From: Candidatus Bathyarchaeia archaeon
GTDB lineage: Archaea > Thermoproteota > Bathyarchaeia > 40CM-2-53-6 > CALIRQ01
Reading direction: 5' to 3'
DNA: 45,631 nucleotides
Assembly (NCBI GenBank): GCA_038843675.1
Contig: JAWBRV010000011.1
Location: 1 to 45,631, forward strand
Within the stretch, counting starts at the first letter, position 1, and every line of letters starts with the position of its first letter. Under the pieces are notes generated by a model. That model was not told the origin of the DNA. It did not search any database and saw nothing but the letters and a program-made list of their open reading frames with translations. This document shows, piece after piece, positions 1-45,631 of this stretch. Made by a program: the position numbers and the translations under genes.

Positions 1-145
1 ATCCCGAGGTCCCGACGAAGGATTCCATCGCTCGATCATCAAAAGCCGCCTTGGTTAAAAAACATGGGGGGCTGAGGCATGGGGCCCCTTCTTTTCGGGG
101 CCGATGCCCGAAGCCCATTGGCATTTGGAACAGGATGTTCAAGGG

Positions 146-162
146 TTAAAAACTTTAAAAGT
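146..162 (+). promoter_or_regulatory. TATA-type promoter of broken coiled-coil gene copy 1
   Basis: An AT-rich box (aactttaaaa) stands out in GC-rich sequence about 40 nt before the ATG at 200. It has the archaeal TATA form and suggests the 5' half of this decayed copy could still be transcribed. Confidence 0.4.
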
Positions 163-199
163 CCAACGGCGCCTTCATGCGCCAGATCGGTCGAGCCTC

Positions 200-704
200 A
201 TGAGCGAGGAGGAGGTAGTGGCCATAATAAGGCGGAGGCCCGATGCCATAATCGAGGCGTTGGGGAGCCGACCGGAGCTATTGGCCGGCCGCACCATGGG
301 ATAGGTTCGCCACGAAGGAGGACGTGAGGATGATCCTCGAGGCCATGGAGAAGCGGTTCGAGGACCTAAGGGCATATAGCGATAGGAGGTTCGAGGCCAT
401 GGAGAGGCGCTTCGAGGACCTGATGGCCTATAGCGATAAGAGATTTGAAGATATGAACAAGCGCTTCGAGGCGATGGATAAGAGGTTCGAGGATTTGATG
501 GCCTATAGCGATAAGAGATTTGAAGATATGAACAAGCGCTTCGAGGCGATCGATAAGCGCTTCGATGATATAAATCGCAGGTTCGAGGACCTGAGGTATT
601 ACATTGATAAGCGAATCGGGATCGTCGAGAGGCTCCTGGTCGGGTTCAATATACCCATATTGATAGCGGTCCTAGCGACCGCCCTCAAGGCCTTCTTGGG
701 CTAG
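200..704 (+). pseudogene. Broken copy 1 of a coiled-coil, C-terminally membrane-anchored protein
   Basis: The N-terminal part (200-304, starting MSEEEVVAIIRRRPDAIIEA) matches the intact copy at 5238-5612 almost base for base. At about 290-296 roughly 14 nt present in copy 2 are missing, which shifts the frame and ends translation at 304. The rest stays open in another frame (324-704). It encodes heptad-like repeats of the type KRFEDMNKRFEAMDKRFEDL and ends in the same hydrophobic C-terminal helix (FNIPILIAVLATALKAFL) as copy 2. A 75-nt (25-residue) tandem duplication at 411-485/486-560 makes this copy's coiled coil longer. The N-terminus resembles archaeal coiled-coil proteins that in other members carry PD-(D/E)XK-like domains; that is recollection of the family, not something seen here. 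The function is unknown. The 3' half could still be read from the ATG at 330, so pseudogene status is likely rather than certain. Confidence 0.7.
411..560 (+). repeat. 75-bp tandem repeat inside coiled-coil gene
   Basis: Units 411-485 and 486-560 are nearly identical, each encoding a 25-residue block around DKRFEDMNKRFEA. The unit length is a multiple of three, so the duplication lengthens the coiled coil without shifting the frame. The paralogue at 5238-5612 has only a shortened version of this region. Confidence 0.85.
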
Positions 705-749
705 GGGCCATCCAGCGGCCCCAAGAGCTTCATTACATCCAGCGCCGTT

Positions 750-1898
750 TCAACCGATTCTCGCGCGCCGCGATCGCGGGGGCGGAGCCCATCGGCCCGG
801 GTTTAGGATCGCGAGTTGGCTATGCTCGAATAGGATGTCCAAGGCCCTCCTCAGCCCGGCCCGCTCCGGGGGCCGATACCTCCTCAGCCCCGGGTACATC
901 CGGCGCAGGATCTCCCATTCGCCGACCCTCCTTCCGGCCTGTATCCTCCGCCTCCAAGCCCACGTATCCTTGAAATTGGCCAAGTTCCATAGCAGGGCCC
1001 TCAGGACCGCCAATGCCTTCCTTGGCTCGAGGATGGCGAAGCCCGCGATCATCAATAGGCTGAAGAGGAGGTAATTCCTTAGGGCCCAAGCCAGCGATCG
1101 GCCGCAATTCTTCAGGATCGCCCTTAGGAGGTTCCTATGGCAATAATAGAGCTTCTCAGGGCTTATGGCCCTATGGCCCGCCGTCCCGGAGAAGTAATGG
1201 GCGACCTTCGCCATCGGGGCGTAGGCTATCCGATGGCCCAAGAGCCTTAGCCTCCAGGAGAGGTCCGCGTCCTCCGCGTATAGGAAGAACTTCCCGTCGA
1301 ATCCACCGGCCTTTATAAACGCATCGTGCCTTATCAGCGCGGCTCCGCCGCAGAATGCAAAGGGCTCGAACCCGGGGCCGTCGTATTGGCCCCGATCGGG
1401 CTCCCCGCGGCCTATGTCGACGAATCCCCTCCAAAAGGGTATCCCCATCCCCCCAACCGAGTCCAAGCGGGCCGGATCCTCCATCGAGACGAGCTTGCAG
1501 GCCACCGCCGCTATGCTCCGATCCCTCGAGGCCGCATCGACTAAATGCCTCACCCAGCCCGGCTCGAGGACCTCCGTATCGGTATTGAGGAGGGCGACGA
1601 ACTCCGCGTCGATCGCCCTTATGGCTCTGTTATAGCCCTCAGCGAAGCCTAAGTTCCGGCCGTTCGCAACGATCTCGACGGATGGAAAATTTTTCCTGAC
1701 GTATTCTATGGAGCCATCCGAGCTCCCGTTGTCGATGAGGCATATCTCCAAGTTCGGGTAATCGGTTCTGAGGGCGCTGGATAGGCATGCCGGGAGCCAT
1801 TTTAGGCCGTTGTAATTGAGTATCAGGACGGAGACCTTGGGCGGTCGTCCCGATCCCAAGGCCGGATCGGTCCTATCGGCCCTGGGCCCTTCGGGCAT
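750..1898 (-). CDS. Family 2 glycosyltransferase with C-terminal membrane segment
   Basis: A 382-aa GT-A-fold sugar transferase that probably adds a sugar to a surface glycan or lipid-linked oligosaccharide. The N-terminal fold is plain: VSVLILNYNG near residue 22, the acidic pair IDNGSSDGS near 55, and the metal-binding LLNTDTEV near 103. FFLYAEDADLSWRLRLLG near 210 is the acidic acceptor-site motif of rhamnosyltransferase-like GT2 enzymes. A hydrophobic stretch near 275-300 (NYLLFSLLMIAGFAIL) probably anchors it to the membrane. It is the last gene of a minus-strand operon with an ABC exporter, overlapping the ATPase gene by 26 nt, so it probably works on the exported polymer. The donor sugar cannot be told from sequence. 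Confidence 0.9.
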   Translation of the reverse strand: MPEGPRADRTDPALGSGRPPKVSVLILNYNGLKWLPACLSSALRTDYPNLEICLIDNGSSDGSIEYVRKNFPSVEIVANGRNLGFAEGYNRAIRAIDAEFVALLNTDTEVLEPGWVRHLVDAASRDRSIAAVACKLVSMEDPARLDSVGGMGIPFWRGFVDIGRGEPDRGQYDGPGFEPFAFCGGAALIRHDAFIKAGGFDGKFFLYAEDADLSWRLRLLGHRIAYAPMAKVAHYFSGTAGHRAISPEKLYYCHRNLLRAILKNCGRSLAWALRNYLLFSLLMIAGFAILEPRKALAVLRALLWNLANFKDTWAWRRRIQAGRRVGEWEILRRMYPGLRRYRPPERAGLRRALDILFEHSQLAILNPGRWAPPPRSRRARIG

Positions 1899-2631
1899 AT
1901 TCCTCCACCACCGCCCCGGCCTCCCCGAAGCCCGCGACTTCGCCTCCGAGGAGGAATAGGCCCTTATCGCAGAACTCCTTTACTAGGTCGAGGGCGTGGG
2001 ATACGAGGACTATGGTCTTCCCTTCCGCCCTGAACTCCCTGAACTTATCGAGGCATTTGCGCTGGAACTCCATATCCCCGACCGCCAGCGCCTCGTCCAC
2101 GAGGAATACATCCGGGTTCGTTTCAATGGCGACGGAGAAGCCGAGCCTCATCTGCATCCCCGATGATAGGTTCTTCAGCTTTGCGTCCCTGAACCTCTCC
2201 AATCCCGAGAATTGGAGGATCGAATCCATCCGCCCCTTCACATAGCTGTTCCTCAAGCCCATTATCGAGCCGTATACTAAGACGTTCTCCCTGACGCTCA
2301 AATCGGGATGGAACCCTACGCCGAGCTCTAGGATCGGCGCCACCCTACCCTTGACCTCGACCCTGCCCCTATCGGGCCTGAGGATCCTCGCCATTACCTT
2401 GAGGAGGGTGCTCTTCCCGCTCCCATTGGGCCCCACTATGCCCAGCGATTCGCCCTCCCGAAGGGAGAAGCTGACGTCCCTCAGGGCCCAGAACTCCTCA
2501 TATGAGAACGGCCTGCCGCCCAGGATCCCCGCTAGAGCGTCGAGGATCGTATTCCTCCTCTCATGCGGTATCCTGAACCTCTTCCAAAGGCCCTCGACCC
2601 TTATGGCATCGGAGCCGCCCATGGGGATCAA
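1873..2631 (-). CDS. Polysaccharide/teichoic-acid-type ABC exporter ATPase (Wzt/TagH-like)
   Basis: A 252-aa ATP-binding subunit that should energise export of a surface polysaccharide or lipid-linked glycan. It shows Walker A GPNGSGKST (about 67-75), the signature LSSGMQ (about 155), Walker B VFLVDEALAVGD (about 176-187) and the switch VLVSHA (about 210). The DEALAVGD form is typical of the Wzt/TagH/RfbE export class. The C-terminal carbohydrate-recognition domain of some Wzt proteins is absent, so it is the short type. It overlaps the permease gene (2628) by 4 nt and the glycosyltransferase by 26 nt, giving a translationally coupled operon. A downstream ATG at 2622 is an alternative start. 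Confidence 0.93.
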   Translation of the reverse strand: MIPMGGSDAIRVEGLWKRFRIPHERRNTILDALAGILGGRPFSYEEFWALRDVSFSLREGESLGIVGPNGSGKSTLLKVMARILRPDRGRVEVKGRVAPILELGVGFHPDLSVRENVLVYGSIMGLRNSYVKGRMDSILQFSGLERFRDAKLKNLSSGMQMRLGFSVAIETNPDVFLVDEALAVGDMEFQRKCLDKFREFRAEGKTIVLVSHALDLVKEFCDKGLFLLGGEVAGFGEAGAVVEEYARRAQGR

Positions 2632-3389
2632 ACCTCCTCGGCGAATCTAGGCTCGAGCTTGGAGAAGGCGATGGCCCCAAGGGCCAGCAAAAGGATGGCC
2701 TCCAAGAGCGGTATCCCAAAATCCGCCGGCTCGGGGAGAGAGCCCAAGTAGAAGATCTTCCTAGCGCATTGGACGATCCTAGCCATCGGGTTCAAAAGGT
2801 ATAGGCCCAAGTACCTTCCCGGTATCAGGTCGGCGCTGTAGAAGATCGGCGTCAGGAAGAAGCCCGCTTGGAGGGCTATGTCCCAAACCTGGTGGACGTC
2901 CCTATAGTAAACGTTCAGGGCCGAGAGCGGTAGGGAGATGGCGAAGATCAGGAGGAACTCCAGGGCCAAGATCAGGGGCAGCAGGAGGGCGGAGGGGGAG
3001 GGGCGCATGCCCAAGAGGGCCATCAGGGGCAGGAGGGCTAGGAACTCGAGCAAGGAGCCCAAGAGGTTGGCGAGGTTGCTCGATAGGATTAGGAGCCATC
3101 TTGGGAAGTAGACCTTGGAGACCAAGGGGGCGTTGTTGAGCACGGACCAAAGCGCCATCGAGGTCCCTATCGAGAAGAACCTCCAAGCCAATAGGGCGGG
3201 GAGGAGGAAGAGGGGGAAGTTCTCTATGCCCGACCTCAGCAGGGTCGAGAAGACGAGCGTCATTATGCCCATCATGGCCAAGGGGTTCAGGAGCGACCAA
3301 GCGAAGCCTAAGGCCGAGTTCCTATAGCGGAGCTTGAAGTCCTTCGCCGTCAGGGCCTTCACGAGTTCCCAATAGGGCGGCAAGGGCAT
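2628..3389 (-). CDS. Polysaccharide ABC exporter permease (Wzm/TagG-like, ABC2 family)
   Basis: A 253-aa integral membrane protein of the ABC-2 export family and partner of the adjacent Wzt-like ATPase. The N-terminus WELVKALTAKDFKLRYRNS followed by LGFAWSLLNPL is the hallmark of this permease family. About six hydrophobic segments follow, with the conserved NVYYRDV-HQ region near 170 and TPIFYSADLIP near 198. The frame stays open upstream to 3539, but the start at 3389 was chosen because the family-conserved N-terminus begins there. A TATA-like box (about 3416-3426) lies roughly 30 nt before it, which would give a leaderless message. It is the first gene of the operon permease-ATPase-GT2. 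Confidence 0.9.
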   Translation of the reverse strand: MPLPPYWELVKALTAKDFKLRYRNSALGFAWSLLNPLAMMGIMTLVFSTLLRSGIENFPLFLLPALLAWRFFSIGTSMALWSVLNNAPLVSKVYFPRWLLILSSNLANLLGSLLEFLALLPLMALLGMRPSPSALLLPLILALEFLLIFAISLPLSALNVYYRDVHQVWDIALQAGFFLTPIFYSADLIPGRYLGLYLLNPMARIVQCARKIFYLGSLPEPADFGIPLLEAILLLALGAIAFSKLEPRFAEEV

Positions 3390-3415
3390 CGGGGCCCGAA
3401 AGGGCCGATGGGGGA

Positions 3416-3426
3416 TTATAAAAATT
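3416..3426 (-). promoter_or_regulatory. TATA-type promoter of the glycan-export operon
   Basis: Read on the minus strand, aatttttataat is an isolated AT-rich box in GC-rich sequence about 30 nt before the chosen permease start at 3389. Confidence 0.55.
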
Positions 3427-3665
3427 ATCTGCTCGGGGCATGGGGGCGGATGGGCCATGATGCTCCATAAGGGGATCAAACGAGGAGGCGCTTGATGCGC
3501 TTCTATAGGGCCCTCAGCCCTCAGATCTTCGAGCCCCACTTGGCAATCGCGAGGGCGGGTTCGAGGGGATGGGTTTTTCAGTCCCTCGTCGCGATGCGTC
3601 GAGACATTAAAATTCAGATCCCTAAGGCCCGATTATCTTTTAATCTCTTTAGCCTTTTGAAATCC

Positions 3666-3879
3666 TCATCGAATGTGGGCTATATTCGATATCCCGTTTA
3701 CCCCGCAAGCCGCTATGCTGTTGCAGTCGGTGAGGCTGAATGCTATGAACCTATTCCCTCCACCCACCCCTATGGAATCCGGCTCCATGAGGGTTCTTTT
3801 CTATAAGCTCGTCGGACAATTCCTTGGCCATGATCTTGCGCCTCACGCTTTCCTTCGCATAGCGCCATAAGCCCGCCAT
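3666..3879 (-). pseudogene. Small unrecognised protein gene with one frameshift
   Basis: On the minus strand an ATG at 3879 begins MAGLWRYAKESVRRKIMAKE and runs on through a helical segment to about residue 36. The frame then ends early at 3751. A one-base shift in the G-rich tract at about 3766-3775 restores a convincing second half (VGGGNRFIAFSLTDCNSIAA, then CGVNGISNIAHIR) ending in TGA at 3666-3668. Together this gives a protein of about 70 residues. A TATA-like box (ttaaatatg on the minus strand) lies at about 3902-3911, around 27 nt before the ATG, so the promoter looks intact. I do not recognise the family. A homopolymer sequencing error or programmed frameshift could also explain it. 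Confidence 0.5.
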
Positions 3880-3958
3880 CGATATTCCAAGGCCATGGGG
3901 GCATATTTAAGAGCCCATAATCTCCCCTGATCGATTCTTTGCGCCCCTTTCGCCGAAA

Positions 3959-4101
3959 TTCCAATTTCTTTGATTTTATTTGATTTTATTTGATTCCAAT
4001 TTCTTTGATTTTCTTTGATTTTATTTGATTTTTCTGGCCGAGATGGGGCCGGAAATTGGCTCCATTTTGCCCGAATTTGATTTATTTGATTTCGTTTGAT
4101 T
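3959..4101. repeat. Phased TTTGATT iteron-like array with a 35-bp direct repeat
   Basis: The heptamer TTTGATT occurs nine times, at 3969, 3979, 3989, 4004, 4014, 4024, 4076, 4085 and 4095. These are three groups of three, spaced about 10 nt within each group. Positions 3959-3993 and 3994-4028 are a 35-bp direct repeat with one mismatch. The array is very AT-rich inside GC-rich DNA. Helical phasing of T-tracts predicts curved or easily melted DNA. Function is not known. Confidence 0.85.
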
Positions 4102-4140
4102 TCAATCAAGATTTCAAAAAGGGCCCTTTTCGAGACCCCT

Positions 4141-4176
4141 CCCCCCTATAGGGGGGTTCGGCGTTATAATAGCGCC
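4141..4176. repeat. 16-bp perfect palindrome plus adjacent hairpin
   Basis: Positions 4141-4156 (ccccccTATAgggggg) form a perfect palindrome. It is followed by a second dyad, GGCG at 4160-4163 and CGCC at 4173-4176, with an AT-rich loop. These sit 40-75 nt beyond the iteron-like array and may belong to the same element. Confidence 0.8.
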
Positions 4177-4363
4177 GTTATAGAGGGGCCCCAAGCCCCC
4201 GGTGGGCGCGTGTCATATTAGGGCCGCCGCTTCCCCAAAAGCCATTTCGAACGGGGCTCATGGATCGCGAGCGCATTGCTACGGCCGCCATTGGAAACGC
4301 CCTCGAGAGCGAGGGGTCCGCCGAGGGGCTCGGCCATGGGCCTTGAGGGCGGAGCCCCACAAG

Positions 4364-4374
4364 GCTTAAATAAA
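4364..4374 (+). promoter_or_regulatory. TATA-type promoter of frameshifted coiled-coil gene
   Basis: The box cttaaataaa lies about 30-35 nt upstream of the TTG codon at 4404, where the coiled-coil reading frame begins. The spacing suits a leaderless archaeal message. Confidence 0.5.
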
Positions 4375-4403
4375 TTGGGCCCGATGCCGGCCCGGCGATC
4401 CGA

Positions 4404-4735
4404 TTGGCCAAGAGGGTGGCCGAGAAGGCCCCGAGCTGGATTTCAAGGATATTGTTGCCCGAGATCAGGGCGATAGTCAGGGAGGAGCTCTCGAGCCAAT
4501 TAAGACCCATCGAGGCGAAGCTTTTGGCCCTTGAATCGAAGATCGATGAAAGGTTCGGGGCGTTGGAGGCGAGGATATCGGCCCTCAATTCCAAGATAGA
4601 TGAGAGGATGCGGCCCTAAGGACCGAGATGATCGCTAGGTTCGACTCGATCGAGAGGAGGCTGCCCCTAATCGAGAGGATGGCCCAGATAGAGGCGAGGA
4701 TGGAGAGGCTCGAGAGGCAGATGGGGATCCATTGA
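4404..4735 (+). pseudogene. Frameshifted small coiled-coil protein
   Basis: From the TTG at 4404 the frame encodes MAKRVAEKAPSWISRILLPE, then a coiled coil with LESKIDERFGALEARISALN, and stops at 4619. A one-base shift at about 4611-4613 continues the same pattern (RTEMIARFDSIERRLPLIER, then MAQIEARMERLERQMGIH) to a TGA at 4733-4735. This gives about 110 residues in all. No catalytic motif is visible. Proteins of this look often occur next to PIN toxins in archaea, and a broken PIN gene converges on this one. The two are on opposite strands here, so a toxin-antitoxin pairing is only a guess. Confidence 0.55.
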
Positions 4736-4749
4736 TCGGGGCGGGCCGG

Positions 4750-5151
4750 GGATTCAAAATGGGCTCCTCCGGGGACCCCCTCGGCATCTCCAATCCCTCC
4801 AAGCGCTTATCGTAGGAAACTAAGGATTCGGCCCTCAAAGACGGCGCCGCCGGGCATTGGATCGCGCGGTCCATATCCAAGCCCTTCCCCAACGCCGCCC
4901 CGACGGCCCTTGCCTCGAGGGGGAGGCGGTGGGGGAATATCCGCAAGCCCTTATGCGCAGCGAGGCTCGAGAGGAAGGCCCTCCGCGAGCCTCCCGAGGG
5001 CGTCCATGACGGCCATTATCGAATGGATGCTGAAATCCGCCAGCGCGCCCTCCTCATCGCCATCCCCGATCCTCCGCAGGAACCCCTTGCAGCCCTCCTC
5101 CCCCTCCCGGCCAGCAGGGCCTCCAGGAATGTTAGCGTCCATCAGGCGCAA
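4750..5151 (-). pseudogene. Frameshifted VapC-like PIN-domain toxin
   Basis: The minus-strand frame from 5151 begins MRLMDANI, the PIN start with its first catalytic Asp, and continues through ADFSIHSIMAVMDALGRLAE. A frameshift near 4975 then interrupts it. The next frame continues RAFLSSLAAHKGLRIFPHRL, GLDMDRAIQCPAA and LRAESLVSYDKRLEGL, which match the second half of VapC proteins (the GLDFDDAL and LVSFDKHF regions). No clean stop follows the expected end. A few residues after DANI also appear deleted compared with normal VapC. By family this would be an RNase toxin; as it stands it should be inactive. No adjacent same-strand antitoxin gene is seen. Confidence 0.65.
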
Positions 5152-5202
5152 ACGCCCCTCAAGCCCCGAAGCTCCCTAGCCCGATGCCGCAGCTCGACCG
5201 GA

Positions 5203-5213
5203 AACCTTTAAGG
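5203..5213 (+). promoter_or_regulatory. TATA-type promoter of intact coiled-coil gene copy 2
   Basis: The sequence aaacctttaagg lies 26-35 nt before the ATG codons at 5238 and 5244, consistent with a leaderless transcript. A similar box precedes copy 1, so the promoter was probably duplicated with the gene. Confidence 0.5.
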
Positions 5214-5237
5214 CCGGCTGGGCCCTGTTGCCCATCG

Positions 5238-5612
5238 ATGGGAATGGGCGAGGAGGAGGTAGTGGCCATAATAAGGCGGAGGCCCGATGCCATAATCGAG
5301 GCGTTGGGGAGCCGACCGGAGCTATTGGCCGGCCTCATGCTCAAGCTCGCCCCATGGGATCGCTTCGCCACGAAGGAGGACGTGAGGATGATCCTCGAGG
5401 CCATGGATAAGAGGTTCGAGGACCTAAGGGCATATAGCGATAAGAGATTTGAAGATATGAACAAGCGCTTCGATGATATAAATCGCAGGTTCGAGGATAT
5501 GAGGTATTACATTGATAAGCGAATCGGGATCGTCGAGAGGCTCCTGGTCGGGTTCAATATACCCATATTGATAGCGGTATTGGCGGCGGCGCTTAAGGCC
5601 TTCTTGGGCTAG
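5238..5612 (+). CDS. Coiled-coil protein with C-terminal membrane anchor (intact copy 2)
   Basis: A protein of 124 residues whose function I do not recognise. Residues about 3-35 form a helical N-terminal domain (EEEVVAIIRRRPDAIIEALG, then SRPELLAGLMLKLAPWDRF). Residues about 45-95 form a charged heptad-like coiled coil (KRFEDLRAYSDKRFEDMNKR). The last 25 or so are a hydrophobic helix (FNIPILIAVLAAALKAFLG), so it is probably tail-anchored with the coiled coil in the cytoplasm. The frame is open from 5184, but the start at 5238 (or 5244) matches both the promoter spacing and the start of similarity with copy 1 at 200-704. The pair shows recent duplication of roughly 350 nt followed by decay of one copy. 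Confidence 0.75.
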   Translation: MGMGEEEVVAIIRRRPDAIIEALGSRPELLAGLMLKLAPWDRFATKEDVRMILEAMDKRFEDLRAYSDKRFEDMNKRFDDINRRFEDMRYYIDKRIGIVERLLVGFNIPILIAVLAAALKAFLG

Positions 5613-6042
5613 GGGCCCCATGCCCATTCTTCATTGCCCATCGCCGAAGAACGGTGCTTCATTGGGGCTCGCTAGGCCCGCCGCTCGCCGCGGACCGCCC
5701 TAAAGGCTTAATGGGGCATCGTATGAGCCTTAGGGAGGCCCCATGCGGGGCACGAGCTTGCTCAAGCAGGGGTTTGGAAGATCGGCTAAAGGGGCGGCAC
5801 TTAATTTCCGCAAAGCAAGCCTTCGGCGACGATGGCATTGGGAAGGGGCAACAGACCCGCCCATCATCCAAAAGCCATTCCGCATGCCCTCACTTACGCC
5901 TCCATCATATCGAACCCCTCGGTTGGGCCGAGCCAGCCTAAAGCCCATTGAGTTGACCGCGGCGATGATTATGCAAGCAGCATTCGCTAAACCCTTTTTG
6001 GAGGGAAACATTATTACGACCTAAAAGGTTTGATGTAAGTCG
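5613..6042. other. Gap without a recognisable gene
   Basis: About 430 nt of mostly GC-rich sequence. The small open frames here do not look like proteins. Near the right end, aacattatta (about 6007-6016) lies roughly 30 nt before the glycosyltransferase ATG at 6043 and may be its TATA box. Confidence 0.5.
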
Positions 6043-7284
6043 ATGATCCCCAAGAGGGCCTTGGCGGCATTGCGCTCCATCATAAATGCCATCGAGGGCC
6101 TTCTCCAACGAGCCGCCGCGAGGGATGGCGGATCCGGAGGGGTCTCGGATCGCCACCTGGATCCCCAACCCTTTGGAGCGAACCTATCGGGATATTTCAC
6201 GGGCAGGTTTGGGATCGCAGCGAGCTCGAGGGCATTCGCCAATGCCTTGAAATTGGCGGGCATACCACATGTTTTGAACAATCTGGTAGCCCCATCCCAT
6301 GGGGAAAGGGTCCCTTTCCCGGAACGGTTCAGCAAGGAAAACCCCTATGCGATAAACTTGATCCACGCAAACGTAGACATGACCGAATGGTTCCTTCGAA
6401 AGATGGGCAGGAAATATTTTCGAAATAAATACAATATCGGCATATGGTATTGGGAGGTCTCCGGATTCCCGGAGAGGTTGAGGCCCGCGTTCGGGCCATA
6501 CGACGAGATCTGGGTCACCAGCTCCTTCACCGCTGGCGCGTTATCGAGGGTTTCCCCGATCCCCGTCGTCAAGGTCCCTTACCCGCTGTATTTGAACGAG
6601 GGGTTGATTGAAGATAGGCCCAGGAGGCTACTGGGGCTCCCTGATGATGCCTTCATATTCTTATTCATGTTCGATTTCCAAAGCGTCTTCGAGAGGAAGA
6701 ACCCGCTGGCCGTATTGGAGGCGTTCAGGAGGGCCTTCGGGGGAGGCGGGGAGGCCATGCTCGTGATCAATTGCATAAATTCCAAAGCCGATCCCCCCTC
6801 CCATAGGGCCTTGATGAGGAGCGCCAGCGGGCTGAATGCGAGGATAATCGATGGCCATTTATCGGATAAATCCTACCTCAACCTGCTATCCGCATGCGAT
6901 TGCTATATCTCCCTCCATAGGTCCGAGGGATTCGGCCTAATAATGGCGGAGGCCATGTATTTGGGGAAGCCCGTGATAGCCACCGGATATTCGGGCAACA
7001 TGGATTTCATGAATGGCGACAACAGCCTATTGGTGAGGTACGACCTCGTGGAGCTCGAGAGGGATTATGGCCCTTACGAAAAGGGGAATGTTTGGGCCGA
7101 GCCGGATGTGGGGCATGCGGCCGAGCTCATGCGATGGGTTTACGAGAACGGGGATGAGGTTGAGGGCATCGGCAGGAGGGCTTCCGAGGACGTTAGGAGA
7201 CTCATGGACCCGCTCGCGGCCTCGAGGGAGATCAGGGAGCGGTTGGAGCATGCATATCGAGGATTTTGCGGCGGGGCTCGCTAG
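6043..7284 (+). CDS. GT4-type glycosyltransferase
   Basis: A 413-aa GT-B-fold retaining glycosyltransferase (glycogen-synthase/mannosyltransferase superfamily), probably building a surface glycan. The C-terminal donor-binding half is clear: FMFDFQSVFERKNPLAVLEA near 205, then CDCYISLHRSEGFGLIMAEA (about 285-305) with the E-x7-E pattern, followed by GKPVIATGYSGNMDF. The N-terminal half contains GYFTGRFGIAASSRAFANAL, the glycine-rich acceptor loop, and WYWEVSGFP. These two features are typical of GT4 enzymes found in surface-polysaccharide loci. It leads a plus-strand glycan set and ends 92 nt before the nucleotidyltransferase. Specificity is unknown. Confidence 0.88.
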   Translation: MIPKRALAALRSIINAIEGLLQRAAARDGGSGGVSDRHLDPQPFGANLSGYFTGRFGIAASSRAFANALKLAGIPHVLNNLVAPSHGERVPFPERFSKENPYAINLIHANVDMTEWFLRKMGRKYFRNKYNIGIWYWEVSGFPERLRPAFGPYDEIWVTSSFTAGALSRVSPIPVVKVPYPLYLNEGLIEDRPRRLLGLPDDAFIFLFMFDFQSVFERKNPLAVLEAFRRAFGGGGEAMLVINCINSKADPPSHRALMRSASGLNARIIDGHLSDKSYLNLLSACDCYISLHRSEGFGLIMAEAMYLGKPVIATGYSGNMDFMNGDNSLLVRYDLVELERDYGPYEKGNVWAEPDVGHAAELMRWVYENGDEVEGIGRRASEDVRRLMDPLAASREIRERLEHAYRGFCGGAR

Positions 7285-7356
7285 CGGAGTCGCAGGCCTA
7301 CAGGAAGCCAAATGACACTTCATTCATCCATTCGAAAGTTTTTTATTCTCTCCTTC

Positions 7357-7374
7357 TTTTTTTTTTAAAAAAAA
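7357..7374 (+). terminator. T-tract terminator candidate
   Basis: A run of ten T (7357-7366) followed by eight A (7367-7374) lies between two glycan genes. Archaeal RNA polymerase terminates at T-rich non-template tracts. The tract abuts the next ATG (7377), so the downstream gene would need read-through, and the 16-bp palindrome at 7359-7374 is also a likely sequencing trouble spot. Confidence 0.45.
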
Positions 7375-7376
7375 GC

Positions 7377-8093
7377 ATGTCCCCATTTCCCACCGCGGTG
7401 GTGCTCTCCGGAGGCCCGGGGACAAGGCTGAAACCGCTAACGGATAACGTCCCAAAGGGCTTGGTGATCGTCGGGGGCAAGGCATTGCTCGATTGGATCC
7501 TCGAATGGCTCAGCGACTCCGGCGTCCGCAGGGTCGTGATGGGCGTCGCGCATCTGAAGGAGAAGATCATGGATCACGTCGGCGATGGCTCCAAGTACGG
7601 CCTCGAGGTCGAATATAGCGTCCATACGGTCGAGGGGGGAACCGCCGAAGGCTTCAGGCTGGCCATCCAAAGGCATGTCGACGACGAGGATTTCTTCGCC
7701 ATGAACGGGGATCAGATAGTGGACCTATCCCTCGATAGGCTGGCCGAGTTCCACATGGCCCACCGCCCAATCGCCACGATAGTCGGCGGCCGCGCCCGCT
7801 GCGCCTTCGGGCACCTATTAAGGGATGATCGCGGCAATCTGAGCGGCTTCTTGGAGAAGCCGTTATGCAACCACGCCCTGATCAGCACCGGGATTTACGC
7901 CTTCAATAAGCGGATCCTCGAATATATGCCCGAGAGGGGCGATATAGAGGAGGCCGTTTTTCCGGAGCTGGCCAAGAGGGGGCTGGCGAAGATCTTCCCG
8001 TTCGAGGGCAAGTTCCTGACGGTAAATACTTTAAAGGACCTGATGGAGGCAAATGAGGAGATGGAGGCCCGGCCGAGTTGGCGAACGTCCTGA
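7377..8093 (+). CDS. Sugar-1-phosphate nucleotidyltransferase
   Basis: A 238-aa enzyme that makes an NDP-sugar from a sugar-1-phosphate, a precursor for the nearby glycosyltransferases. The start at ATG 7377 gives the standard N-terminus FPTAVVLSGGPGTRLKPLT with the nucleotide-binding GG-x-GTRL-x-P-LT loop, then VPKGLVIVGGKALLDW. The metal/substrate motif is FAMNGDQIVDLS (about 105-116), and FLEKPL near 160 is the EKP motif. It lacks the left-handed beta-helix of bifunctional members. It resembles archaeal mannose-1-phosphate guanylyltransferases and glucose-1-phosphate thymidylyltransferases; the nucleotide cannot be fixed from sequence. The next gene starts inside its 3' end. Confidence 0.88.
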   Translation: MSPFPTAVVLSGGPGTRLKPLTDNVPKGLVIVGGKALLDWILEWLSDSGVRRVVMGVAHLKEKIMDHVGDGSKYGLEVEYSVHTVEGGTAEGFRLAIQRHVDDEDFFAMNGDQIVDLSLDRLAEFHMAHRPIATIVGGRARCAFGHLLRDDRGNLSGFLEKPLCNHALISTGIYAFNKRILEYMPERGDIEEAVFPELAKRGLAKIFPFEGKFLTVNTLKDLMEANEEMEARPSWRTS

Positions 8094-9034
8094 TAACCGG
8101 CTGCACGGGCTTCATCGGATCGAATTTGGCAATAAGGCTGGTCGAAAGGGGCTATCGGGTCTATGGCCTCATAAGGCATACGAGCCGGGGCGGGCTCGAG
8201 GCCCTGAGGCCCGTCATGGATAGGATCAGGTTCGTTGAGGGGGATCTTTGCGAATTCCATTCGCTCCTCTCGGCGATAGAGGCATCGAACCCCCAATTCG
8301 TGATCCATTTGGCGGCCCTGACGCCCGTCAGGCTGAGCTATGAGGATCCATTCCCGTTCCTGAGGACGAACTTCCTGGGCACCTGCAACCTGGTCCACGC
8401 GATCCTGAAGGGGGCCCCGGAGGCGAGGCTGATAGCGGCCTCCACGGCGGAGGTCTATGGATGGCAGGGGAACGAGCCGATCAAGGAGGATGCCAGGCTC
8501 CGCCCTTCGTCGCCCTACGGCGTTTCGAAGGCTGCCGCCGACGAGTACATCCAGATGGCCATGAGGGTTTATGGTTTGAGGGCCACCGTCCTGAGGTGCA
8601 ACAATACCTATGGGAGGAGGGGGGAGCGGGGCTTCTTGGTGGAGTACCTCATAACCTCCATGCTCGATGGCGGCCCGGTATACGTTGGGGCGCCGAATCA
8701 CGTGAGGGATTACATGTGGGTCGATGACCACGTGAACGCCTATCTCCTGAGCATGGAGAAGGAAGAGGCGGAGGGGGAGGTATTCAACGTTTCGCCCGGG
8801 AACCCCATTTCGAACATCGAGCTGGCCAAGAAGTTGGCCGAGATCCTCCAATACAAGGGCCGGATCGTGAAGGGGTCCTATCCGCCCGGGTATCCGATGC
8901 GCCCGGCGAAGCTGGATACGGAGTACATAGTGCTGGATAGCTCCAAGATAAGGGGGAAGCTCGGTTGGGCGCCCAGCGTTACCTTAGACGAGGGGTTGGC
9001 CATGACGGTGGATTATTGGAAAACGCGGAAGTGA
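8078..9034 (+). CDS. NAD-dependent nucleotide-sugar epimerase/dehydratase (extended SDR)
   Basis: A 318-aa Rossmann enzyme acting on an NDP-sugar made by the previous gene. It begins at TTG 8078, overlapping the nucleotidyltransferase by 16 nt. ANVLITGCTGFIGSNLAIRL carries the G-x2-G-x2-G NAD loop, DLCEF the adenine-ribose acid region, and the catalytic set is STAEVYG (about 120) with SPYGVSKAA (YxxxK, about 146-150). RCNNTYGRRGERGF and VRDYMWVDDHVNAY are typical of GDP-mannose 4,6-dehydratase, UDP-glucose 4-epimerase and UDP-glucuronate decarboxylase relatives. The exact reaction is open. It is the last GC-rich gene before the AT-rich pair downstream. Confidence 0.88.
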   Translation: MANVLITGCTGFIGSNLAIRLVERGYRVYGLIRHTSRGGLEALRPVMDRIRFVEGDLCEFHSLLSAIEASNPQFVIHLAALTPVRLSYEDPFPFLRTNFLGTCNLVHAILKGAPEARLIAASTAEVYGWQGNEPIKEDARLRPSSPYGVSKAAADEYIQMAMRVYGLRATVLRCNNTYGRRGERGFLVEYLITSMLDGGPVYVGAPNHVRDYMWVDDHVNAYLLSMEKEEAEGEVFNVSPGNPISNIELAKKLAEILQYKGRIVKGSYPPGYPMRPAKLDTEYIVLDSSKIRGKLGWAPSVTLDEGLAMTVDYWKTRK

Positions 9035-9145
9035 GGAGCGGAGTTGAAATTTCTGATATTGAAGCCTATTTTGCTCTGCGGATTGATTGCGTTAGCCCGA
9101 ACCTTTCGTAAAATTCAAGATCCTCTCTCCCAATAGGCGAATTCG

Positions 9146-10231
9146 ATGGATCCTGAGGAGATTGATCCAGCAAAAGTGATGAGGGAGATTAGAGAGGCTG
9201 TTCGAAGAGCCTATAGCTCTAGGAAGAATTCCATGGGACTTTATTGTCCAGATGTGGCTTTAGATTTTGATATAAGGGTAAAAAAGGATCTGAAAACAAA
9301 TAAGCCCCTTAAACCTCTTGTTCTAAAAATTCGTAAAATACTTCAGGGCGAGGTGCAATGGTATGTTGATCCAATCGTGGAAAGGCAGATTGAGTTCAAT
9401 TCAAAGTTGGTTACAATTCTTAGAAACATGGACGAGCTCATCAGGGGTCTCAAGCTCGATTTGGAGGGCGTGAAGGAGTCCCTGAAAATGATGTGTGACA
9501 GGATTGAGCTTTTGAGTGCGCGTTTTGATAAACTTATCGATAAATTTTCAAGATCTGGAAAATTCAAACCGGATTGGTTGGACAAGCTTGATATCTTAAA
9601 AGCCGCTTATGGTTATAACCCCCCATCTAGCGAACGCTTTACAGAATATTTGTGGGTTGCACGTAATCTCATAAAGAGGGGCCGTATATTGGATGTGGGT
9701 TGTACCGAAAGTCTCCTTCCTCAAATGCTTGCCGAGTTTCCTGAGCTTGAAGTATATGGTATTGATATAAGACCTTATGAGAATGGCATCAACGTAAGGC
9801 CAAAATTCAAGTTCTTCCAAGAAGATGCCTTACACACACATTTTCCGAATGAATTCTTCGACCAAATATTGGCGATATCCAGCATCGAGCATTTCGGACT
9901 TAAATGGTATGGAAACGAGAAGCTAGATCCGGAGGCTGACAAAAAGGCAATGAAAGAGATGCATAGGATACTCAAACGCAACGGGAGCATCCTCGTGACG
10001 GTCCCATTTGGAGTGGGGGAGGGCCGATTTTACAGAGTTTATAATAAACGCACTCTTGAGGATTTATTTAAGGGATTCCGAATCGAGAAGTGTGAATTTT
10101 TCGTTTTAAAAGGTCACATGTGGATGAAAAGCGATTTGGAAGATGCAAGTAAGATGGATGGGAGCGAAAAAGTTACTTCGATTGCTTGTATAAAAGCTGT
10201 GCGAGAATTACCGCATAGTATTTCTAGTTAA
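9146..10231 (+). CDS. SAM-dependent methyltransferase with N-terminal helical region
   Basis: A 361-aa protein. Residues about 170-290 form a class I methyltransferase: RGRILDVGCTESLLPQ is motif I with the SAM loop, VYGIDIRP is motif II, EDALHTHFPNEFFDQILAIS is motif IV, and EMHRILKRNGSILVTVPFG is the later strand. The first 130 residues are helical and partly coiled-coil (MDELIRGLKLDLEGVKESLK). This layout occurs in glycan-chain modifying methyltransferases of polysaccharide loci, so the substrate may be a terminal sugar; that is inference. The gene, like the next one, is far richer in A/T than the rest of the window, suggesting import. It follows the epimerase after 111 nt and precedes the double glycosyltransferase. 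Confidence 0.82.
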   Translation: MDPEEIDPAKVMREIREAVRRAYSSRKNSMGLYCPDVALDFDIRVKKDLKTNKPLKPLVLKIRKILQGEVQWYVDPIVERQIEFNSKLVTILRNMDELIRGLKLDLEGVKESLKMMCDRIELLSARFDKLIDKFSRSGKFKPDWLDKLDILKAAYGYNPPSSERFTEYLWVARNLIKRGRILDVGCTESLLPQMLAEFPELEVYGIDIRPYENGINVRPKFKFFQEDALHTHFPNEFFDQILAISSIEHFGLKWYGNEKLDPEADKKAMKEMHRILKRNGSILVTVPFGVGEGRFYRVYNKRTLEDLFKGFRIEKCEFFVLKGHMWMKSDLEDASKMDGSEKVTSIACIKAVRELPHSISS

Positions 10232-10244
10232 GGTGGAAAACATT

Positions 10245-12635
10245 ATGAAAATAGCGATCGATATCCAGCCTCTATATACTGAATCAAGGAATCACGGAAT
10301 TGGCAGATATGCCTACAATATTGTTGAATCCCTTTTAAAGATTGATAACAAAAATCAGTATTTTCTCGTTGGAAGAGCCAATCCAAATTATCCAGAGGTA
10401 AAATTTCTTGGCAACTATAAACAAATTCTCATAGATCTAGGCGACGGTCCTGACTTAACTGATGAAAAAACAATAGAAATTTATTCTAAAAAGGTCAGAG
10501 AGATAATCAAGCAATATGATATCGACGTGTACCATCTAGTAAGCGGAATGACGCCTGATGTAATCTTCCCGGATCCCCCCCCGAGAAATCTGGTAGTTAC
10601 AGTCTATGATCTAATCCCAGTAATCCTTGACTATTTTAGTAAATGGCCACCAAAAATTTCAGTCGATTATATGAAGAAAATGAACTTACTAAAAAGATTT
10701 GCTAAAAAGATAATTGCGATATCAAACAATACGAAACAAGACATAATCAAATATCTAGATGTTCCAAGAGAAAGAATAGAAACGATATATCCCGGAGTAG
10801 ATCCCAAATTTAGATACTTTAAGGAACCTAAAAAGTTTGAAGATAACGGATATATCCTTTATATAGGTGGGTATGAGTATAGAAAGAACATTCAAAGGCT
10901 CATCCAAGCGTACGGGAAACTTCCCGACGCTCTTAAAGAGAGATACAATCTAGTTCTCGACATAGTTCCCCCTGATGCAGTTATAAACGAGCTGAATGAT
11001 CTATGCCTTTTCCATGGGGTAAGCAATAAGGTGAAATATGTTCATCCGAATGATGAAGAATTGGTTGATCTTTATAAAGGGGCCTCCTTGTTAGTTTATC
11101 CATCGCTTTATGAGGGGTTTGGCCTCCCCATACTCGAAGCAATGGCCAGTGGGGTCCCAGTGGTGTGTTCCAATACATCTTCCATGCCGGAGGTGGCTGG
11201 AGACAGCGCTTTGCTGGCGAATCCTTACGACCCGAATGATATTGCTCGCAAGATTGAAACCGTTTTAATTAATGAGAAAATCAGAGAGGAGCTCGTTCGA
11301 AAGGGGTTGGAAAGATCTAGACTTTTCGATTGGAAGACTTGCGCCAATCGAACCATCGCGGTATACGACAAGCTTGTGTCGAATTCTTCAGATGCTAAAG
11401 AAAACGCGAGTAGGAAATATCGCATCGCTTTCTTCTCTCCGCTCAATCCTCAGCCATCCGGAATATCGGACTATAGCGAGGAACTACTAGGATATCTGAA
11501 GAACTATTTTGAGATAGATGTTTTTGTTGATGGAATCGTCCCAACCAATAAAGAAATTGTTAATTCATTCTCAATTTATGATTTGTCGGAATTTGAATCG
11601 CGATGTGATAAGTACGATATTGCGATTTATCATATAGGTAACAATCCATTACATGATAACATATACCGCATGATGCAGAAATACCCAGGGATCCTAGTTC
11701 TACATGATGCCAACCTTCATTACTCAATATACTATAGCTGTTTCGTGACTAAGAAGAAGCCCGTTTTTGAATATCTTGAGGAAATGGCCCTTTCCCATGA
11801 GGAGGCTGGAGTTGTGGAAGCAAGGCGTGTCATCGGAGGTGGTTACCCCTTGTTCCAGCAGTTCCCACTAAATAAGAAGGCGTTGCTTTATTCTTTAGGC
11901 ACCATAGTCTTTATACGGGTATTAGTTGAAAGGCTTAAGCCCGCCGCAAGGACGCCTATCGTATGTATCCCATATGGTGTGAGCTCTGCGGATGCAACGA
12001 TCGAAAGGCTCGAGGATGAAAAAATTCAATTGAGAAAATCTTATGGTATTCCAAATAATACATTCATGATATGCACCGCAGGGTTTCTATCTTTTGAAAG
12101 GAGACTAGATGTATGCCTTAAGGCTTTTGATAAATTTCTAAAGGTTGCCCCTGAATCCAAGTACTATATTGTTGGAACATTTATTGATGATGTCGTAAGA
12201 TCGAAATTGATTGATGAAATAAATGGGTTGGGCCTCAGGTCATATGTCATTTTGGTCGAGTTGCCAAAGAGCGTCAGAAGACTGGAGGATTATATTTTGA
12301 TGAGCGATGTTTTCATAAATCTTCGCTATCCCTCAAACTGGGCAGCGTCCAGTACGCTGATGCGCGCACTTGCCAAGGGAAAGCCAGTTATAGCATCACG
12401 AATTCCAGAGTTCGAAGATTATCCGGAAGACTGTGTTTGGAAGGTAGATGTCGCGGATTATGAGGCGGAGCTCCTTTTCCAATATTTGAAAAGATTGTAT
12501 GAAGATCCAAAACTCAGAGGGGCCATGAGTCGCCGGGCGCTTGAGTATGCGAAAGGATGCGATTGGAAAATCGTTGCATCTAAGTATGCGGAATTTATAA
12601 AGCGCATAATAGCCAATAAGCGTGGACTTGTATAA
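10245..12635 (+). CDS. Two-domain GT4 glycosyltransferase (tandem catalytic domains)
   Basis: A 796-aa protein with two GT-B glycosyltransferase units. Unit 1 (about 1-375) starts MKIAIDIQPLYTESRNHGIG and has IYPGVDPKF, YIGGYEYRKNIQRLIQAY and SLYEGFGLPILEAMASG with the E-x7-E pattern. Unit 2 (about 395-796) starts YRIAFFSPLNPQPSGISDYS and has VLHDANLHY, CIPYGVSS and RALAKGKPVIASRIPEF, but its donor motif is less regular (NLRYPSNWAASSTLMRALA). Such double GT4 proteins add two sugars, or one half serves for binding. ATG 10245 was chosen over GTG 10233 because aaggtgg lies just 5' of it, overlapping the methyltransferase stop. The gene is AT-rich like its neighbour. Acceptor and donor are unknown. 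Confidence 0.88.
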   Translation: MKIAIDIQPLYTESRNHGIGRYAYNIVESLLKIDNKNQYFLVGRANPNYPEVKFLGNYKQILIDLGDGPDLTDEKTIEIYSKKVREIIKQYDIDVYHLVSGMTPDVIFPDPPPRNLVVTVYDLIPVILDYFSKWPPKISVDYMKKMNLLKRFAKKIIAISNNTKQDIIKYLDVPRERIETIYPGVDPKFRYFKEPKKFEDNGYILYIGGYEYRKNIQRLIQAYGKLPDALKERYNLVLDIVPPDAVINELNDLCLFHGVSNKVKYVHPNDEELVDLYKGASLLVYPSLYEGFGLPILEAMASGVPVVCSNTSSMPEVAGDSALLANPYDPNDIARKIETVLINEKIREELVRKGLERSRLFDWKTCANRTIAVYDKLVSNSSDAKENASRKYRIAFFSPLNPQPSGISDYSEELLGYLKNYFEIDVFVDGIVPTNKEIVNSFSIYDLSEFESRCDKYDIAIYHIGNNPLHDNIYRMMQKYPGILVLHDANLHYSIYYSCFVTKKKPVFEYLEEMALSHEEAGVVEARRVIGGGYPLFQQFPLNKKALLYSLGTIVFIRVLVERLKPAARTPIVCIPYGVSSADATIERLEDEKIQLRKSYGIPNNTFMICTAGFLSFERRLDVCLKAFDKFLKVAPESKYYIVGTFIDDVVRSKLIDEINGLGLRSYVILVELPKSVRRLEDYILMSDVFINLRYPSNWAASSTLMRALAKGKPVIASRIPEFEDYPEDCVWKVDVADYEAELLFQYLKRLYEDPKLRGAMSRRALEYAKGCDWKIVASKYAEFIKRIIANKRGLV

Positions 12636-12671
12636 TGGAAACGTTCCACTCAATGCTCTGTGACCAGCCCT

Positions 12672-12857
12672 TTATTTACGTTCCCTAGAGTTGAACTTTA
12701 AGAGGATTATGGCGATCCCTCCGCCTAGAGCCGAAACGGCCATCGTAGGCGGGCCGGGGATTATCAACTTAAGGACTTTGGGATCGGGTTTTCGCCAGCG
12801 CCTCGGCGCGGTGGGGTACTGCCCAGCCCGCGGCGGAACGCCTTTTGAACTACGGCT
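12672..12857 (-). pseudogene. Remnant of a C-terminally membrane-anchored protein
   Basis: On the minus strand a 61-codon open stretch without its own start ends at TAA 12672-12674. It encodes a proline-rich linker (VPPRAGQYPTAPRRWRKPDP), then LIIPGPPTMAVSALGGGIAI and ILLKFNSRERK. That is one hydrophobic helix followed by a positive tail, the usual end of exported archaeal surface proteins held by a C-terminal anchor. A TAA in frame lies just upstream and no N-terminal part was found, so I read it as the tail of a lost gene. The evidence is the pattern only. Confidence 0.4.
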
Positions 12858-12883
12858 TTAAAATATTCGTTATGCCTCCTAGG

Positions 12884-13360
12884 CTAATCAATTTCAAAAA
12901 GGCCGTCCATACGCTTTAAGGACGCGCGGTCATTCACAACCCCGCCCAAGGCCTCGGCCTCAACGAACCCATAACCCCTCGCGCGCCCCCCAGTCTCTTG
13001 ATCAAAATGGTGGCATCGGCATCGAGCTCCTCCGATGCCTCGATCAATCGCCTTAAATGCTCATGGCCCTCAGACAGGATGTAGGTATCCCCCGCGTGGA
13101 CCAAGAACTTCCCCTCCCCCGGCGAATAGTTTGGCCCTGAGCACCGCGTCCCCGAAGCCCCTCGGCTCGGGCTGGTTGACGTAAATCAAGGTCGCGCGCC
13201 CCAGGCCCTCATAGAATCTTTCCAAGACCTCGGCTGCCATCGATCCCCTTTCCCTTAGCTTCGCCACATAATCGCCATCTGGCGTGAAGTAATCCTCTAT
13301 CGCCCTCTCCCCCTCCCGACGATGAAGCAAAATTCTCGAAAGCCGGCCTCGAGCCCCCAT
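12884..13360 (-). pseudogene. Decayed GalU-type UTP-glucose-1-phosphate uridylyltransferase
   Basis: Pieces of one nucleotidyltransferase can be read across frames on the minus strand. GLEAGFREFCFIVGR (about 13360-13316) is followed by a frameshift, then GERAIEDYFTPDGDY, LIYVNQPEPRGFGDAVLRAK and LFAGGG. Another shift near 13115-13120 leads into GKFLVHAGDTYILSEGHEHL and DADATILIKR. A third shift leads into GYGFVEAEALGGVV, ending at TAG 12884. The order and motifs (VGRGKRAIEDYFD, IYVRQPEPLGLGHA, GDD, RYGVVE) are those of GalU. The N-terminal UTP loop and the C-terminus are missing. It would once have supplied UDP-glucose for surface glycans, matching the neighbouring locus. Confidence 0.7.
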
Positions 13361-13422
13361 CCCCTCCCCGCGGGACAAGGTTAATATTCGGGGGAGGCGG
13401 GGCGATCCAAGGATGAGGGGGG

Positions 13423-13590
13423 ATGGGCATCCTAGAGGGGTTCTTGGATGAGCTCGAAAGGAACGCGGAGCTCAGGAGGAGGATGGCGAGGATCTTGGCC
13501 CCGGAGCTCATGAACGCCTTCTTGGCGGAGGCCGCGGCCAAAAGGGCCGAATTGGAAAGGGAGATTCTCCGAGGCCCCAAAAACCCTTAA
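13423..13590 (+). CDS. Small helical protein of 55 residues, unknown
   Basis: An ATG at 13423 opens a 55-residue frame (MGILEGFLDELERNAELRRR, then ARILAPELMNAFLAEAAAKR) that is helical and highly charged. No motif is recognised. It may be the N-terminal part of the decayed nuclease-like gene whose end lies at 13637-13831, since helical/coiled N-termini and PD-(D/E)XK-like ends occur together in archaeal proteins. It could also be chance. Confidence 0.3.
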   Translation: MGILEGFLDELERNAELRRRMARILAPELMNAFLAEAAAKRAELEREILRGPKNP

Positions 13591-13636
13591 GGCCGGGGCG
13601 CCCTGATGCCCGCTTGAGTATGGAGAGCCTTTTAAC

Positions 13637-13831
13637 TTGTACCTACAAGCAGCTTTAGGTCAAGCCCATGCCAACGCCTCGGACGTGGCCGCCTTTTGGA
13701 GGAAGGCCCTCGCCTATGAGAGGGCCACGGGGAGGAAGCCCTCGAGGCTCGTGATCGTTACGCCCTACGCCGATGGGGGCGCCGTGGAAGCTTGCCCGAG
13801 GCGCGGCATAGAGCTCTATACCAAGGTGTAG
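13637..13831 (+). pseudogene. C-terminal fragment of a PD-(D/E)XK-nuclease-like protein
   Basis: The 64-residue frame reads HANASDVAAFWRKALAYERA, then TGRKPSRLVIVTPYADGGAV and GIELYTKV. This matches my recollection of the C-terminal end of archaeal coiled-coil/PD-(D/E)XK proteins (a segment like D-V-x-F-x-RKA-x-LYE-x-x-TGRK, then a beta-strand and I-E-V-x-T). The nuclease core (the D and E-x-K residues) and a proper start are missing, so it should be inactive. It lies among other gene remnants. Confidence 0.45.
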
Positions 13832-14205
13832 GGCCATGGTGGATCGCCGATCCGCGATTTGTGTGGGGCGATGCGCTATGGCCAAGGCGGACTGCCTCGG
13901 GCTCGATTCGAAGCGCCTCGAGGGGGCGGAGGGGGCCGGGCCGAAAGGCGCTTTATATACGGCCTTGAACATGCCCCTTGAAGCTTTGAGGACCTTGGGA
14001 ATTTGAGGAGGTCCTTCGAGGAAGCGCCTTGGACCCAGAGGTCGATGGCGATCTTTGGGCGCCGGCGCGGCCAACCCGATCCCGCCCATCGCGGCTCTCC
14101 TTAACGGGCCCCTTCCCGAAGGCCCATTGAGGGCGGGCCCAGCAATTGGGCGGCGCAGCATTCCCGCTGGCCCCTAGCAAGAGCGAACACGGTTATACAG
14201 TAAAA
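13832..14205. other. Gap with an isolated strong TATA box and no clear gene
   Basis: About 370 nt without a convincing protein. At 13951-13964 gctttatatacggcc is one of the best TATA boxes in the window. It is followed by a short frame MPLEALRTLGI (13971-14006) that stops at once. This could be a lost gene's promoter or that of a small RNA. Confidence 0.4.
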
Positions 14206-14214
14206 CATTTATAA
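14206..14214 (+). promoter_or_regulatory. TATA-type promoter of RHH-DUF5678 gene
   Basis: The sequence cattTATAA lies about 32-40 nt before ATG 14246 in otherwise GC-rich DNA and suits a near-leaderless message for the two-gene unit 14246-15023. Confidence 0.55.
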
Positions 14215-14245
14215 GGATTGAAGGCAAAACGGCAATGTGGCATCC

Positions 14246-14662
14246 ATGGTCAAGACGACCATCGAGGTCGACGACGACCTTTGGAGGCGGTTCAGCATCC
14301 TGGTCCTTCGCGAAAGGGGCGAGCGGAAGAAGAATGAAACGATAGCCGAGCTGATCAAGGAATACATCGAGAGGAGGGGCATGAGGGGGGATCGGCGGAG
14401 GCTGGAGGCCATCCTCAGGCTGGAGGAGGAGAGGGAGGCCTTCCTAAGGATGAGGGATGGGCTCCTCAGGGATCCGAGCTATGCCGGGAAATACGTGGCG
14501 GTTTTCCAAGGCGCCATCGTCGGCTGCGGCGAGGATAAGGGGAAGCTCGCCGAGGAGGTTTATGGGAAATGCGGCTACGTTCCCATTTACATCGAACGGG
14601 TGGCCGCGGGAGAAAGGCGCGTTGAGGCTCCTTCCCCGGAGGTGGTCCGCCGTGGATTATAG
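14246..14662 (+). CDS. Ribbon-helix-helix protein with DUF5678-like C-terminus (antitoxin-like)
   Basis: A 138-residue protein. Residues 1-45 read MVKTTIEVDDDLWRRFSILV, then KKNETIAELIKEYIERRG, a ribbon-helix-helix DNA-binding domain like CopG/VapB antitoxins. Residues about 80-125 read DPSYAGKYVAVFQGAIVGCG and EDKGKLAEEVYGKCGYVPIY, matching the small DUF5678 domain of archaea. The start at ATG 14246 was preferred to GTG 14237 from the TATA spacing. It overlaps the following aspartic-protease-like gene by 11 nt, a pairing seen repeatedly in archaeal genomes. It may control its own transcription. The role of the pair is not established. Confidence 0.72.
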   Translation: MVKTTIEVDDDLWRRFSILVLRERGERKKNETIAELIKEYIERRGMRGDRRRLEAILRLEEEREAFLRMRDGLLRDPSYAGKYVAVFQGAIVGCGEDKGKLAEEVYGKCGYVPIYIERVAAGERRVEAPSPEVVRRGL

Positions 14663-15023
14663 CCTCGATTACGATCCCCCAGCCCCGGCGCTGAAGGTAA
14701 GGATCGCCAAACCCCTCTCGGATGGCTTCGTGGAGCTTCAGGGCAAGCTGGATACCGGAGCGGATATGACCGCGATCCCGGAGGACGTGATAGATAGGAT
14801 CGGGCTAATCCCTGCGGGCCGCGTCCGCGTTTCATCGTTTAAGGGGGATGAGGCTGTGGAATATACCTACTTCGTGGACCTATCCCTCCCCGGCCATGAA
14901 TTCCGCATGGTTGAGGTCATCGGTGCCAATCGTCGGGACGCCCTTCTGGGCCGGGACGTCCTAAACGCCTTGAAGCTGACGCTCGACGGCAAGGCCTTGA
15001 CCTTCACAATATCCGACCCATAG
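14652..15023 (+). CDS. Retropepsin-like aspartic protease-fold protein
   Basis: A 123-residue protein starting at GTG 14652 inside the end of the RHH gene. It shows the clan AA signature VELQGKLDTGADMTAIPEDV (about 28-47), where DTGAD is the active-site D-T/S-G motif. Later RRDALLGRDVLNALKLTL (about 97-114) matches the second conserved block L-L-G-x-D-x-L. Like retroviral proteases it would work as a dimer, with one catalytic Asp per chain. The tight coupling to an RHH-DUF5678 protein suggests a two-gene module, perhaps toxin-antitoxin-like or proteolytic signalling. That is inference. The track frame extends further upstream to 14457, but that part is the out-of-frame shadow of the previous gene. 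Confidence 0.75.
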   Translation: MDYSLDYDPPAPALKVRIAKPLSDGFVELQGKLDTGADMTAIPEDVIDRIGLIPAGRVRVSSFKGDEAVEYTYFVDLSLPGHEFRMVEVIGANRRDALLGRDVLNALKLTLDGKALTFTISDP

Positions 15024-15071
15024 GCTCGATGCGGATCGGGAATCGCCGAGCGGCGGCGCATGCGCCGAGCC

Positions 15072-15905
15072 CTAGAACGCCTCCAAGAGCCTCGATATTT
15101 GATCGGCCGTGAAAACCGGGCCGTCCTTGCAAACGTATTTATCGCCCACGTTGCACCTCATGCATTTGCCCATGCCGCATTTCATCTTCGCCTCGAGGGT
15201 AGTCACGATCTGGCCCGGCGAGAACCCCAGCGCCCTCAGCTCCTCGATGACGTAATGGATCATTATCGGGGGGCCGCAGGTGATCGCGATCGAGTTCTTG
15301 GGAGATGGCTTGAGCTCCTTGACGACCGCCGGAACCAAGGCGACCCTGCCCCTCCAATCCGGGGAACCGGGCGGGTCTATCGCCAGCTCGAGCCTCGCGC
15401 CCCCAGCCCCGGCCCAAGCATCGAACTCATCGGAGAAGGCGAAATCCCTCGGCGTCCTAGCGCCATAGATTATCAATAGGCTCCCGTAATCGCCCCTATG
15501 CTTTATGAACCAATGTATCAGGGGCCTGAGGGGCGCGATGCCTATGCCCCCGCCTATTATGATTATATCCTTCCCCTCGTAATCCTCCAACGGGAAGGTA
15601 TTCCCATATGGGCCCCTTATGCCTACCAGATCGCCCGGGCCTAGGTTGTGGAGGGCATTCGTAACGGTCCCCATCCTCCTTATCGCGAACTCCAGCCCCT
15701 CCTCCGGGAGGGATGCGAACGTGAAGGGCGCCTCCCCGACCCCGAAGGCGGAGAGGATGGCGAACTGTCCTGGCCTATAATCGATCCGCCCCTCTCTCAG
15801 GCTAAGCCTTAGGAGCTTTATGTCCGGCGTCAAATCCCTCACCTCGGCCACCTCGGCGAGGAGCGGGAGGAAGGGATCGGATCCCTTAGGCAACTTTCGC
15901 CTCAC
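15072..15905 (-). CDS. flxA: FlxA/HydG-like FAD-NAD(P) oxidoreductase
   Basis: A 277-aa flavoprotein of the ferredoxin-NADP reductase family, expected to exchange electrons between NAD(P)H and Fe-S partners. It has the FAD domain (YRPGQFAILS, GEAPFTFAS, GIRGPYGN), the NAD(P) loop IIIIGGGIGIAPLRPLI (about 112-128) and TCGPPIMI. The C-terminal cysteines KCGMGKCMRCN then VCKDG bind a [2Fe-2S] cluster, as in sulfhydrogenase HydG and FlxA. It is the last gene of the long operon and overlaps the FlxB-like gene by 20 nt (GTG start). A HydG paralogue lies at 43405-44247, but this one sits in an HdrA-MvhD-(FlxC)-(FlxB) order, which matches the Flx module described in sulfate reducers. The symbol is by analogy. 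Confidence 0.85.
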   Translation of the reverse strand: MRRKLPKGSDPFLPLLAEVAEVRDLTPDIKLLRLSLREGRIDYRPGQFAILSAFGVGEAPFTFASLPEEGLEFAIRRMGTVTNALHNLGPGDLVGIRGPYGNTFPLEDYEGKDIIIIGGGIGIAPLRPLIHWFIKHRGDYGSLLIIYGARTPRDFAFSDEFDAWAGAGGARLELAIDPPGSPDWRGRVALVPAVVKELKPSPKNSIAITCGPPIMIHYVIEELRALGFSPGQIVTTLEAKMKCGMGKCMRCNVGDKYVCKDGPVFTADQISRLLEAF

Positions 15906-16872
15906 CCCTCAATATGGCCAATAGGACCTCCCTGACGTCTATGTTCACCGGGCAATACCGAACGCATCGACCGCAGCCCGTGCATCCGAATGCTCCGAAC
16001 TCCCCCGGGAAATAGGAGAACTTGTGGTAGAACCTGTTCCTGAGCCTAGAGGCCTTCGTTTGGCGGGGGTCATAGCCGCTCGCTTGGCGGGAGAAGAGTG
16101 GCGATTGGCAGCTGTCCCAGCTCCGGATCCTCTCCGCGCCATCCCGGATCGGGTAATCCCTTATGTCGAAGCAATAACAGGAGGGGCATACGTAGGCGCA
16201 GAGCTTACAGCTAAGGCATCTATCGGCCAGCCTTTCCCAATATGGGGAGTTGAAGAGCGAAAGGGCGACCTCCCTCACTGCCCCAACGTCTATCGATGGG
16301 ACCTCGGGCGGCTTCGGGATAGGGATCGATGCTTCCTCGAGCTCCGCCGCGGCCAAGGCCTTGGCCCCCTTCTCGGTCCTCGCCTCCGCCAAGAAACCCC
16401 CTTTGACCGGTATAAGGAATGCGTCCGCGTTCGATGCATCGAACGGCCCAATGCCGAAGCTAGTGCAAAAGCATTCCGGCCTCGCCTTAATGCACCCTAA
16501 GCCTATCAGCGTGGTCCTCCGCCTCCTCCTCTCGTATCTAGGGTCAGCGGGCTCGGATAGGAACGGGAAATCCATGAGGCGTATCCCCAAGGCATCGCAG
16601 GGACGAATCCCCAATAGGAACGCCTCCCCATCGATCTCGGGGATTTCGTAGCCACGGCTTGGGGAGAACCTGAAGAGCGCCTCGGAGGATGGGAAGAAGA
16701 GATCCTTCGGCGGGATCGGCGTCGTTTCATATTCTAGGTTCACATCGCCCGGGTCCCGGATTTGGGAGAAGAGCGTTAGGCCCGGCCCAAGATCCATCGG
16801 GGCTATGAGCGATCCAATCCCCATCAGCGATTCGAGCCATTTGCGGAGGTTCTTATCGGATATGAATTTCAA
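15886..16872 (-). CDS. flxB: FlxB/HydB-like 4Fe-4S electron-transfer protein
   Basis: A 328-aa iron-sulfur protein related to sulfhydrogenase HydB. The N-terminal half is the HydB-type domain, with LGIRPCDALGIRLMDFPFL and a cysteine pair in RPECFCTSFG. The C-terminal half binds two [4Fe-4S] clusters through CLSCKLCAYVCPSCYCFDIR (about 218-237) and CTGCGRCVRYCPVNID (about 298-313). It should carry electrons between the FlxA-like flavoprotein and the HdrA/MvhD proteins. It starts at TTG 16872, one base after the previous stop. Compare the true HydB at 44244-45275. Confidence 0.85.
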   Translation of the reverse strand: MKFISDKNLRKWLESLMGIGSLIAPMDLGPGLTLFSQIRDPGDVNLEYETTPIPPKDLFFPSSEALFRFSPSRGYEIPEIDGEAFLLGIRPCDALGIRLMDFPFLSEPADPRYERRRRRTTLIGLGCIKARPECFCTSFGIGPFDASNADAFLIPVKGGFLAEARTEKGAKALAAAELEEASIPIPKPPEVPSIDVGAVREVALSLFNSPYWERLADRCLSCKLCAYVCPSCYCFDIRDYPIRDGAERIRSWDSCQSPLFSRQASGYDPRQTKASRLRNRFYHKFSYFPGEFGAFGCTGCGRCVRYCPVNIDVREVLLAILRGEAKVA

Positions 16873-16873
16873 T

Positions 16874-17719
16874 TCATAAAACCTCCTCCTTCTTGAACGT
16901 GGCGAACGGGAATGGCGCCCTCGGATCCAAGCCCGCCTCGAAGCCGAAGAGCTCCTTCACCCTCCCGGCCAGCTTCCTATTGAGGGCCGCGAGGGGTATT
17001 CCCATCGGGCAGGCCCGCTCGCATCCCCCGCAATCGGCGCATCTCCCGGCCAAATGGAGGGCCCTGCCAACGTTCCAGACCCAGTTCTGGGGGAGCCCTA
17101 TCCTTATCCCAGTCCATAATGGGTCCAGCTGATCCGAGAAGCATTGCGGGCAATAGCAGGCGGGGCATATTTGCCTGCAAGCGTTGCAACGTATGCATCG
17201 GGCGAAATGGGATCGCCAGAACTCCCACCTCTCCTTCGCCGATCTCCTCTCCAAGGCTTCGACTTCCGGGATGGAGGCGGGGGTTTGCGGCTCAGAGGCG
17301 GGCGGCTGCCCGATCAAATGATCGTAAACCACCGGGACTCGCCTAGAGCAATATAGGCAACGGGCCTCCAGCTCTTGGCTCGGCTGGCCCCAAGACGCCT
17401 TATAAACGCCGTCACAAACCACCCCCACCACATAGACCTCCTCCCTATTCACTTGGCCCTCTTGGATCAGGACGTTTACCGACCTAGAATCGCAAGGCTT
17501 TACCAAGATCGCGACCCTTTGCCCCCTCATATCGGGAAGGTATCGGGCCAAGTTATGAGCGCAAGTCCTATCGAATATCAGCCTCCCCGCATCGTCCGCC
17601 GAATAGGCGAAGAAAGGCCGGGCCGTTAAGCCATCGCTCGCCCTCTCGTAGCCTATGAAGCACTTGACCTCCCCGGACCTCAGGAGCTCGATTGCCTTCG
17701 CCCTTATCTCCTCCATCAT
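16874..17719 (-). CDS. flxC: FlxC-like 4Fe-4S dicluster protein
   Basis: A 281-aa protein. The ATG at 17719 overlaps the MvhD-like stop (ATGA). The N-terminal half (CFIGYERASDGLTARPFFAY, RVAILVKPCDSRSVNVLIQE) resembles FrhB/FdhB-type F420-hydrogenase beta-subunit relatives. The C-terminal half has two ferredoxin-type cluster sites, CIRCNACRQICPACYCPQCF (about 177-196) and CADCGGCERACPMG (about 230-243). It also has a CLYC pair near 127. It matches the third Fe-S component of HdrA-Flx clusters in order and size. It probably connects FlxB to MvhD/HdrA. No F420 or NAD site is evident, so it is called an electron-transfer subunit. An apparent longer reading frame (to 18082) is a shadow of the MvhD-like gene. 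Confidence 0.8.
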   Translation of the reverse strand: MMEEIRAKAIELLRSGEVKCFIGYERASDGLTARPFFAYSADDAGRLIFDRTCAHNLARYLPDMRGQRVAILVKPCDSRSVNVLIQEGQVNREEVYVVGVVCDGVYKASWGQPSQELEARCLYCSRRVPVVYDHLIGQPPASEPQTPASIPEVEALERRSAKERWEFWRSHFARCIRCNACRQICPACYCPQCFSDQLDPLWTGIRIGLPQNWVWNVGRALHLAGRCADCGGCERACPMGIPLAALNRKLAGRVKELFGFEAGLDPRAPFPFATFKKEEVL

Positions 17720-18117
17720 CGCCTTGGCCCCAGCTCCTTCAATCTCATCACGAAATCGGCCACTATCCGCGCGAACCTCTGCCCCTCCGCCGCCGAAACC
17801 CATTCCACCCTGAACCGATCCCCCTCGATGCCTATGAACTCCAAGAGATCGCGGAGGATCGCGAGCCTCCTGCGGGCGTAATAATTGCCCTGCGTATAAT
17901 GGCAATCGCCCGGATGGCAGCCGGAGACCAATACCCCATCGAAGCCCCTCTCGAAGGCCTTGATTACCAAAAGCGGATCGACCCTGCCGGAGCAGGGTAC
18001 CCTTATGATCCGGATGTTCGGCGGATATTGTATCCGGCTCGTCCCGGCCAAATCCGCGCCCGCGTAGGAGCACCAATTGCATAGGAACCCAAGCACCCTC
18101 GGCTCATGATCGCTCAT
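17716..18117 (-). CDS. flxD: MvhD/FlxD-like [2Fe-2S] protein
   Basis: A 133-aa protein that passes electrons into HdrA in Mvh:Hdr and Flx:Hdr complexes. It shows the family cysteines: VLGFLCNWCSYAGADLAG (about 8-25), RVPCSGRVDP (about 39-48), SGCHPGDCHYTQGN (about 64-77), then WVSAAEGQRFARIV. The ATG at 18117 overlaps the hdrA stop at 18114 and its own stop overlaps the next start, so production should be coupled. A second copy lies at 33875-34309 in the hdrCBA-mvhDGA operon. Here it stands between HdrA and the Flx-like chain, so it probably links those. Confidence 0.9.
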   Translation of the reverse strand: MSDHEPRVLGFLCNWCSYAGADLAGTSRIQYPPNIRIIRVPCSGRVDPLLVIKAFERGFDGVLVSGCHPGDCHYTQGNYYARRRLAILRDLLEFIGIEGDRFRVEWVSAAEGQRFARIVADFVMRLKELGPRR

Positions 18118-20096
18118 AGGGCTTCGACCTCCGCCAATAGCTGCTGATGGGTGAATCCCCTGAGGTTGATCGCCCCGGATCTACAAGCGGCCGCGCAGGA
18201 TCCGCAGCCCTTGCAAAGCTCCTCGCTGACCCTAGCGACCCTCTTCCCCCTTATCACCTGCGGCTCTATGGCGCCGAAGGGGCAGACCTCCTCGCAAAGC
18301 ATACAGCCGGAGCATTTGGCCATGTCGACGATCGCCGTCATCGGCTCGGATAGAATCGAATCCTGGGCCAAGAGCCCTATGGCCTTCGCCGCCGCAGCGC
18401 TCCCCTTTGCCACCGCGTCCGGGATGTCGCACGGCCCTATGCATGCGCCGGCGAGGAATATGCCATCCGAATGGGTGTTCACCGGGTCGAGCTTCGGGTG
18501 CTTCTCCAGGAAGAAGCCATCCGGGCTCCTGCTCAGCTTGAAGATCCTCGCGACCTCCTCAGCATCCCTTTGCGGGACCAACCCGCAGGCCAAGATTGCC
18601 ATATCGACCTCTAGGATGTGCTTGGTGCCGGTCAAGGTATCCTCGAATCTAACCAATAGCCCGTTCCTCCCTTTAAGTATCTCCGCGACCCTCCCCCTGA
18701 CGAACCTAACCCCCTCCTCCAATACTCTGTTATAGAACTCCTCGAATCCCTTCCCCGCGCTCCTGACGTCTATGTAGAACTCGTAAACCTCCGCATCTGG
18801 TATTCGCTCCTTTATGAGGTGGGCGTATTTCATGGAGTACATGCAGCAGACCTTCGAGCAATACTCGTTATAGTTTAAATCCCTGCTACCGACGCAATGG
18901 ATTATGGCCACCCGCTTCGGCTCCCCACCGCCCTTCAGCAATATCCTCCCCCCGGTCGGGCCGGAGGCATTCAAAATCCTCTCGAACTCCAAGCCGGTTA
19001 TGACATTGTCCAATCGGCCATATCCGTATTGGGGTATCTGAGATGGATCGAATAGGTCGTAACCGGTCGCGATCACTATGGCCCCGAATTTCTCCGTTAT
19101 GATCTGATCCTCCTCATCCCAATTTATCGCCCCGGTCGGGCAAAGCCTCTCGCAGATCCGGCATTGGGGAGGGGGCTTGCCCTCCCTCCCGCTCCTGACG
19201 AACTCCAAATAGGCCATATAGCGGCAATTCTCCGCATCGATGACTGGCTTCGGGGGGACCGCCTGCGGGAAGGGTATATAGATGGCCGTCCTCTTCCCGA
19301 GCCCCAAATCGAACTCCGAGGGGACTTTCGTCGGGCACTTCTGCCAGCAGGTCCCGCAGCCGGTGCATTTCGAGTGATCCACCTTCCTAGCCCTCTGCCT
19401 TATCCTGACCTCGAAGTTCCCGGCATAGCCCTTGACCTCCTCCACCTCCGCGTAGGTCATCAAGCGGACCTTCGGATGCTTCGCCAGCTCGACCATCCTA
19501 GGGGTCAGGATGCACGATGCGCAGTCGAGTGTTGGGAAGGTCTTATCGAATTTGGCCATCTTCCCCCCTATCGTTGGCTCCCTCTCGACTAGGACTACCT
19601 CGAAGCCGGCGTTGGCGATGTCCAGCGCGGCTTGGATGCCCGCTATCCCGCCGCCGACCACTAAGGCGCGCTTGATGATCGGGATTGGCTTGGCGAATAG
19701 GGGCTCCGCCCTCGAGGCCTTCGCGACCGCCATCCTTACCAAGTCTATGGCCTTCTCCGTCGCCTCCTCGCTTGCCTCGCTATGGACCCAAGAGCATTGC
19801 TCCCTAAGGTTCGCCATCTCCAAGAGGAACGGGTTCAGTCCAGCAGATGCCAAAACCCCTTGGAAGGTCCTTTCGTGCATCCTCGGGGAGCATGCGCCCA
19901 CCACGACCCTCGTCAACCGATTCTCCCTTATGGCTTGGCGGATGAACTCCTGCCCCGGGTCGCTGCAACAATATATATAATCCCCGGCATATGCGACGCC
20001 GGGAATTCGCTTCGCGGCTTCGACTACCCTCCCTATATCAATGACCCCTGCTATATTATGGCCGCAATGGCATATGAAGACCCCGATCCTCACCAC
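18114..20096 (-). CDS. hdrA: HdrA, electron-bifurcating flavoprotein (Hox-Flx operon copy)
   Basis: A 660-aa FAD and multi-[4Fe-4S] protein. HdrA splits electron pairs from H2 or NAD(P)H between a low-potential acceptor (ferredoxin) and a high-potential one. It shows the N-terminal domain IGVFICHCGHNIAGVID, the FAD loop ALVVGGGIAGIQAALDIA (about 142-159), and a Cys site in FPTLDCASCILTPRM. Cluster sites follow in CTGCGTCWQKCPTKVP, CRICERLCPTGAI, VGSRDLNYNEYCSKVCCMYS, CSGCMLCEEVCPFGAI and CKGCGSCAAACRSGAIN. It begins at GTG 20096, 27 nt after the large hydrogenase subunit. No hdrB or hdrC follows; the Flx-like genes do. It is a full-length single HdrA, not a fused double one. The other HdrA is at 31888-33864. 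Confidence 0.93.
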   Translation of the reverse strand: MVRIGVFICHCGHNIAGVIDIGRVVEAAKRIPGVAYAGDYIYCCSDPGQEFIRQAIRENRLTRVVVGACSPRMHERTFQGVLASAGLNPFLLEMANLREQCSWVHSEASEEATEKAIDLVRMAVAKASRAEPLFAKPIPIIKRALVVGGGIAGIQAALDIANAGFEVVLVEREPTIGGKMAKFDKTFPTLDCASCILTPRMVELAKHPKVRLMTYAEVEEVKGYAGNFEVRIRQRARKVDHSKCTGCGTCWQKCPTKVPSEFDLGLGKRTAIYIPFPQAVPPKPVIDAENCRYMAYLEFVRSGREGKPPPQCRICERLCPTGAINWDEEDQIITEKFGAIVIATGYDLFDPSQIPQYGYGRLDNVITGLEFERILNASGPTGGRILLKGGGEPKRVAIIHCVGSRDLNYNEYCSKVCCMYSMKYAHLIKERIPDAEVYEFYIDVRSAGKGFEEFYNRVLEEGVRFVRGRVAEILKGRNGLLVRFEDTLTGTKHILEVDMAILACGLVPQRDAEEVARIFKLSRSPDGFFLEKHPKLDPVNTHSDGIFLAGACIGPCDIPDAVAKGSAAAAKAIGLLAQDSILSEPMTAIVDMAKCSGCMLCEEVCPFGAIEPQVIRGKRVARVSEELCKGCGSCAAACRSGAINLRGFTHQQLLAEVEAL

Positions 20097-20123
20097 TCCG
20101 CATCCCAGCCGGGGGAATCGACC

Positions 20124-21623
20124 CTAACCCCTACTGATCTCCCCCAGGACTTCCCCATCTGGGGAGACCAGCTGGATCGAAAGAGGCATTTGCCCAACCG
20201 CATGCGTCGCGCAGGAGAGGCATGGGTCGAAGCACCTTATCGCATGCTCCACGTGGTTCAATATGCCCTCATCGAACCTCCCGTTCCTTATCCTCTTGGA
20301 GGCGACCTCCTTTATGGCCAAGTTCATGCCCATGTTATTGAAGACCGTAGAAACGATCAGGTTCGCCTTCCTTATCGTCCCGTCCCTGTTCACCCAATAA
20401 TGATGGATCAAGGTCCCCCTTGGCGCCTCTATGACGCCCACTCCCTCCTCGTTCTCGATCTCCCTCGATTCGTTCCAGATTTCCTTGGAGCATATTTCCT
20501 CATCCTGTAGGAGCTCCTTCGCCTTTTCGGCCGCGTGGAGCATCTCAATGGCCCTAGCGTAATGGTAAAATATGGTCCGATCCACCAAGCCGTTCTCCCC
20601 CATCGCCTTGAACTCCTTGAACTCCTCCTCGGCCAAGGGAGTTGGGATGCGATCCGCGACGTTCAGCCTCCCCAGCGGGCCTACCCTCAGCGAGCCCTTC
20701 GGGAACCCCGCCCATCTATAATATGGGAATTTCAGATACGACCAATCCTCGACCCTCTCCCCTATGATGGATAAATAGTCGGATGGGTTGAAGCCGTCTT
20801 CTATTATGTTGCCCCTCTGGTCCTTTATCCTGAGTTCCCCATCGTAAAATTCCAAGGCCCCATCCCGCCCAACCAAGCCCATGTTATATGTCCTCACCGG
20901 GATCGCTTCCTCCTGCTTCAGGCAAGCGTCCTTCACGAGCCCTATCGTGGACCTCGCGTTCTCGATAACGCCATCGATCTGCGCCAAGAGCGCATCCCGT
21001 TTCTCGGGCTGTAGCATCCCATTGACCCCTCCCGGAATCGCGAAGGTTGGATGGACCCTCCTCCCGGCCAAGGCCTCTATAACCTCCTGCCCAAACTTGC
21101 GCAAGGCCACCCCCCTCCTAGCCAGCTCGGGCCTGCTCTCGAGCAAGCCGACTATGTTACGCCTCTCCATTTCATAATCGAACCCAAGCACTAGGTCGGG
21201 GAGGGAGAGGTAGAAGAGGCTCAACGCATGGGATTGGATCATTTGGCCCATGTGAAGTAGGAGGCGGAGTTTCTTGGCCGGGCCGGGTATGTCGATGCCC
21301 AAGATCGCGTCCCCGGCCTTCGCCGATGCCAAGCTATGGCTGACGGGGCATATCCCGCAGATCCTCGATGTTATCACGGGCATCTCCCAAACCAATCGCC
21401 CCTCGCAGAACTTCTCGAAGCCCCTTACCGATACGACGTGGAACTTGGCATCGGCCACGTTCCCATCCCTATCTAGGACTATGGTTATCTTCCCGTGGCC
21501 CTCGATCCTAGTCACGGGGACCCTTATCTCCTTCTCCATTCCGCCGGCCGCGCTGGAGTTTTGGGATCCCATCTCAAGCGCCCTAGTTTCAGCGCCCTTC
21601 CCCAAATCGATCACACCCCTCAT
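20124..21623 (-). CDS. hoxH: HoxH-like [NiFe]-hydrogenase large subunit (group 3)
   Basis: A 499-aa catalytic subunit for H2 oxidation or formation. The N-terminal motif [10 protein letters not shown] (Cys about 89/92) and C-terminal DPCLSCATH (Cys about 468/471, His 474) bind the Ni-Fe site. About 25 residues follow His 474, so it needs an endopeptidase, which is not in the window. The start ATG 21623 overlaps the small-subunit stop (ATGA); this gives about 28 residues before the usual start [18 protein letters not shown], and ATG 21539 is a real alternative. Together with the short HoxY-like subunit and NuoE/F/G-like genes upstream, it fits a bidirectional NAD(P)-linked (group 3d-like) enzyme, but it also resembles Mvh/Hyd large subunits. 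A tree is needed to settle the subgroup. Confidence 0.9.
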
Positions 21624-22168
21624 TCGAAGCTCGCCATCTCGCTTGGCAGGATCGGGATCCTCCCCTCCAGTAGCTCCTTCATGGCGTATAGGAGGGCCTT
21701 GGGGCTGGGCGGGCATCCGGGGATGTGCGCATCTACCCCGACGACGTTGCCCACGGCCTTCACCTTATCCAATAGCGGCGGCACGTATTTGGACCTCGGG
21801 ACCTTGCCATCCACGACGCTCTCAGTCCCGACGTATACCCTGGAGAGGATCTCTTCCTTATCGAAGAGATTCCTATAGGACGTTATCCCGCCGAAGCAAG
21901 CGCAATCGCCTATGGCCACTAGGATCTTGCATTTTTCCCTGAACTTCCTCAACTCTTCCTCATCCTCCTCCGTCGCCACCGCGCCCTCGACGATGCCGAC
22001 GTCGACTTGGATGTGCCCCTTCACATCCGTTAGGGGCGGGGACTTCACGATCTCGATCCTATCCAATAGCAGCTCCACCAATGCCTCATCCAAATCCAAG
22101 AGGGACATGTGGCATCCAGCGCAACCAGAGAGCCATAAAGTGGAAACCTTCACCTTGGCCACGGCCAT
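21620..22168 (-). CDS. hoxY: HoxY-like [NiFe]-hydrogenase small subunit (proximal cluster only)
   Basis: A 182-aa small subunit that should pass electrons from the Ni-Fe site through one proximal [4Fe-4S] cluster. Visible ligands are [10 protein letters not shown] (about 14-23), IGDCACFGG (about 87-95) and [12 protein letters not shown] (about 143-154). The medial and distal cluster domain of Mvh/Hyd small subunits (about 250-325 aa) is absent, as in HoxY. The next carrier must therefore come from the NuoG/HoxU-like partner. ATG 22168 overlaps the nuoG-like stop (TGATG); GTG 22171 is an alternative. It is followed directly by the large subunit with a 4-nt overlap. Confidence 0.9.
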
Positions 22169-24198
22169 CACCTCTTTGGCCCCTCCCTAACCTCTACCCC
22201 GATCCCCTCCCCGGGCGGGATCGGGATCTCCTTGCCCAACCTCCTCGAAAGCTCCGCGAGGACCTCCGCCTCCCCGATCACGCCCCGGGGCGGCTCCAAG
22301 ACCCTCTTGGCCAAATGCCTCCTCCCATCTGGGCCTATCAACTGTCCCCCCCTCTCCAGCCAAGTGGTAGCCGGGATGACGACGTCGGCGATTGAGATCA
22401 CCGGGGAGCGATACGCGCTTTGTATTATGAGGAAGTCGGGCTTGAGGTCGGATAGATATTCGGCATCGATGGAGCTATCATCGCCAATAAGGGCGTATAC
22501 GATCCTCGGGCCCTTCCCAAATCGGCTCGGGATCCCCTCGGCGCTCGTCACCATGAGGCGCCAAGCCCCTATGGTATTCGAGCTCGGCTTGATTGAGATT
22601 ATGCCGAATCTCCCGTTCATCCTCTCCTTTCCCTTGGCGATATCGAATAAGGCGCTAACGGCCTTGGAGCCGCCCGCTTTGACGAGCTCAGCCCCATAGA
22701 TTATGACGCATCGCTTGGAGGATCTCAGGATCTCCGCCGCGGAGCGAAGGGCATCGATCGCCACGCCGCATCCCCTCGCGACGTCCTCGAGATCAGTCTG
22801 ATCCCCCCTGATGGCCTTAGAGATCTCCCCCACGAGGATCGCCTCGGAGCCGGGCTTGGGTCTTAGGAAGACGTCGGCCAATTCCCCAAGCGGATCCTCG
22901 CCCGGATTAACGACTATCAGCCTCGCATTGCCCCTTCGAACGGCCCTCCTTATTTTCGAATGGATGGGCTTCTGCACCTCGAATGGGAGATCGACCGAGA
23001 GCAGGCAATCGACCCCTTCGATATCGTTGAAGGCGCATTCCGCATCCTCCCAAGACCCGTATGGGGCCCTCGATAGGCCTATGGAGTATTCGGATTCCTC
23101 CTCCACAAAGTGTCCGAGCTCCACCCATGAGCCCTGCGAGCTCTTGGATATAGCCCTGCTCCATTCGCCATCGAACGTATCCAAGTACATGGTGCCCAAG
23201 ACGTCGAGGGCGAACTTCTTGAAGAGCTCTAGAACCTCATTCGGGTACCTCGCTGAGGCGAGGCATAAGACGTTTGAGCCATTGGCCCTCAGTTCCTCCA
23301 CGGCGCGCCTCAATGCCTCCTCCATCGAGCACTCCCTGAGTACCTCGCCCTCACGAACCATTGGCCTCAGGATCCTAGCGCGGCCGTTATGGAGGATATC
23401 GAACCGCCCAATCCTGCATAGTTGAGCCCTGAAATCCTCCAATTTGGGGCCCTCTACCCTCACGGGGTTTCCATCCTTGACGTACACGATGATCGGGCAC
23501 CCGAGGCCGCACTCTTGGCAAATCGTTTCGATCGCTTGGCAATCCTTCCGCTTGAACTTATAGGAGGAGAGCTTATCGAATATGGCTCCGGTGGGGCATA
23601 CTTGCATACATAGCCCGCAGGAGATGCAAGGAGATTCCCCGAGGGGCTCGCCCAATCCGGCCGCCACCAAGGTCCTGCTTCCCCTCCTCCAGAGATCTAG
23701 GACGTGGAGGCCGACGATCTCATCACAAGCCCTTATGCATCTGCTGCATAGAATGCAGCGATTATGCTCGATCGCCAAGTATTCATGGCTGGAGTCGATG
23801 GGCAGCTTCGGGTTGAGCATAGCAAGCGGCACGTTATACATTTGGAACTTATAAGCGAGGCTTTGGAGCTCACAATCTCCGCTCTTCTCGCAAAACATGC
23901 AATAATGGTTCCTCTCCGCGAATAGGAACTCCAGCATCCTCCTCCGATATTTGTTGAGGCTATCCGTATTGGTCCTCACGACCAAGCCCTCCCTAGCCGG
24001 GTATGTGCATGCGGTGTTCAGCTTCTTCTCTCCCTCTATCTCTATGACGCAGAGTCTGCACGCTCCGATGGGCGTTAGGCATTTTAGATTGCAAAGGGTC
24101 GGGACATCTATGCCATTCGCTAGACATACATCTAGGACCGTATCGCCCTCCTTCCCCCTCACTTCCTTTCCATCTATTTTCAAATGTATCTCCTTCAT
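22168..24198 (-). CDS. nuoG: NuoG/HoxU-like Fe-S protein with a degenerate formate-dehydrogenase-like domain
   Basis: A 676-aa electron-wire subunit. The N-terminal [2Fe-2S] site uses Cys at about 36, 47, 50 and 64 (LCNLKC, GACRLC, TACTYP). Then come the His-Cys3 site HYCMFCEKSGDCELQ, two [4Fe-4S] sites (CILCSRCIRACDEIVG and CISCGLCMQVCPTG) and a molybdopterin-protein Fe4S4 site (TICQECGLGCPIIVYVKDG with LCRIGRF). The remaining 420 residues follow the fold of formate dehydrogenase (LASARYPNEVLELFKKFALD). Where the active Cys or Sec would stand, the sequence reads TFDGEWSRA, so catalysis on formate is unlikely. As in complex I NuoG it should relay electrons, here between NuoF and HoxY. It is longer than HoxU (about 240 aa). 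Confidence 0.88.
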   Translation of the reverse strand: MKEIHLKIDGKEVRGKEGDTVLDVCLANGIDVPTLCNLKCLTPIGACRLCVIEIEGEKKLNTACTYPAREGLVVRTNTDSLNKYRRRMLEFLFAERNHYCMFCEKSGDCELQSLAYKFQMYNVPLAMLNPKLPIDSSHEYLAIEHNRCILCSRCIRACDEIVGLHVLDLWRRGSRTLVAAGLGEPLGESPCISCGLCMQVCPTGAIFDKLSSYKFKRKDCQAIETICQECGLGCPIIVYVKDGNPVRVEGPKLEDFRAQLCRIGRFDILHNGRARILRPMVREGEVLRECSMEEALRRAVEELRANGSNVLCLASARYPNEVLELFKKFALDVLGTMYLDTFDGEWSRAISKSSQGSWVELGHFVEEESEYSIGLSRAPYGSWEDAECAFNDIEGVDCLLSVDLPFEVQKPIHSKIRRAVRRGNARLIVVNPGEDPLGELADVFLRPKPGSEAILVGEISKAIRGDQTDLEDVARGCGVAIDALRSAAEILRSSKRCVIIYGAELVKAGGSKAVSALFDIAKGKERMNGRFGIISIKPSSNTIGAWRLMVTSAEGIPSRFGKGPRIVYALIGDDSSIDAEYLSDLKPDFLIIQSAYRSPVISIADVVIPATTWLERGGQLIGPDGRRHLAKRVLEPPRGVIGEAEVLAELSRRLGKEIPIPPGEGIGVEVREGPKR

Positions 24199-24205
24199 CC
24201 CCCGA

Positions 24206-27200
24206 TCACTCCGTTTTCAGATCGCACCTCAGGCATCTGCTGGCCTCCTCGATGGCCCTCTCCCTATCATAGTTCTTCATAACCTCCTCGAACGTCTTAA
24301 CCCTCCTCTCCAGCGGTATCTTAACGGGCTCCGCCCTTGGCTTCTCGGTTATCTCCTCATCGGGAGGCGGAACCGATGGGATCTCGATCTCCTCGGCCCC
24401 ATACCTAACCTCTAGGGCTCTCTCCATGCCCTCCAAGAAGGCCTTTATCGAGAAGGCAGCCCTCTTCCCAGCAGCCATTGCCTCCGTGACGGTCGCCGGA
24501 CCCGTTACGGCATCGCCGCCCGCGAAGACCCCCCTGCGGCTCGTCATTAATGTCCTCGGGTCGACCGAAACCAATCCCCCCTTGGTCAATTTAACACCGG
24601 CCCTCTCCAAAAATGCCAGATCCGGAGCTTGTCCAATCGCCTCTATTACGGAATCGACCTCGAACGCGAACTCCGATCCCTCTATCGGCTCGGCCTTCCT
24701 CCTCGCGCTCCTATCGAACTCCCCGAGGCGCATCCTGACGAGCCTTATAGCCTTCACCTTGCCCCCTTTGCCGATAATCTCCACCGGGGTGGTTAGGAAG
24801 TGGAACTTCACCCCCTCCTCCTCCGCGGCGACTATCTCCTCCTCTATGGCCGGCATATCCTTCCTCTCCCTCCTATAGAAGAGGTGGACCTCTGCGCCCT
24901 TCCTAAGGGCCACTCTGGCCGAATCGATCGCGGCGTTCCCTCCACCTATAACGGCGACCCTTTTGCCGATCTTCACCTCCTCGCCGGAGTTCACCCGCTT
25001 GAGGAAATCCAACGCGTCGTAAACCCCCTGCAAATCCTCGCCGGGGATCCCGAGCTTGATGCCCCTATGGGCGCCGGTTGCTATGAAGATCGCCTTATAT
25101 CCCTCCGAGAAAAGCCTCTCTATATCATCCACTCGGGATTTGGTCCTTATCTCCACCCCAAGCTTCTCCAGCTCCCGGATCTCCTTTTGGAGGATGTTCT
25201 TGGGCAAGCGGTATTCCGGAATGCCCCATCTAAGGAGTCCGCCGGGAGCCTCGAGGGCCTCGAATACTACCGCCTTATAGCCCTCCAAGGCCAAATAATA
25301 GGCGCACGTTAAGCCGGCGGGGCCGGCGCCTATTATGGCGACCTTCTCCCCCCTACCCTCCTTGGCCTTGGGGTTATACTCGATCCCATGCTCAAGAGCG
25401 TAATCGGAGACGAACCTTTTCAGATGCCTTATGGAAATGGGCTCGTCTATCTGGCTCCGCCGGCATTTGCCTTCGCAAGGCGCATGGCAAACCCTGCCGC
25501 AAACCGATGGGAACGGCAACTCGGCCTTTATCAGCCGATAGGAATCCTCGAGCCTCCCCTCTTTTATCAACGCTATATAGCCGGGCACATCCAAGCCCAA
25601 GGGGCATACGTGCTGGCATGGGGATTCGAAGAGCGCTTGGCAAACGGCCGCGGGGCACCTCTTCTCGAGGATGTGGGCCAAGTACTCATCCCTGAAATAC
25701 CTAAGGGTCGTTAGGACCGGGTTCGGGGCGGTTTGGCCGAGACCGCAAAGCGATGTCGCCTTTATCATGAGGGCTAAATCCTCCAAGAGGCTCAAGTCCT
25801 CAACCGTGCCCTCCCCGCGCCTGATCTTATCGAGCAATTGCAACATCTGCGGTATCCCAGCCCTGCAAGGGGTACATTTGCCGCAGGACTCGTCCTTGGT
25901 AAACTCGAGGAAGAACTTCGCGATATCCACCATGCAATCGTCCTCATCGAGGACGACGAGGCCGCCGGAGCCCATTATCGCGCCGAGTGCGTCCATTGTT
26001 TCATATTCAACTGGAGTATTCAAATGCTCGGCCGATAGGCATCCGCCGGATGGTCCCCCTATCAAAACGGCCTTGAACTTCTTCCCGCCCTTGGGTCCGC
26101 CCGCTATATCGAGCACCAAAGTCCCTAATGGTGTGCCAAGGGGTACCTCAACTATGCCGCTCTTCGTCGCCTTCCCAACTAGGCAGAAGGTCTTGGTCCC
26201 CGGGCTTCTCTCGCTGCCCACCTCCCTGAACCATTGGGCCCCATATAGGATTATCGCCGGCGTTATGGACAGCGTTTCTACATTATTGATCACGGTTGGC
26301 TTATCCAAGAGACCCTTCTGGGCTGGGAACGGGGGCCTGGGCCTCGGGGATCCCCTCTTCCCCATTAGCGATGCCAACAGGGCCGTTTCCTCGCCGCAAA
26401 CGAAGGCACCGGCCCCGAGGCAGATCTCGATGTCGAAATCGAATTTCGTGCCCAATATGCCCCTGCCCAAAAGCCCATAGCGCCTAGCCTGCTTTATGGC
26501 ATGTTCCAATGTCTCCACGGCCAAGGGATATTCGGCCCTGACGTAGATGTAGCCCTTGCTGGCCCCTATGGCATATCCGGCTATCGCCATCCCCTCTATA
26601 ACGGAGTGAGGGTTTCCCTCCAGAACTGCTCGGTTCATGTAGGCCCCTGGATCGCCCTCGTCTGCATTGCAAACCACGTATTTCTGATCCCCATATGCGG
26701 CCCTAGCGAACTTCCACTTCAGCCCTGTCCTAAACCCGGCGCCGCCTCGCCCCCTCAGCCCGGATCTATCAATCTCGTTTATGACATCCTCCGGACTCAT
26801 CTCCGTTATGGCCTTCGCCAAAGCCAGATATCCATCCCGGGCAATATAATCCTCTATATTCATGGGATCTATGTCTTGGTTCCTCAGGACCCTCCTGACT
26901 TGGAATTTGACGAATGGATCGTCCGGATTCAATAGGTAATCCTTGACCGGTTGGCCTCCGGCCAAATGCTCCTCGACTATACTCCAAGCCCTATCCGGCG
27001 TCACCTCCTTATACGTTGCCGCTTCGCCGGAGGGCAAGATCACGGTGATGTTGGGCTCCATGCTACACATGCCTATGCAACCGGCCTTCGAAAGAACGAC
27101 CCTATCCCCGAGGCCCCTAGCGCTTATCTCATCATGGAGCCTTTTCCAAACCTCGAACGCGCCAGCGGAGATCCCGCATGTCCCCAAGTGGACCTTTACC

Positions 27201-27304
27201 CTGATCCTCCTGTCCGACGATTGCTTCCTCAGGATCTCCCCCCTAAGTCTCTTTAGATCCTCAGGGGAGCGGAGGAACTTATCTTGAACTTCCGCCTTAA
27301 GCAT
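24206..27304 (-). CDS. nuoF: NuoF fused to GltD/NfnB-like FAD reductase (NAD(P)H module)
   Basis: A 1032-aa flavoprotein. Residues about 35-125 are a thioredoxin-like [2Fe-2S] domain (HLGTCGISAG, KAGCIGMCSMEPN). Residues about 130-560 are NuoF: SGLRGRGGAGFRTGLKW binds FMN, GAGAFVCGEETALLASL binds NADH, and ESCGKCTPCRAGIPQM with SLCGLGQTAPNP binds the N3-type [4Fe-4S] cluster. Residues about 565-1032 are a GltD/NfnB-like half: cysteines CQHVCPLGLDVPGYI and CGRVCHAPCEGKCRR, FAD loop VAIIGAGPAGLTCAYYLALE, and NAD(P) loop VAVIGGGNAAIDSARVAL. Such fusions occur in some bacterial NADH-dependent bifurcating enzymes. Two flavin sites and two pyridine-nucleotide sites are thus present. It overlaps nuoE by 8 nt. 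Confidence 0.9.
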   Translation of the reverse strand: MLKAEVQDKFLRSPEDLKRLRGEILRKQSSDRRIRVKVHLGTCGISAGAFEVWKRLHDEISARGLGDRVVLSKAGCIGMCSMEPNITVILPSGEAATYKEVTPDRAWSIVEEHLAGGQPVKDYLLNPDDPFVKFQVRRVLRNQDIDPMNIEDYIARDGYLALAKAITEMSPEDVINEIDRSGLRGRGGAGFRTGLKWKFARAAYGDQKYVVCNADEGDPGAYMNRAVLEGNPHSVIEGMAIAGYAIGASKGYIYVRAEYPLAVETLEHAIKQARRYGLLGRGILGTKFDFDIEICLGAGAFVCGEETALLASLMGKRGSPRPRPPFPAQKGLLDKPTVINNVETLSITPAIILYGAQWFREVGSERSPGTKTFCLVGKATKSGIVEVPLGTPLGTLVLDIAGGPKGGKKFKAVLIGGPSGGCLSAEHLNTPVEYETMDALGAIMGSGGLVVLDEDDCMVDIAKFFLEFTKDESCGKCTPCRAGIPQMLQLLDKIRRGEGTVEDLSLLEDLALMIKATSLCGLGQTAPNPVLTTLRYFRDEYLAHILEKRCPAAVCQALFESPCQHVCPLGLDVPGYIALIKEGRLEDSYRLIKAELPFPSVCGRVCHAPCEGKCRRSQIDEPISIRHLKRFVSDYALEHGIEYNPKAKEGRGEKVAIIGAGPAGLTCAYYLALEGYKAVVFEALEAPGGLLRWGIPEYRLPKNILQKEIRELEKLGVEIRTKSRVDDIERLFSEGYKAIFIATGAHRGIKLGIPGEDLQGVYDALDFLKRVNSGEEVKIGKRVAVIGGGNAAIDSARVALRKGAEVHLFYRRERKDMPAIEEEIVAAEEEGVKFHFLTTPVEIIGKGGKVKAIRLVRMRLGEFDRSARRKAEPIEGSEFAFEVDSVIEAIGQAPDLAFLERAGVKLTKGGLVSVDPRTLMTSRRGVFAGGDAVTGPATVTEAMAAGKRAAFSIKAFLEGMERALEVRYGAEEIEIPSVPPPDEEITEKPRAEPVKIPLERRVKTFEEVMKNYDRERAIEEASRCLRCDLKTE

Positions 27305-27812
27305 ATTCCCTCAAGATCCCCCTCATCTTGTTCGGGCTAACCCTAGTATACACCTTATCGTCTATGGCGACGACCGGGGAAAGGCCGCAGCATCCCAAGC
27401 AACGCACGGCCTCCAAGGAGAATTTGCCATCCGCGCTCGTGCCTCCGGGCTCTAGCTTGAGCTCCTTGCTGAGGAAGTTGAGTACCTTCTCTCCGCCCCT
27501 CACGTAGCAGGAGGTTCCCAAGCAAACCTTGATTGTATGCTCCCCCTTCGGCGTAGTTGAGAAGAAGCTGTAGAAGCTCACTATGCCGATCAATTCGCTC
27601 AATGGGATCTTGGATTTCTCCGACAACCTCCTCAGCGCCGACAGCGGGACATATCCAAACAGGTCTTGGATCCTCCTTATGGTGAACATCAAGGATCCCG
27701 GCTCATCCCTATATTCGCCGATTATCCTATCCAGCTCGGTTAGTTCTTTTATGAGCTCCCCTAGGTCCCCCATCCTCTCCAAATCGGCGAGTTTCAATCT
27801 ATTGGGACGCAT
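27297..27812 (-). CDS. nuoE: NuoE/HoxE-like [2Fe-2S] protein
   Basis: A 171-aa thioredoxin-fold protein that accompanies NuoF in NADH-oxidising units. The helical N-terminus (RIQDLFGYVPLSALRRLSEK) and the cysteines KVCLGTSCYVRGG (about 100-112) and RCLGCCGLSPV (about 138-148) match the four ligands of NuoE/HoxE. It starts at ATG 27812, 24 nt after the GAF-protein stop, and overlaps nuoF by 8 nt. It is probably the second gene of the eleven-gene operon, as no separate promoter is seen. Confidence 0.92.
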   Translation of the reverse strand: MRPNRLKLADLERMGDLGELIKELTELDRIIGEYRDEPGSLMFTIRRIQDLFGYVPLSALRRLSEKSKIPLSELIGIVSFYSFFSTTPKGEHTIKVCLGTSCYVRGGEKVLNFLSKELKLEPGGTSADGKFSLEAVRCLGCCGLSPVVAIDDKVYTRVSPNKMRGILREYA

Positions 27813-27836
27813 CGCCGGCCCTCTCCGCTGAACCCG

Positions 27837-28427
27837 TTAGGTTCCCCTAGAGATTTCGGGCAATTCCTTGGAGGATCTCCAAACATCCAGCTTGGACCAC
27901 AATTCCTTCACGGCCTCATGCCAATTCCCTATCGCTATCCGGTACCTCCTCTCGTTCTCAAGGGCGACGCCGAGGCAATCGGCCATAGCCCTTATGAACG
28001 GCAGGACCTCCGTCGAGAACCCAGCCCCAAGCTGGGCATAGATCGCGCCAAGCCCCCTGCCCTTGAAGGTTATTGGAACCGCGACGAAGGGGGCATCCTT
28101 CAGATCGAACATAACATAGTTTTTATTAAAAATGGCCCTCCCATCGGCCTCGGGCGGGAGCGACTTCAGATTCTCCTCCCCCATGCCCCGTACGGCGACC
28201 AGCGAGGGCTCCCCCTCCTCCCCCAAGACCTTTATTGCGCATCCCTTAAGCCCGATTAACTCCTCAAGACAGCTCACGGCCGAGTCGAGGATCCTCTTCC
28301 TATTGAGTGTATGAATCTCATTTCCAAATTCGAGAAACTCCTTCCATATCTTGGCCTTTGGGCAATCCCTCTTGCAAGACCTCCAATCGCAAACGTTTTC
28401 ACAAACCAAACCCTTTCCTTCGCCCAT
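27837..28427 (-). CDS. GAF-domain sensor with N-terminal Cys4 motif
   Basis: A 196-residue protein with no clear enzymatic motif. Residues 9-22 contain CENVCDWRSCKRDC (C-x3-C-x4-C-x3-C), a probable Fe-S or zinc site. Residues about 45-175 form a GAF domain (SCLEELIGLKGCAIKVLGEE, APFVAVPITFKGRGLGAIYA, FIRAMADCLGVALENERRYR). GAF domains bind small molecules or sense redox state and O2; the ligand here is unknown. No DNA-binding domain is present. The start at 28427 was chosen from the TATA box at 28461-28470. It lies 24 nt upstream of nuoE on the same strand, so it heads the hydrogenase operon and may report redox state to it. Confidence 0.7.
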   Translation of the reverse strand: MGEGKGLVCENVCDWRSCKRDCPKAKIWKEFLEFGNEIHTLNRKRILDSAVSCLEELIGLKGCAIKVLGEEGEPSLVAVRGMGEENLKSLPPEADGRAIFNKNYVMFDLKDAPFVAVPITFKGRGLGAIYAQLGAGFSTEVLPFIRAMADCLGVALENERRYRIAIGNWHEAVKELWSKLDVWRSSKELPEISRGT

Positions 28428-28515
28428 ATCCGCTCGGAATGGTAAATATCGTTCGCAAATCTTATATTTGACCTGTTTAGAATATATTCTGGTAAATAGA
28501 ATAAATAATGAGCTC
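28428..28515. promoter_or_regulatory. Shared divergent promoter region (Hox-Flx operon / phoU-hdr operon)
   Basis: Only 88 nt separate two divergent starts. A TATA box for the minus-strand operon (caaatataag) lies at 28461-28470. One for the plus strand lies at 28479-28490, inside the perfect 12-bp palindrome AGAATATATTCT. The octamer GGTAAATA occurs twice, at 28441-28448 and 28491-28498, one copy near each start. This fits coordinated control of both units. Confidence 0.6.
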
Positions 28516-29613
28516 ATGGGCTTGGGTTTCGAAATGGAGAGGCGCAGGATTCAGTTGGTTGGGCGGTCCACGTTGACCGTTTCCCTGCCGGCCAGTTGGG
28601 TCAAAAGGGTTGGGCTTAAGAAGGGGGACCTCGTGCTTCTCTCCCCCGAGAAGGATGGTTCGCTGAGGATATTCCAAAGCCCGGGAGTGGCCACCAAGGA
28701 CATTTCGAGCACCTTGATAATAAATTCCGATCTTTGCCGGGACAAGGGCCTCATTGGGAGGCTGATAACCGCAGGCTATGTCAAGGGATTCGATGTCATA
28801 AAGATCGTTTCGCCGAATAGGATCGATGGGGAGAGCCTCGAGGCCATCCGCGAGGCGGAGATCAAGTTGATCGGGCTCAGCATAATAGAGGAAACTCCAT
28901 CCAGCGTTGTGCTCCAATGCTCCATGAATCCCGCGCTCTTCCCAATGGATGTGGTGATCCATCGCCTCTATTCCCTCTTCTCCACTATTTTGGACGATGC
29001 GCTCAAGGCCCTGATGGATTCCAATGTCGAATTGGCCAAGGAAGCCCAGAGGCGAGAACGGGAGGCCAATAGGATCTACGCTCTGATCCTGAGGCTTTTG
29101 AACCAAGCCCAAGCGAATCCGGCTATATCCCAAAGGATCGGCATATACGACTCCGGGAGCATCCTTTCCATAGTCCTCATCGCAAATGTCTTGGAGAGGA
29201 TGGCGGACTGGGCCAATAAGGTAGCCGGGGATGTCATAAGGATAGAGGCTTCAGGAGGATGGGTGAGCGATAGGATCAAGGCCCGAATATGGGAGTATAG
29301 TAATAAAATAAAGGGCGTTTGCGATATGGTTATGAAGAGCGCGTTCAATTACGACAGCAAGATGGCGAATGCGGCCATAAACCTATTCGAGGAATACTCA
29401 AAGGAGGCGTACGATATAATCGATGACCTACCGATTGAGAATATTTACCATGGATTCGGGGAATTGAGGCACATCGTCCTAGCCCTCCATAGGATCGGCG
29501 AAATATCCATTTCGATAGCAGAGGCCGCCATAGACAGCGCCGTGGAAAAGGATGGTTTATGCAAAATCGAAACGCGCGGGCCGGATTCTAGGGATGCTGA
29601 TGGAATTGAATGA
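28516..29613 (+). CDS. PhoU-domain regulator with AbrB-like N-terminus
   Basis: A 365-aa archaeal PhoU-family protein. Residues about 8-50 (RRIQLVGRSTLTVSLPASWV, then LKKGDLVLLSPEKDG) form a SpoVT/AbrB-type DNA-binding or dimer domain. The rest is helical with two PhoU repeats (HRLYSLFSTILDDALKAL, ANVLERMADWANKVAGDVIR, ELRHIVLALHRIGEISISIA). E-x3-D-type metal-binding residues occur in the second part. In bacteria PhoU controls phosphate uptake; the archaeal AbrB-PhoU proteins are less well understood. ATG 28516 lies about 26-36 nt after a TATA-containing palindrome. It may regulate the two divergent hydrogenase operons, an inference from location only. Confidence 0.82.
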   Translation: MGLGFEMERRRIQLVGRSTLTVSLPASWVKRVGLKKGDLVLLSPEKDGSLRIFQSPGVATKDISSTLIINSDLCRDKGLIGRLITAGYVKGFDVIKIVSPNRIDGESLEAIREAEIKLIGLSIIEETPSSVVLQCSMNPALFPMDVVIHRLYSLFSTILDDALKALMDSNVELAKEAQRREREANRIYALILRLLNQAQANPAISQRIGIYDSGSILSIVLIANVLERMADWANKVAGDVIRIEASGGWVSDRIKARIWEYSNKIKGVCDMVMKSAFNYDSKMANAAINLFEEYSKEAYDIIDDLPIENIYHGFGELRHIVLALHRIGEISISIAEAAIDSAVEKDGLCKIETRGPDSRDADGIE

Positions 29614-29878
29614 ATCAATACACGAGGATTGGGAGGTGAAGCTCAGCGGCAGGGTCAAGGGCCCCATCATAACCTACAGGACCGCTTCCGGCCTCAGGAC
29701 CTTGTTCACCTTGATCGCGGATTCTGGGGAATTTTCCGTCGTATATGATGGCTTGGCGCTCATAAGGGAGGGGGAGGAGGTATTGGTGAGCGGCTTCAGA
29801 GGGGCATCGGATTTCGCGATAGTATGTTGCGAAATGGCCGATCCGAGGGGCAGAAGGCTCGATATCGCAAACTTATGA
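29600..29878 (+). CDS. Small OB-fold-like protein, unknown
   Basis: A 92-residue protein starting at ATG 29600 inside the end of phoU, so it is translationally coupled to it. The sequence is mostly beta (WEVKLSGRVKGPIITYRT, LRTLFTLIADSGEFSVVYDG, EEVLVSGFRGASDFAIVCCE). The run of strands with a G-x-V-x-G start looks like an OB fold as in nucleic-acid-binding proteins. I do not recognise a family. It lies between PhoU and a 98-aa unknown, upstream of hdrCBA, and may be part of the regulatory part of that locus. Confidence 0.55.
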   Translation: MELNESIHEDWEVKLSGRVKGPIITYRTASGLRTLFTLIADSGEFSVVYDGLALIREGEEVLVSGFRGASDFAIVCCEMADPRGRRLDIANL

Positions 29879-29879
29879 G

Positions 29880-30176
29880 GTGCCGATCGAAACGACGCCC
29901 CTTAGATGTGCCTTCCTCCTCGGCTGGAGCCTCGCTCAGGCCATATATCGGGATTCGAGCCCATATGAGGTCACCATAGATATAAACGCGATCAAGGTCT
30001 GCCTCGGGGCCTTGGGGCTCGACGATCCGAACTTGATCGGGATCTTGGATGGGGCCCTTGAGTTCATAAGGGGCAAGGTTTCCTCAGGAGAAGAGGTTTC
30101 CAAAGCGGACCTTGAGCGCTTGAGGAAGGATTTGCTGCGGTGCGAGGGCCTGATAAGGGAATTGTTGAATTTATGA
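29880..30176 (+). CDS. Helical protein of 98 residues, unknown
   Basis: The frame starts at GTG 29880, one base after the previous stop. It is helical with a positively charged tail (CAFLLGWSLAQAIYRDSSPY, LDDPNLIGILDGALEFIRGK, DLERLRKDLLRCEGLIRELL). No motif is recognised. It is the last gene before the hdrC promoter and shares its operon with phoU and the OB-like gene. The absence of motifs leaves its job open. Confidence 0.55.
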   Translation: MPIETTPLRCAFLLGWSLAQAIYRDSSPYEVTIDINAIKVCLGALGLDDPNLIGILDGALEFIRGKVSSGEEVSKADLERLRKDLLRCEGLIRELLNL

Positions 30177-30198
30177 ATTTCTCTTCTACAACTATTTT

Positions 30199-30220
30199 TA
30201 CACAAAAGTTTATATGTGTA
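30199..30220 (+). promoter_or_regulatory. TATA box inside an inverted repeat before hdrC
   Basis: TACACA at 30199-30204 and TGTGTA at 30215-30220 form a perfect 6-bp inverted repeat with a 10-nt spacer that holds the TATA box (aagtttatat, 30207-30214). An 8-nt direct repeat tatatgtg follows (30211-30226). The ATG at 30243 is close downstream. A repressor bound here would block TBP, so this is a good operator candidate. Confidence 0.6.
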
Positions 30221-30242
30221 TATGTGAAAATAATTATCGCCA

Positions 30243-30965
30243 ATGGGCCGAATGGACGTCATGATAGACGACGCGTTGGAGAAGGCCTTCAGGGAGAGGG
30301 TAGCCAAGAAATTCGGCATGAAGAAGGGCAGCATGAGCTTGGCCATAGAGGAGGCGATCCGCGAATGGATGAAATCCGAGGAGGAGGCCAAGGGGGCCGA
30401 GGAGGCCAAGGCCAAAATTCCCTTGGAACATGCAGAGGAGGCTCCATTGCCCTCGCCCGAGTTCGCCAAGGAGATAATAAGGGCGAGCGGGGAGAACATC
30501 AACAAATGCATCCAATGCGGGAACTGCGTCGCATCTTGTCCATCCGGCAGGATCACGGCCTACAATTCGAGGAGGATAATCAGGAAGGCGTCCATGGGAT
30601 ATAAGGATGAAGTCCTGAGGAGCATTGAACTCTGGCTCTGCACAACTTGCTACACATGCGTCGAGAGATGTCCTCGGAAGATAGACGTCGTGAGCGCGAT
30701 ACTAACCATGCGGAACATAGCCGTTGAGAACGGGTGGATGTTGGATCCCCATAAAGTGGTTTCGATGAACTTGATAAAGACGGGTCACGCGGTCCCGATC
30801 GATCAGGCTACGAGGGAGAAGCGCAAGGAGCTGGGCCTCAGCGAGCTCCCGCCGACGGTCCACCAATATGAGGGGGCCCTTCTCGACGTCCAACAGCTGT
30901 TAAAGGAAACGGGGTTCTCCGATTTGATAGAGAAGGCCCAGCCGCAAAAGGCGGCATCGGCCTAA
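30243..30965 (+). CDS. hdrC: HdrC with N-terminal ribbon-helix-helix-like domain
   Basis: A 240-aa Fe-S subunit of heterodisulfide reductase, carrying electrons from HdrA to HdrB. Two [4Fe-4S] sites are complete: CIQCGNCVASCPSG (Cys 89, 92, 95, 99) and CTTCYTCVERCPR (Cys 133, 136, 139, 143). Residues 1-45 are unusual: MDVMIDDALEKAFRERVAKK, then MKKGSMSLAIEEAIREWMK, which has the strand-helix-helix form of RHH DNA-binding proteins, followed by a charged linker. Normal HdrC proteins are about 185 aa and lack this. The domain may bind DNA, perhaps the inverted repeat just upstream, or serve to hold partners together. This is the first gene of hdrCBA-mvhDGA. Confidence 0.88.
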   Translation: MGRMDVMIDDALEKAFRERVAKKFGMKKGSMSLAIEEAIREWMKSEEEAKGAEEAKAKIPLEHAEEAPLPSPEFAKEIIRASGENINKCIQCGNCVASCPSGRITAYNSRRIIRKASMGYKDEVLRSIELWLCTTCYTCVERCPRKIDVVSAILTMRNIAVENGWMLDPHKVVSMNLIKTGHAVPIDQATREKRKELGLSELPPTVHQYEGALLDVQQLLKETGFSDLIEKAQPQKAASA

Positions 30966-30981
30966 GATCGAGGCGTTTGGC

Positions 30982-31872
30982 TTGGGAAAGAAATACGCTA
31001 TATTTCTCGGGTGTTTGATTCCGAATAGGTATCCCGGCATAGAGGCCGCCGCTAGGAAGGTCCTGCCGAGGATCGGCATAGAGCTGGCGGATATGAGCGG
31101 GGCTTCTTGCTGCCCGGCCCCAGGGGTCGTTAAATCCTTCAGCCGCCCCGCTTGGCTAGCCATAGCGGCTAGGAACCTTTGCATAGCCGAGGAGATGGGT
31201 TTGGATGTGTTGACCTTTTGCAATGGTTGCTATGGAACCCTCCTCGATGCGAACCACGACCTCAAGGCCGATAAGGCGCTTAGGGATTCCGTTAATTCGA
31301 AATTGAAAGAGGTGGGGAAGGTCTTCAAGGGATCGATTGGCGTAAGGCATCTGGCCGAGGTCCTGATGAAAGAGGTAACCCCCGAGGGGATAAGGAGGGC
31401 CGTCACGAAGCCCTTGGGCTTGAAGGCCGCCGTCCATTATGGTTGCCATTTGATAAAGCCCAAGGTCTTAAGGGAATGGGTGGGCAGCGCCGAGAGGCCG
31501 ACCTTCTTGGATGTGTTGACGGAGGCCCTCGGTGCCGAGAGCGTGGAATGGGAGGACAAGATGGCGTGTTGCGGGGCCGGCGGCGGCGTTCGCTCCGCGG
31601 TCTTGGACGTTTCCTTGAGGATGCTGAACCGGAAGCTCCTTAGCGCCAAAGAGGCGGGCGCCGATTTCATACTAAACGTCTGCCCCTTCTGCCACCTCCA
31701 ATTCGATAGGGGACAGATCGAATTGCAAAGGCTATACGGCTTACAACCATACAACATGCCGGTTCTCCATTACGTCCAAGCCCTCGGCCTAGCCATGGGC
31801 TACGGCCCCCATGAGTTGGGCGTGGATATGAATTTCGTTGGGGCGGATCGCGTATTGAGCAAGCTCTCCTGA
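30982..31872 (+). CDS. hdrB: HdrB, catalytic disulfide-reducing subunit
   Basis: A 296-aa subunit that holds the noncubane [4Fe-4S] clusters where the disulfide (CoM-S-S-CoB in methanogens) is cleaved. Both CCG motifs are complete: FLGCLIPNRYPG with SCCPAPGVVKSF and TFCNGCYG, and HYGCHLIKP with ACCGAGGGV and NVCPFCHLQFD. It starts at TTG 30982, 16 nt after hdrC. No methanogenesis genes are in the window, so the natural disulfide is unknown. The 3' end is followed after 15 nt by hdrA. Confidence 0.93.
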   Translation: MGKKYAIFLGCLIPNRYPGIEAAARKVLPRIGIELADMSGASCCPAPGVVKSFSRPAWLAIAARNLCIAEEMGLDVLTFCNGCYGTLLDANHDLKADKALRDSVNSKLKEVGKVFKGSIGVRHLAEVLMKEVTPEGIRRAVTKPLGLKAAVHYGCHLIKPKVLREWVGSAERPTFLDVLTEALGAESVEWEDKMACCGAGGGVRSAVLDVSLRMLNRKLLSAKEAGADFILNVCPFCHLQFDRGQIELQRLYGLQPYNMPVLHYVQALGLAMGYGPHELGVDMNFVGADRVLSKLS

Positions 31873-31887
31873 TGGTTGGTGATTTTG

Positions 31888-33864
31888 ATGAACGATCCCG
31901 AAGGGGATTTGAAGATAGGCGTATATGTATGCCATTGCGGCAAGAACATAGCCGATGTTGTTGATGTTAAAGAGGTTGCCGATTTCGCCTCAAGGCTGCC
32001 GGGCGTTGAGGTGGCAAGGGATTACCTCCACATGTGCGATGACGTTGGCCAAGAGATGATATCGAATGATATAAGGGAGTTGGGCATAAATAGGGTCGTT
32101 GTGGCGGCTTGCTCCCCGAAGGTCCATGAGCTCACCTTCAGGGACACCTTGAGGAAGGCAGGGCTTAACCCATACCTGTTGGAGATAGCCAACATAAGGG
32201 AGCAATGCTCTTGGGTCCATCGCTCGGATCCGGATAGGGCAACGGAGAAGGCCAAGGACCTCGTCAAGATGGCCGTCGCCAAGGCGAGGTGGTTGATCCC
32301 ACTCGAGACGAGGACCATTGAGGTGGCGAGGAGCGCGCTGGTGATAGGCGGAGGGATCGCAGGCATTCAGGCCGCGTTGGATATAGCGGATAATGGCTAT
32401 CAAGTATACTTGGTGGAGAAGAGCCCGAGCCTCGGCGGGAGGATGGGGCAATGGTCCAAGGTCTTCCCAACGATGGATTGCGCGGCTTGTATATTAACAC
32501 CAAAGATGGTCAGCGTTGCACAGCATCCCAATATCAAATTATTTACAAACTCGGAACTGATCGAAGCCTCGGGATCATTGGGAAATTTCTCGGTCAAGAT
32601 AAGGAAGAGGCCAAGATATGTAAATGAGGATAAGTGTACAGCATGCGGGCTTTGCGCCCAAAAATGCCCCGTAAGGGTCCCGAACGAGATCGACTTCGGG
32701 ATGAGCTCTAGGAAGGCCATATACATAACATCCCCGAACGCAGTCCCGTTGGCCTATTCCATAGATGGGGAGAATTGCCTCTACCTTAAGAAGGGGATCT
32801 GTAGGGTTTGCGAAAGGATCTGTGAAGCAAAGGCGATAGAATTCGATCAAAAGGAGGAAATCCTCGAGCTGAAGGTGGGCAGCATCATAGTCGCCATTGG
32901 ATACGATCCCTTCGACCCTACACCGTTGGAGGAATATGGATTCGGAAGATATAAAGATGTTATAACAGGACCGATGCTGGAGCGCATGACCGATCCCATG
33001 GGCCCGACCGGCGGCGCTATCTTAAGGCCCTCGACGGGCAAGCCGCCTAGAAAGGTCGCTTTTATACAATGCGTTGGATCTAGGGATGCGAGGTTCAATT
33101 TATATTGCTCCAGGGTTTGTTGCATGTACGCCATAAAGGATTCATTGATAATAAAGGAGCAATCCCCCGAATCCGACGTATACATATTCTATATGGATAT
33201 AAGGGCCTTCGGAAAGGGATATGAGGAGTTTTACCTAAGAAGCCAAGAGGCTGGGGTGAAGTTCATAAGGGGAAAGGTCTCAAGCATACGCGAGGATCCG
33301 AGGACCCATGAGCTCGTGCTCAGATATGAGGATACCCTGTTGGGCACAGCGCTCGAGGATTCCTTCGACCTAGTGGTCCTTTCGGTTGGGCAGGTCCCAA
33401 GGGCGGATACGGAGGCCATCAGCAAGATCTTGGGCATACCTCGCAGCACGGATGGATTCCTCATGGAGGCCCACCCGAAGCTGAGGCCCAATGACGCTGT
33501 GGTCGATGGCATCTACCTCGCAGGATCGGCCCAGTACCCGAAGGATATCCCGGATGCTGTCGCCCAAGCCAGCGGGGCCGCGGCTAGGGCCCTGATACCG
33601 CTCAGCATGGGCCGAGTGGAGGTGGAACCCCTAAGCCCCTTGATAAACGAGGATCGATGCGGTGGCTGCGGAGTTTGCATCAAGCTCTGCCCATATGGGG
33701 CCTTGAAGCTAGAGGCAAGAGGCGATAAGATGGTGGCGAAGGTGGATGAGGTGCTTTGCAAGGGCTGCGGCACCTGCGCGGCCGCCTGCCCATCGGGCGC
33801 GGCGAGGCCTAGGATGTTCACGGAGGAGCAGATCCTCTCGATGATAAGCTCGGCCGCTAAGTAG
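31888..33864 (+). CDS. hdrA: HdrA of the Mvh:Hdr complex
   Basis: A 658-aa bifurcating flavoprotein, probably splitting H2 electrons from MvhAGD between ferredoxin and HdrBC. It has IGVYVCHCGKNIADVVDVKE, the FAD loop ALVIGGGIAGIQAALDIA, and cluster sites CTACGLCAQKCPVRVP, ICRVCERICEAKAIEF, VGSRDARFNLYCSRVCCMYA, CGGCGVCIKLCPYGAL and CKGCGTCAAACPSGA. ATG 31888 has ggtgat a few bases upstream; the reading frame is also open from TTG 31876. It is collinear with the HdrA at 18114-20096. Both are full-length single HdrA proteins, with this one in the standard HdrCBA-MvhDGA context. Confidence 0.95.
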   Translation: MNDPEGDLKIGVYVCHCGKNIADVVDVKEVADFASRLPGVEVARDYLHMCDDVGQEMISNDIRELGINRVVVAACSPKVHELTFRDTLRKAGLNPYLLEIANIREQCSWVHRSDPDRATEKAKDLVKMAVAKARWLIPLETRTIEVARSALVIGGGIAGIQAALDIADNGYQVYLVEKSPSLGGRMGQWSKVFPTMDCAACILTPKMVSVAQHPNIKLFTNSELIEASGSLGNFSVKIRKRPRYVNEDKCTACGLCAQKCPVRVPNEIDFGMSSRKAIYITSPNAVPLAYSIDGENCLYLKKGICRVCERICEAKAIEFDQKEEILELKVGSIIVAIGYDPFDPTPLEEYGFGRYKDVITGPMLERMTDPMGPTGGAILRPSTGKPPRKVAFIQCVGSRDARFNLYCSRVCCMYAIKDSLIIKEQSPESDVYIFYMDIRAFGKGYEEFYLRSQEAGVKFIRGKVSSIREDPRTHELVLRYEDTLLGTALEDSFDLVVLSVGQVPRADTEAISKILGIPRSTDGFLMEAHPKLRPNDAVVDGIYLAGSAQYPKDIPDAVAQASGAAARALIPLSMGRVEVEPLSPLINEDRCGGCGVCIKLCPYGALKLEARGDKMVAKVDEVLCKGCGTCAAACPSGAARPRMFTEEQILSMISSAAK

Positions 33865-33874
33865 GTGAGCGGGA

Positions 33875-34309
33875 TTGGTTGATGATCGAAAGGGGGATTG
33901 GTTCGAGCCGAAGATACTTGGGTTCCTATGCAATTGGTGCTCCTACGCAGCAGCGGACCTAGCTGGGATGAGCAGGATGGAGTATCCGCCGAACATCAGA
34001 TGCATAAGGGTCATGTGCTCGGGAAGGGTCGAGCCGAGCTTCGTGCTCGAGGCCCTCAAGGAGGGCTACGATGGGGTCCTCATAGCCGGTTGCCATCCGC
34101 CCTCCGATTGTCATTACCAAAGCGGGAACCTGAAGGCGAGGAGGCGCTATTACCTGCTCCGGAAACTCCTGAAGGAGTTCGGCATCAATCCGGATAGGGT
34201 TAGGTTGGAATGGGCATCGGCATCAGAGGGCCAAAGATTCGCCGAGATAGTGAAGGACTTCACCGAGCGCCTGAGGAGGTTGGGCCCGAACCCCCTGAAG
34301 GTGAGCTAA
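33875..34309 (+). CDS. mvhD: MvhD, [2Fe-2S] linker subunit
   Basis: A 144-aa protein linking Mvh hydrogenase to HdrA. The five-cysteine pattern is present: FLCNWCSYAAADLAG, RVMCSGRVEPSF and AGCHPPSDCHYQSGN. Note the Pro-Pro-Ser insertion relative to the FlxD-like copy (CHPGDCHY). It starts at TTG 33875, 10 nt after hdrA; no in-frame ATG serves better. The next gene, mvhG, begins two bases after its stop. Confidence 0.9.
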   Translation: MVDDRKGDWFEPKILGFLCNWCSYAAADLAGMSRMEYPPNIRCIRVMCSGRVEPSFVLEALKEGYDGVLIAGCHPPSDCHYQSGNLKARRRYYLLRKLLKEFGINPDRVRLEWASASEGQRFAEIVKDFTERLRRLGPNPLKVS

Positions 34310-34310
34310 G

Positions 34311-35288
34311 TTGGGGCGGGATGTATTGAATTTGGCGATTGGGTTGGGGGCCACCTGCTCGGGATGCGATGTCACCATAGTGGACCTTGCGGAGTATCTC
34401 CCCAAGGTCTTAAGCTCAGTTAACATAGTGTTCTGGCCCACCGCCGCCGATCTGAAGCTCAAGGACCTAGAGGCCATGGGGGATGGGTCCATAGACCTCG
34501 CCCTTTACCATGGGGCGATAGTGAACGAGGAGAATGCGGAGATAGCAAGGTTGCTCAGGAGAAAATCCAAGTTGATGGTGGCCTTTGGATCCTGCGCCTG
34601 CTTCGGCGGGATACCGGGCTTGGCGAACCTAGCCGCCAAGGACATATTGCTCGAAACGGTTTACGGGACCCCTAGCACGGATAACCCAAGGGGGATCAAG
34701 CCGCAGGGCGAGGCCGTCGTGGGCGGGTATAGGATGGCTGTGCCAAAGAGGCTCGATGCCGTCCTGCCCTTGAGCGGGGTAGCGGAGGTCGATTATTCAA
34801 TACCGGGATGCCCCCCGCAGACCTCCCAAGTGAGGGATGCCTTCAAGGCCATATTATCCGGCAATCTTCCGCCCAAGGGCTCCATCATCGGCCCGGCCAA
34901 GAACCTTTGCGACGAATGTCCGAGGAAGAGGGAGGAGAAATCAATACCCAAGATAGTGAGGTCACATGAAATAATCGCGGATCAGGAGAGATGCCTCTTG
35001 GATCAGGGCCTCCTCTGCATGGGCCCGGCCACGAGGGCGGGCTGCGGCGCCAAATGCATCAAGGCCAATATGAGGTGCGAGGGATGCATGGGGCCCCCGG
35101 ATGGGGTCAGGGATCAGGGGGCCAAGATGCTTAGCACCATAGCCTCCATCCTCGGGTTGGAGGGCGAGGATAGAATGTCCGAAGAGGAGGTCGCGAGGCT
35201 CATGGAGGGCATCGCGGATCCCGTGGGCCTCCTATATCTATTCAGCTTGCCCTCCTCGATCCTGCGCAGGAAGCTGGGGGAGGTGTGA
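34311..35288 (+). CDS. mvhG: MvhG, [NiFe]-hydrogenase small subunit (group 3c)
   Basis: A 325-aa small subunit carrying three Fe-S clusters from the Ni-Fe site to MvhD. Proximal ligands are GATCSGCDVTI (Cys 16/19), GSCACFGG and YSIPGCPPQTSQV. The medial/distal domain is present (LCDECPRKRE, RCLLDQGLLCMGPATRAGCG and MRCEGCMGPPDG). It starts at TTG 34311 and its stop overlaps the GTG of mvhA. Length and cluster set contrast with the short HoxY-like subunit at 21620-22168. Confidence 0.92.
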   Translation: MGRDVLNLAIGLGATCSGCDVTIVDLAEYLPKVLSSVNIVFWPTAADLKLKDLEAMGDGSIDLALYHGAIVNEENAEIARLLRRKSKLMVAFGSCACFGGIPGLANLAAKDILLETVYGTPSTDNPRGIKPQGEAVVGGYRMAVPKRLDAVLPLSGVAEVDYSIPGCPPQTSQVRDAFKAILSGNLPPKGSIIGPAKNLCDECPRKREEKSIPKIVRSHEIIADQERCLLDQGLLCMGPATRAGCGAKCIKANMRCEGCMGPPDGVRDQGAKMLSTIASILGLEGEDRMSEEEVARLMEGIADPVGLLYLFSLPSSILRRKLGEV

Positions 35289-36760
35289 AAGCCATGAGGG
35301 AGAAAGGGGAGATCGAGATATATCCGGCGAGCAGGCTCGAGGGCCATGCCAAGATAAGTATATTCTTGGACGAGAGGGGATCCGTTAGGGACGCGTTCTT
35401 CCAAACGCTTGAGCTCAGGGGCTTCGAGGAGTTCTGCAAGGGAAGGCTCGTGGAGGAGATGCCTAGGATAACGCCCAGGATTTGCGGCGTCTGCCCTTGG
35501 GCCCATCATTTGGCCTCGGCGAAGGCGGCCGATGCCGTCTACGGGGTGGAGCCGACCGAAACGGCCGAGAAGGTAAGGGAGATGGGCTATTCCGCCTTCT
35601 TCGTCCACGATCACCTCCTCCACTTCTATCTCCTAGCGCTCCCCGATTTCGTCCCGGGCCCCCATGCCCCGCCCGCCGAGAGGAACGTGGTCGGCCTCTT
35701 GAACAAGGTGGGCCAAGAGCTGGGCGGAAAGCTCCTGAGGGCCTTCGGATATGCCCATGAGATACAGGAGATCGTTGGCGGCAGGTCGACCCATCCCGTG
35801 TTCTCCCTCCCCGGAGGCATTTCCAAGCCGATCTCCGAGGAGGAGAGGGCGAAGATCGATGGGATGGCCAAGTATCTGCTCGAGTTCTCCGAATCCACCC
35901 TGGAATTGTTCAAAAAAACCTTATTGAAGGACGAGAAATACTCCAAGATGATCCTCGAAGATAAGAACGTCAATCGGGTCAATTCCCTCGCCATGGTTGG
36001 GGAGGGGGATTCGCTTTCGTTGCTCCACGGAAAGCTCAAGGCCATCGACCCGGAGGGGAGGACCATAGCCATCTTCGAACCGAAGGATTACCTAGACCAC
36101 ATATCGGAGCACGTTGAGCCTTGGACCTATTCGAAGTTCACATTCCTGAAATCTGTGGGATGGAGGGGCCTCGTGGATGGCAAGGGAAGCGGCGTCTATA
36201 GGGTGGGCCCATTGGCCAGGTTCAATGCGATCGAGAGCATATCGACCCCCAAGGCCCAAGGGGCCTTTGAGGAGATGTTCGAGATCCTCGAGAAGCCTTG
36301 CCATTCGACATTCGCCTATCATTGGGCCAGGGTGATCGAAACGCTATACGCGGCCGAGAGGCTGATGGAATTGATCGAAGACCCGAGCATAACGAGCGGC
36401 GACATCAGGAACATACCGGCGGGCCCGCGGGGGAGGGGGGTCGGCGTTGTGGAGGCCCCTAGGGGCACCTTGATCCATGATTATACATCGGATGGGGAGG
36501 GGAGGATCAGGGAGTTGAATTTGATCGTCCCAACGACCCATAACAATTCGGTCATATGTATGAGCGTAAGGAATGCGGCCCGAGATCTGATAAAAGCTGG
36601 CTCGGTCGATGAGGGACTGCTCAACGAAGTGGAGATGGCCTTCAGGGCCTACGATCCATGCCTCGCTTGTGCAACGCATACAATGCCCGGGCAATTGCCC
36701 ATGAAGATCGAGATATTCGATAGTCGAGGGGTGCTCCTCAAGGAGATATCGAGGTTCTGA
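35285..36760 (+). CDS. mvhA: MvhA, [NiFe]-hydrogenase large subunit (group 3c)
   Basis: A 491-aa catalytic subunit. The Ni-Fe ligands are in RICGVCPWAHH (Cys 67/70) and DPCLACATHTM (Cys 459/462). About 27 residues follow the His of the second motif and should be removed by a maturation protease that is not found here. It starts at GTG 35285, overlapping the mvhG stop (GTGA); ATG 35294 is a possible alternative. It ends the hdrCBA-mvhDGA operon, so the six gene products form the classic Mvh:Hdr bifurcating complex: H2 to ferredoxin plus a disulfide. Confidence 0.93.
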   Translation: MKAMREKGEIEIYPASRLEGHAKISIFLDERGSVRDAFFQTLELRGFEEFCKGRLVEEMPRITPRICGVCPWAHHLASAKAADAVYGVEPTETAEKVREMGYSAFFVHDHLLHFYLLALPDFVPGPHAPPAERNVVGLLNKVGQELGGKLLRAFGYAHEIQEIVGGRSTHPVFSLPGGISKPISEEERAKIDGMAKYLLEFSESTLELFKKTLLKDEKYSKMILEDKNVNRVNSLAMVGEGDSLSLLHGKLKAIDPEGRTIAIFEPKDYLDHISEHVEPWTYSKFTFLKSVGWRGLVDGKGSGVYRVGPLARFNAIESISTPKAQGAFEEMFEILEKPCHSTFAYHWARVIETLYAAERLMELIEDPSITSGDIRNIPAGPRGRGVGVVEAPRGTLIHDYTSDGEGRIRELNLIVPTTHNNSVICMSVRNAARDLIKAGSVDEGLLNEVEMAFRAYDPCLACATHTMPGQLPMKIEIFDSRGVLLKEISRF

Positions 36761-37065
36761 GATCGCCCAGCGGGTCCCGCGATGAAAGGGTTCCGACCCC
36801 AAGAATCGGGGCGCCGTTCCAGGCGATATCGTTCGATTCGATGTCGGCCGCAATCCCGATGGCCAGGGGGTTTTCCTGGCCTCGGAGGGGACCTAGCCGG
36901 ACCCACTCATCCATTACGGGGCTAGAATCGATACTCGGGAGTGCCTTGGGGATGAGGATCGCGTCGCGATGAAAGGCGGGATTGTGTTCAAGAATAGCTA
37001 AGCGCGGAGGGGGCATGCGACGTGGCCCCAAGGATGGGGAAAATTGGATTGGTCGATGGCAACGA
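36761..37065. other. Gap between mvhA and the deacetylase gene; possible small minus-strand frame
   Basis: About 305 nt with no certain gene. A minus-strand frame (37031-36738) reads plausibly as protein in its middle (VRLGPLRGQENPLAIGIAAD, then IESNDIAWNGAPILGVGTLS). It has no recognised family, no promoter and no good start, and it overlaps the mvhA end. It may be the remnant of an unknown gene. Confidence 0.3.
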
Positions 37066-38148
37066 TTATTTGAACGCGCTCCAATAATTGGATAAAATCC
37101 TCTTCAATTCTTTAATAGCTTTCCCGGTCTCATTTAATCCGGAATCCTTCGCAAGCCAAGGCGGTGGCTTCAGAGGCTCCTCTATCGGGAAATCCACGCC
37201 GGAAGTTCCGCTTACTATCGCAAGCCAACAGCTCGGAAGGGCCTCAGGATTATAACCGCTAGCGATTAGATCGACGATCCTCCCATGGCAAACCCGATCG
37301 GCCACGGCTTTGACCCTTCTGCAAAGCGCTTTGAAATCCATCGCGGTCAAGCCGAGGTTCGTCAATCCATCCGCGAAATGTGGATCCGATCCGCCGTTCC
37401 TGATTATCAAGTCGGGCGAGAACTCCTCCGCAAGCGGCTCAAGGATCTCCCGCAAGGCATATTCATAAGCCATAAAGCCTGATCCGGGCGGGAGCGAAAT
37501 GTTCACGGTATATCCCTCTCCATCCCCCTCTCCAACCTCCCAAGGGAAGCCCCTGAAGGGATAAAGCGTCCTTGGATCTTGATGTAGATCCACCAGCAGG
37601 ACCCTAGGATCCCTGTAGAAGATTTCAGCCGTCCCATCGCCCGCGTGTGCATCCATGTCCAATATGAGGATCCGCTTGGCGCCGAGCCTCTCGAGGAGGT
37701 TCAAGGCGCATATGGCGACGTCGTTGAATACGCAAAACCCGGCCTCCCGATCGCGCCTCGCGTGATGTAGCCCCCCTCCCAATCCGAAGGCGACGCGATG
37801 GATTCCCTTGAAAACGAGCTCGCCGGCGCGCATGGAGCCTCCCACTATTAGCCTCGCAGCCTCATAGATCCCGGGTCTTAGAGGGGTATCCGGGTCCAAC
37901 GACTCACCTCTTTCGATACGCCTTATCATTTCCTCGCTATGGGCTAGCAACAAGTCTCCCTCTCCGGCGGGCTCCGCGCCCACCACCTCGAACCTAGGAT
38001 CGGATCCCAAGCCAGCGCCATAGAAGGCCCTCATGAACCTCTCGAAGCGATCCCCCCTGAACGGATGGCCTGGGCCGAAGTCGTAATTGGAGATTCCATC
38101 GTTATAGACTATGGCGTTGGCCTCGCTCAAAAATAGTTCCCCCTCCAT
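37066..38148 (-). CDS. Histone-deacetylase-family hydrolase (AcuC/HDAC-like)
   Basis: A 360-aa zinc-dependent amidohydrolase of the arginase/deacetylase fold. The family removes acetyl groups from lysines, polyamines or acetoin-related substrates. Motifs are clear: FGLGGGLHHARRDREAGFC (catalytic His pair, about 124-142), FNDVAICAL, ILDMDAHAGDGTAEIF (about 166-181, Zn ligands D and H), and IIRNGGSDPHFADGLTNLGL (Zn ligand Asp). The C-terminal loop has IASGYNPEALPSCW in place of the usual GGGY motif. It follows the Hsp20 gene on the same strand by 31 nt. It might act on chromatin proteins such as Alba or histones, or on metabolic enzymes; substrate unknown. Confidence 0.88.
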   Translation of the reverse strand: MEGELFLSEANAIVYNDGISNYDFGPGHPFRGDRFERFMRAFYGAGLGSDPRFEVVGAEPAGEGDLLLAHSEEMIRRIERGESLDPDTPLRPGIYEAARLIVGGSMRAGELVFKGIHRVAFGLGGGLHHARRDREAGFCVFNDVAICALNLLERLGAKRILILDMDAHAGDGTAEIFYRDPRVLLVDLHQDPRTLYPFRGFPWEVGEGDGEGYTVNISLPPGSGFMAYEYALREILEPLAEEFSPDLIIRNGGSDPHFADGLTNLGLTAMDFKALCRRVKAVADRVCHGRIVDLIASGYNPEALPSCWLAIVSGTSGVDFPIEEPLKPPPWLAKDSGLNETGKAIKELKRILSNYWSAFK

Positions 38149-38179
38149 GGGGGACGGGTGGATCTTTTCGGCAGAGGGA

Positions 38180-38725
38180 TTAGGGCCTCTTCCTGAGGCG
38201 GATGAAGAGGACCCCGTTCTTGAGAGAGATTTCCATTGGCTCGCGCTCGACCTTATCCGGTAACGCTACATACCTCCTCAGCTTACAATTCTTCGAGTTG
38301 ACCTTGACGTAGAGCGAGCCCTCCAATAGTTGGATATCCAGCTCATTGCGCTTCACCCCGGGGAGCTCGGCTACGACCATTATATACGGCCCATGCTCTA
38401 TCACATCGAAGAGGAGGGATTCCGCGTCCAAACTCTCCTCCCAATTGGATGCATTGGATAATGACCTCGAAACTTGGGCCACTGGCGGGGAGGCGCTAAG
38501 GTTGACCAAGTCACCCGCCCTAGTCCTCCTCCACTCCCTTAGGATCGATCTCAGGATCCTCCTCAGCTCGGATGGGTTCTCCGAACAATGATATTCCAAT
38601 GCCTCATCAATCTCCCCCTCGTCGGAGACATCGAATATCTTGGCGAGCTCGGACTTGACGTAATCCTCCGCCTCCAGTGGGATATATATTCCCAGCCTTA
38701 GGGCGACGTCCAATAAGGATGCCAT
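38180..38725 (-). CDS. Hsp20/alpha-crystallin-type small heat-shock protein
   Basis: A 181-residue protein. Residues about 100-181 form an alpha-crystallin domain (YIMVVAELPGVKRNELDIQL, LEGSLYVKVNSKN, and MEISLKNGVLFIRLRKR, the signature near the end). The first 95 residues are helical and not typical for sHSPs (LRLGIYIPLEAEDYVKSELA). It probably binds unfolding proteins. A TATA-like sequence (gttttaag on the minus strand, 38761-38769) lies about 35-40 nt before ATG 38725, suggesting its own promoter. The deacetylase gene follows after 31 nt, so the two may be co-expressed. The usual C-terminal IXI motif is not evident. Confidence 0.78.
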   Translation of the reverse strand: MASLLDVALRLGIYIPLEAEDYVKSELAKIFDVSDEGEIDEALEYHCSENPSELRRILRSILREWRRTRAGDLVNLSASPPVAQVSRSLSNASNWEESLDAESLLFDVIEHGPYIMVVAELPGVKRNELDIQLLEGSLYVKVNSKNCKLRRYVALPDKVEREPMEISLKNGVLFIRLRKRP

Positions 38726-38812
38726 ATTCAGGTCCTCTGGATTAGATCGCGATGTTGGCTCTTAAAACCTTTTCCGAAAGATTTAAAATTGAGAGCTGCT
38801 CCGGGCGATCCT

Positions 38813-39268
38813 TCAGGACGTATATCTCATGTTCAAACTTGGCCTCTGATCCCCCGAGGGCTGCGGAAGGGGAGGCAGGGGCGGGGGTATCCCCAAGCTC
38901 CTGCTTATCAACACGGCCTCCGCCATGGCCGTGTTCGATATGGCCTGTATTAATTGAATGGGCGGGGGCTTCCTTTGGGAATAATCCTCCGCGATCCTCC
39001 TCAAAGATTCCGCATCGCCCACGACCTTTGCCCTTCCCTTTATGCTCATCAGGGCGATTGCGGGGGAGAAGCTCACGGATAGGAAGAAGGGCACCTCGAT
39101 CGCGGACCCCTTTCGCTCCATATCTAGCATATTTATATTCACCAAGATCTGGACCTGAGGGGGGAGCGGCTTATCTATATCCCAAAGCCTCTCACCCGAG
39201 ATGTTCGTTATGAATACATTTATCCGAACCACATCGCTTGTCCCTTCCGTGGGGCCCACCCCGCTCAT
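38813..39268 (-). CDS. Conserved-looking unknown protein, 151 residues
   Basis: The ATG at 39268 overlaps the stop of the PRC-barrel gene (ATGA), so the two are coupled. Residues about 18-75 are beta-rich (VVRINVFITNISGERLWDID, VQILVNINMLDMERKGSAIE, VPFFLSVSFSPAIALMSIKG). Then follow a helix (IQLIQAISNTAMAEAVLISR) and a proline-rich end (LGIPPPLPPLPQP). The layout (a beta domain, then a helix and Pro tail) recalls SecB-like archaeal proteins, but this is only an impression. Function unknown. Confidence 0.65.
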   Translation of the reverse strand: MSGVGPTEGTSDVVRINVFITNISGERLWDIDKPLPPQVQILVNINMLDMERKGSAIEVPFFLSVSFSPAIALMSIKGRAKVVGDAESLRRIAEDYSQRKPPPIQLIQAISNTAMAEAVLISRSLGIPPPLPPLPQPSGDQRPSLNMRYTS

Positions 39269-39576
39269 TTCCCTTCGAACCTCTTGCCGCACCTAGGGCA
39301 GAACTTGGCATCCTCAGGGACCTTTAGCTTACAGCTTGGGCAAGTCCTCATCGGAATCGGCTCTATGTTGGCTTGGGGTTTAACGAATATGACATCGCCT
39401 ATCTTCTCCACGCTACCGAAGGGGAGGAAGCCCTCATCTCCCCCTTCCCCTTGGATCAGAAGCGCCAATTTCCCATCCGTCGAATATGCCAAATCCTTCA
39501 CTATGCCGATCCTCTTGGCCTCATGGTCTATTACTTCCTTCCCGGATAACTCCTCCCTTCTATGCCATTTGACCAA
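39265..39576 (-). CDS. PRC-barrel protein with C-terminal zinc ribbon
   Basis: A 103-residue protein. Residues 1-70 form a PRC-barrel (ELSGKEVIDHEAKRIGIVKD, LALLIQGEGG and LPFGSVEKIGDVIFVKP). Residues about 78-98 are a zinc ribbon, CPSCKLKVPEDAKFCPRCGK, with both CxxC pairs. PRC-barrels occur in RNA-processing and adaptor proteins. It starts at TTG 39576; TATA-like boxes lie at about 39605-39630 on the minus strand. It is coupled to the unknown gene downstream. Confidence 0.85.
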   Translation of the reverse strand: MVKWHRREELSGKEVIDHEAKRIGIVKDLAYSTDGKLALLIQGEGGDEGFLPFGSVEKIGDVIFVKPQANIEPIPMRTCPSCKLKVPEDAKFCPRCGKRFEGK

Positions 39577-39648
39577 GGCGAATCCCCAAAACGGTTCCTG
39601 ATTCTATATTGATTGCGCGATCCTCATATATTGGTTTTTCCCATACCC

Positions 39649-40077
39649 CTAGGATTCGACGATTAAGAGGACCCTTAACCTTGAGCTCGGATCTTGGAGC
39701 GCTCGGATAAGCCTCCGGGAGAGATTCCCAGCGGCTTTATCGGACCTCACCATGATCGTCCTAGGGCACTTGAAGGAACTCTTCCTAACAACCAAATCAT
39801 CGGGATCCTCAAAGGTTAGCCCGGGATCCCCAAAGCCTTGGACGACCTCCTTGATCCCGCGCGCCTCCAAGACCATCTTGATCCTAGATCCCGGCGATTT
39901 GGCGATCGCCTTGAAGATCTCCGAGAGGCCCGACGCGGACTTGTTGGCCCTCACGCCTATTATGCAGTCGCCGCTGATTGAAAGCCATTCGTCCCTAGTG
40001 ATCGCCAAGGTAGTCCTATGGGAGGCCCTTATATTCGGATGGCCGAAGGCCTCGATGAGCTCGAATGTCCTTGGCAT
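39649..40077 (-). CDS. DUF371 family archaeal protein
   Basis: A 142-residue protein matching the archaeal DUF371 family: EAFGHPNIRASHRTTLAITR at the start (about 6-25), SGDCIIGVRANKSA (about 35-48), then GSRIKMVLEARG, TFEDPDDLVVRKSSFKCPRT and IMVRSDKAAGNLSRRLIRAL. The function of DUF371 is not known to me. The start at ATG 40077 was chosen from the family N-terminus and from the TATA box (atttaata on the minus strand, about 40101-40110). It shares a bidirectional promoter with the PIMT gene. Confidence 0.85.
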   Translation of the reverse strand: MPRTFELIEAFGHPNIRASHRTTLAITRDEWLSISGDCIIGVRANKSASGLSEIFKAIAKSPGSRIKMVLEARGIKEVVQGFGDPGLTFEDPDDLVVRKSSFKCPRTIMVRSDKAAGNLSRRLIRALQDPSSRLRVLLIVES

Positions 40078-40091
40078 ATCCGCTCCCCCTT

Positions 40092-40112
40092 CGAATATTA
40101 TTAAATGTGAGG
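40092..40112. promoter_or_regulatory. Bidirectional AT-rich promoter (DUF371 / pcm)
   Basis: A single AT-rich block (aatattattaaatg) can serve as TATA box in both directions. It is about 25-30 nt from ATG 40077 on the minus strand and about 30-40 nt from ATG 40137 on the plus strand. Only 59 nt separate the two starts. Confidence 0.6.
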
Positions 40113-40136
40113 GGTCCAAAACTATATCGGTGCCGG

Positions 40137-40829
40137 ATGGGTTTGTCGAAAGAGGAGATGGCCCTCAGGAGGGAGCGGGCCATCGAGGCCCTCGTGAGGC
40201 AAGGCCTGCTTAAGAGGAGGGAAGTCATAGAGGCCTTCCGGAGGGTTCCGAGGGAGCTATTCCTCCCGGAGGAAGTCCGGGATGATGCCTACGTCGACGC
40301 CCCATTGCCCATAGGCTATGGCCAGACCACGAGCGCCCTCCATATGACCGCGATCTTCTGCGAATGCAGCGGCATGAAGTTGGGCGATGAGGTCCTAGAG
40401 GTCGGAGCGGGTTGCGGCTATATGAGCTGCGTCTACGCCGAAGTCGTGGCCCCAACCGAAGGCCCCAAGGAGGCTTGGGGACATGTATGGACGGCTGAGA
40501 TAATAAAGGAGCTGGCGGAATACGCCAAGAGGAACGTCGAAAGGGCTGGATATGCCGACAGAGTTACGGTCGTACACGCGGATGCCTCCGGGGGTTTGGA
40601 TGATCGAAAGTTCGATGTGATCATAGTCACGAGCGCCGCGCCGGAGATCCCGAAGCCACTAATAGAGCAGCTGAAGCCCAACGGCGTTATGCTCATCCCG
40701 GTCGGCGAACTCTATTTGGGGCAGGATTTGATAAAGGTCGTTAAGAGGAGGGATGGCAAAATCCTCAAGGAGAACCTCGGGGGAGTAGCCTTCGTCCCGA
40801 TGCGGGGGAAGTACGGCTGGAGGGGCTGA
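40137..40829 (+). CDS. pcm: Protein-L-isoaspartate O-methyltransferase (PIMT)
   Basis: A 230-aa repair enzyme that methylates isoaspartyl residues in aged proteins using SAM. The diagnostic parts are FRRVPRELFLPEEVRDDAYV, DAPLPIGYGQTTSALHMTAI, motif I LEVGAGCGYMSCVYAEVV, and FDVIIVTSAAPEIPKPLIEQ with the following LKPNGVMLIPVG. ATG 40137 fits both the family N-terminus and the promoter; the frame is open upstream to 40065, but that part overlaps the promoter. Family length is about 215-230 aa. Confidence 0.93.
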   Translation: MGLSKEEMALRRERAIEALVRQGLLKRREVIEAFRRVPRELFLPEEVRDDAYVDAPLPIGYGQTTSALHMTAIFCECSGMKLGDEVLEVGAGCGYMSCVYAEVVAPTEGPKEAWGHVWTAEIIKELAEYAKRNVERAGYADRVTVVHADASGGLDDRKFDVIIVTSAAPEIPKPLIEQLKPNGVMLIPVGELYLGQDLIKVVKRRDGKILKENLGGVAFVPMRGKYGWRG

Positions 40830-40838
40830 GGGCCGCCA

Positions 40839-41252
40839 TCATTTTATTACCTTAACAGGTGGTGTAGTGGCGAAAATTATGATCATATCCTCATCGCCTG
40901 TATTCACCAATTGGCTTTCGGCTACCCCGATCGGGAAATAGATCACATCGCCCTCTTGGACCGGAGCGCTCATCTCCTTCCCGCCCTCGCGCCAGAAGAG
41001 CGTCCCATTCCCCTTTACCACCGCATATGCCTCCTCGAAATCGGGCGGATATTCTATCTCAAACCCCTCTCCCTTATCACGCGTATGGGTATGCCATCTA
41101 TGAGGGGATTTCCCCGGCTCGGCCCGGATTATGCCGAGGACTAACTTCTTCGATCCAACCACATCGGGGTGCACCATCCTCCGCCCCCTCCCGCCGCCGG
41201 GCCAAGTTATCTCCGGGACCTCGCTCGGTCTCACGATCCTAGGGCTTACCAT
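40839..41252 (-). CDS. Cupin-domain protein
   Basis: A 137-residue single-domain cupin. The first motif is PHRWHTHTRDKGEGFEIEYP with an extra HxH-like pattern (about 50-69), and E near 74. The second motif is DVIYFPIGVAESQLVNTGDE (about 101-120), where the usual His is replaced, so metal binding may differ from standard cupins. It might be an isomerase, a dioxygenase-like enzyme or a binding protein; no substrate can be assigned. A TATA-like box (ttaaatttt on the minus strand, about 41285-41295) lies upstream. It converges with pcm and precedes hydA on the same strand but is probably a separate unit. Confidence 0.8.
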   Translation of the reverse strand: MVSPRIVRPSEVPEITWPGGGRGRRMVHPDVVGSKKLVLGIIRAEPGKSPHRWHTHTRDKGEGFEIEYPPDFEEAYAVVKGNGTLFWREGGKEMSAPVQEGDVIYFPIGVAESQLVNTGDEDMIIIFATTPPVKVIK

Positions 41253-41332
41253 GACCGCTCCGCCATTTCCATCGGCGGAAAGGAAAATTTAACGTTAGCG
41301 GCCCAGAGGAATCGAAGGGTGCCTCTCAGCGA

Positions 41333-42619
41333 TCATCCCACCTCGACCAAATGGACCGAGCATGAGATGCATGGGTCATAAGCCCTCACCAGCATCTCGC
41401 ATTTGAGGATCGCCTCCTCCGGGGATATCTCGCGGAGCTCCGGGGCTAAGGCTTCGAGATCCCTTTCTATGTTCCTCGAGTTGTGGGCGGTAGGCGTCAC
41501 AACATCGGCTTTTTTTATCATCCCCTTTGAATCGAAGGAGTAGCTATGATAAAGGATGCCTCTTGGGGCCTCCACTATCGCGAACCCATCCCCTGCCTTG
41601 ACCTCGAAGGATTCCTCAATGACGGGCCCCTTTTCAATCCTTAGGTTCTCGATTATGGAGACGCTATCGTCTATCGCGTTAATGAGCTCTATGGCCCTGG
41701 CGAGCACAGCCATGAATGGATTGAAGACCGGGGGCTTGAAGCCAACCCTCTTCGCCGCCTCCTTCGCATCATCGGAGAGCTTATCGAAGTTCAGGTTAAC
41801 CCTCGCCAATGGGCCAACCAAGAACGAATCGCGTCCCCTCACGATCGATCGCTTGGTCCAAGAGTAATCTGTATGCGTCTCCTCAATATGGGCCCTATAC
41901 TCCCTCGGGGATATGTCCAAGCCCTCGGTCGATATAAGGCGCCCCTCGTTTATGGCATATTGATCCTCCTGCGATAGCGCGATGTGCTCACATCTCCTCT
42001 CGAAATCCGGTATATCCAAATCGGCCACGAAATCAACGCCCTCCATCGCGAAGCCCTTCATCGCGAGCAGCTCCATCTTGGCCCATTCCAGATCGGCCTT
42101 GGTCGGTATTCTCGTGAACCCGTTCACGACGAGCGTTACGGGATGTATCGCCCTCCCGCCAAACCTCTCAGTTATATCATCACCAACCTTCTTCAGCCTT
42201 ATGGCGTTTCTGACCAAATCCGGATGCTCGCTCGCCATGGAGATAATATCCGGCTTCCCAAAATAGTCTGGGACCGAGAGGAAGTAAACGCTCAGCGCAT
42301 GGCTCGATATATGGTTCGCATAATTCAACAGCTTCCTCAGGGCCCTAGTTTGATCATCCACCTCGATGCCCAATCCGTCCTCGACGGCTTCTAGGGCCGC
42401 GACCTGATGAGGCACGTGGCATATGCCGCATATCCGGGACGCTATCTCATGGGCCTCGCCGCATCTCCTCCCTATCATGAAGGACTCGAAGAAGCGCGGC
42501 GGCTCGAAGACCGCCAACTTGGCTTCTTCGACCCTCCCGCCCACGACCTTTATCAATACCTCCGCTTGGCCCTCAATCCTGGCCACGTAATCGACCCTTA
42601 TCTCCCTAACTTGGCTCAT
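41333..42619 (-). CDS. hydA: HydA, [NiFe]-hydrogenase large subunit (group 3b)
   Basis: A 428-aa catalytic subunit of a cytoplasmic NAD(P)-linked hydrogenase. Ligand motifs are RICGICHVPHQ (Cys 64/67) and DPCISCSVH (Cys 417/420, His 423). Only five residues (LVEVG) follow that His, a very short maturation tail like that of Pyrococcus HydA. ATG 42619 overlaps the hydD stop (ATGA). The order hydB-hydG-hydD-hydA is that of sulfhydrogenases (H2 with NADPH, and S0/polysulfide reduction). It ends the operon, 81 nt before the cupin gene. Confidence 0.93.
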   Translation of the reverse strand: MSQVREIRVDYVARIEGQAEVLIKVVGGRVEEAKLAVFEPPRFFESFMIGRRCGEAHEIASRICGICHVPHQVAALEAVEDGLGIEVDDQTRALRKLLNYANHISSHALSVYFLSVPDYFGKPDIISMASEHPDLVRNAIRLKKVGDDITERFGGRAIHPVTLVVNGFTRIPTKADLEWAKMELLAMKGFAMEGVDFVADLDIPDFERRCEHIALSQEDQYAINEGRLISTEGLDISPREYRAHIEETHTDYSWTKRSIVRGRDSFLVGPLARVNLNFDKLSDDAKEAAKRVGFKPPVFNPFMAVLARAIELINAIDDSVSIIENLRIEKGPVIEESFEVKAGDGFAIVEAPRGILYHSYSFDSKGMIKKADVVTPTAHNSRNIERDLEALAPELREISPEEAILKCEMLVRAYDPCISCSVHLVEVG

Positions 42620-43395
42620 ATAGCCCCACCAGCCTCCTTTGAAAAAGCCGGCATGAGCCCGGCGTATTTCCTGAACTTGCCGATCAGATCCTCCTTCGAG
42701 AGGCCGCACCTCTTGGCGAGTATTTCAGCCAAGGAGCTGGCGTTCGCATCGCTCATCGGGCCATAGCATCCCTCGCAAACCCTGCCGTTAGATGGGCAAG
42801 CGGCGCCGCAACCGGCAGCTGTTACGGGCCCCATGCAAGGCCTGCCCTCGCAAACCAAGAGGCATACGTTCTCCTTCATCTTACATTCGACGCAAACGGG
42901 ATGCTCCCTCAGGAACGGCTTGATTCCCAGCAGGGCCCCCTTGAGGGCCTCAAGGATCGTGTCCCTATGGGGAGGGCATCCCCTGAGCTCCAAATCCACG
43001 CGCACATGGGCGGATAGGGGATACACCTTCTGGAACGATTCCTTCTTCGAGTGTATCTCCAAGAATCGCTCATATACCTTCGCCGACTCCTGCGGCGGCA
43101 CCCAATTCACTATCGATGGCAGGCAACCGGTGCAAGCGCAATCCCCAAGCGCTATCAATAGCTTTGATCTCTCCCTGAGCTCCTTCAGCTCCCTTAGCTC
43201 CCTAGGGGTCGAAACTGAGCCCTCAACCAAGGCCACATCATAAGGCCCGTGCCGATTGGCGCTCGTGGCCATGTAGAAATAGGCCATATCGATCGCTCCA
43301 ACGAGGTCCAAGAGCTTATCCTCTATGCGAAGGACCTCCATTTGGCAACCGGCGCAACCCGTCATCTTGACCACGGCCAATTTAGGCTTCGCCAT
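42616..43395 (-). CDS. hydD: HydD, [NiFe]-hydrogenase small subunit (group 3b)
   Basis: A 259-aa small subunit with three [4Fe-4S] clusters. Proximal ligands are MTGCAGCQMEVL (Cys about 12/15), GDCACTGCLP and LELRGCPPHRDT. The medial/distal domain has HPVCVECKMKENVCLLVC, MGPVTAAGCGAACPSNGRVC and EGCYGPM. ATG 43395 was chosen because aggtggg lies just upstream, overlapping the hydG stop; GTG 43404 is an alternative. It is coupled to hydA by a 4-nt overlap. Confidence 0.92.
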   Translation of the reverse strand: MAKPKLAVVKMTGCAGCQMEVLRIEDKLLDLVGAIDMAYFYMATSANRHGPYDVALVEGSVSTPRELRELKELRERSKLLIALGDCACTGCLPSIVNWVPPQESAKVYERFLEIHSKKESFQKVYPLSAHVRVDLELRGCPPHRDTILEALKGALLGIKPFLREHPVCVECKMKENVCLLVCEGRPCMGPVTAAGCGAACPSNGRVCEGCYGPMSDANASSLAEILAKRCGLSKEDLIGKFRKYAGLMPAFSKEAGGAI

Positions 43396-43404
43396 AACCC
43401 CCAC

Positions 43405-44247
43405 CTATACGAGAAGGTCCGGGAGGCCCCTCAGCTCCGAATATGGGAAGACCGGCCCGTCCCTGCAAACGAACTTCGGCCCGATCTGGCAATGGCCGCA
43501 TTGGGCTATCCCGCATTTCATCCTCCTCTCCAGCGAGAGGTAGAGGTCCTTCGGTTGAAAGCCCATGGCCAAAAGGCCCTTGGCGACGAACTTCATCATT
43601 ATCTCAGGGCCGCACGTCATTACGATCGAATCGTTCGGCTCCGTTCGCATCTTATCGAATAGGGTGGTGACCACGCCCACGTTCTGATCCCATTCCATCC
43701 CATTTGGAACCGAGTCGACCGTCAGCAAGAGGTCCGCATCCGGGATTTCCCTCCAAGAATTGAACTCATCGGCGAAGAGCAAATCATCGGGCGTCTTCGC
43801 CCCGTATAATATCTCCAAGCTACCGTAGCTCCTTCTATTCTTCGCCACCAGCTCTATGACGGGTTTTAGGGGAGCGATTCCGATCCCCCCGGCCACTATC
43901 AGGATATCCCTCCCCCTCGCCTCCTCCATCGGCCAGCCCCTTCCATATGGGCCGCGGACCCAGACCCTTTGGCCCTCCCCCCTCCGCATCAGCGTCGAGG
44001 TCACGTTCCCAACGGTCCTAATGGTCGTCTCGAATATCGCCTCCTCATCGTCCCAAGCGCTGAAGGAGAAGGGCGCCTCCCCCACGCCTAGGACCGAGAT
44101 CATTATGAATTGCCCGGGCTTGAAGGGCGTTCGCAGCTTCTTCGATCCCCTCGGGTAAGATATGAAGTATGTATAGGTATCCGGCGTTTGCCTCTTTGTC
44201 CTCTTGATTACGCATTCCTCCGCCAAATATGGGTTCTCCAGCCTCAT
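43405..44247 (-). CDS. hydG: HydG, FAD/NAD(P) oxidoreductase subunit (group 3b)
   Basis: A 280-aa flavoprotein that exchanges electrons with NAD(P)H. The FAD part is FKPGQFIMISVLGVGEAPFS and WVRGPYGRGWP, the NAD(P) loop is ILIVAGGIGIAPLKPVIELV, and the C-terminal [2Fe-2S] site is KCGIAQCGHCQIGPKFVC. ATG 44247 overlaps the hydB stop (ATGA), and the stop lies just before hydD. It is a paralogue of the FlxA-like protein at 15072-15905. Confidence 0.93.
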   Translation of the reverse strand: MRLENPYLAEECVIKRTKRQTPDTYTYFISYPRGSKKLRTPFKPGQFIMISVLGVGEAPFSFSAWDDEEAIFETTIRTVGNVTSTLMRRGEGQRVWVRGPYGRGWPMEEARGRDILIVAGGIGIAPLKPVIELVAKNRRSYGSLEILYGAKTPDDLLFADEFNSWREIPDADLLLTVDSVPNGMEWDQNVGVVTTLFDKMRTEPNDSIVMTCGPEIMMKFVAKGLLAMGFQPKDLYLSLERRMKCGIAQCGHCQIGPKFVCRDGPVFPYSELRGLPDLLV

Positions 44248-45275
44248 AACCCCCTCAACTCCTTGGCTACCTCGGTTATATCTATCCCGGCCGGGCAATA
44301 CCTTATGCACCTCCCGCATCCGACGCATTTCGCCTTCCCATTGAACTCCTTGAACTGGGATGCGCCGCCCCATCCGAGGTTATGGCCCATGAACTGCCTT
44401 ATCCTAGCGGCCCTATCTCGCCTGAAGTTCCCGCCCAAGGCCACTTGGGAGAACTCGAGCAACACGCATGCGTCCCATTCCCTATACCTGATGCCGCTTT
44501 CCATTGGGAAGTTGAGCTGATCCCTCACATCGAAGCAGAAGCACGTTGGGCAGGAGTTGACGCAGAGGCCGCAGGCCAGATCCTTATCTCCAAGCCTCCT
44601 CCATATCGGATTATCCAAGTTCCTAATGAATAGCTCATCGATCCCCTCCAAATCCACCCTCTTCTTGAACTTGGATTTCGCGCGCTCTATCGCTTTGGCC
44701 TTCCTATCGAAGTCGTCCTTGGTGGCCGCCCTGCCCTTCGCGAGGGCGAGAATCTCATCCCCCCTCCTCGAGCCCGATTCGGCTAGGTATTCCTCCCCAA
44801 GATCGGTCAATAGGACGTCGTAACCCTTGGCGGGAGATGGTCCAGTCCCCATGGATTCGCAAAAGCAATTCTCGCTCGGCTCCGCGCAAGTCAACGCCAC
44901 AAGCGCTGTGCGCTCCCTCCTCCTAGCATAGCTTGGGGAGGGGAAGTCCCCCTCCAGAAAGACCATATCGAGTAATTGGAGGGCGCTCAGATCGCAGGAA
45001 TGTATTCCGAATATTAGCGATGGGCCATTCCGATCCTCGGGCTCCTCAATCGCGCCATCCATTCGGAAGGAGAGGATGCGCTCAGATGTTGGGATGAAGA
45101 ACTTTCGGGGCGGCAGGATCGTCGTTGAATAGCGCAAATCCATCTCCTCGGCCGACCCGATCTCATCGAATACCCACTCGGTTCCCTTCTTCCTCGGGCC
45201 AAATAGCTTGTATAGCTCGGAGAGCTTCGAAACGAACTCTCCTAAGGAATCCTTTGGAATGATCTTTCCTCTCAT
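44244..45275 (-). CDS. hydB: HydB, Fe-S subunit (group 3b)
   Basis: A 343-aa electron-transfer subunit, first gene of hydBGDA. It has a HydB N-terminal domain (STTILPPRKFFIPTSERILS, IFGIHSCDLSALQLLDMVFL, CAEPSENCFCESMG). Two C-terminal [4Fe-4S] sites follow, ACGLCVNSCPTCFCFDVRD and CVGCGRCIRYCPAGIDI. It should join HydG to HydD. ATG 45275 begins MRGKIIPKDSLGEFVSKL, with an AT-rich repeat-bearing promoter region beyond it. Confidence 0.92.
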   Translation of the reverse strand: MRGKIIPKDSLGEFVSKLSELYKLFGPRKKGTEWVFDEIGSAEEMDLRYSTTILPPRKFFIPTSERILSFRMDGAIEEPEDRNGPSLIFGIHSCDLSALQLLDMVFLEGDFPSPSYARRRERTALVALTCAEPSENCFCESMGTGPSPAKGYDVLLTDLGEEYLAESGSRRGDEILALAKGRAATKDDFDRKAKAIERAKSKFKKRVDLEGIDELFIRNLDNPIWRRLGDKDLACGLCVNSCPTCFCFDVRDQLNFPMESGIRYREWDACVLLEFSQVALGGNFRRDRAARIRQFMGHNLGWGGASQFKEFNGKAKCVGCGRCIRYCPAGIDITEVAKELRGL

Positions 45276-45326
45276 GGCCCCGACTTCCTTGCGCCTTCCC
45301 CAGACATTATTGAAGCCCTTTTACTC

Positions 45327-45418
45327 ATTCCGGTATTAGAAAAAGTTTTTCCTGAGCCAACTTGATAACATTGTGATAAAAAGTAAATACGGAATATATC
45401 CACAATTGAAGGATATAT
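45327..45418 (-). promoter_or_regulatory. Promoter/operator region of hydBGDA
   Basis: AT-rich sequence upstream of hydB. TGATAA occurs twice, at 45363 and 45374, 11 nt (one helical turn) apart. ATATATCC (45394-45401) and GGATATAT (45411-45418) form a perfect 8-bp inverted repeat with a 9-nt spacer. A T-rich box (aactttttctaat on the minus strand, about 45333-45345) may be the TATA region, although it is about 60 nt from the ATG. A plus-strand promoter (ggatatatag) could also be here for a gene to the right. Confidence 0.5.
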
Positions 45419-45631
45419 AGAAAAAGGTTCTATGGATAGACCATCCTTCCATGCTGGAGTTTTAGCGGGATGAGGGATTCCCTTATCATTTGAGGCATGG
45501 AGCGGTGCCTCCACGCCAAAAGCGAGTTCCCTCCAGAGGGCTTGGCGGATTGGGACCCGGGAGCATCGCGGCCGGCCCGCTTAATTTACGGTGCCCTTCC
45601 TACCTGAAGAAGGAGTCGAGGGTCCTAGTGG
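45419..45631. other. Right edge, no recognisable gene
   Basis: A short plus-strand frame starts at ATG 45499 (MERCLHAKSEFPPEGLADWD) and stops after 36 residues; the sequence then continues open in another frame to the window end. It may be the beginning of a gene lying outside, possibly frameshifted, but I do not recognise it. Confidence 0.25.

Follow-up and report, generated by a model that had tools for sequence, protein, structure and literature searches.

Trifunctional PutA of E. coli and Salmonella carries an N-terminal ribbon-helix-helix (RHH) domain, joined through a linker to a redox enzyme, and represses its own genes (PMC5293562). Its DNA affinity changes about 2-fold upon flavin reduction, and switching occurs mainly by relocation to the membrane (PMC5293562). 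When the E. coli PutA RHH domain was placed on a bifunctional PutA, in the engineered chimaera EcRHH-RcPutA, both DNA binding and a PutA-like oligomeric state were conferred (PMC5293562). Heterodisulfide reductase (Hdr) complexes are built from two copies of HdrABC (PMC12350162), and HdrC is seen in the solved MvhADG-HdrABC complexes (8RVU, 5ODC). Little is known of how anaerobic archaea adjust the quantity of bifurcating Hdr-Mvh complex to their electron flow.

The locus described here brings an RHH domain and HdrC together. It lies in a window (the whole stretch of DNA analysed) of 45,631 nucleotides from a Bathyarchaeia archaeon, where the ORF 30243-30965 (+), of 240 residues, heads an hdrCBA-mvhDGA operon. 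We refer to its product as RHH-HdrC. The resemblance to PutA is in logic only, namely a redox enzyme with an RHH domain at its N-terminus, a linker and, as proposed here, autogenous repression. The body here is HdrC and not a proline dehydrogenase/P5C dehydrogenase; the flavin enzyme PutA is unrelated to it, uses membrane relocation as its main switch and is proven to bind DNA, a property only predicted for RHH-HdrC. No paper names both heterodisulfide reductase and ribbon-helix-helix in the full text of 5.39 million open papers, a set that leaves subscription papers outside, and the combination of RHH and HdrC appears to be a new domain architecture made of separately known parts.

An earlier note, made from the letters of this DNA, had read the first 45 residues (30243-30377) as an archaeal RHH domain, followed by a linker and two normal ferredoxin cluster sites that canonical HdrC has without such a segment. 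The ORF and both peptides quoted there match exactly, and each of these statements was borne out. Residues 1-43 (30243-30371, (+)) are an RHH domain, as judged from Pfam RHH_6, profile matches to solved RHH proteins, homologues and model helices; the layout is a strand at 3-9, a helix at 10-24, a turn and a helix from 33. The linker, KSEEEAKGAEEAKAKIPLEHAEEAPLPSP, covers residues 44-72 (30372-30458, (+)); its approximately 29 residues include 8 acidic and 4 basic ones, it was without any match, and residues 53-66 have pLDDT values under 50 when the full-length protein is modelled. The HdrC body (residues 86-229, 30498-30929, (+)) was delimited with TIGR03290 and chain C of PDB 8RVU/5ODC. Read in this way, a small archaeal RHH regulator gene is joined in frame, via a flexible acidic linker, to hdrC.

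The body is a true HdrC, scoring 197 bits with TIGR03290 (curated cut-off 160). HdrC proper begins at about residue 72-86. Two CX2CX2CX3C [4Fe-4S] motifs are present (C89-C99 and C133-C143); in alignments, both of these and the PPT motif of HdrC are invariant or nearly so, and the C-terminal helical part is also present. Residues 72-229 align with residues 18-175 of 8RVU chain c (E=1.8e-54), and the operon partners are the same as in MvhADG-HdrABC. Since the match begins at residue 18 of the solved subunit and at residue 72 here, RHH-HdrC exceeds the HdrC of solved Hdr complexes by about 54 residues at the N-terminus, and this extra length is the RHH domain plus the linker. The nearest HdrC bodies, none of them with an RHH domain, are from Thorarchaeota (59%) and a few other Bathyarchaeia (55-57%). 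HdrC of Methanobacteriaceae also has an N-terminal extension, so that about 140-200 residues precede the first cluster (L077, L083, L086, L089, L102), but these extensions are low-complexity, Glu/Lys-rich and without visible RHH pattern; their starts are uncertain because the ORFs were read stop to stop.

Several lines of evidence identify the N-terminal domain. The Pfam match is to RHH_6 (PF16762), over residues 4-53, with E=3e-5 and 25.0 bits, which is suggestive by itself, being under the curated cut-off of 27 bits. A family profile was built from 16 sequences (the segment and 15 relatives), 12 of which match RHH_6 individually. The top three matches of this profile in the whole PDB are all RHH proteins: 2k6l (E=3.7e-4) and, more weakly, 2kel (56B) and 2k29 (RelB). 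The AlphaFold model of residues 1-60 (pLDDT 64, from an alignment of two sequences) has residues 1-9 extended and helices at 10-24 and 33-57. The full-length model, which is also of low confidence in its N-terminal part, places the beginning of helix 1 at residue 5. A Foldseek search with the low-confidence domain model gave three RHH DNA-binding domains, that of PutA among them, as the only PDB matches at E<=10; with E of 4-10 these are not significant alone. The order strand-helix-helix is accompanied in the alignment by the alternation expected of the strand, M4/V6/I8 pointing inward and R3/D5/M7 outward, the strand itself being not formed in the monomer model.

The segment was matched in 87 of 398 sampled genomes of the phylum. 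Many of the matches are stand-alone RHH proteins, about 50 residues long, that are 45-51% identical to residues 1-47 and share the KKG turn and the core. Residues 1-47 of RHH-HdrC thus correspond to an entire small RHH protein, including its start codon (MGRMDVMIDDALEKAF compared with e.g. MGKMNIVLKDELEERF). Within the same genome, the closest relative is a VapB-type RHH protein (43% identity to the segment, E=2.5e-9), whose gene (L002, 1372-1713 (-)) overlaps a PIN-domain gene (975-1388 (-)) in a VapBC arrangement. At the loci examined, the stand-alone and VapB-type proteins are unfused to redox proteins, in contrast to the present case; neighbours of the stand-alone genes are transposase-like genes, methyltransferase genes and others, with no hdr genes. 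At five of these loci (L038, L042, L046, L052, L057), the small RHH gene is divergent from a transposase-like gene with a SWIM-type zinc-binding motif, and at four others (L034, L040, L058, L059) a DNA methyltransferase-like gene directly follows the intact RHH gene. In L145 (1861-3039 (+)), an RHH start is joined to a DNA methyltransferase-like ORF, and a frame-shift seems to interrupt the RHH part. A scan of viral contigs gave one close relative of the RHH segment (L174), but no match for the full RHH-HdrC protein; PHROGs gave no match.

The fusion is not an artefact of assembly, as the same uninterrupted ORF, 90% identical, is present in a second MAG, that of another species of the genus (G002). 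Gene order is also common to both: an AbrB/PhoU-type gene upstream, then hdrC, B, A, mvhD, G, A. In comparison with G002, dN/dS is about 0.11 for residues 1-45, 0.10 for the linker and 0.07 for the HdrC part, indicating purifying selection, and the five differences in residues 1-45 (M4I, I8M, K14R, K23R, K44R) are all conservative. A wrong start codon is unlikely in view of this codon-level selection and of the promoter position described below.

Searches for the same fusion in other genomes, with the RHH query against the 398 phylum genomes and with the full protein against 257 class genomes, retrieved it only in the genome studied here (G000) and in G002. It was not found in the other 255 class genomes (162 of the 257 had an HdrC-like match), and 30 further HdrC loci of the class gave no RHH domain with the RHH profile (best E=0.24). 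By eye, none was present at the N-termini of the best 80 HdrC loci from one genome per species of 84,980 species. Other large ORFs carrying the RHH segment were rejected as candidates, being VapB-type, read-through of a non-coding ORF, RHH with another small domain, or the apparently frame-shifted methyltransferase join. A third species of the genus (G001) has an mvhA 88% identical and shows no RHH-HdrC, but is uninformative on the fusion, since its contig ends before hdrB/hdrC. Among the genomes searched, the fusion is apparently confined to one genus of Bathyarchaeia.

RHH-HdrC is encoded by the first gene of the operon hdrC-hdrB-hdrA-mvhD-mvhG-mvhA (30243-36760 (+)). It is followed by hdrB (30982-31872 (+); TIGR03288, 413 bits, cut-off 345), hdrA (31876-33864 (+); closest NCBIfam model HdrA2, E=5e-275, under the cut-off of that model) and mvhD (33875-34309 (+); Pfam FlpD, E=2e-55), then by mvhG-like and mvhA-like genes for the small and large subunits of a [NiFe] hydrogenase (34311-35288 (+); Pfam Oxidored_q6, VhuG E=7.5e-65; and 35285-36760 (+); Pfam NiFeSe_Hases, VhuA E=1.8e-106). 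In relatives, this gene set encodes an electron-bifurcating hydrogenase-heterodisulfide reductase. Immediately upstream (28534-30176 (+)) are a gene for an AbrB/MazE-PhoU-type regulator, then two small ORFs without Pfam match, an arrangement conserved in G002; the ORF 29880-30176 is split across two frames in that genome.

A conserved promoter is present at 30199-30242 (+), where ACAAAAG precedes a TATA-like TTTATATG (30209-30216). Compared to G002, this 44-bp stretch upstream of the ATG carries 4 differences, where about 17 are expected at a synonymous divergence of 0.54 (P ~1e-5, simple binomial). As the ATG is about 30 nt from the TATA centre, the hdrC message is probably leaderless or nearly leaderless. 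Tandem 8-bp sites are the targets of RHH repressors such as MetJ. Over the TATA box, at 30211-30226 (+), lies a candidate operator, an 8-bp tandem direct repeat TATATGTG-TATATGTG, which reads TATATGTG-CATATGTG in G002 and is overlapped by an inverted repeat TACACA-N10-TGTGTA (30199-30220). The 8-bp period fits MetJ-type operators and is to be taken as a lead only. No second exact copy of the tandem TATATGTG repeat occurs in the genome, which yielded no further candidate operator sites. When the 66-bp leader is subjected to dinucleotide shuffling, 0.6% of the shuffles contain a comparable tandem, and one place besides this leader has one in the AT-rich stretches of the window. Being short and AT-rich, the repeat may be plain promoter sequence.

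Our tentative reading, to which we give slightly less than an even chance, is that RHH-HdrC controls its own operon in the manner of PutA, through DNA binding at its own promoter. The RHH part would dimerise and the dimer would bind over the TATA box; HdrC present in excess over its partners, or the entire (HdrABC)2 complex, would then hold back further transcription of the operon, in parallel with the repression of put by trifunctional PutA. No redox switch would be needed, since titration by assembly into HdrABC-Mvh would suffice. Autoregulation is made plausible by the RHH homology, the position at the head of the operon, the constrained leader with its unique repeat and the retention of R3, K27 and K28; conservation of the fusion and operon order in a second species and the dN/dS of about 0.11 in the RHH part point the same way. 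It is further favoured by EcRHH-RcPutA, a redox enzyme to which the added RHH domain was enough to give DNA binding (PMC5293562). If true, a catalytic subunit with its own DNA-binding domain would provide a direct feedback route and a second, independently evolved instance of the PutA principle, on an Fe-S protein.

To get insight into which functions the domain may have kept, residues were compared in 43 homologues (43-44 depending on position), non-redundant at 80%. Column patterns assign the hydrophobic strand positions 4, 6 and 8 to the inside, and the polar positions 3, 5 and 7 to the outside, which is the DNA face in RHH proteins. At position 5, the homologues have Arg (13), Asn (10), Lys (8), Ser (5), Cys (4) or Leu, His and Thr (1 each), and Asp in 0 of 43, whereas both RHH-HdrC proteins have Asp at this central DNA-facing residue; the stand-alone and VapB-type relatives carry mostly Arg, Lys, Asn or Ser there. 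The surface residues M7, A11 and A15 are likewise unseen among the 43-44 homologues, and L33 takes the place of the usual Lys or Arg. In contrast, positions 4, 6, 8, 12, 16, 20, 24, 31, 34, 35, 38, 39, 42 and 43 of the core are hydrophobic or small, as in the family. These columns show an intact dimer core together with a change at the centre of the DNA face. The change weakens the case for autoregulation, and a role in oligomerisation becomes nearly as likely as DNA binding.

The domain could thus have turned into a dimerisation or docking module, which pairs HdrC within or between (HdrABC)2 particles or binds another protein, specific DNA recognition being lost; we consider this a serious possibility, if a somewhat doubtful one. 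In its favour, the core is kept while D5 and M7 in the strand and A11 and A15 in helix 1 diverge, and fusion of an RHH domain to an enzyme is known to alter oligomeric state (PMC5293562). Moreover, as Hdr complexes are already (HdrABC)2, with two copies of HdrC (PMC12350162), each particle would contain two RHH copies that could pair if the linkers reach. This reading nevertheless leaves the conserved leader with its tandem repeat unexplained. In addition, R3, K27, K28 and G29 are retained, and the residues presumed to face the DNA have a net charge of +2, inside the family range. The divergence is not extreme either: up to 6 unseen residues occur in other members (family range 0-6), so that RHH-HdrC, with 4, is on the divergent side and no outlier. 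DNA binding is therefore possible, perhaps with a different specificity. A domain that merely dimerises would still be a new way of organising Hdr complexes.

A bolder reading would make RHH-HdrC a one-component regulator: the iron-sulfur subunit of an electron-bifurcating hydrogenase-heterodisulfide reductase would sense the redox or assembly state it is in and adjust expression of the operon that encodes it, as an independently arisen archaeal Fe-S analogue of PutA. We regard this as improbable. The earlier note had suggested an autoregulator sensing electron load. In such a scheme, the [4Fe-4S] clusters of HdrC would relay this load to the RHH domain and alter how tightly it holds the promoter. 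Both parts do stand in one protein heading its own operon, and PutA shows that a redox enzyme can carry an RHH domain, but our analysis of RHH-HdrC found no support for such sensing, and we judge it quite unlikely. The linker is long and of low pLDDT, with no sign of coupling, residues 1-72 are without additional cysteines or cofactor site, and Asp5 occupies the central DNA-facing strand position. Given the small effect of flavin reduction in PutA (PMC5293562), redox control of DNA binding in RHH-HdrC is not to be assumed. That the RHH part is a neutral or near-neutral remnant of a chance fusion which does little, with a normal HdrC perhaps also made from the internal start M43 (30369), fits the restriction to one genus and the GGAGG about 14 nt upstream of this in-frame ATG, but purifying selection on residues 1-45, where all differences are conservative, and a conserved leader directly at ATG 30243 speak against it, and we hold it for quite unlikely.

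The window contains other modules of related type. At 15072-22171 (-), a second pair of HdrA-like and MvhD-like genes lies with a second [NiFe] hydrogenase, whose large subunit is 44% identical to mvhA, and with sulfhydrogenase-like beta/gamma genes; no HdrB/HdrC adjoins it. Next to this hydrogenase, between NuoE- and NuoG-like genes, a 1032-aa ORF (24206-27304 (-)) joins a NuoF-type subunit (Complex1_51K, NADH_4Fe-4S) to a GltD/NfnB-like module of Fer4_20 and pyridine nucleotide oxidoreductase, resembling bifurcating modules of Stn/Nfn type. By ORF reading, a third [NiFe] hydrogenase set, with a sulfhydrogenase (group 3b-like) gene order, is present at 41333-45275 (-).
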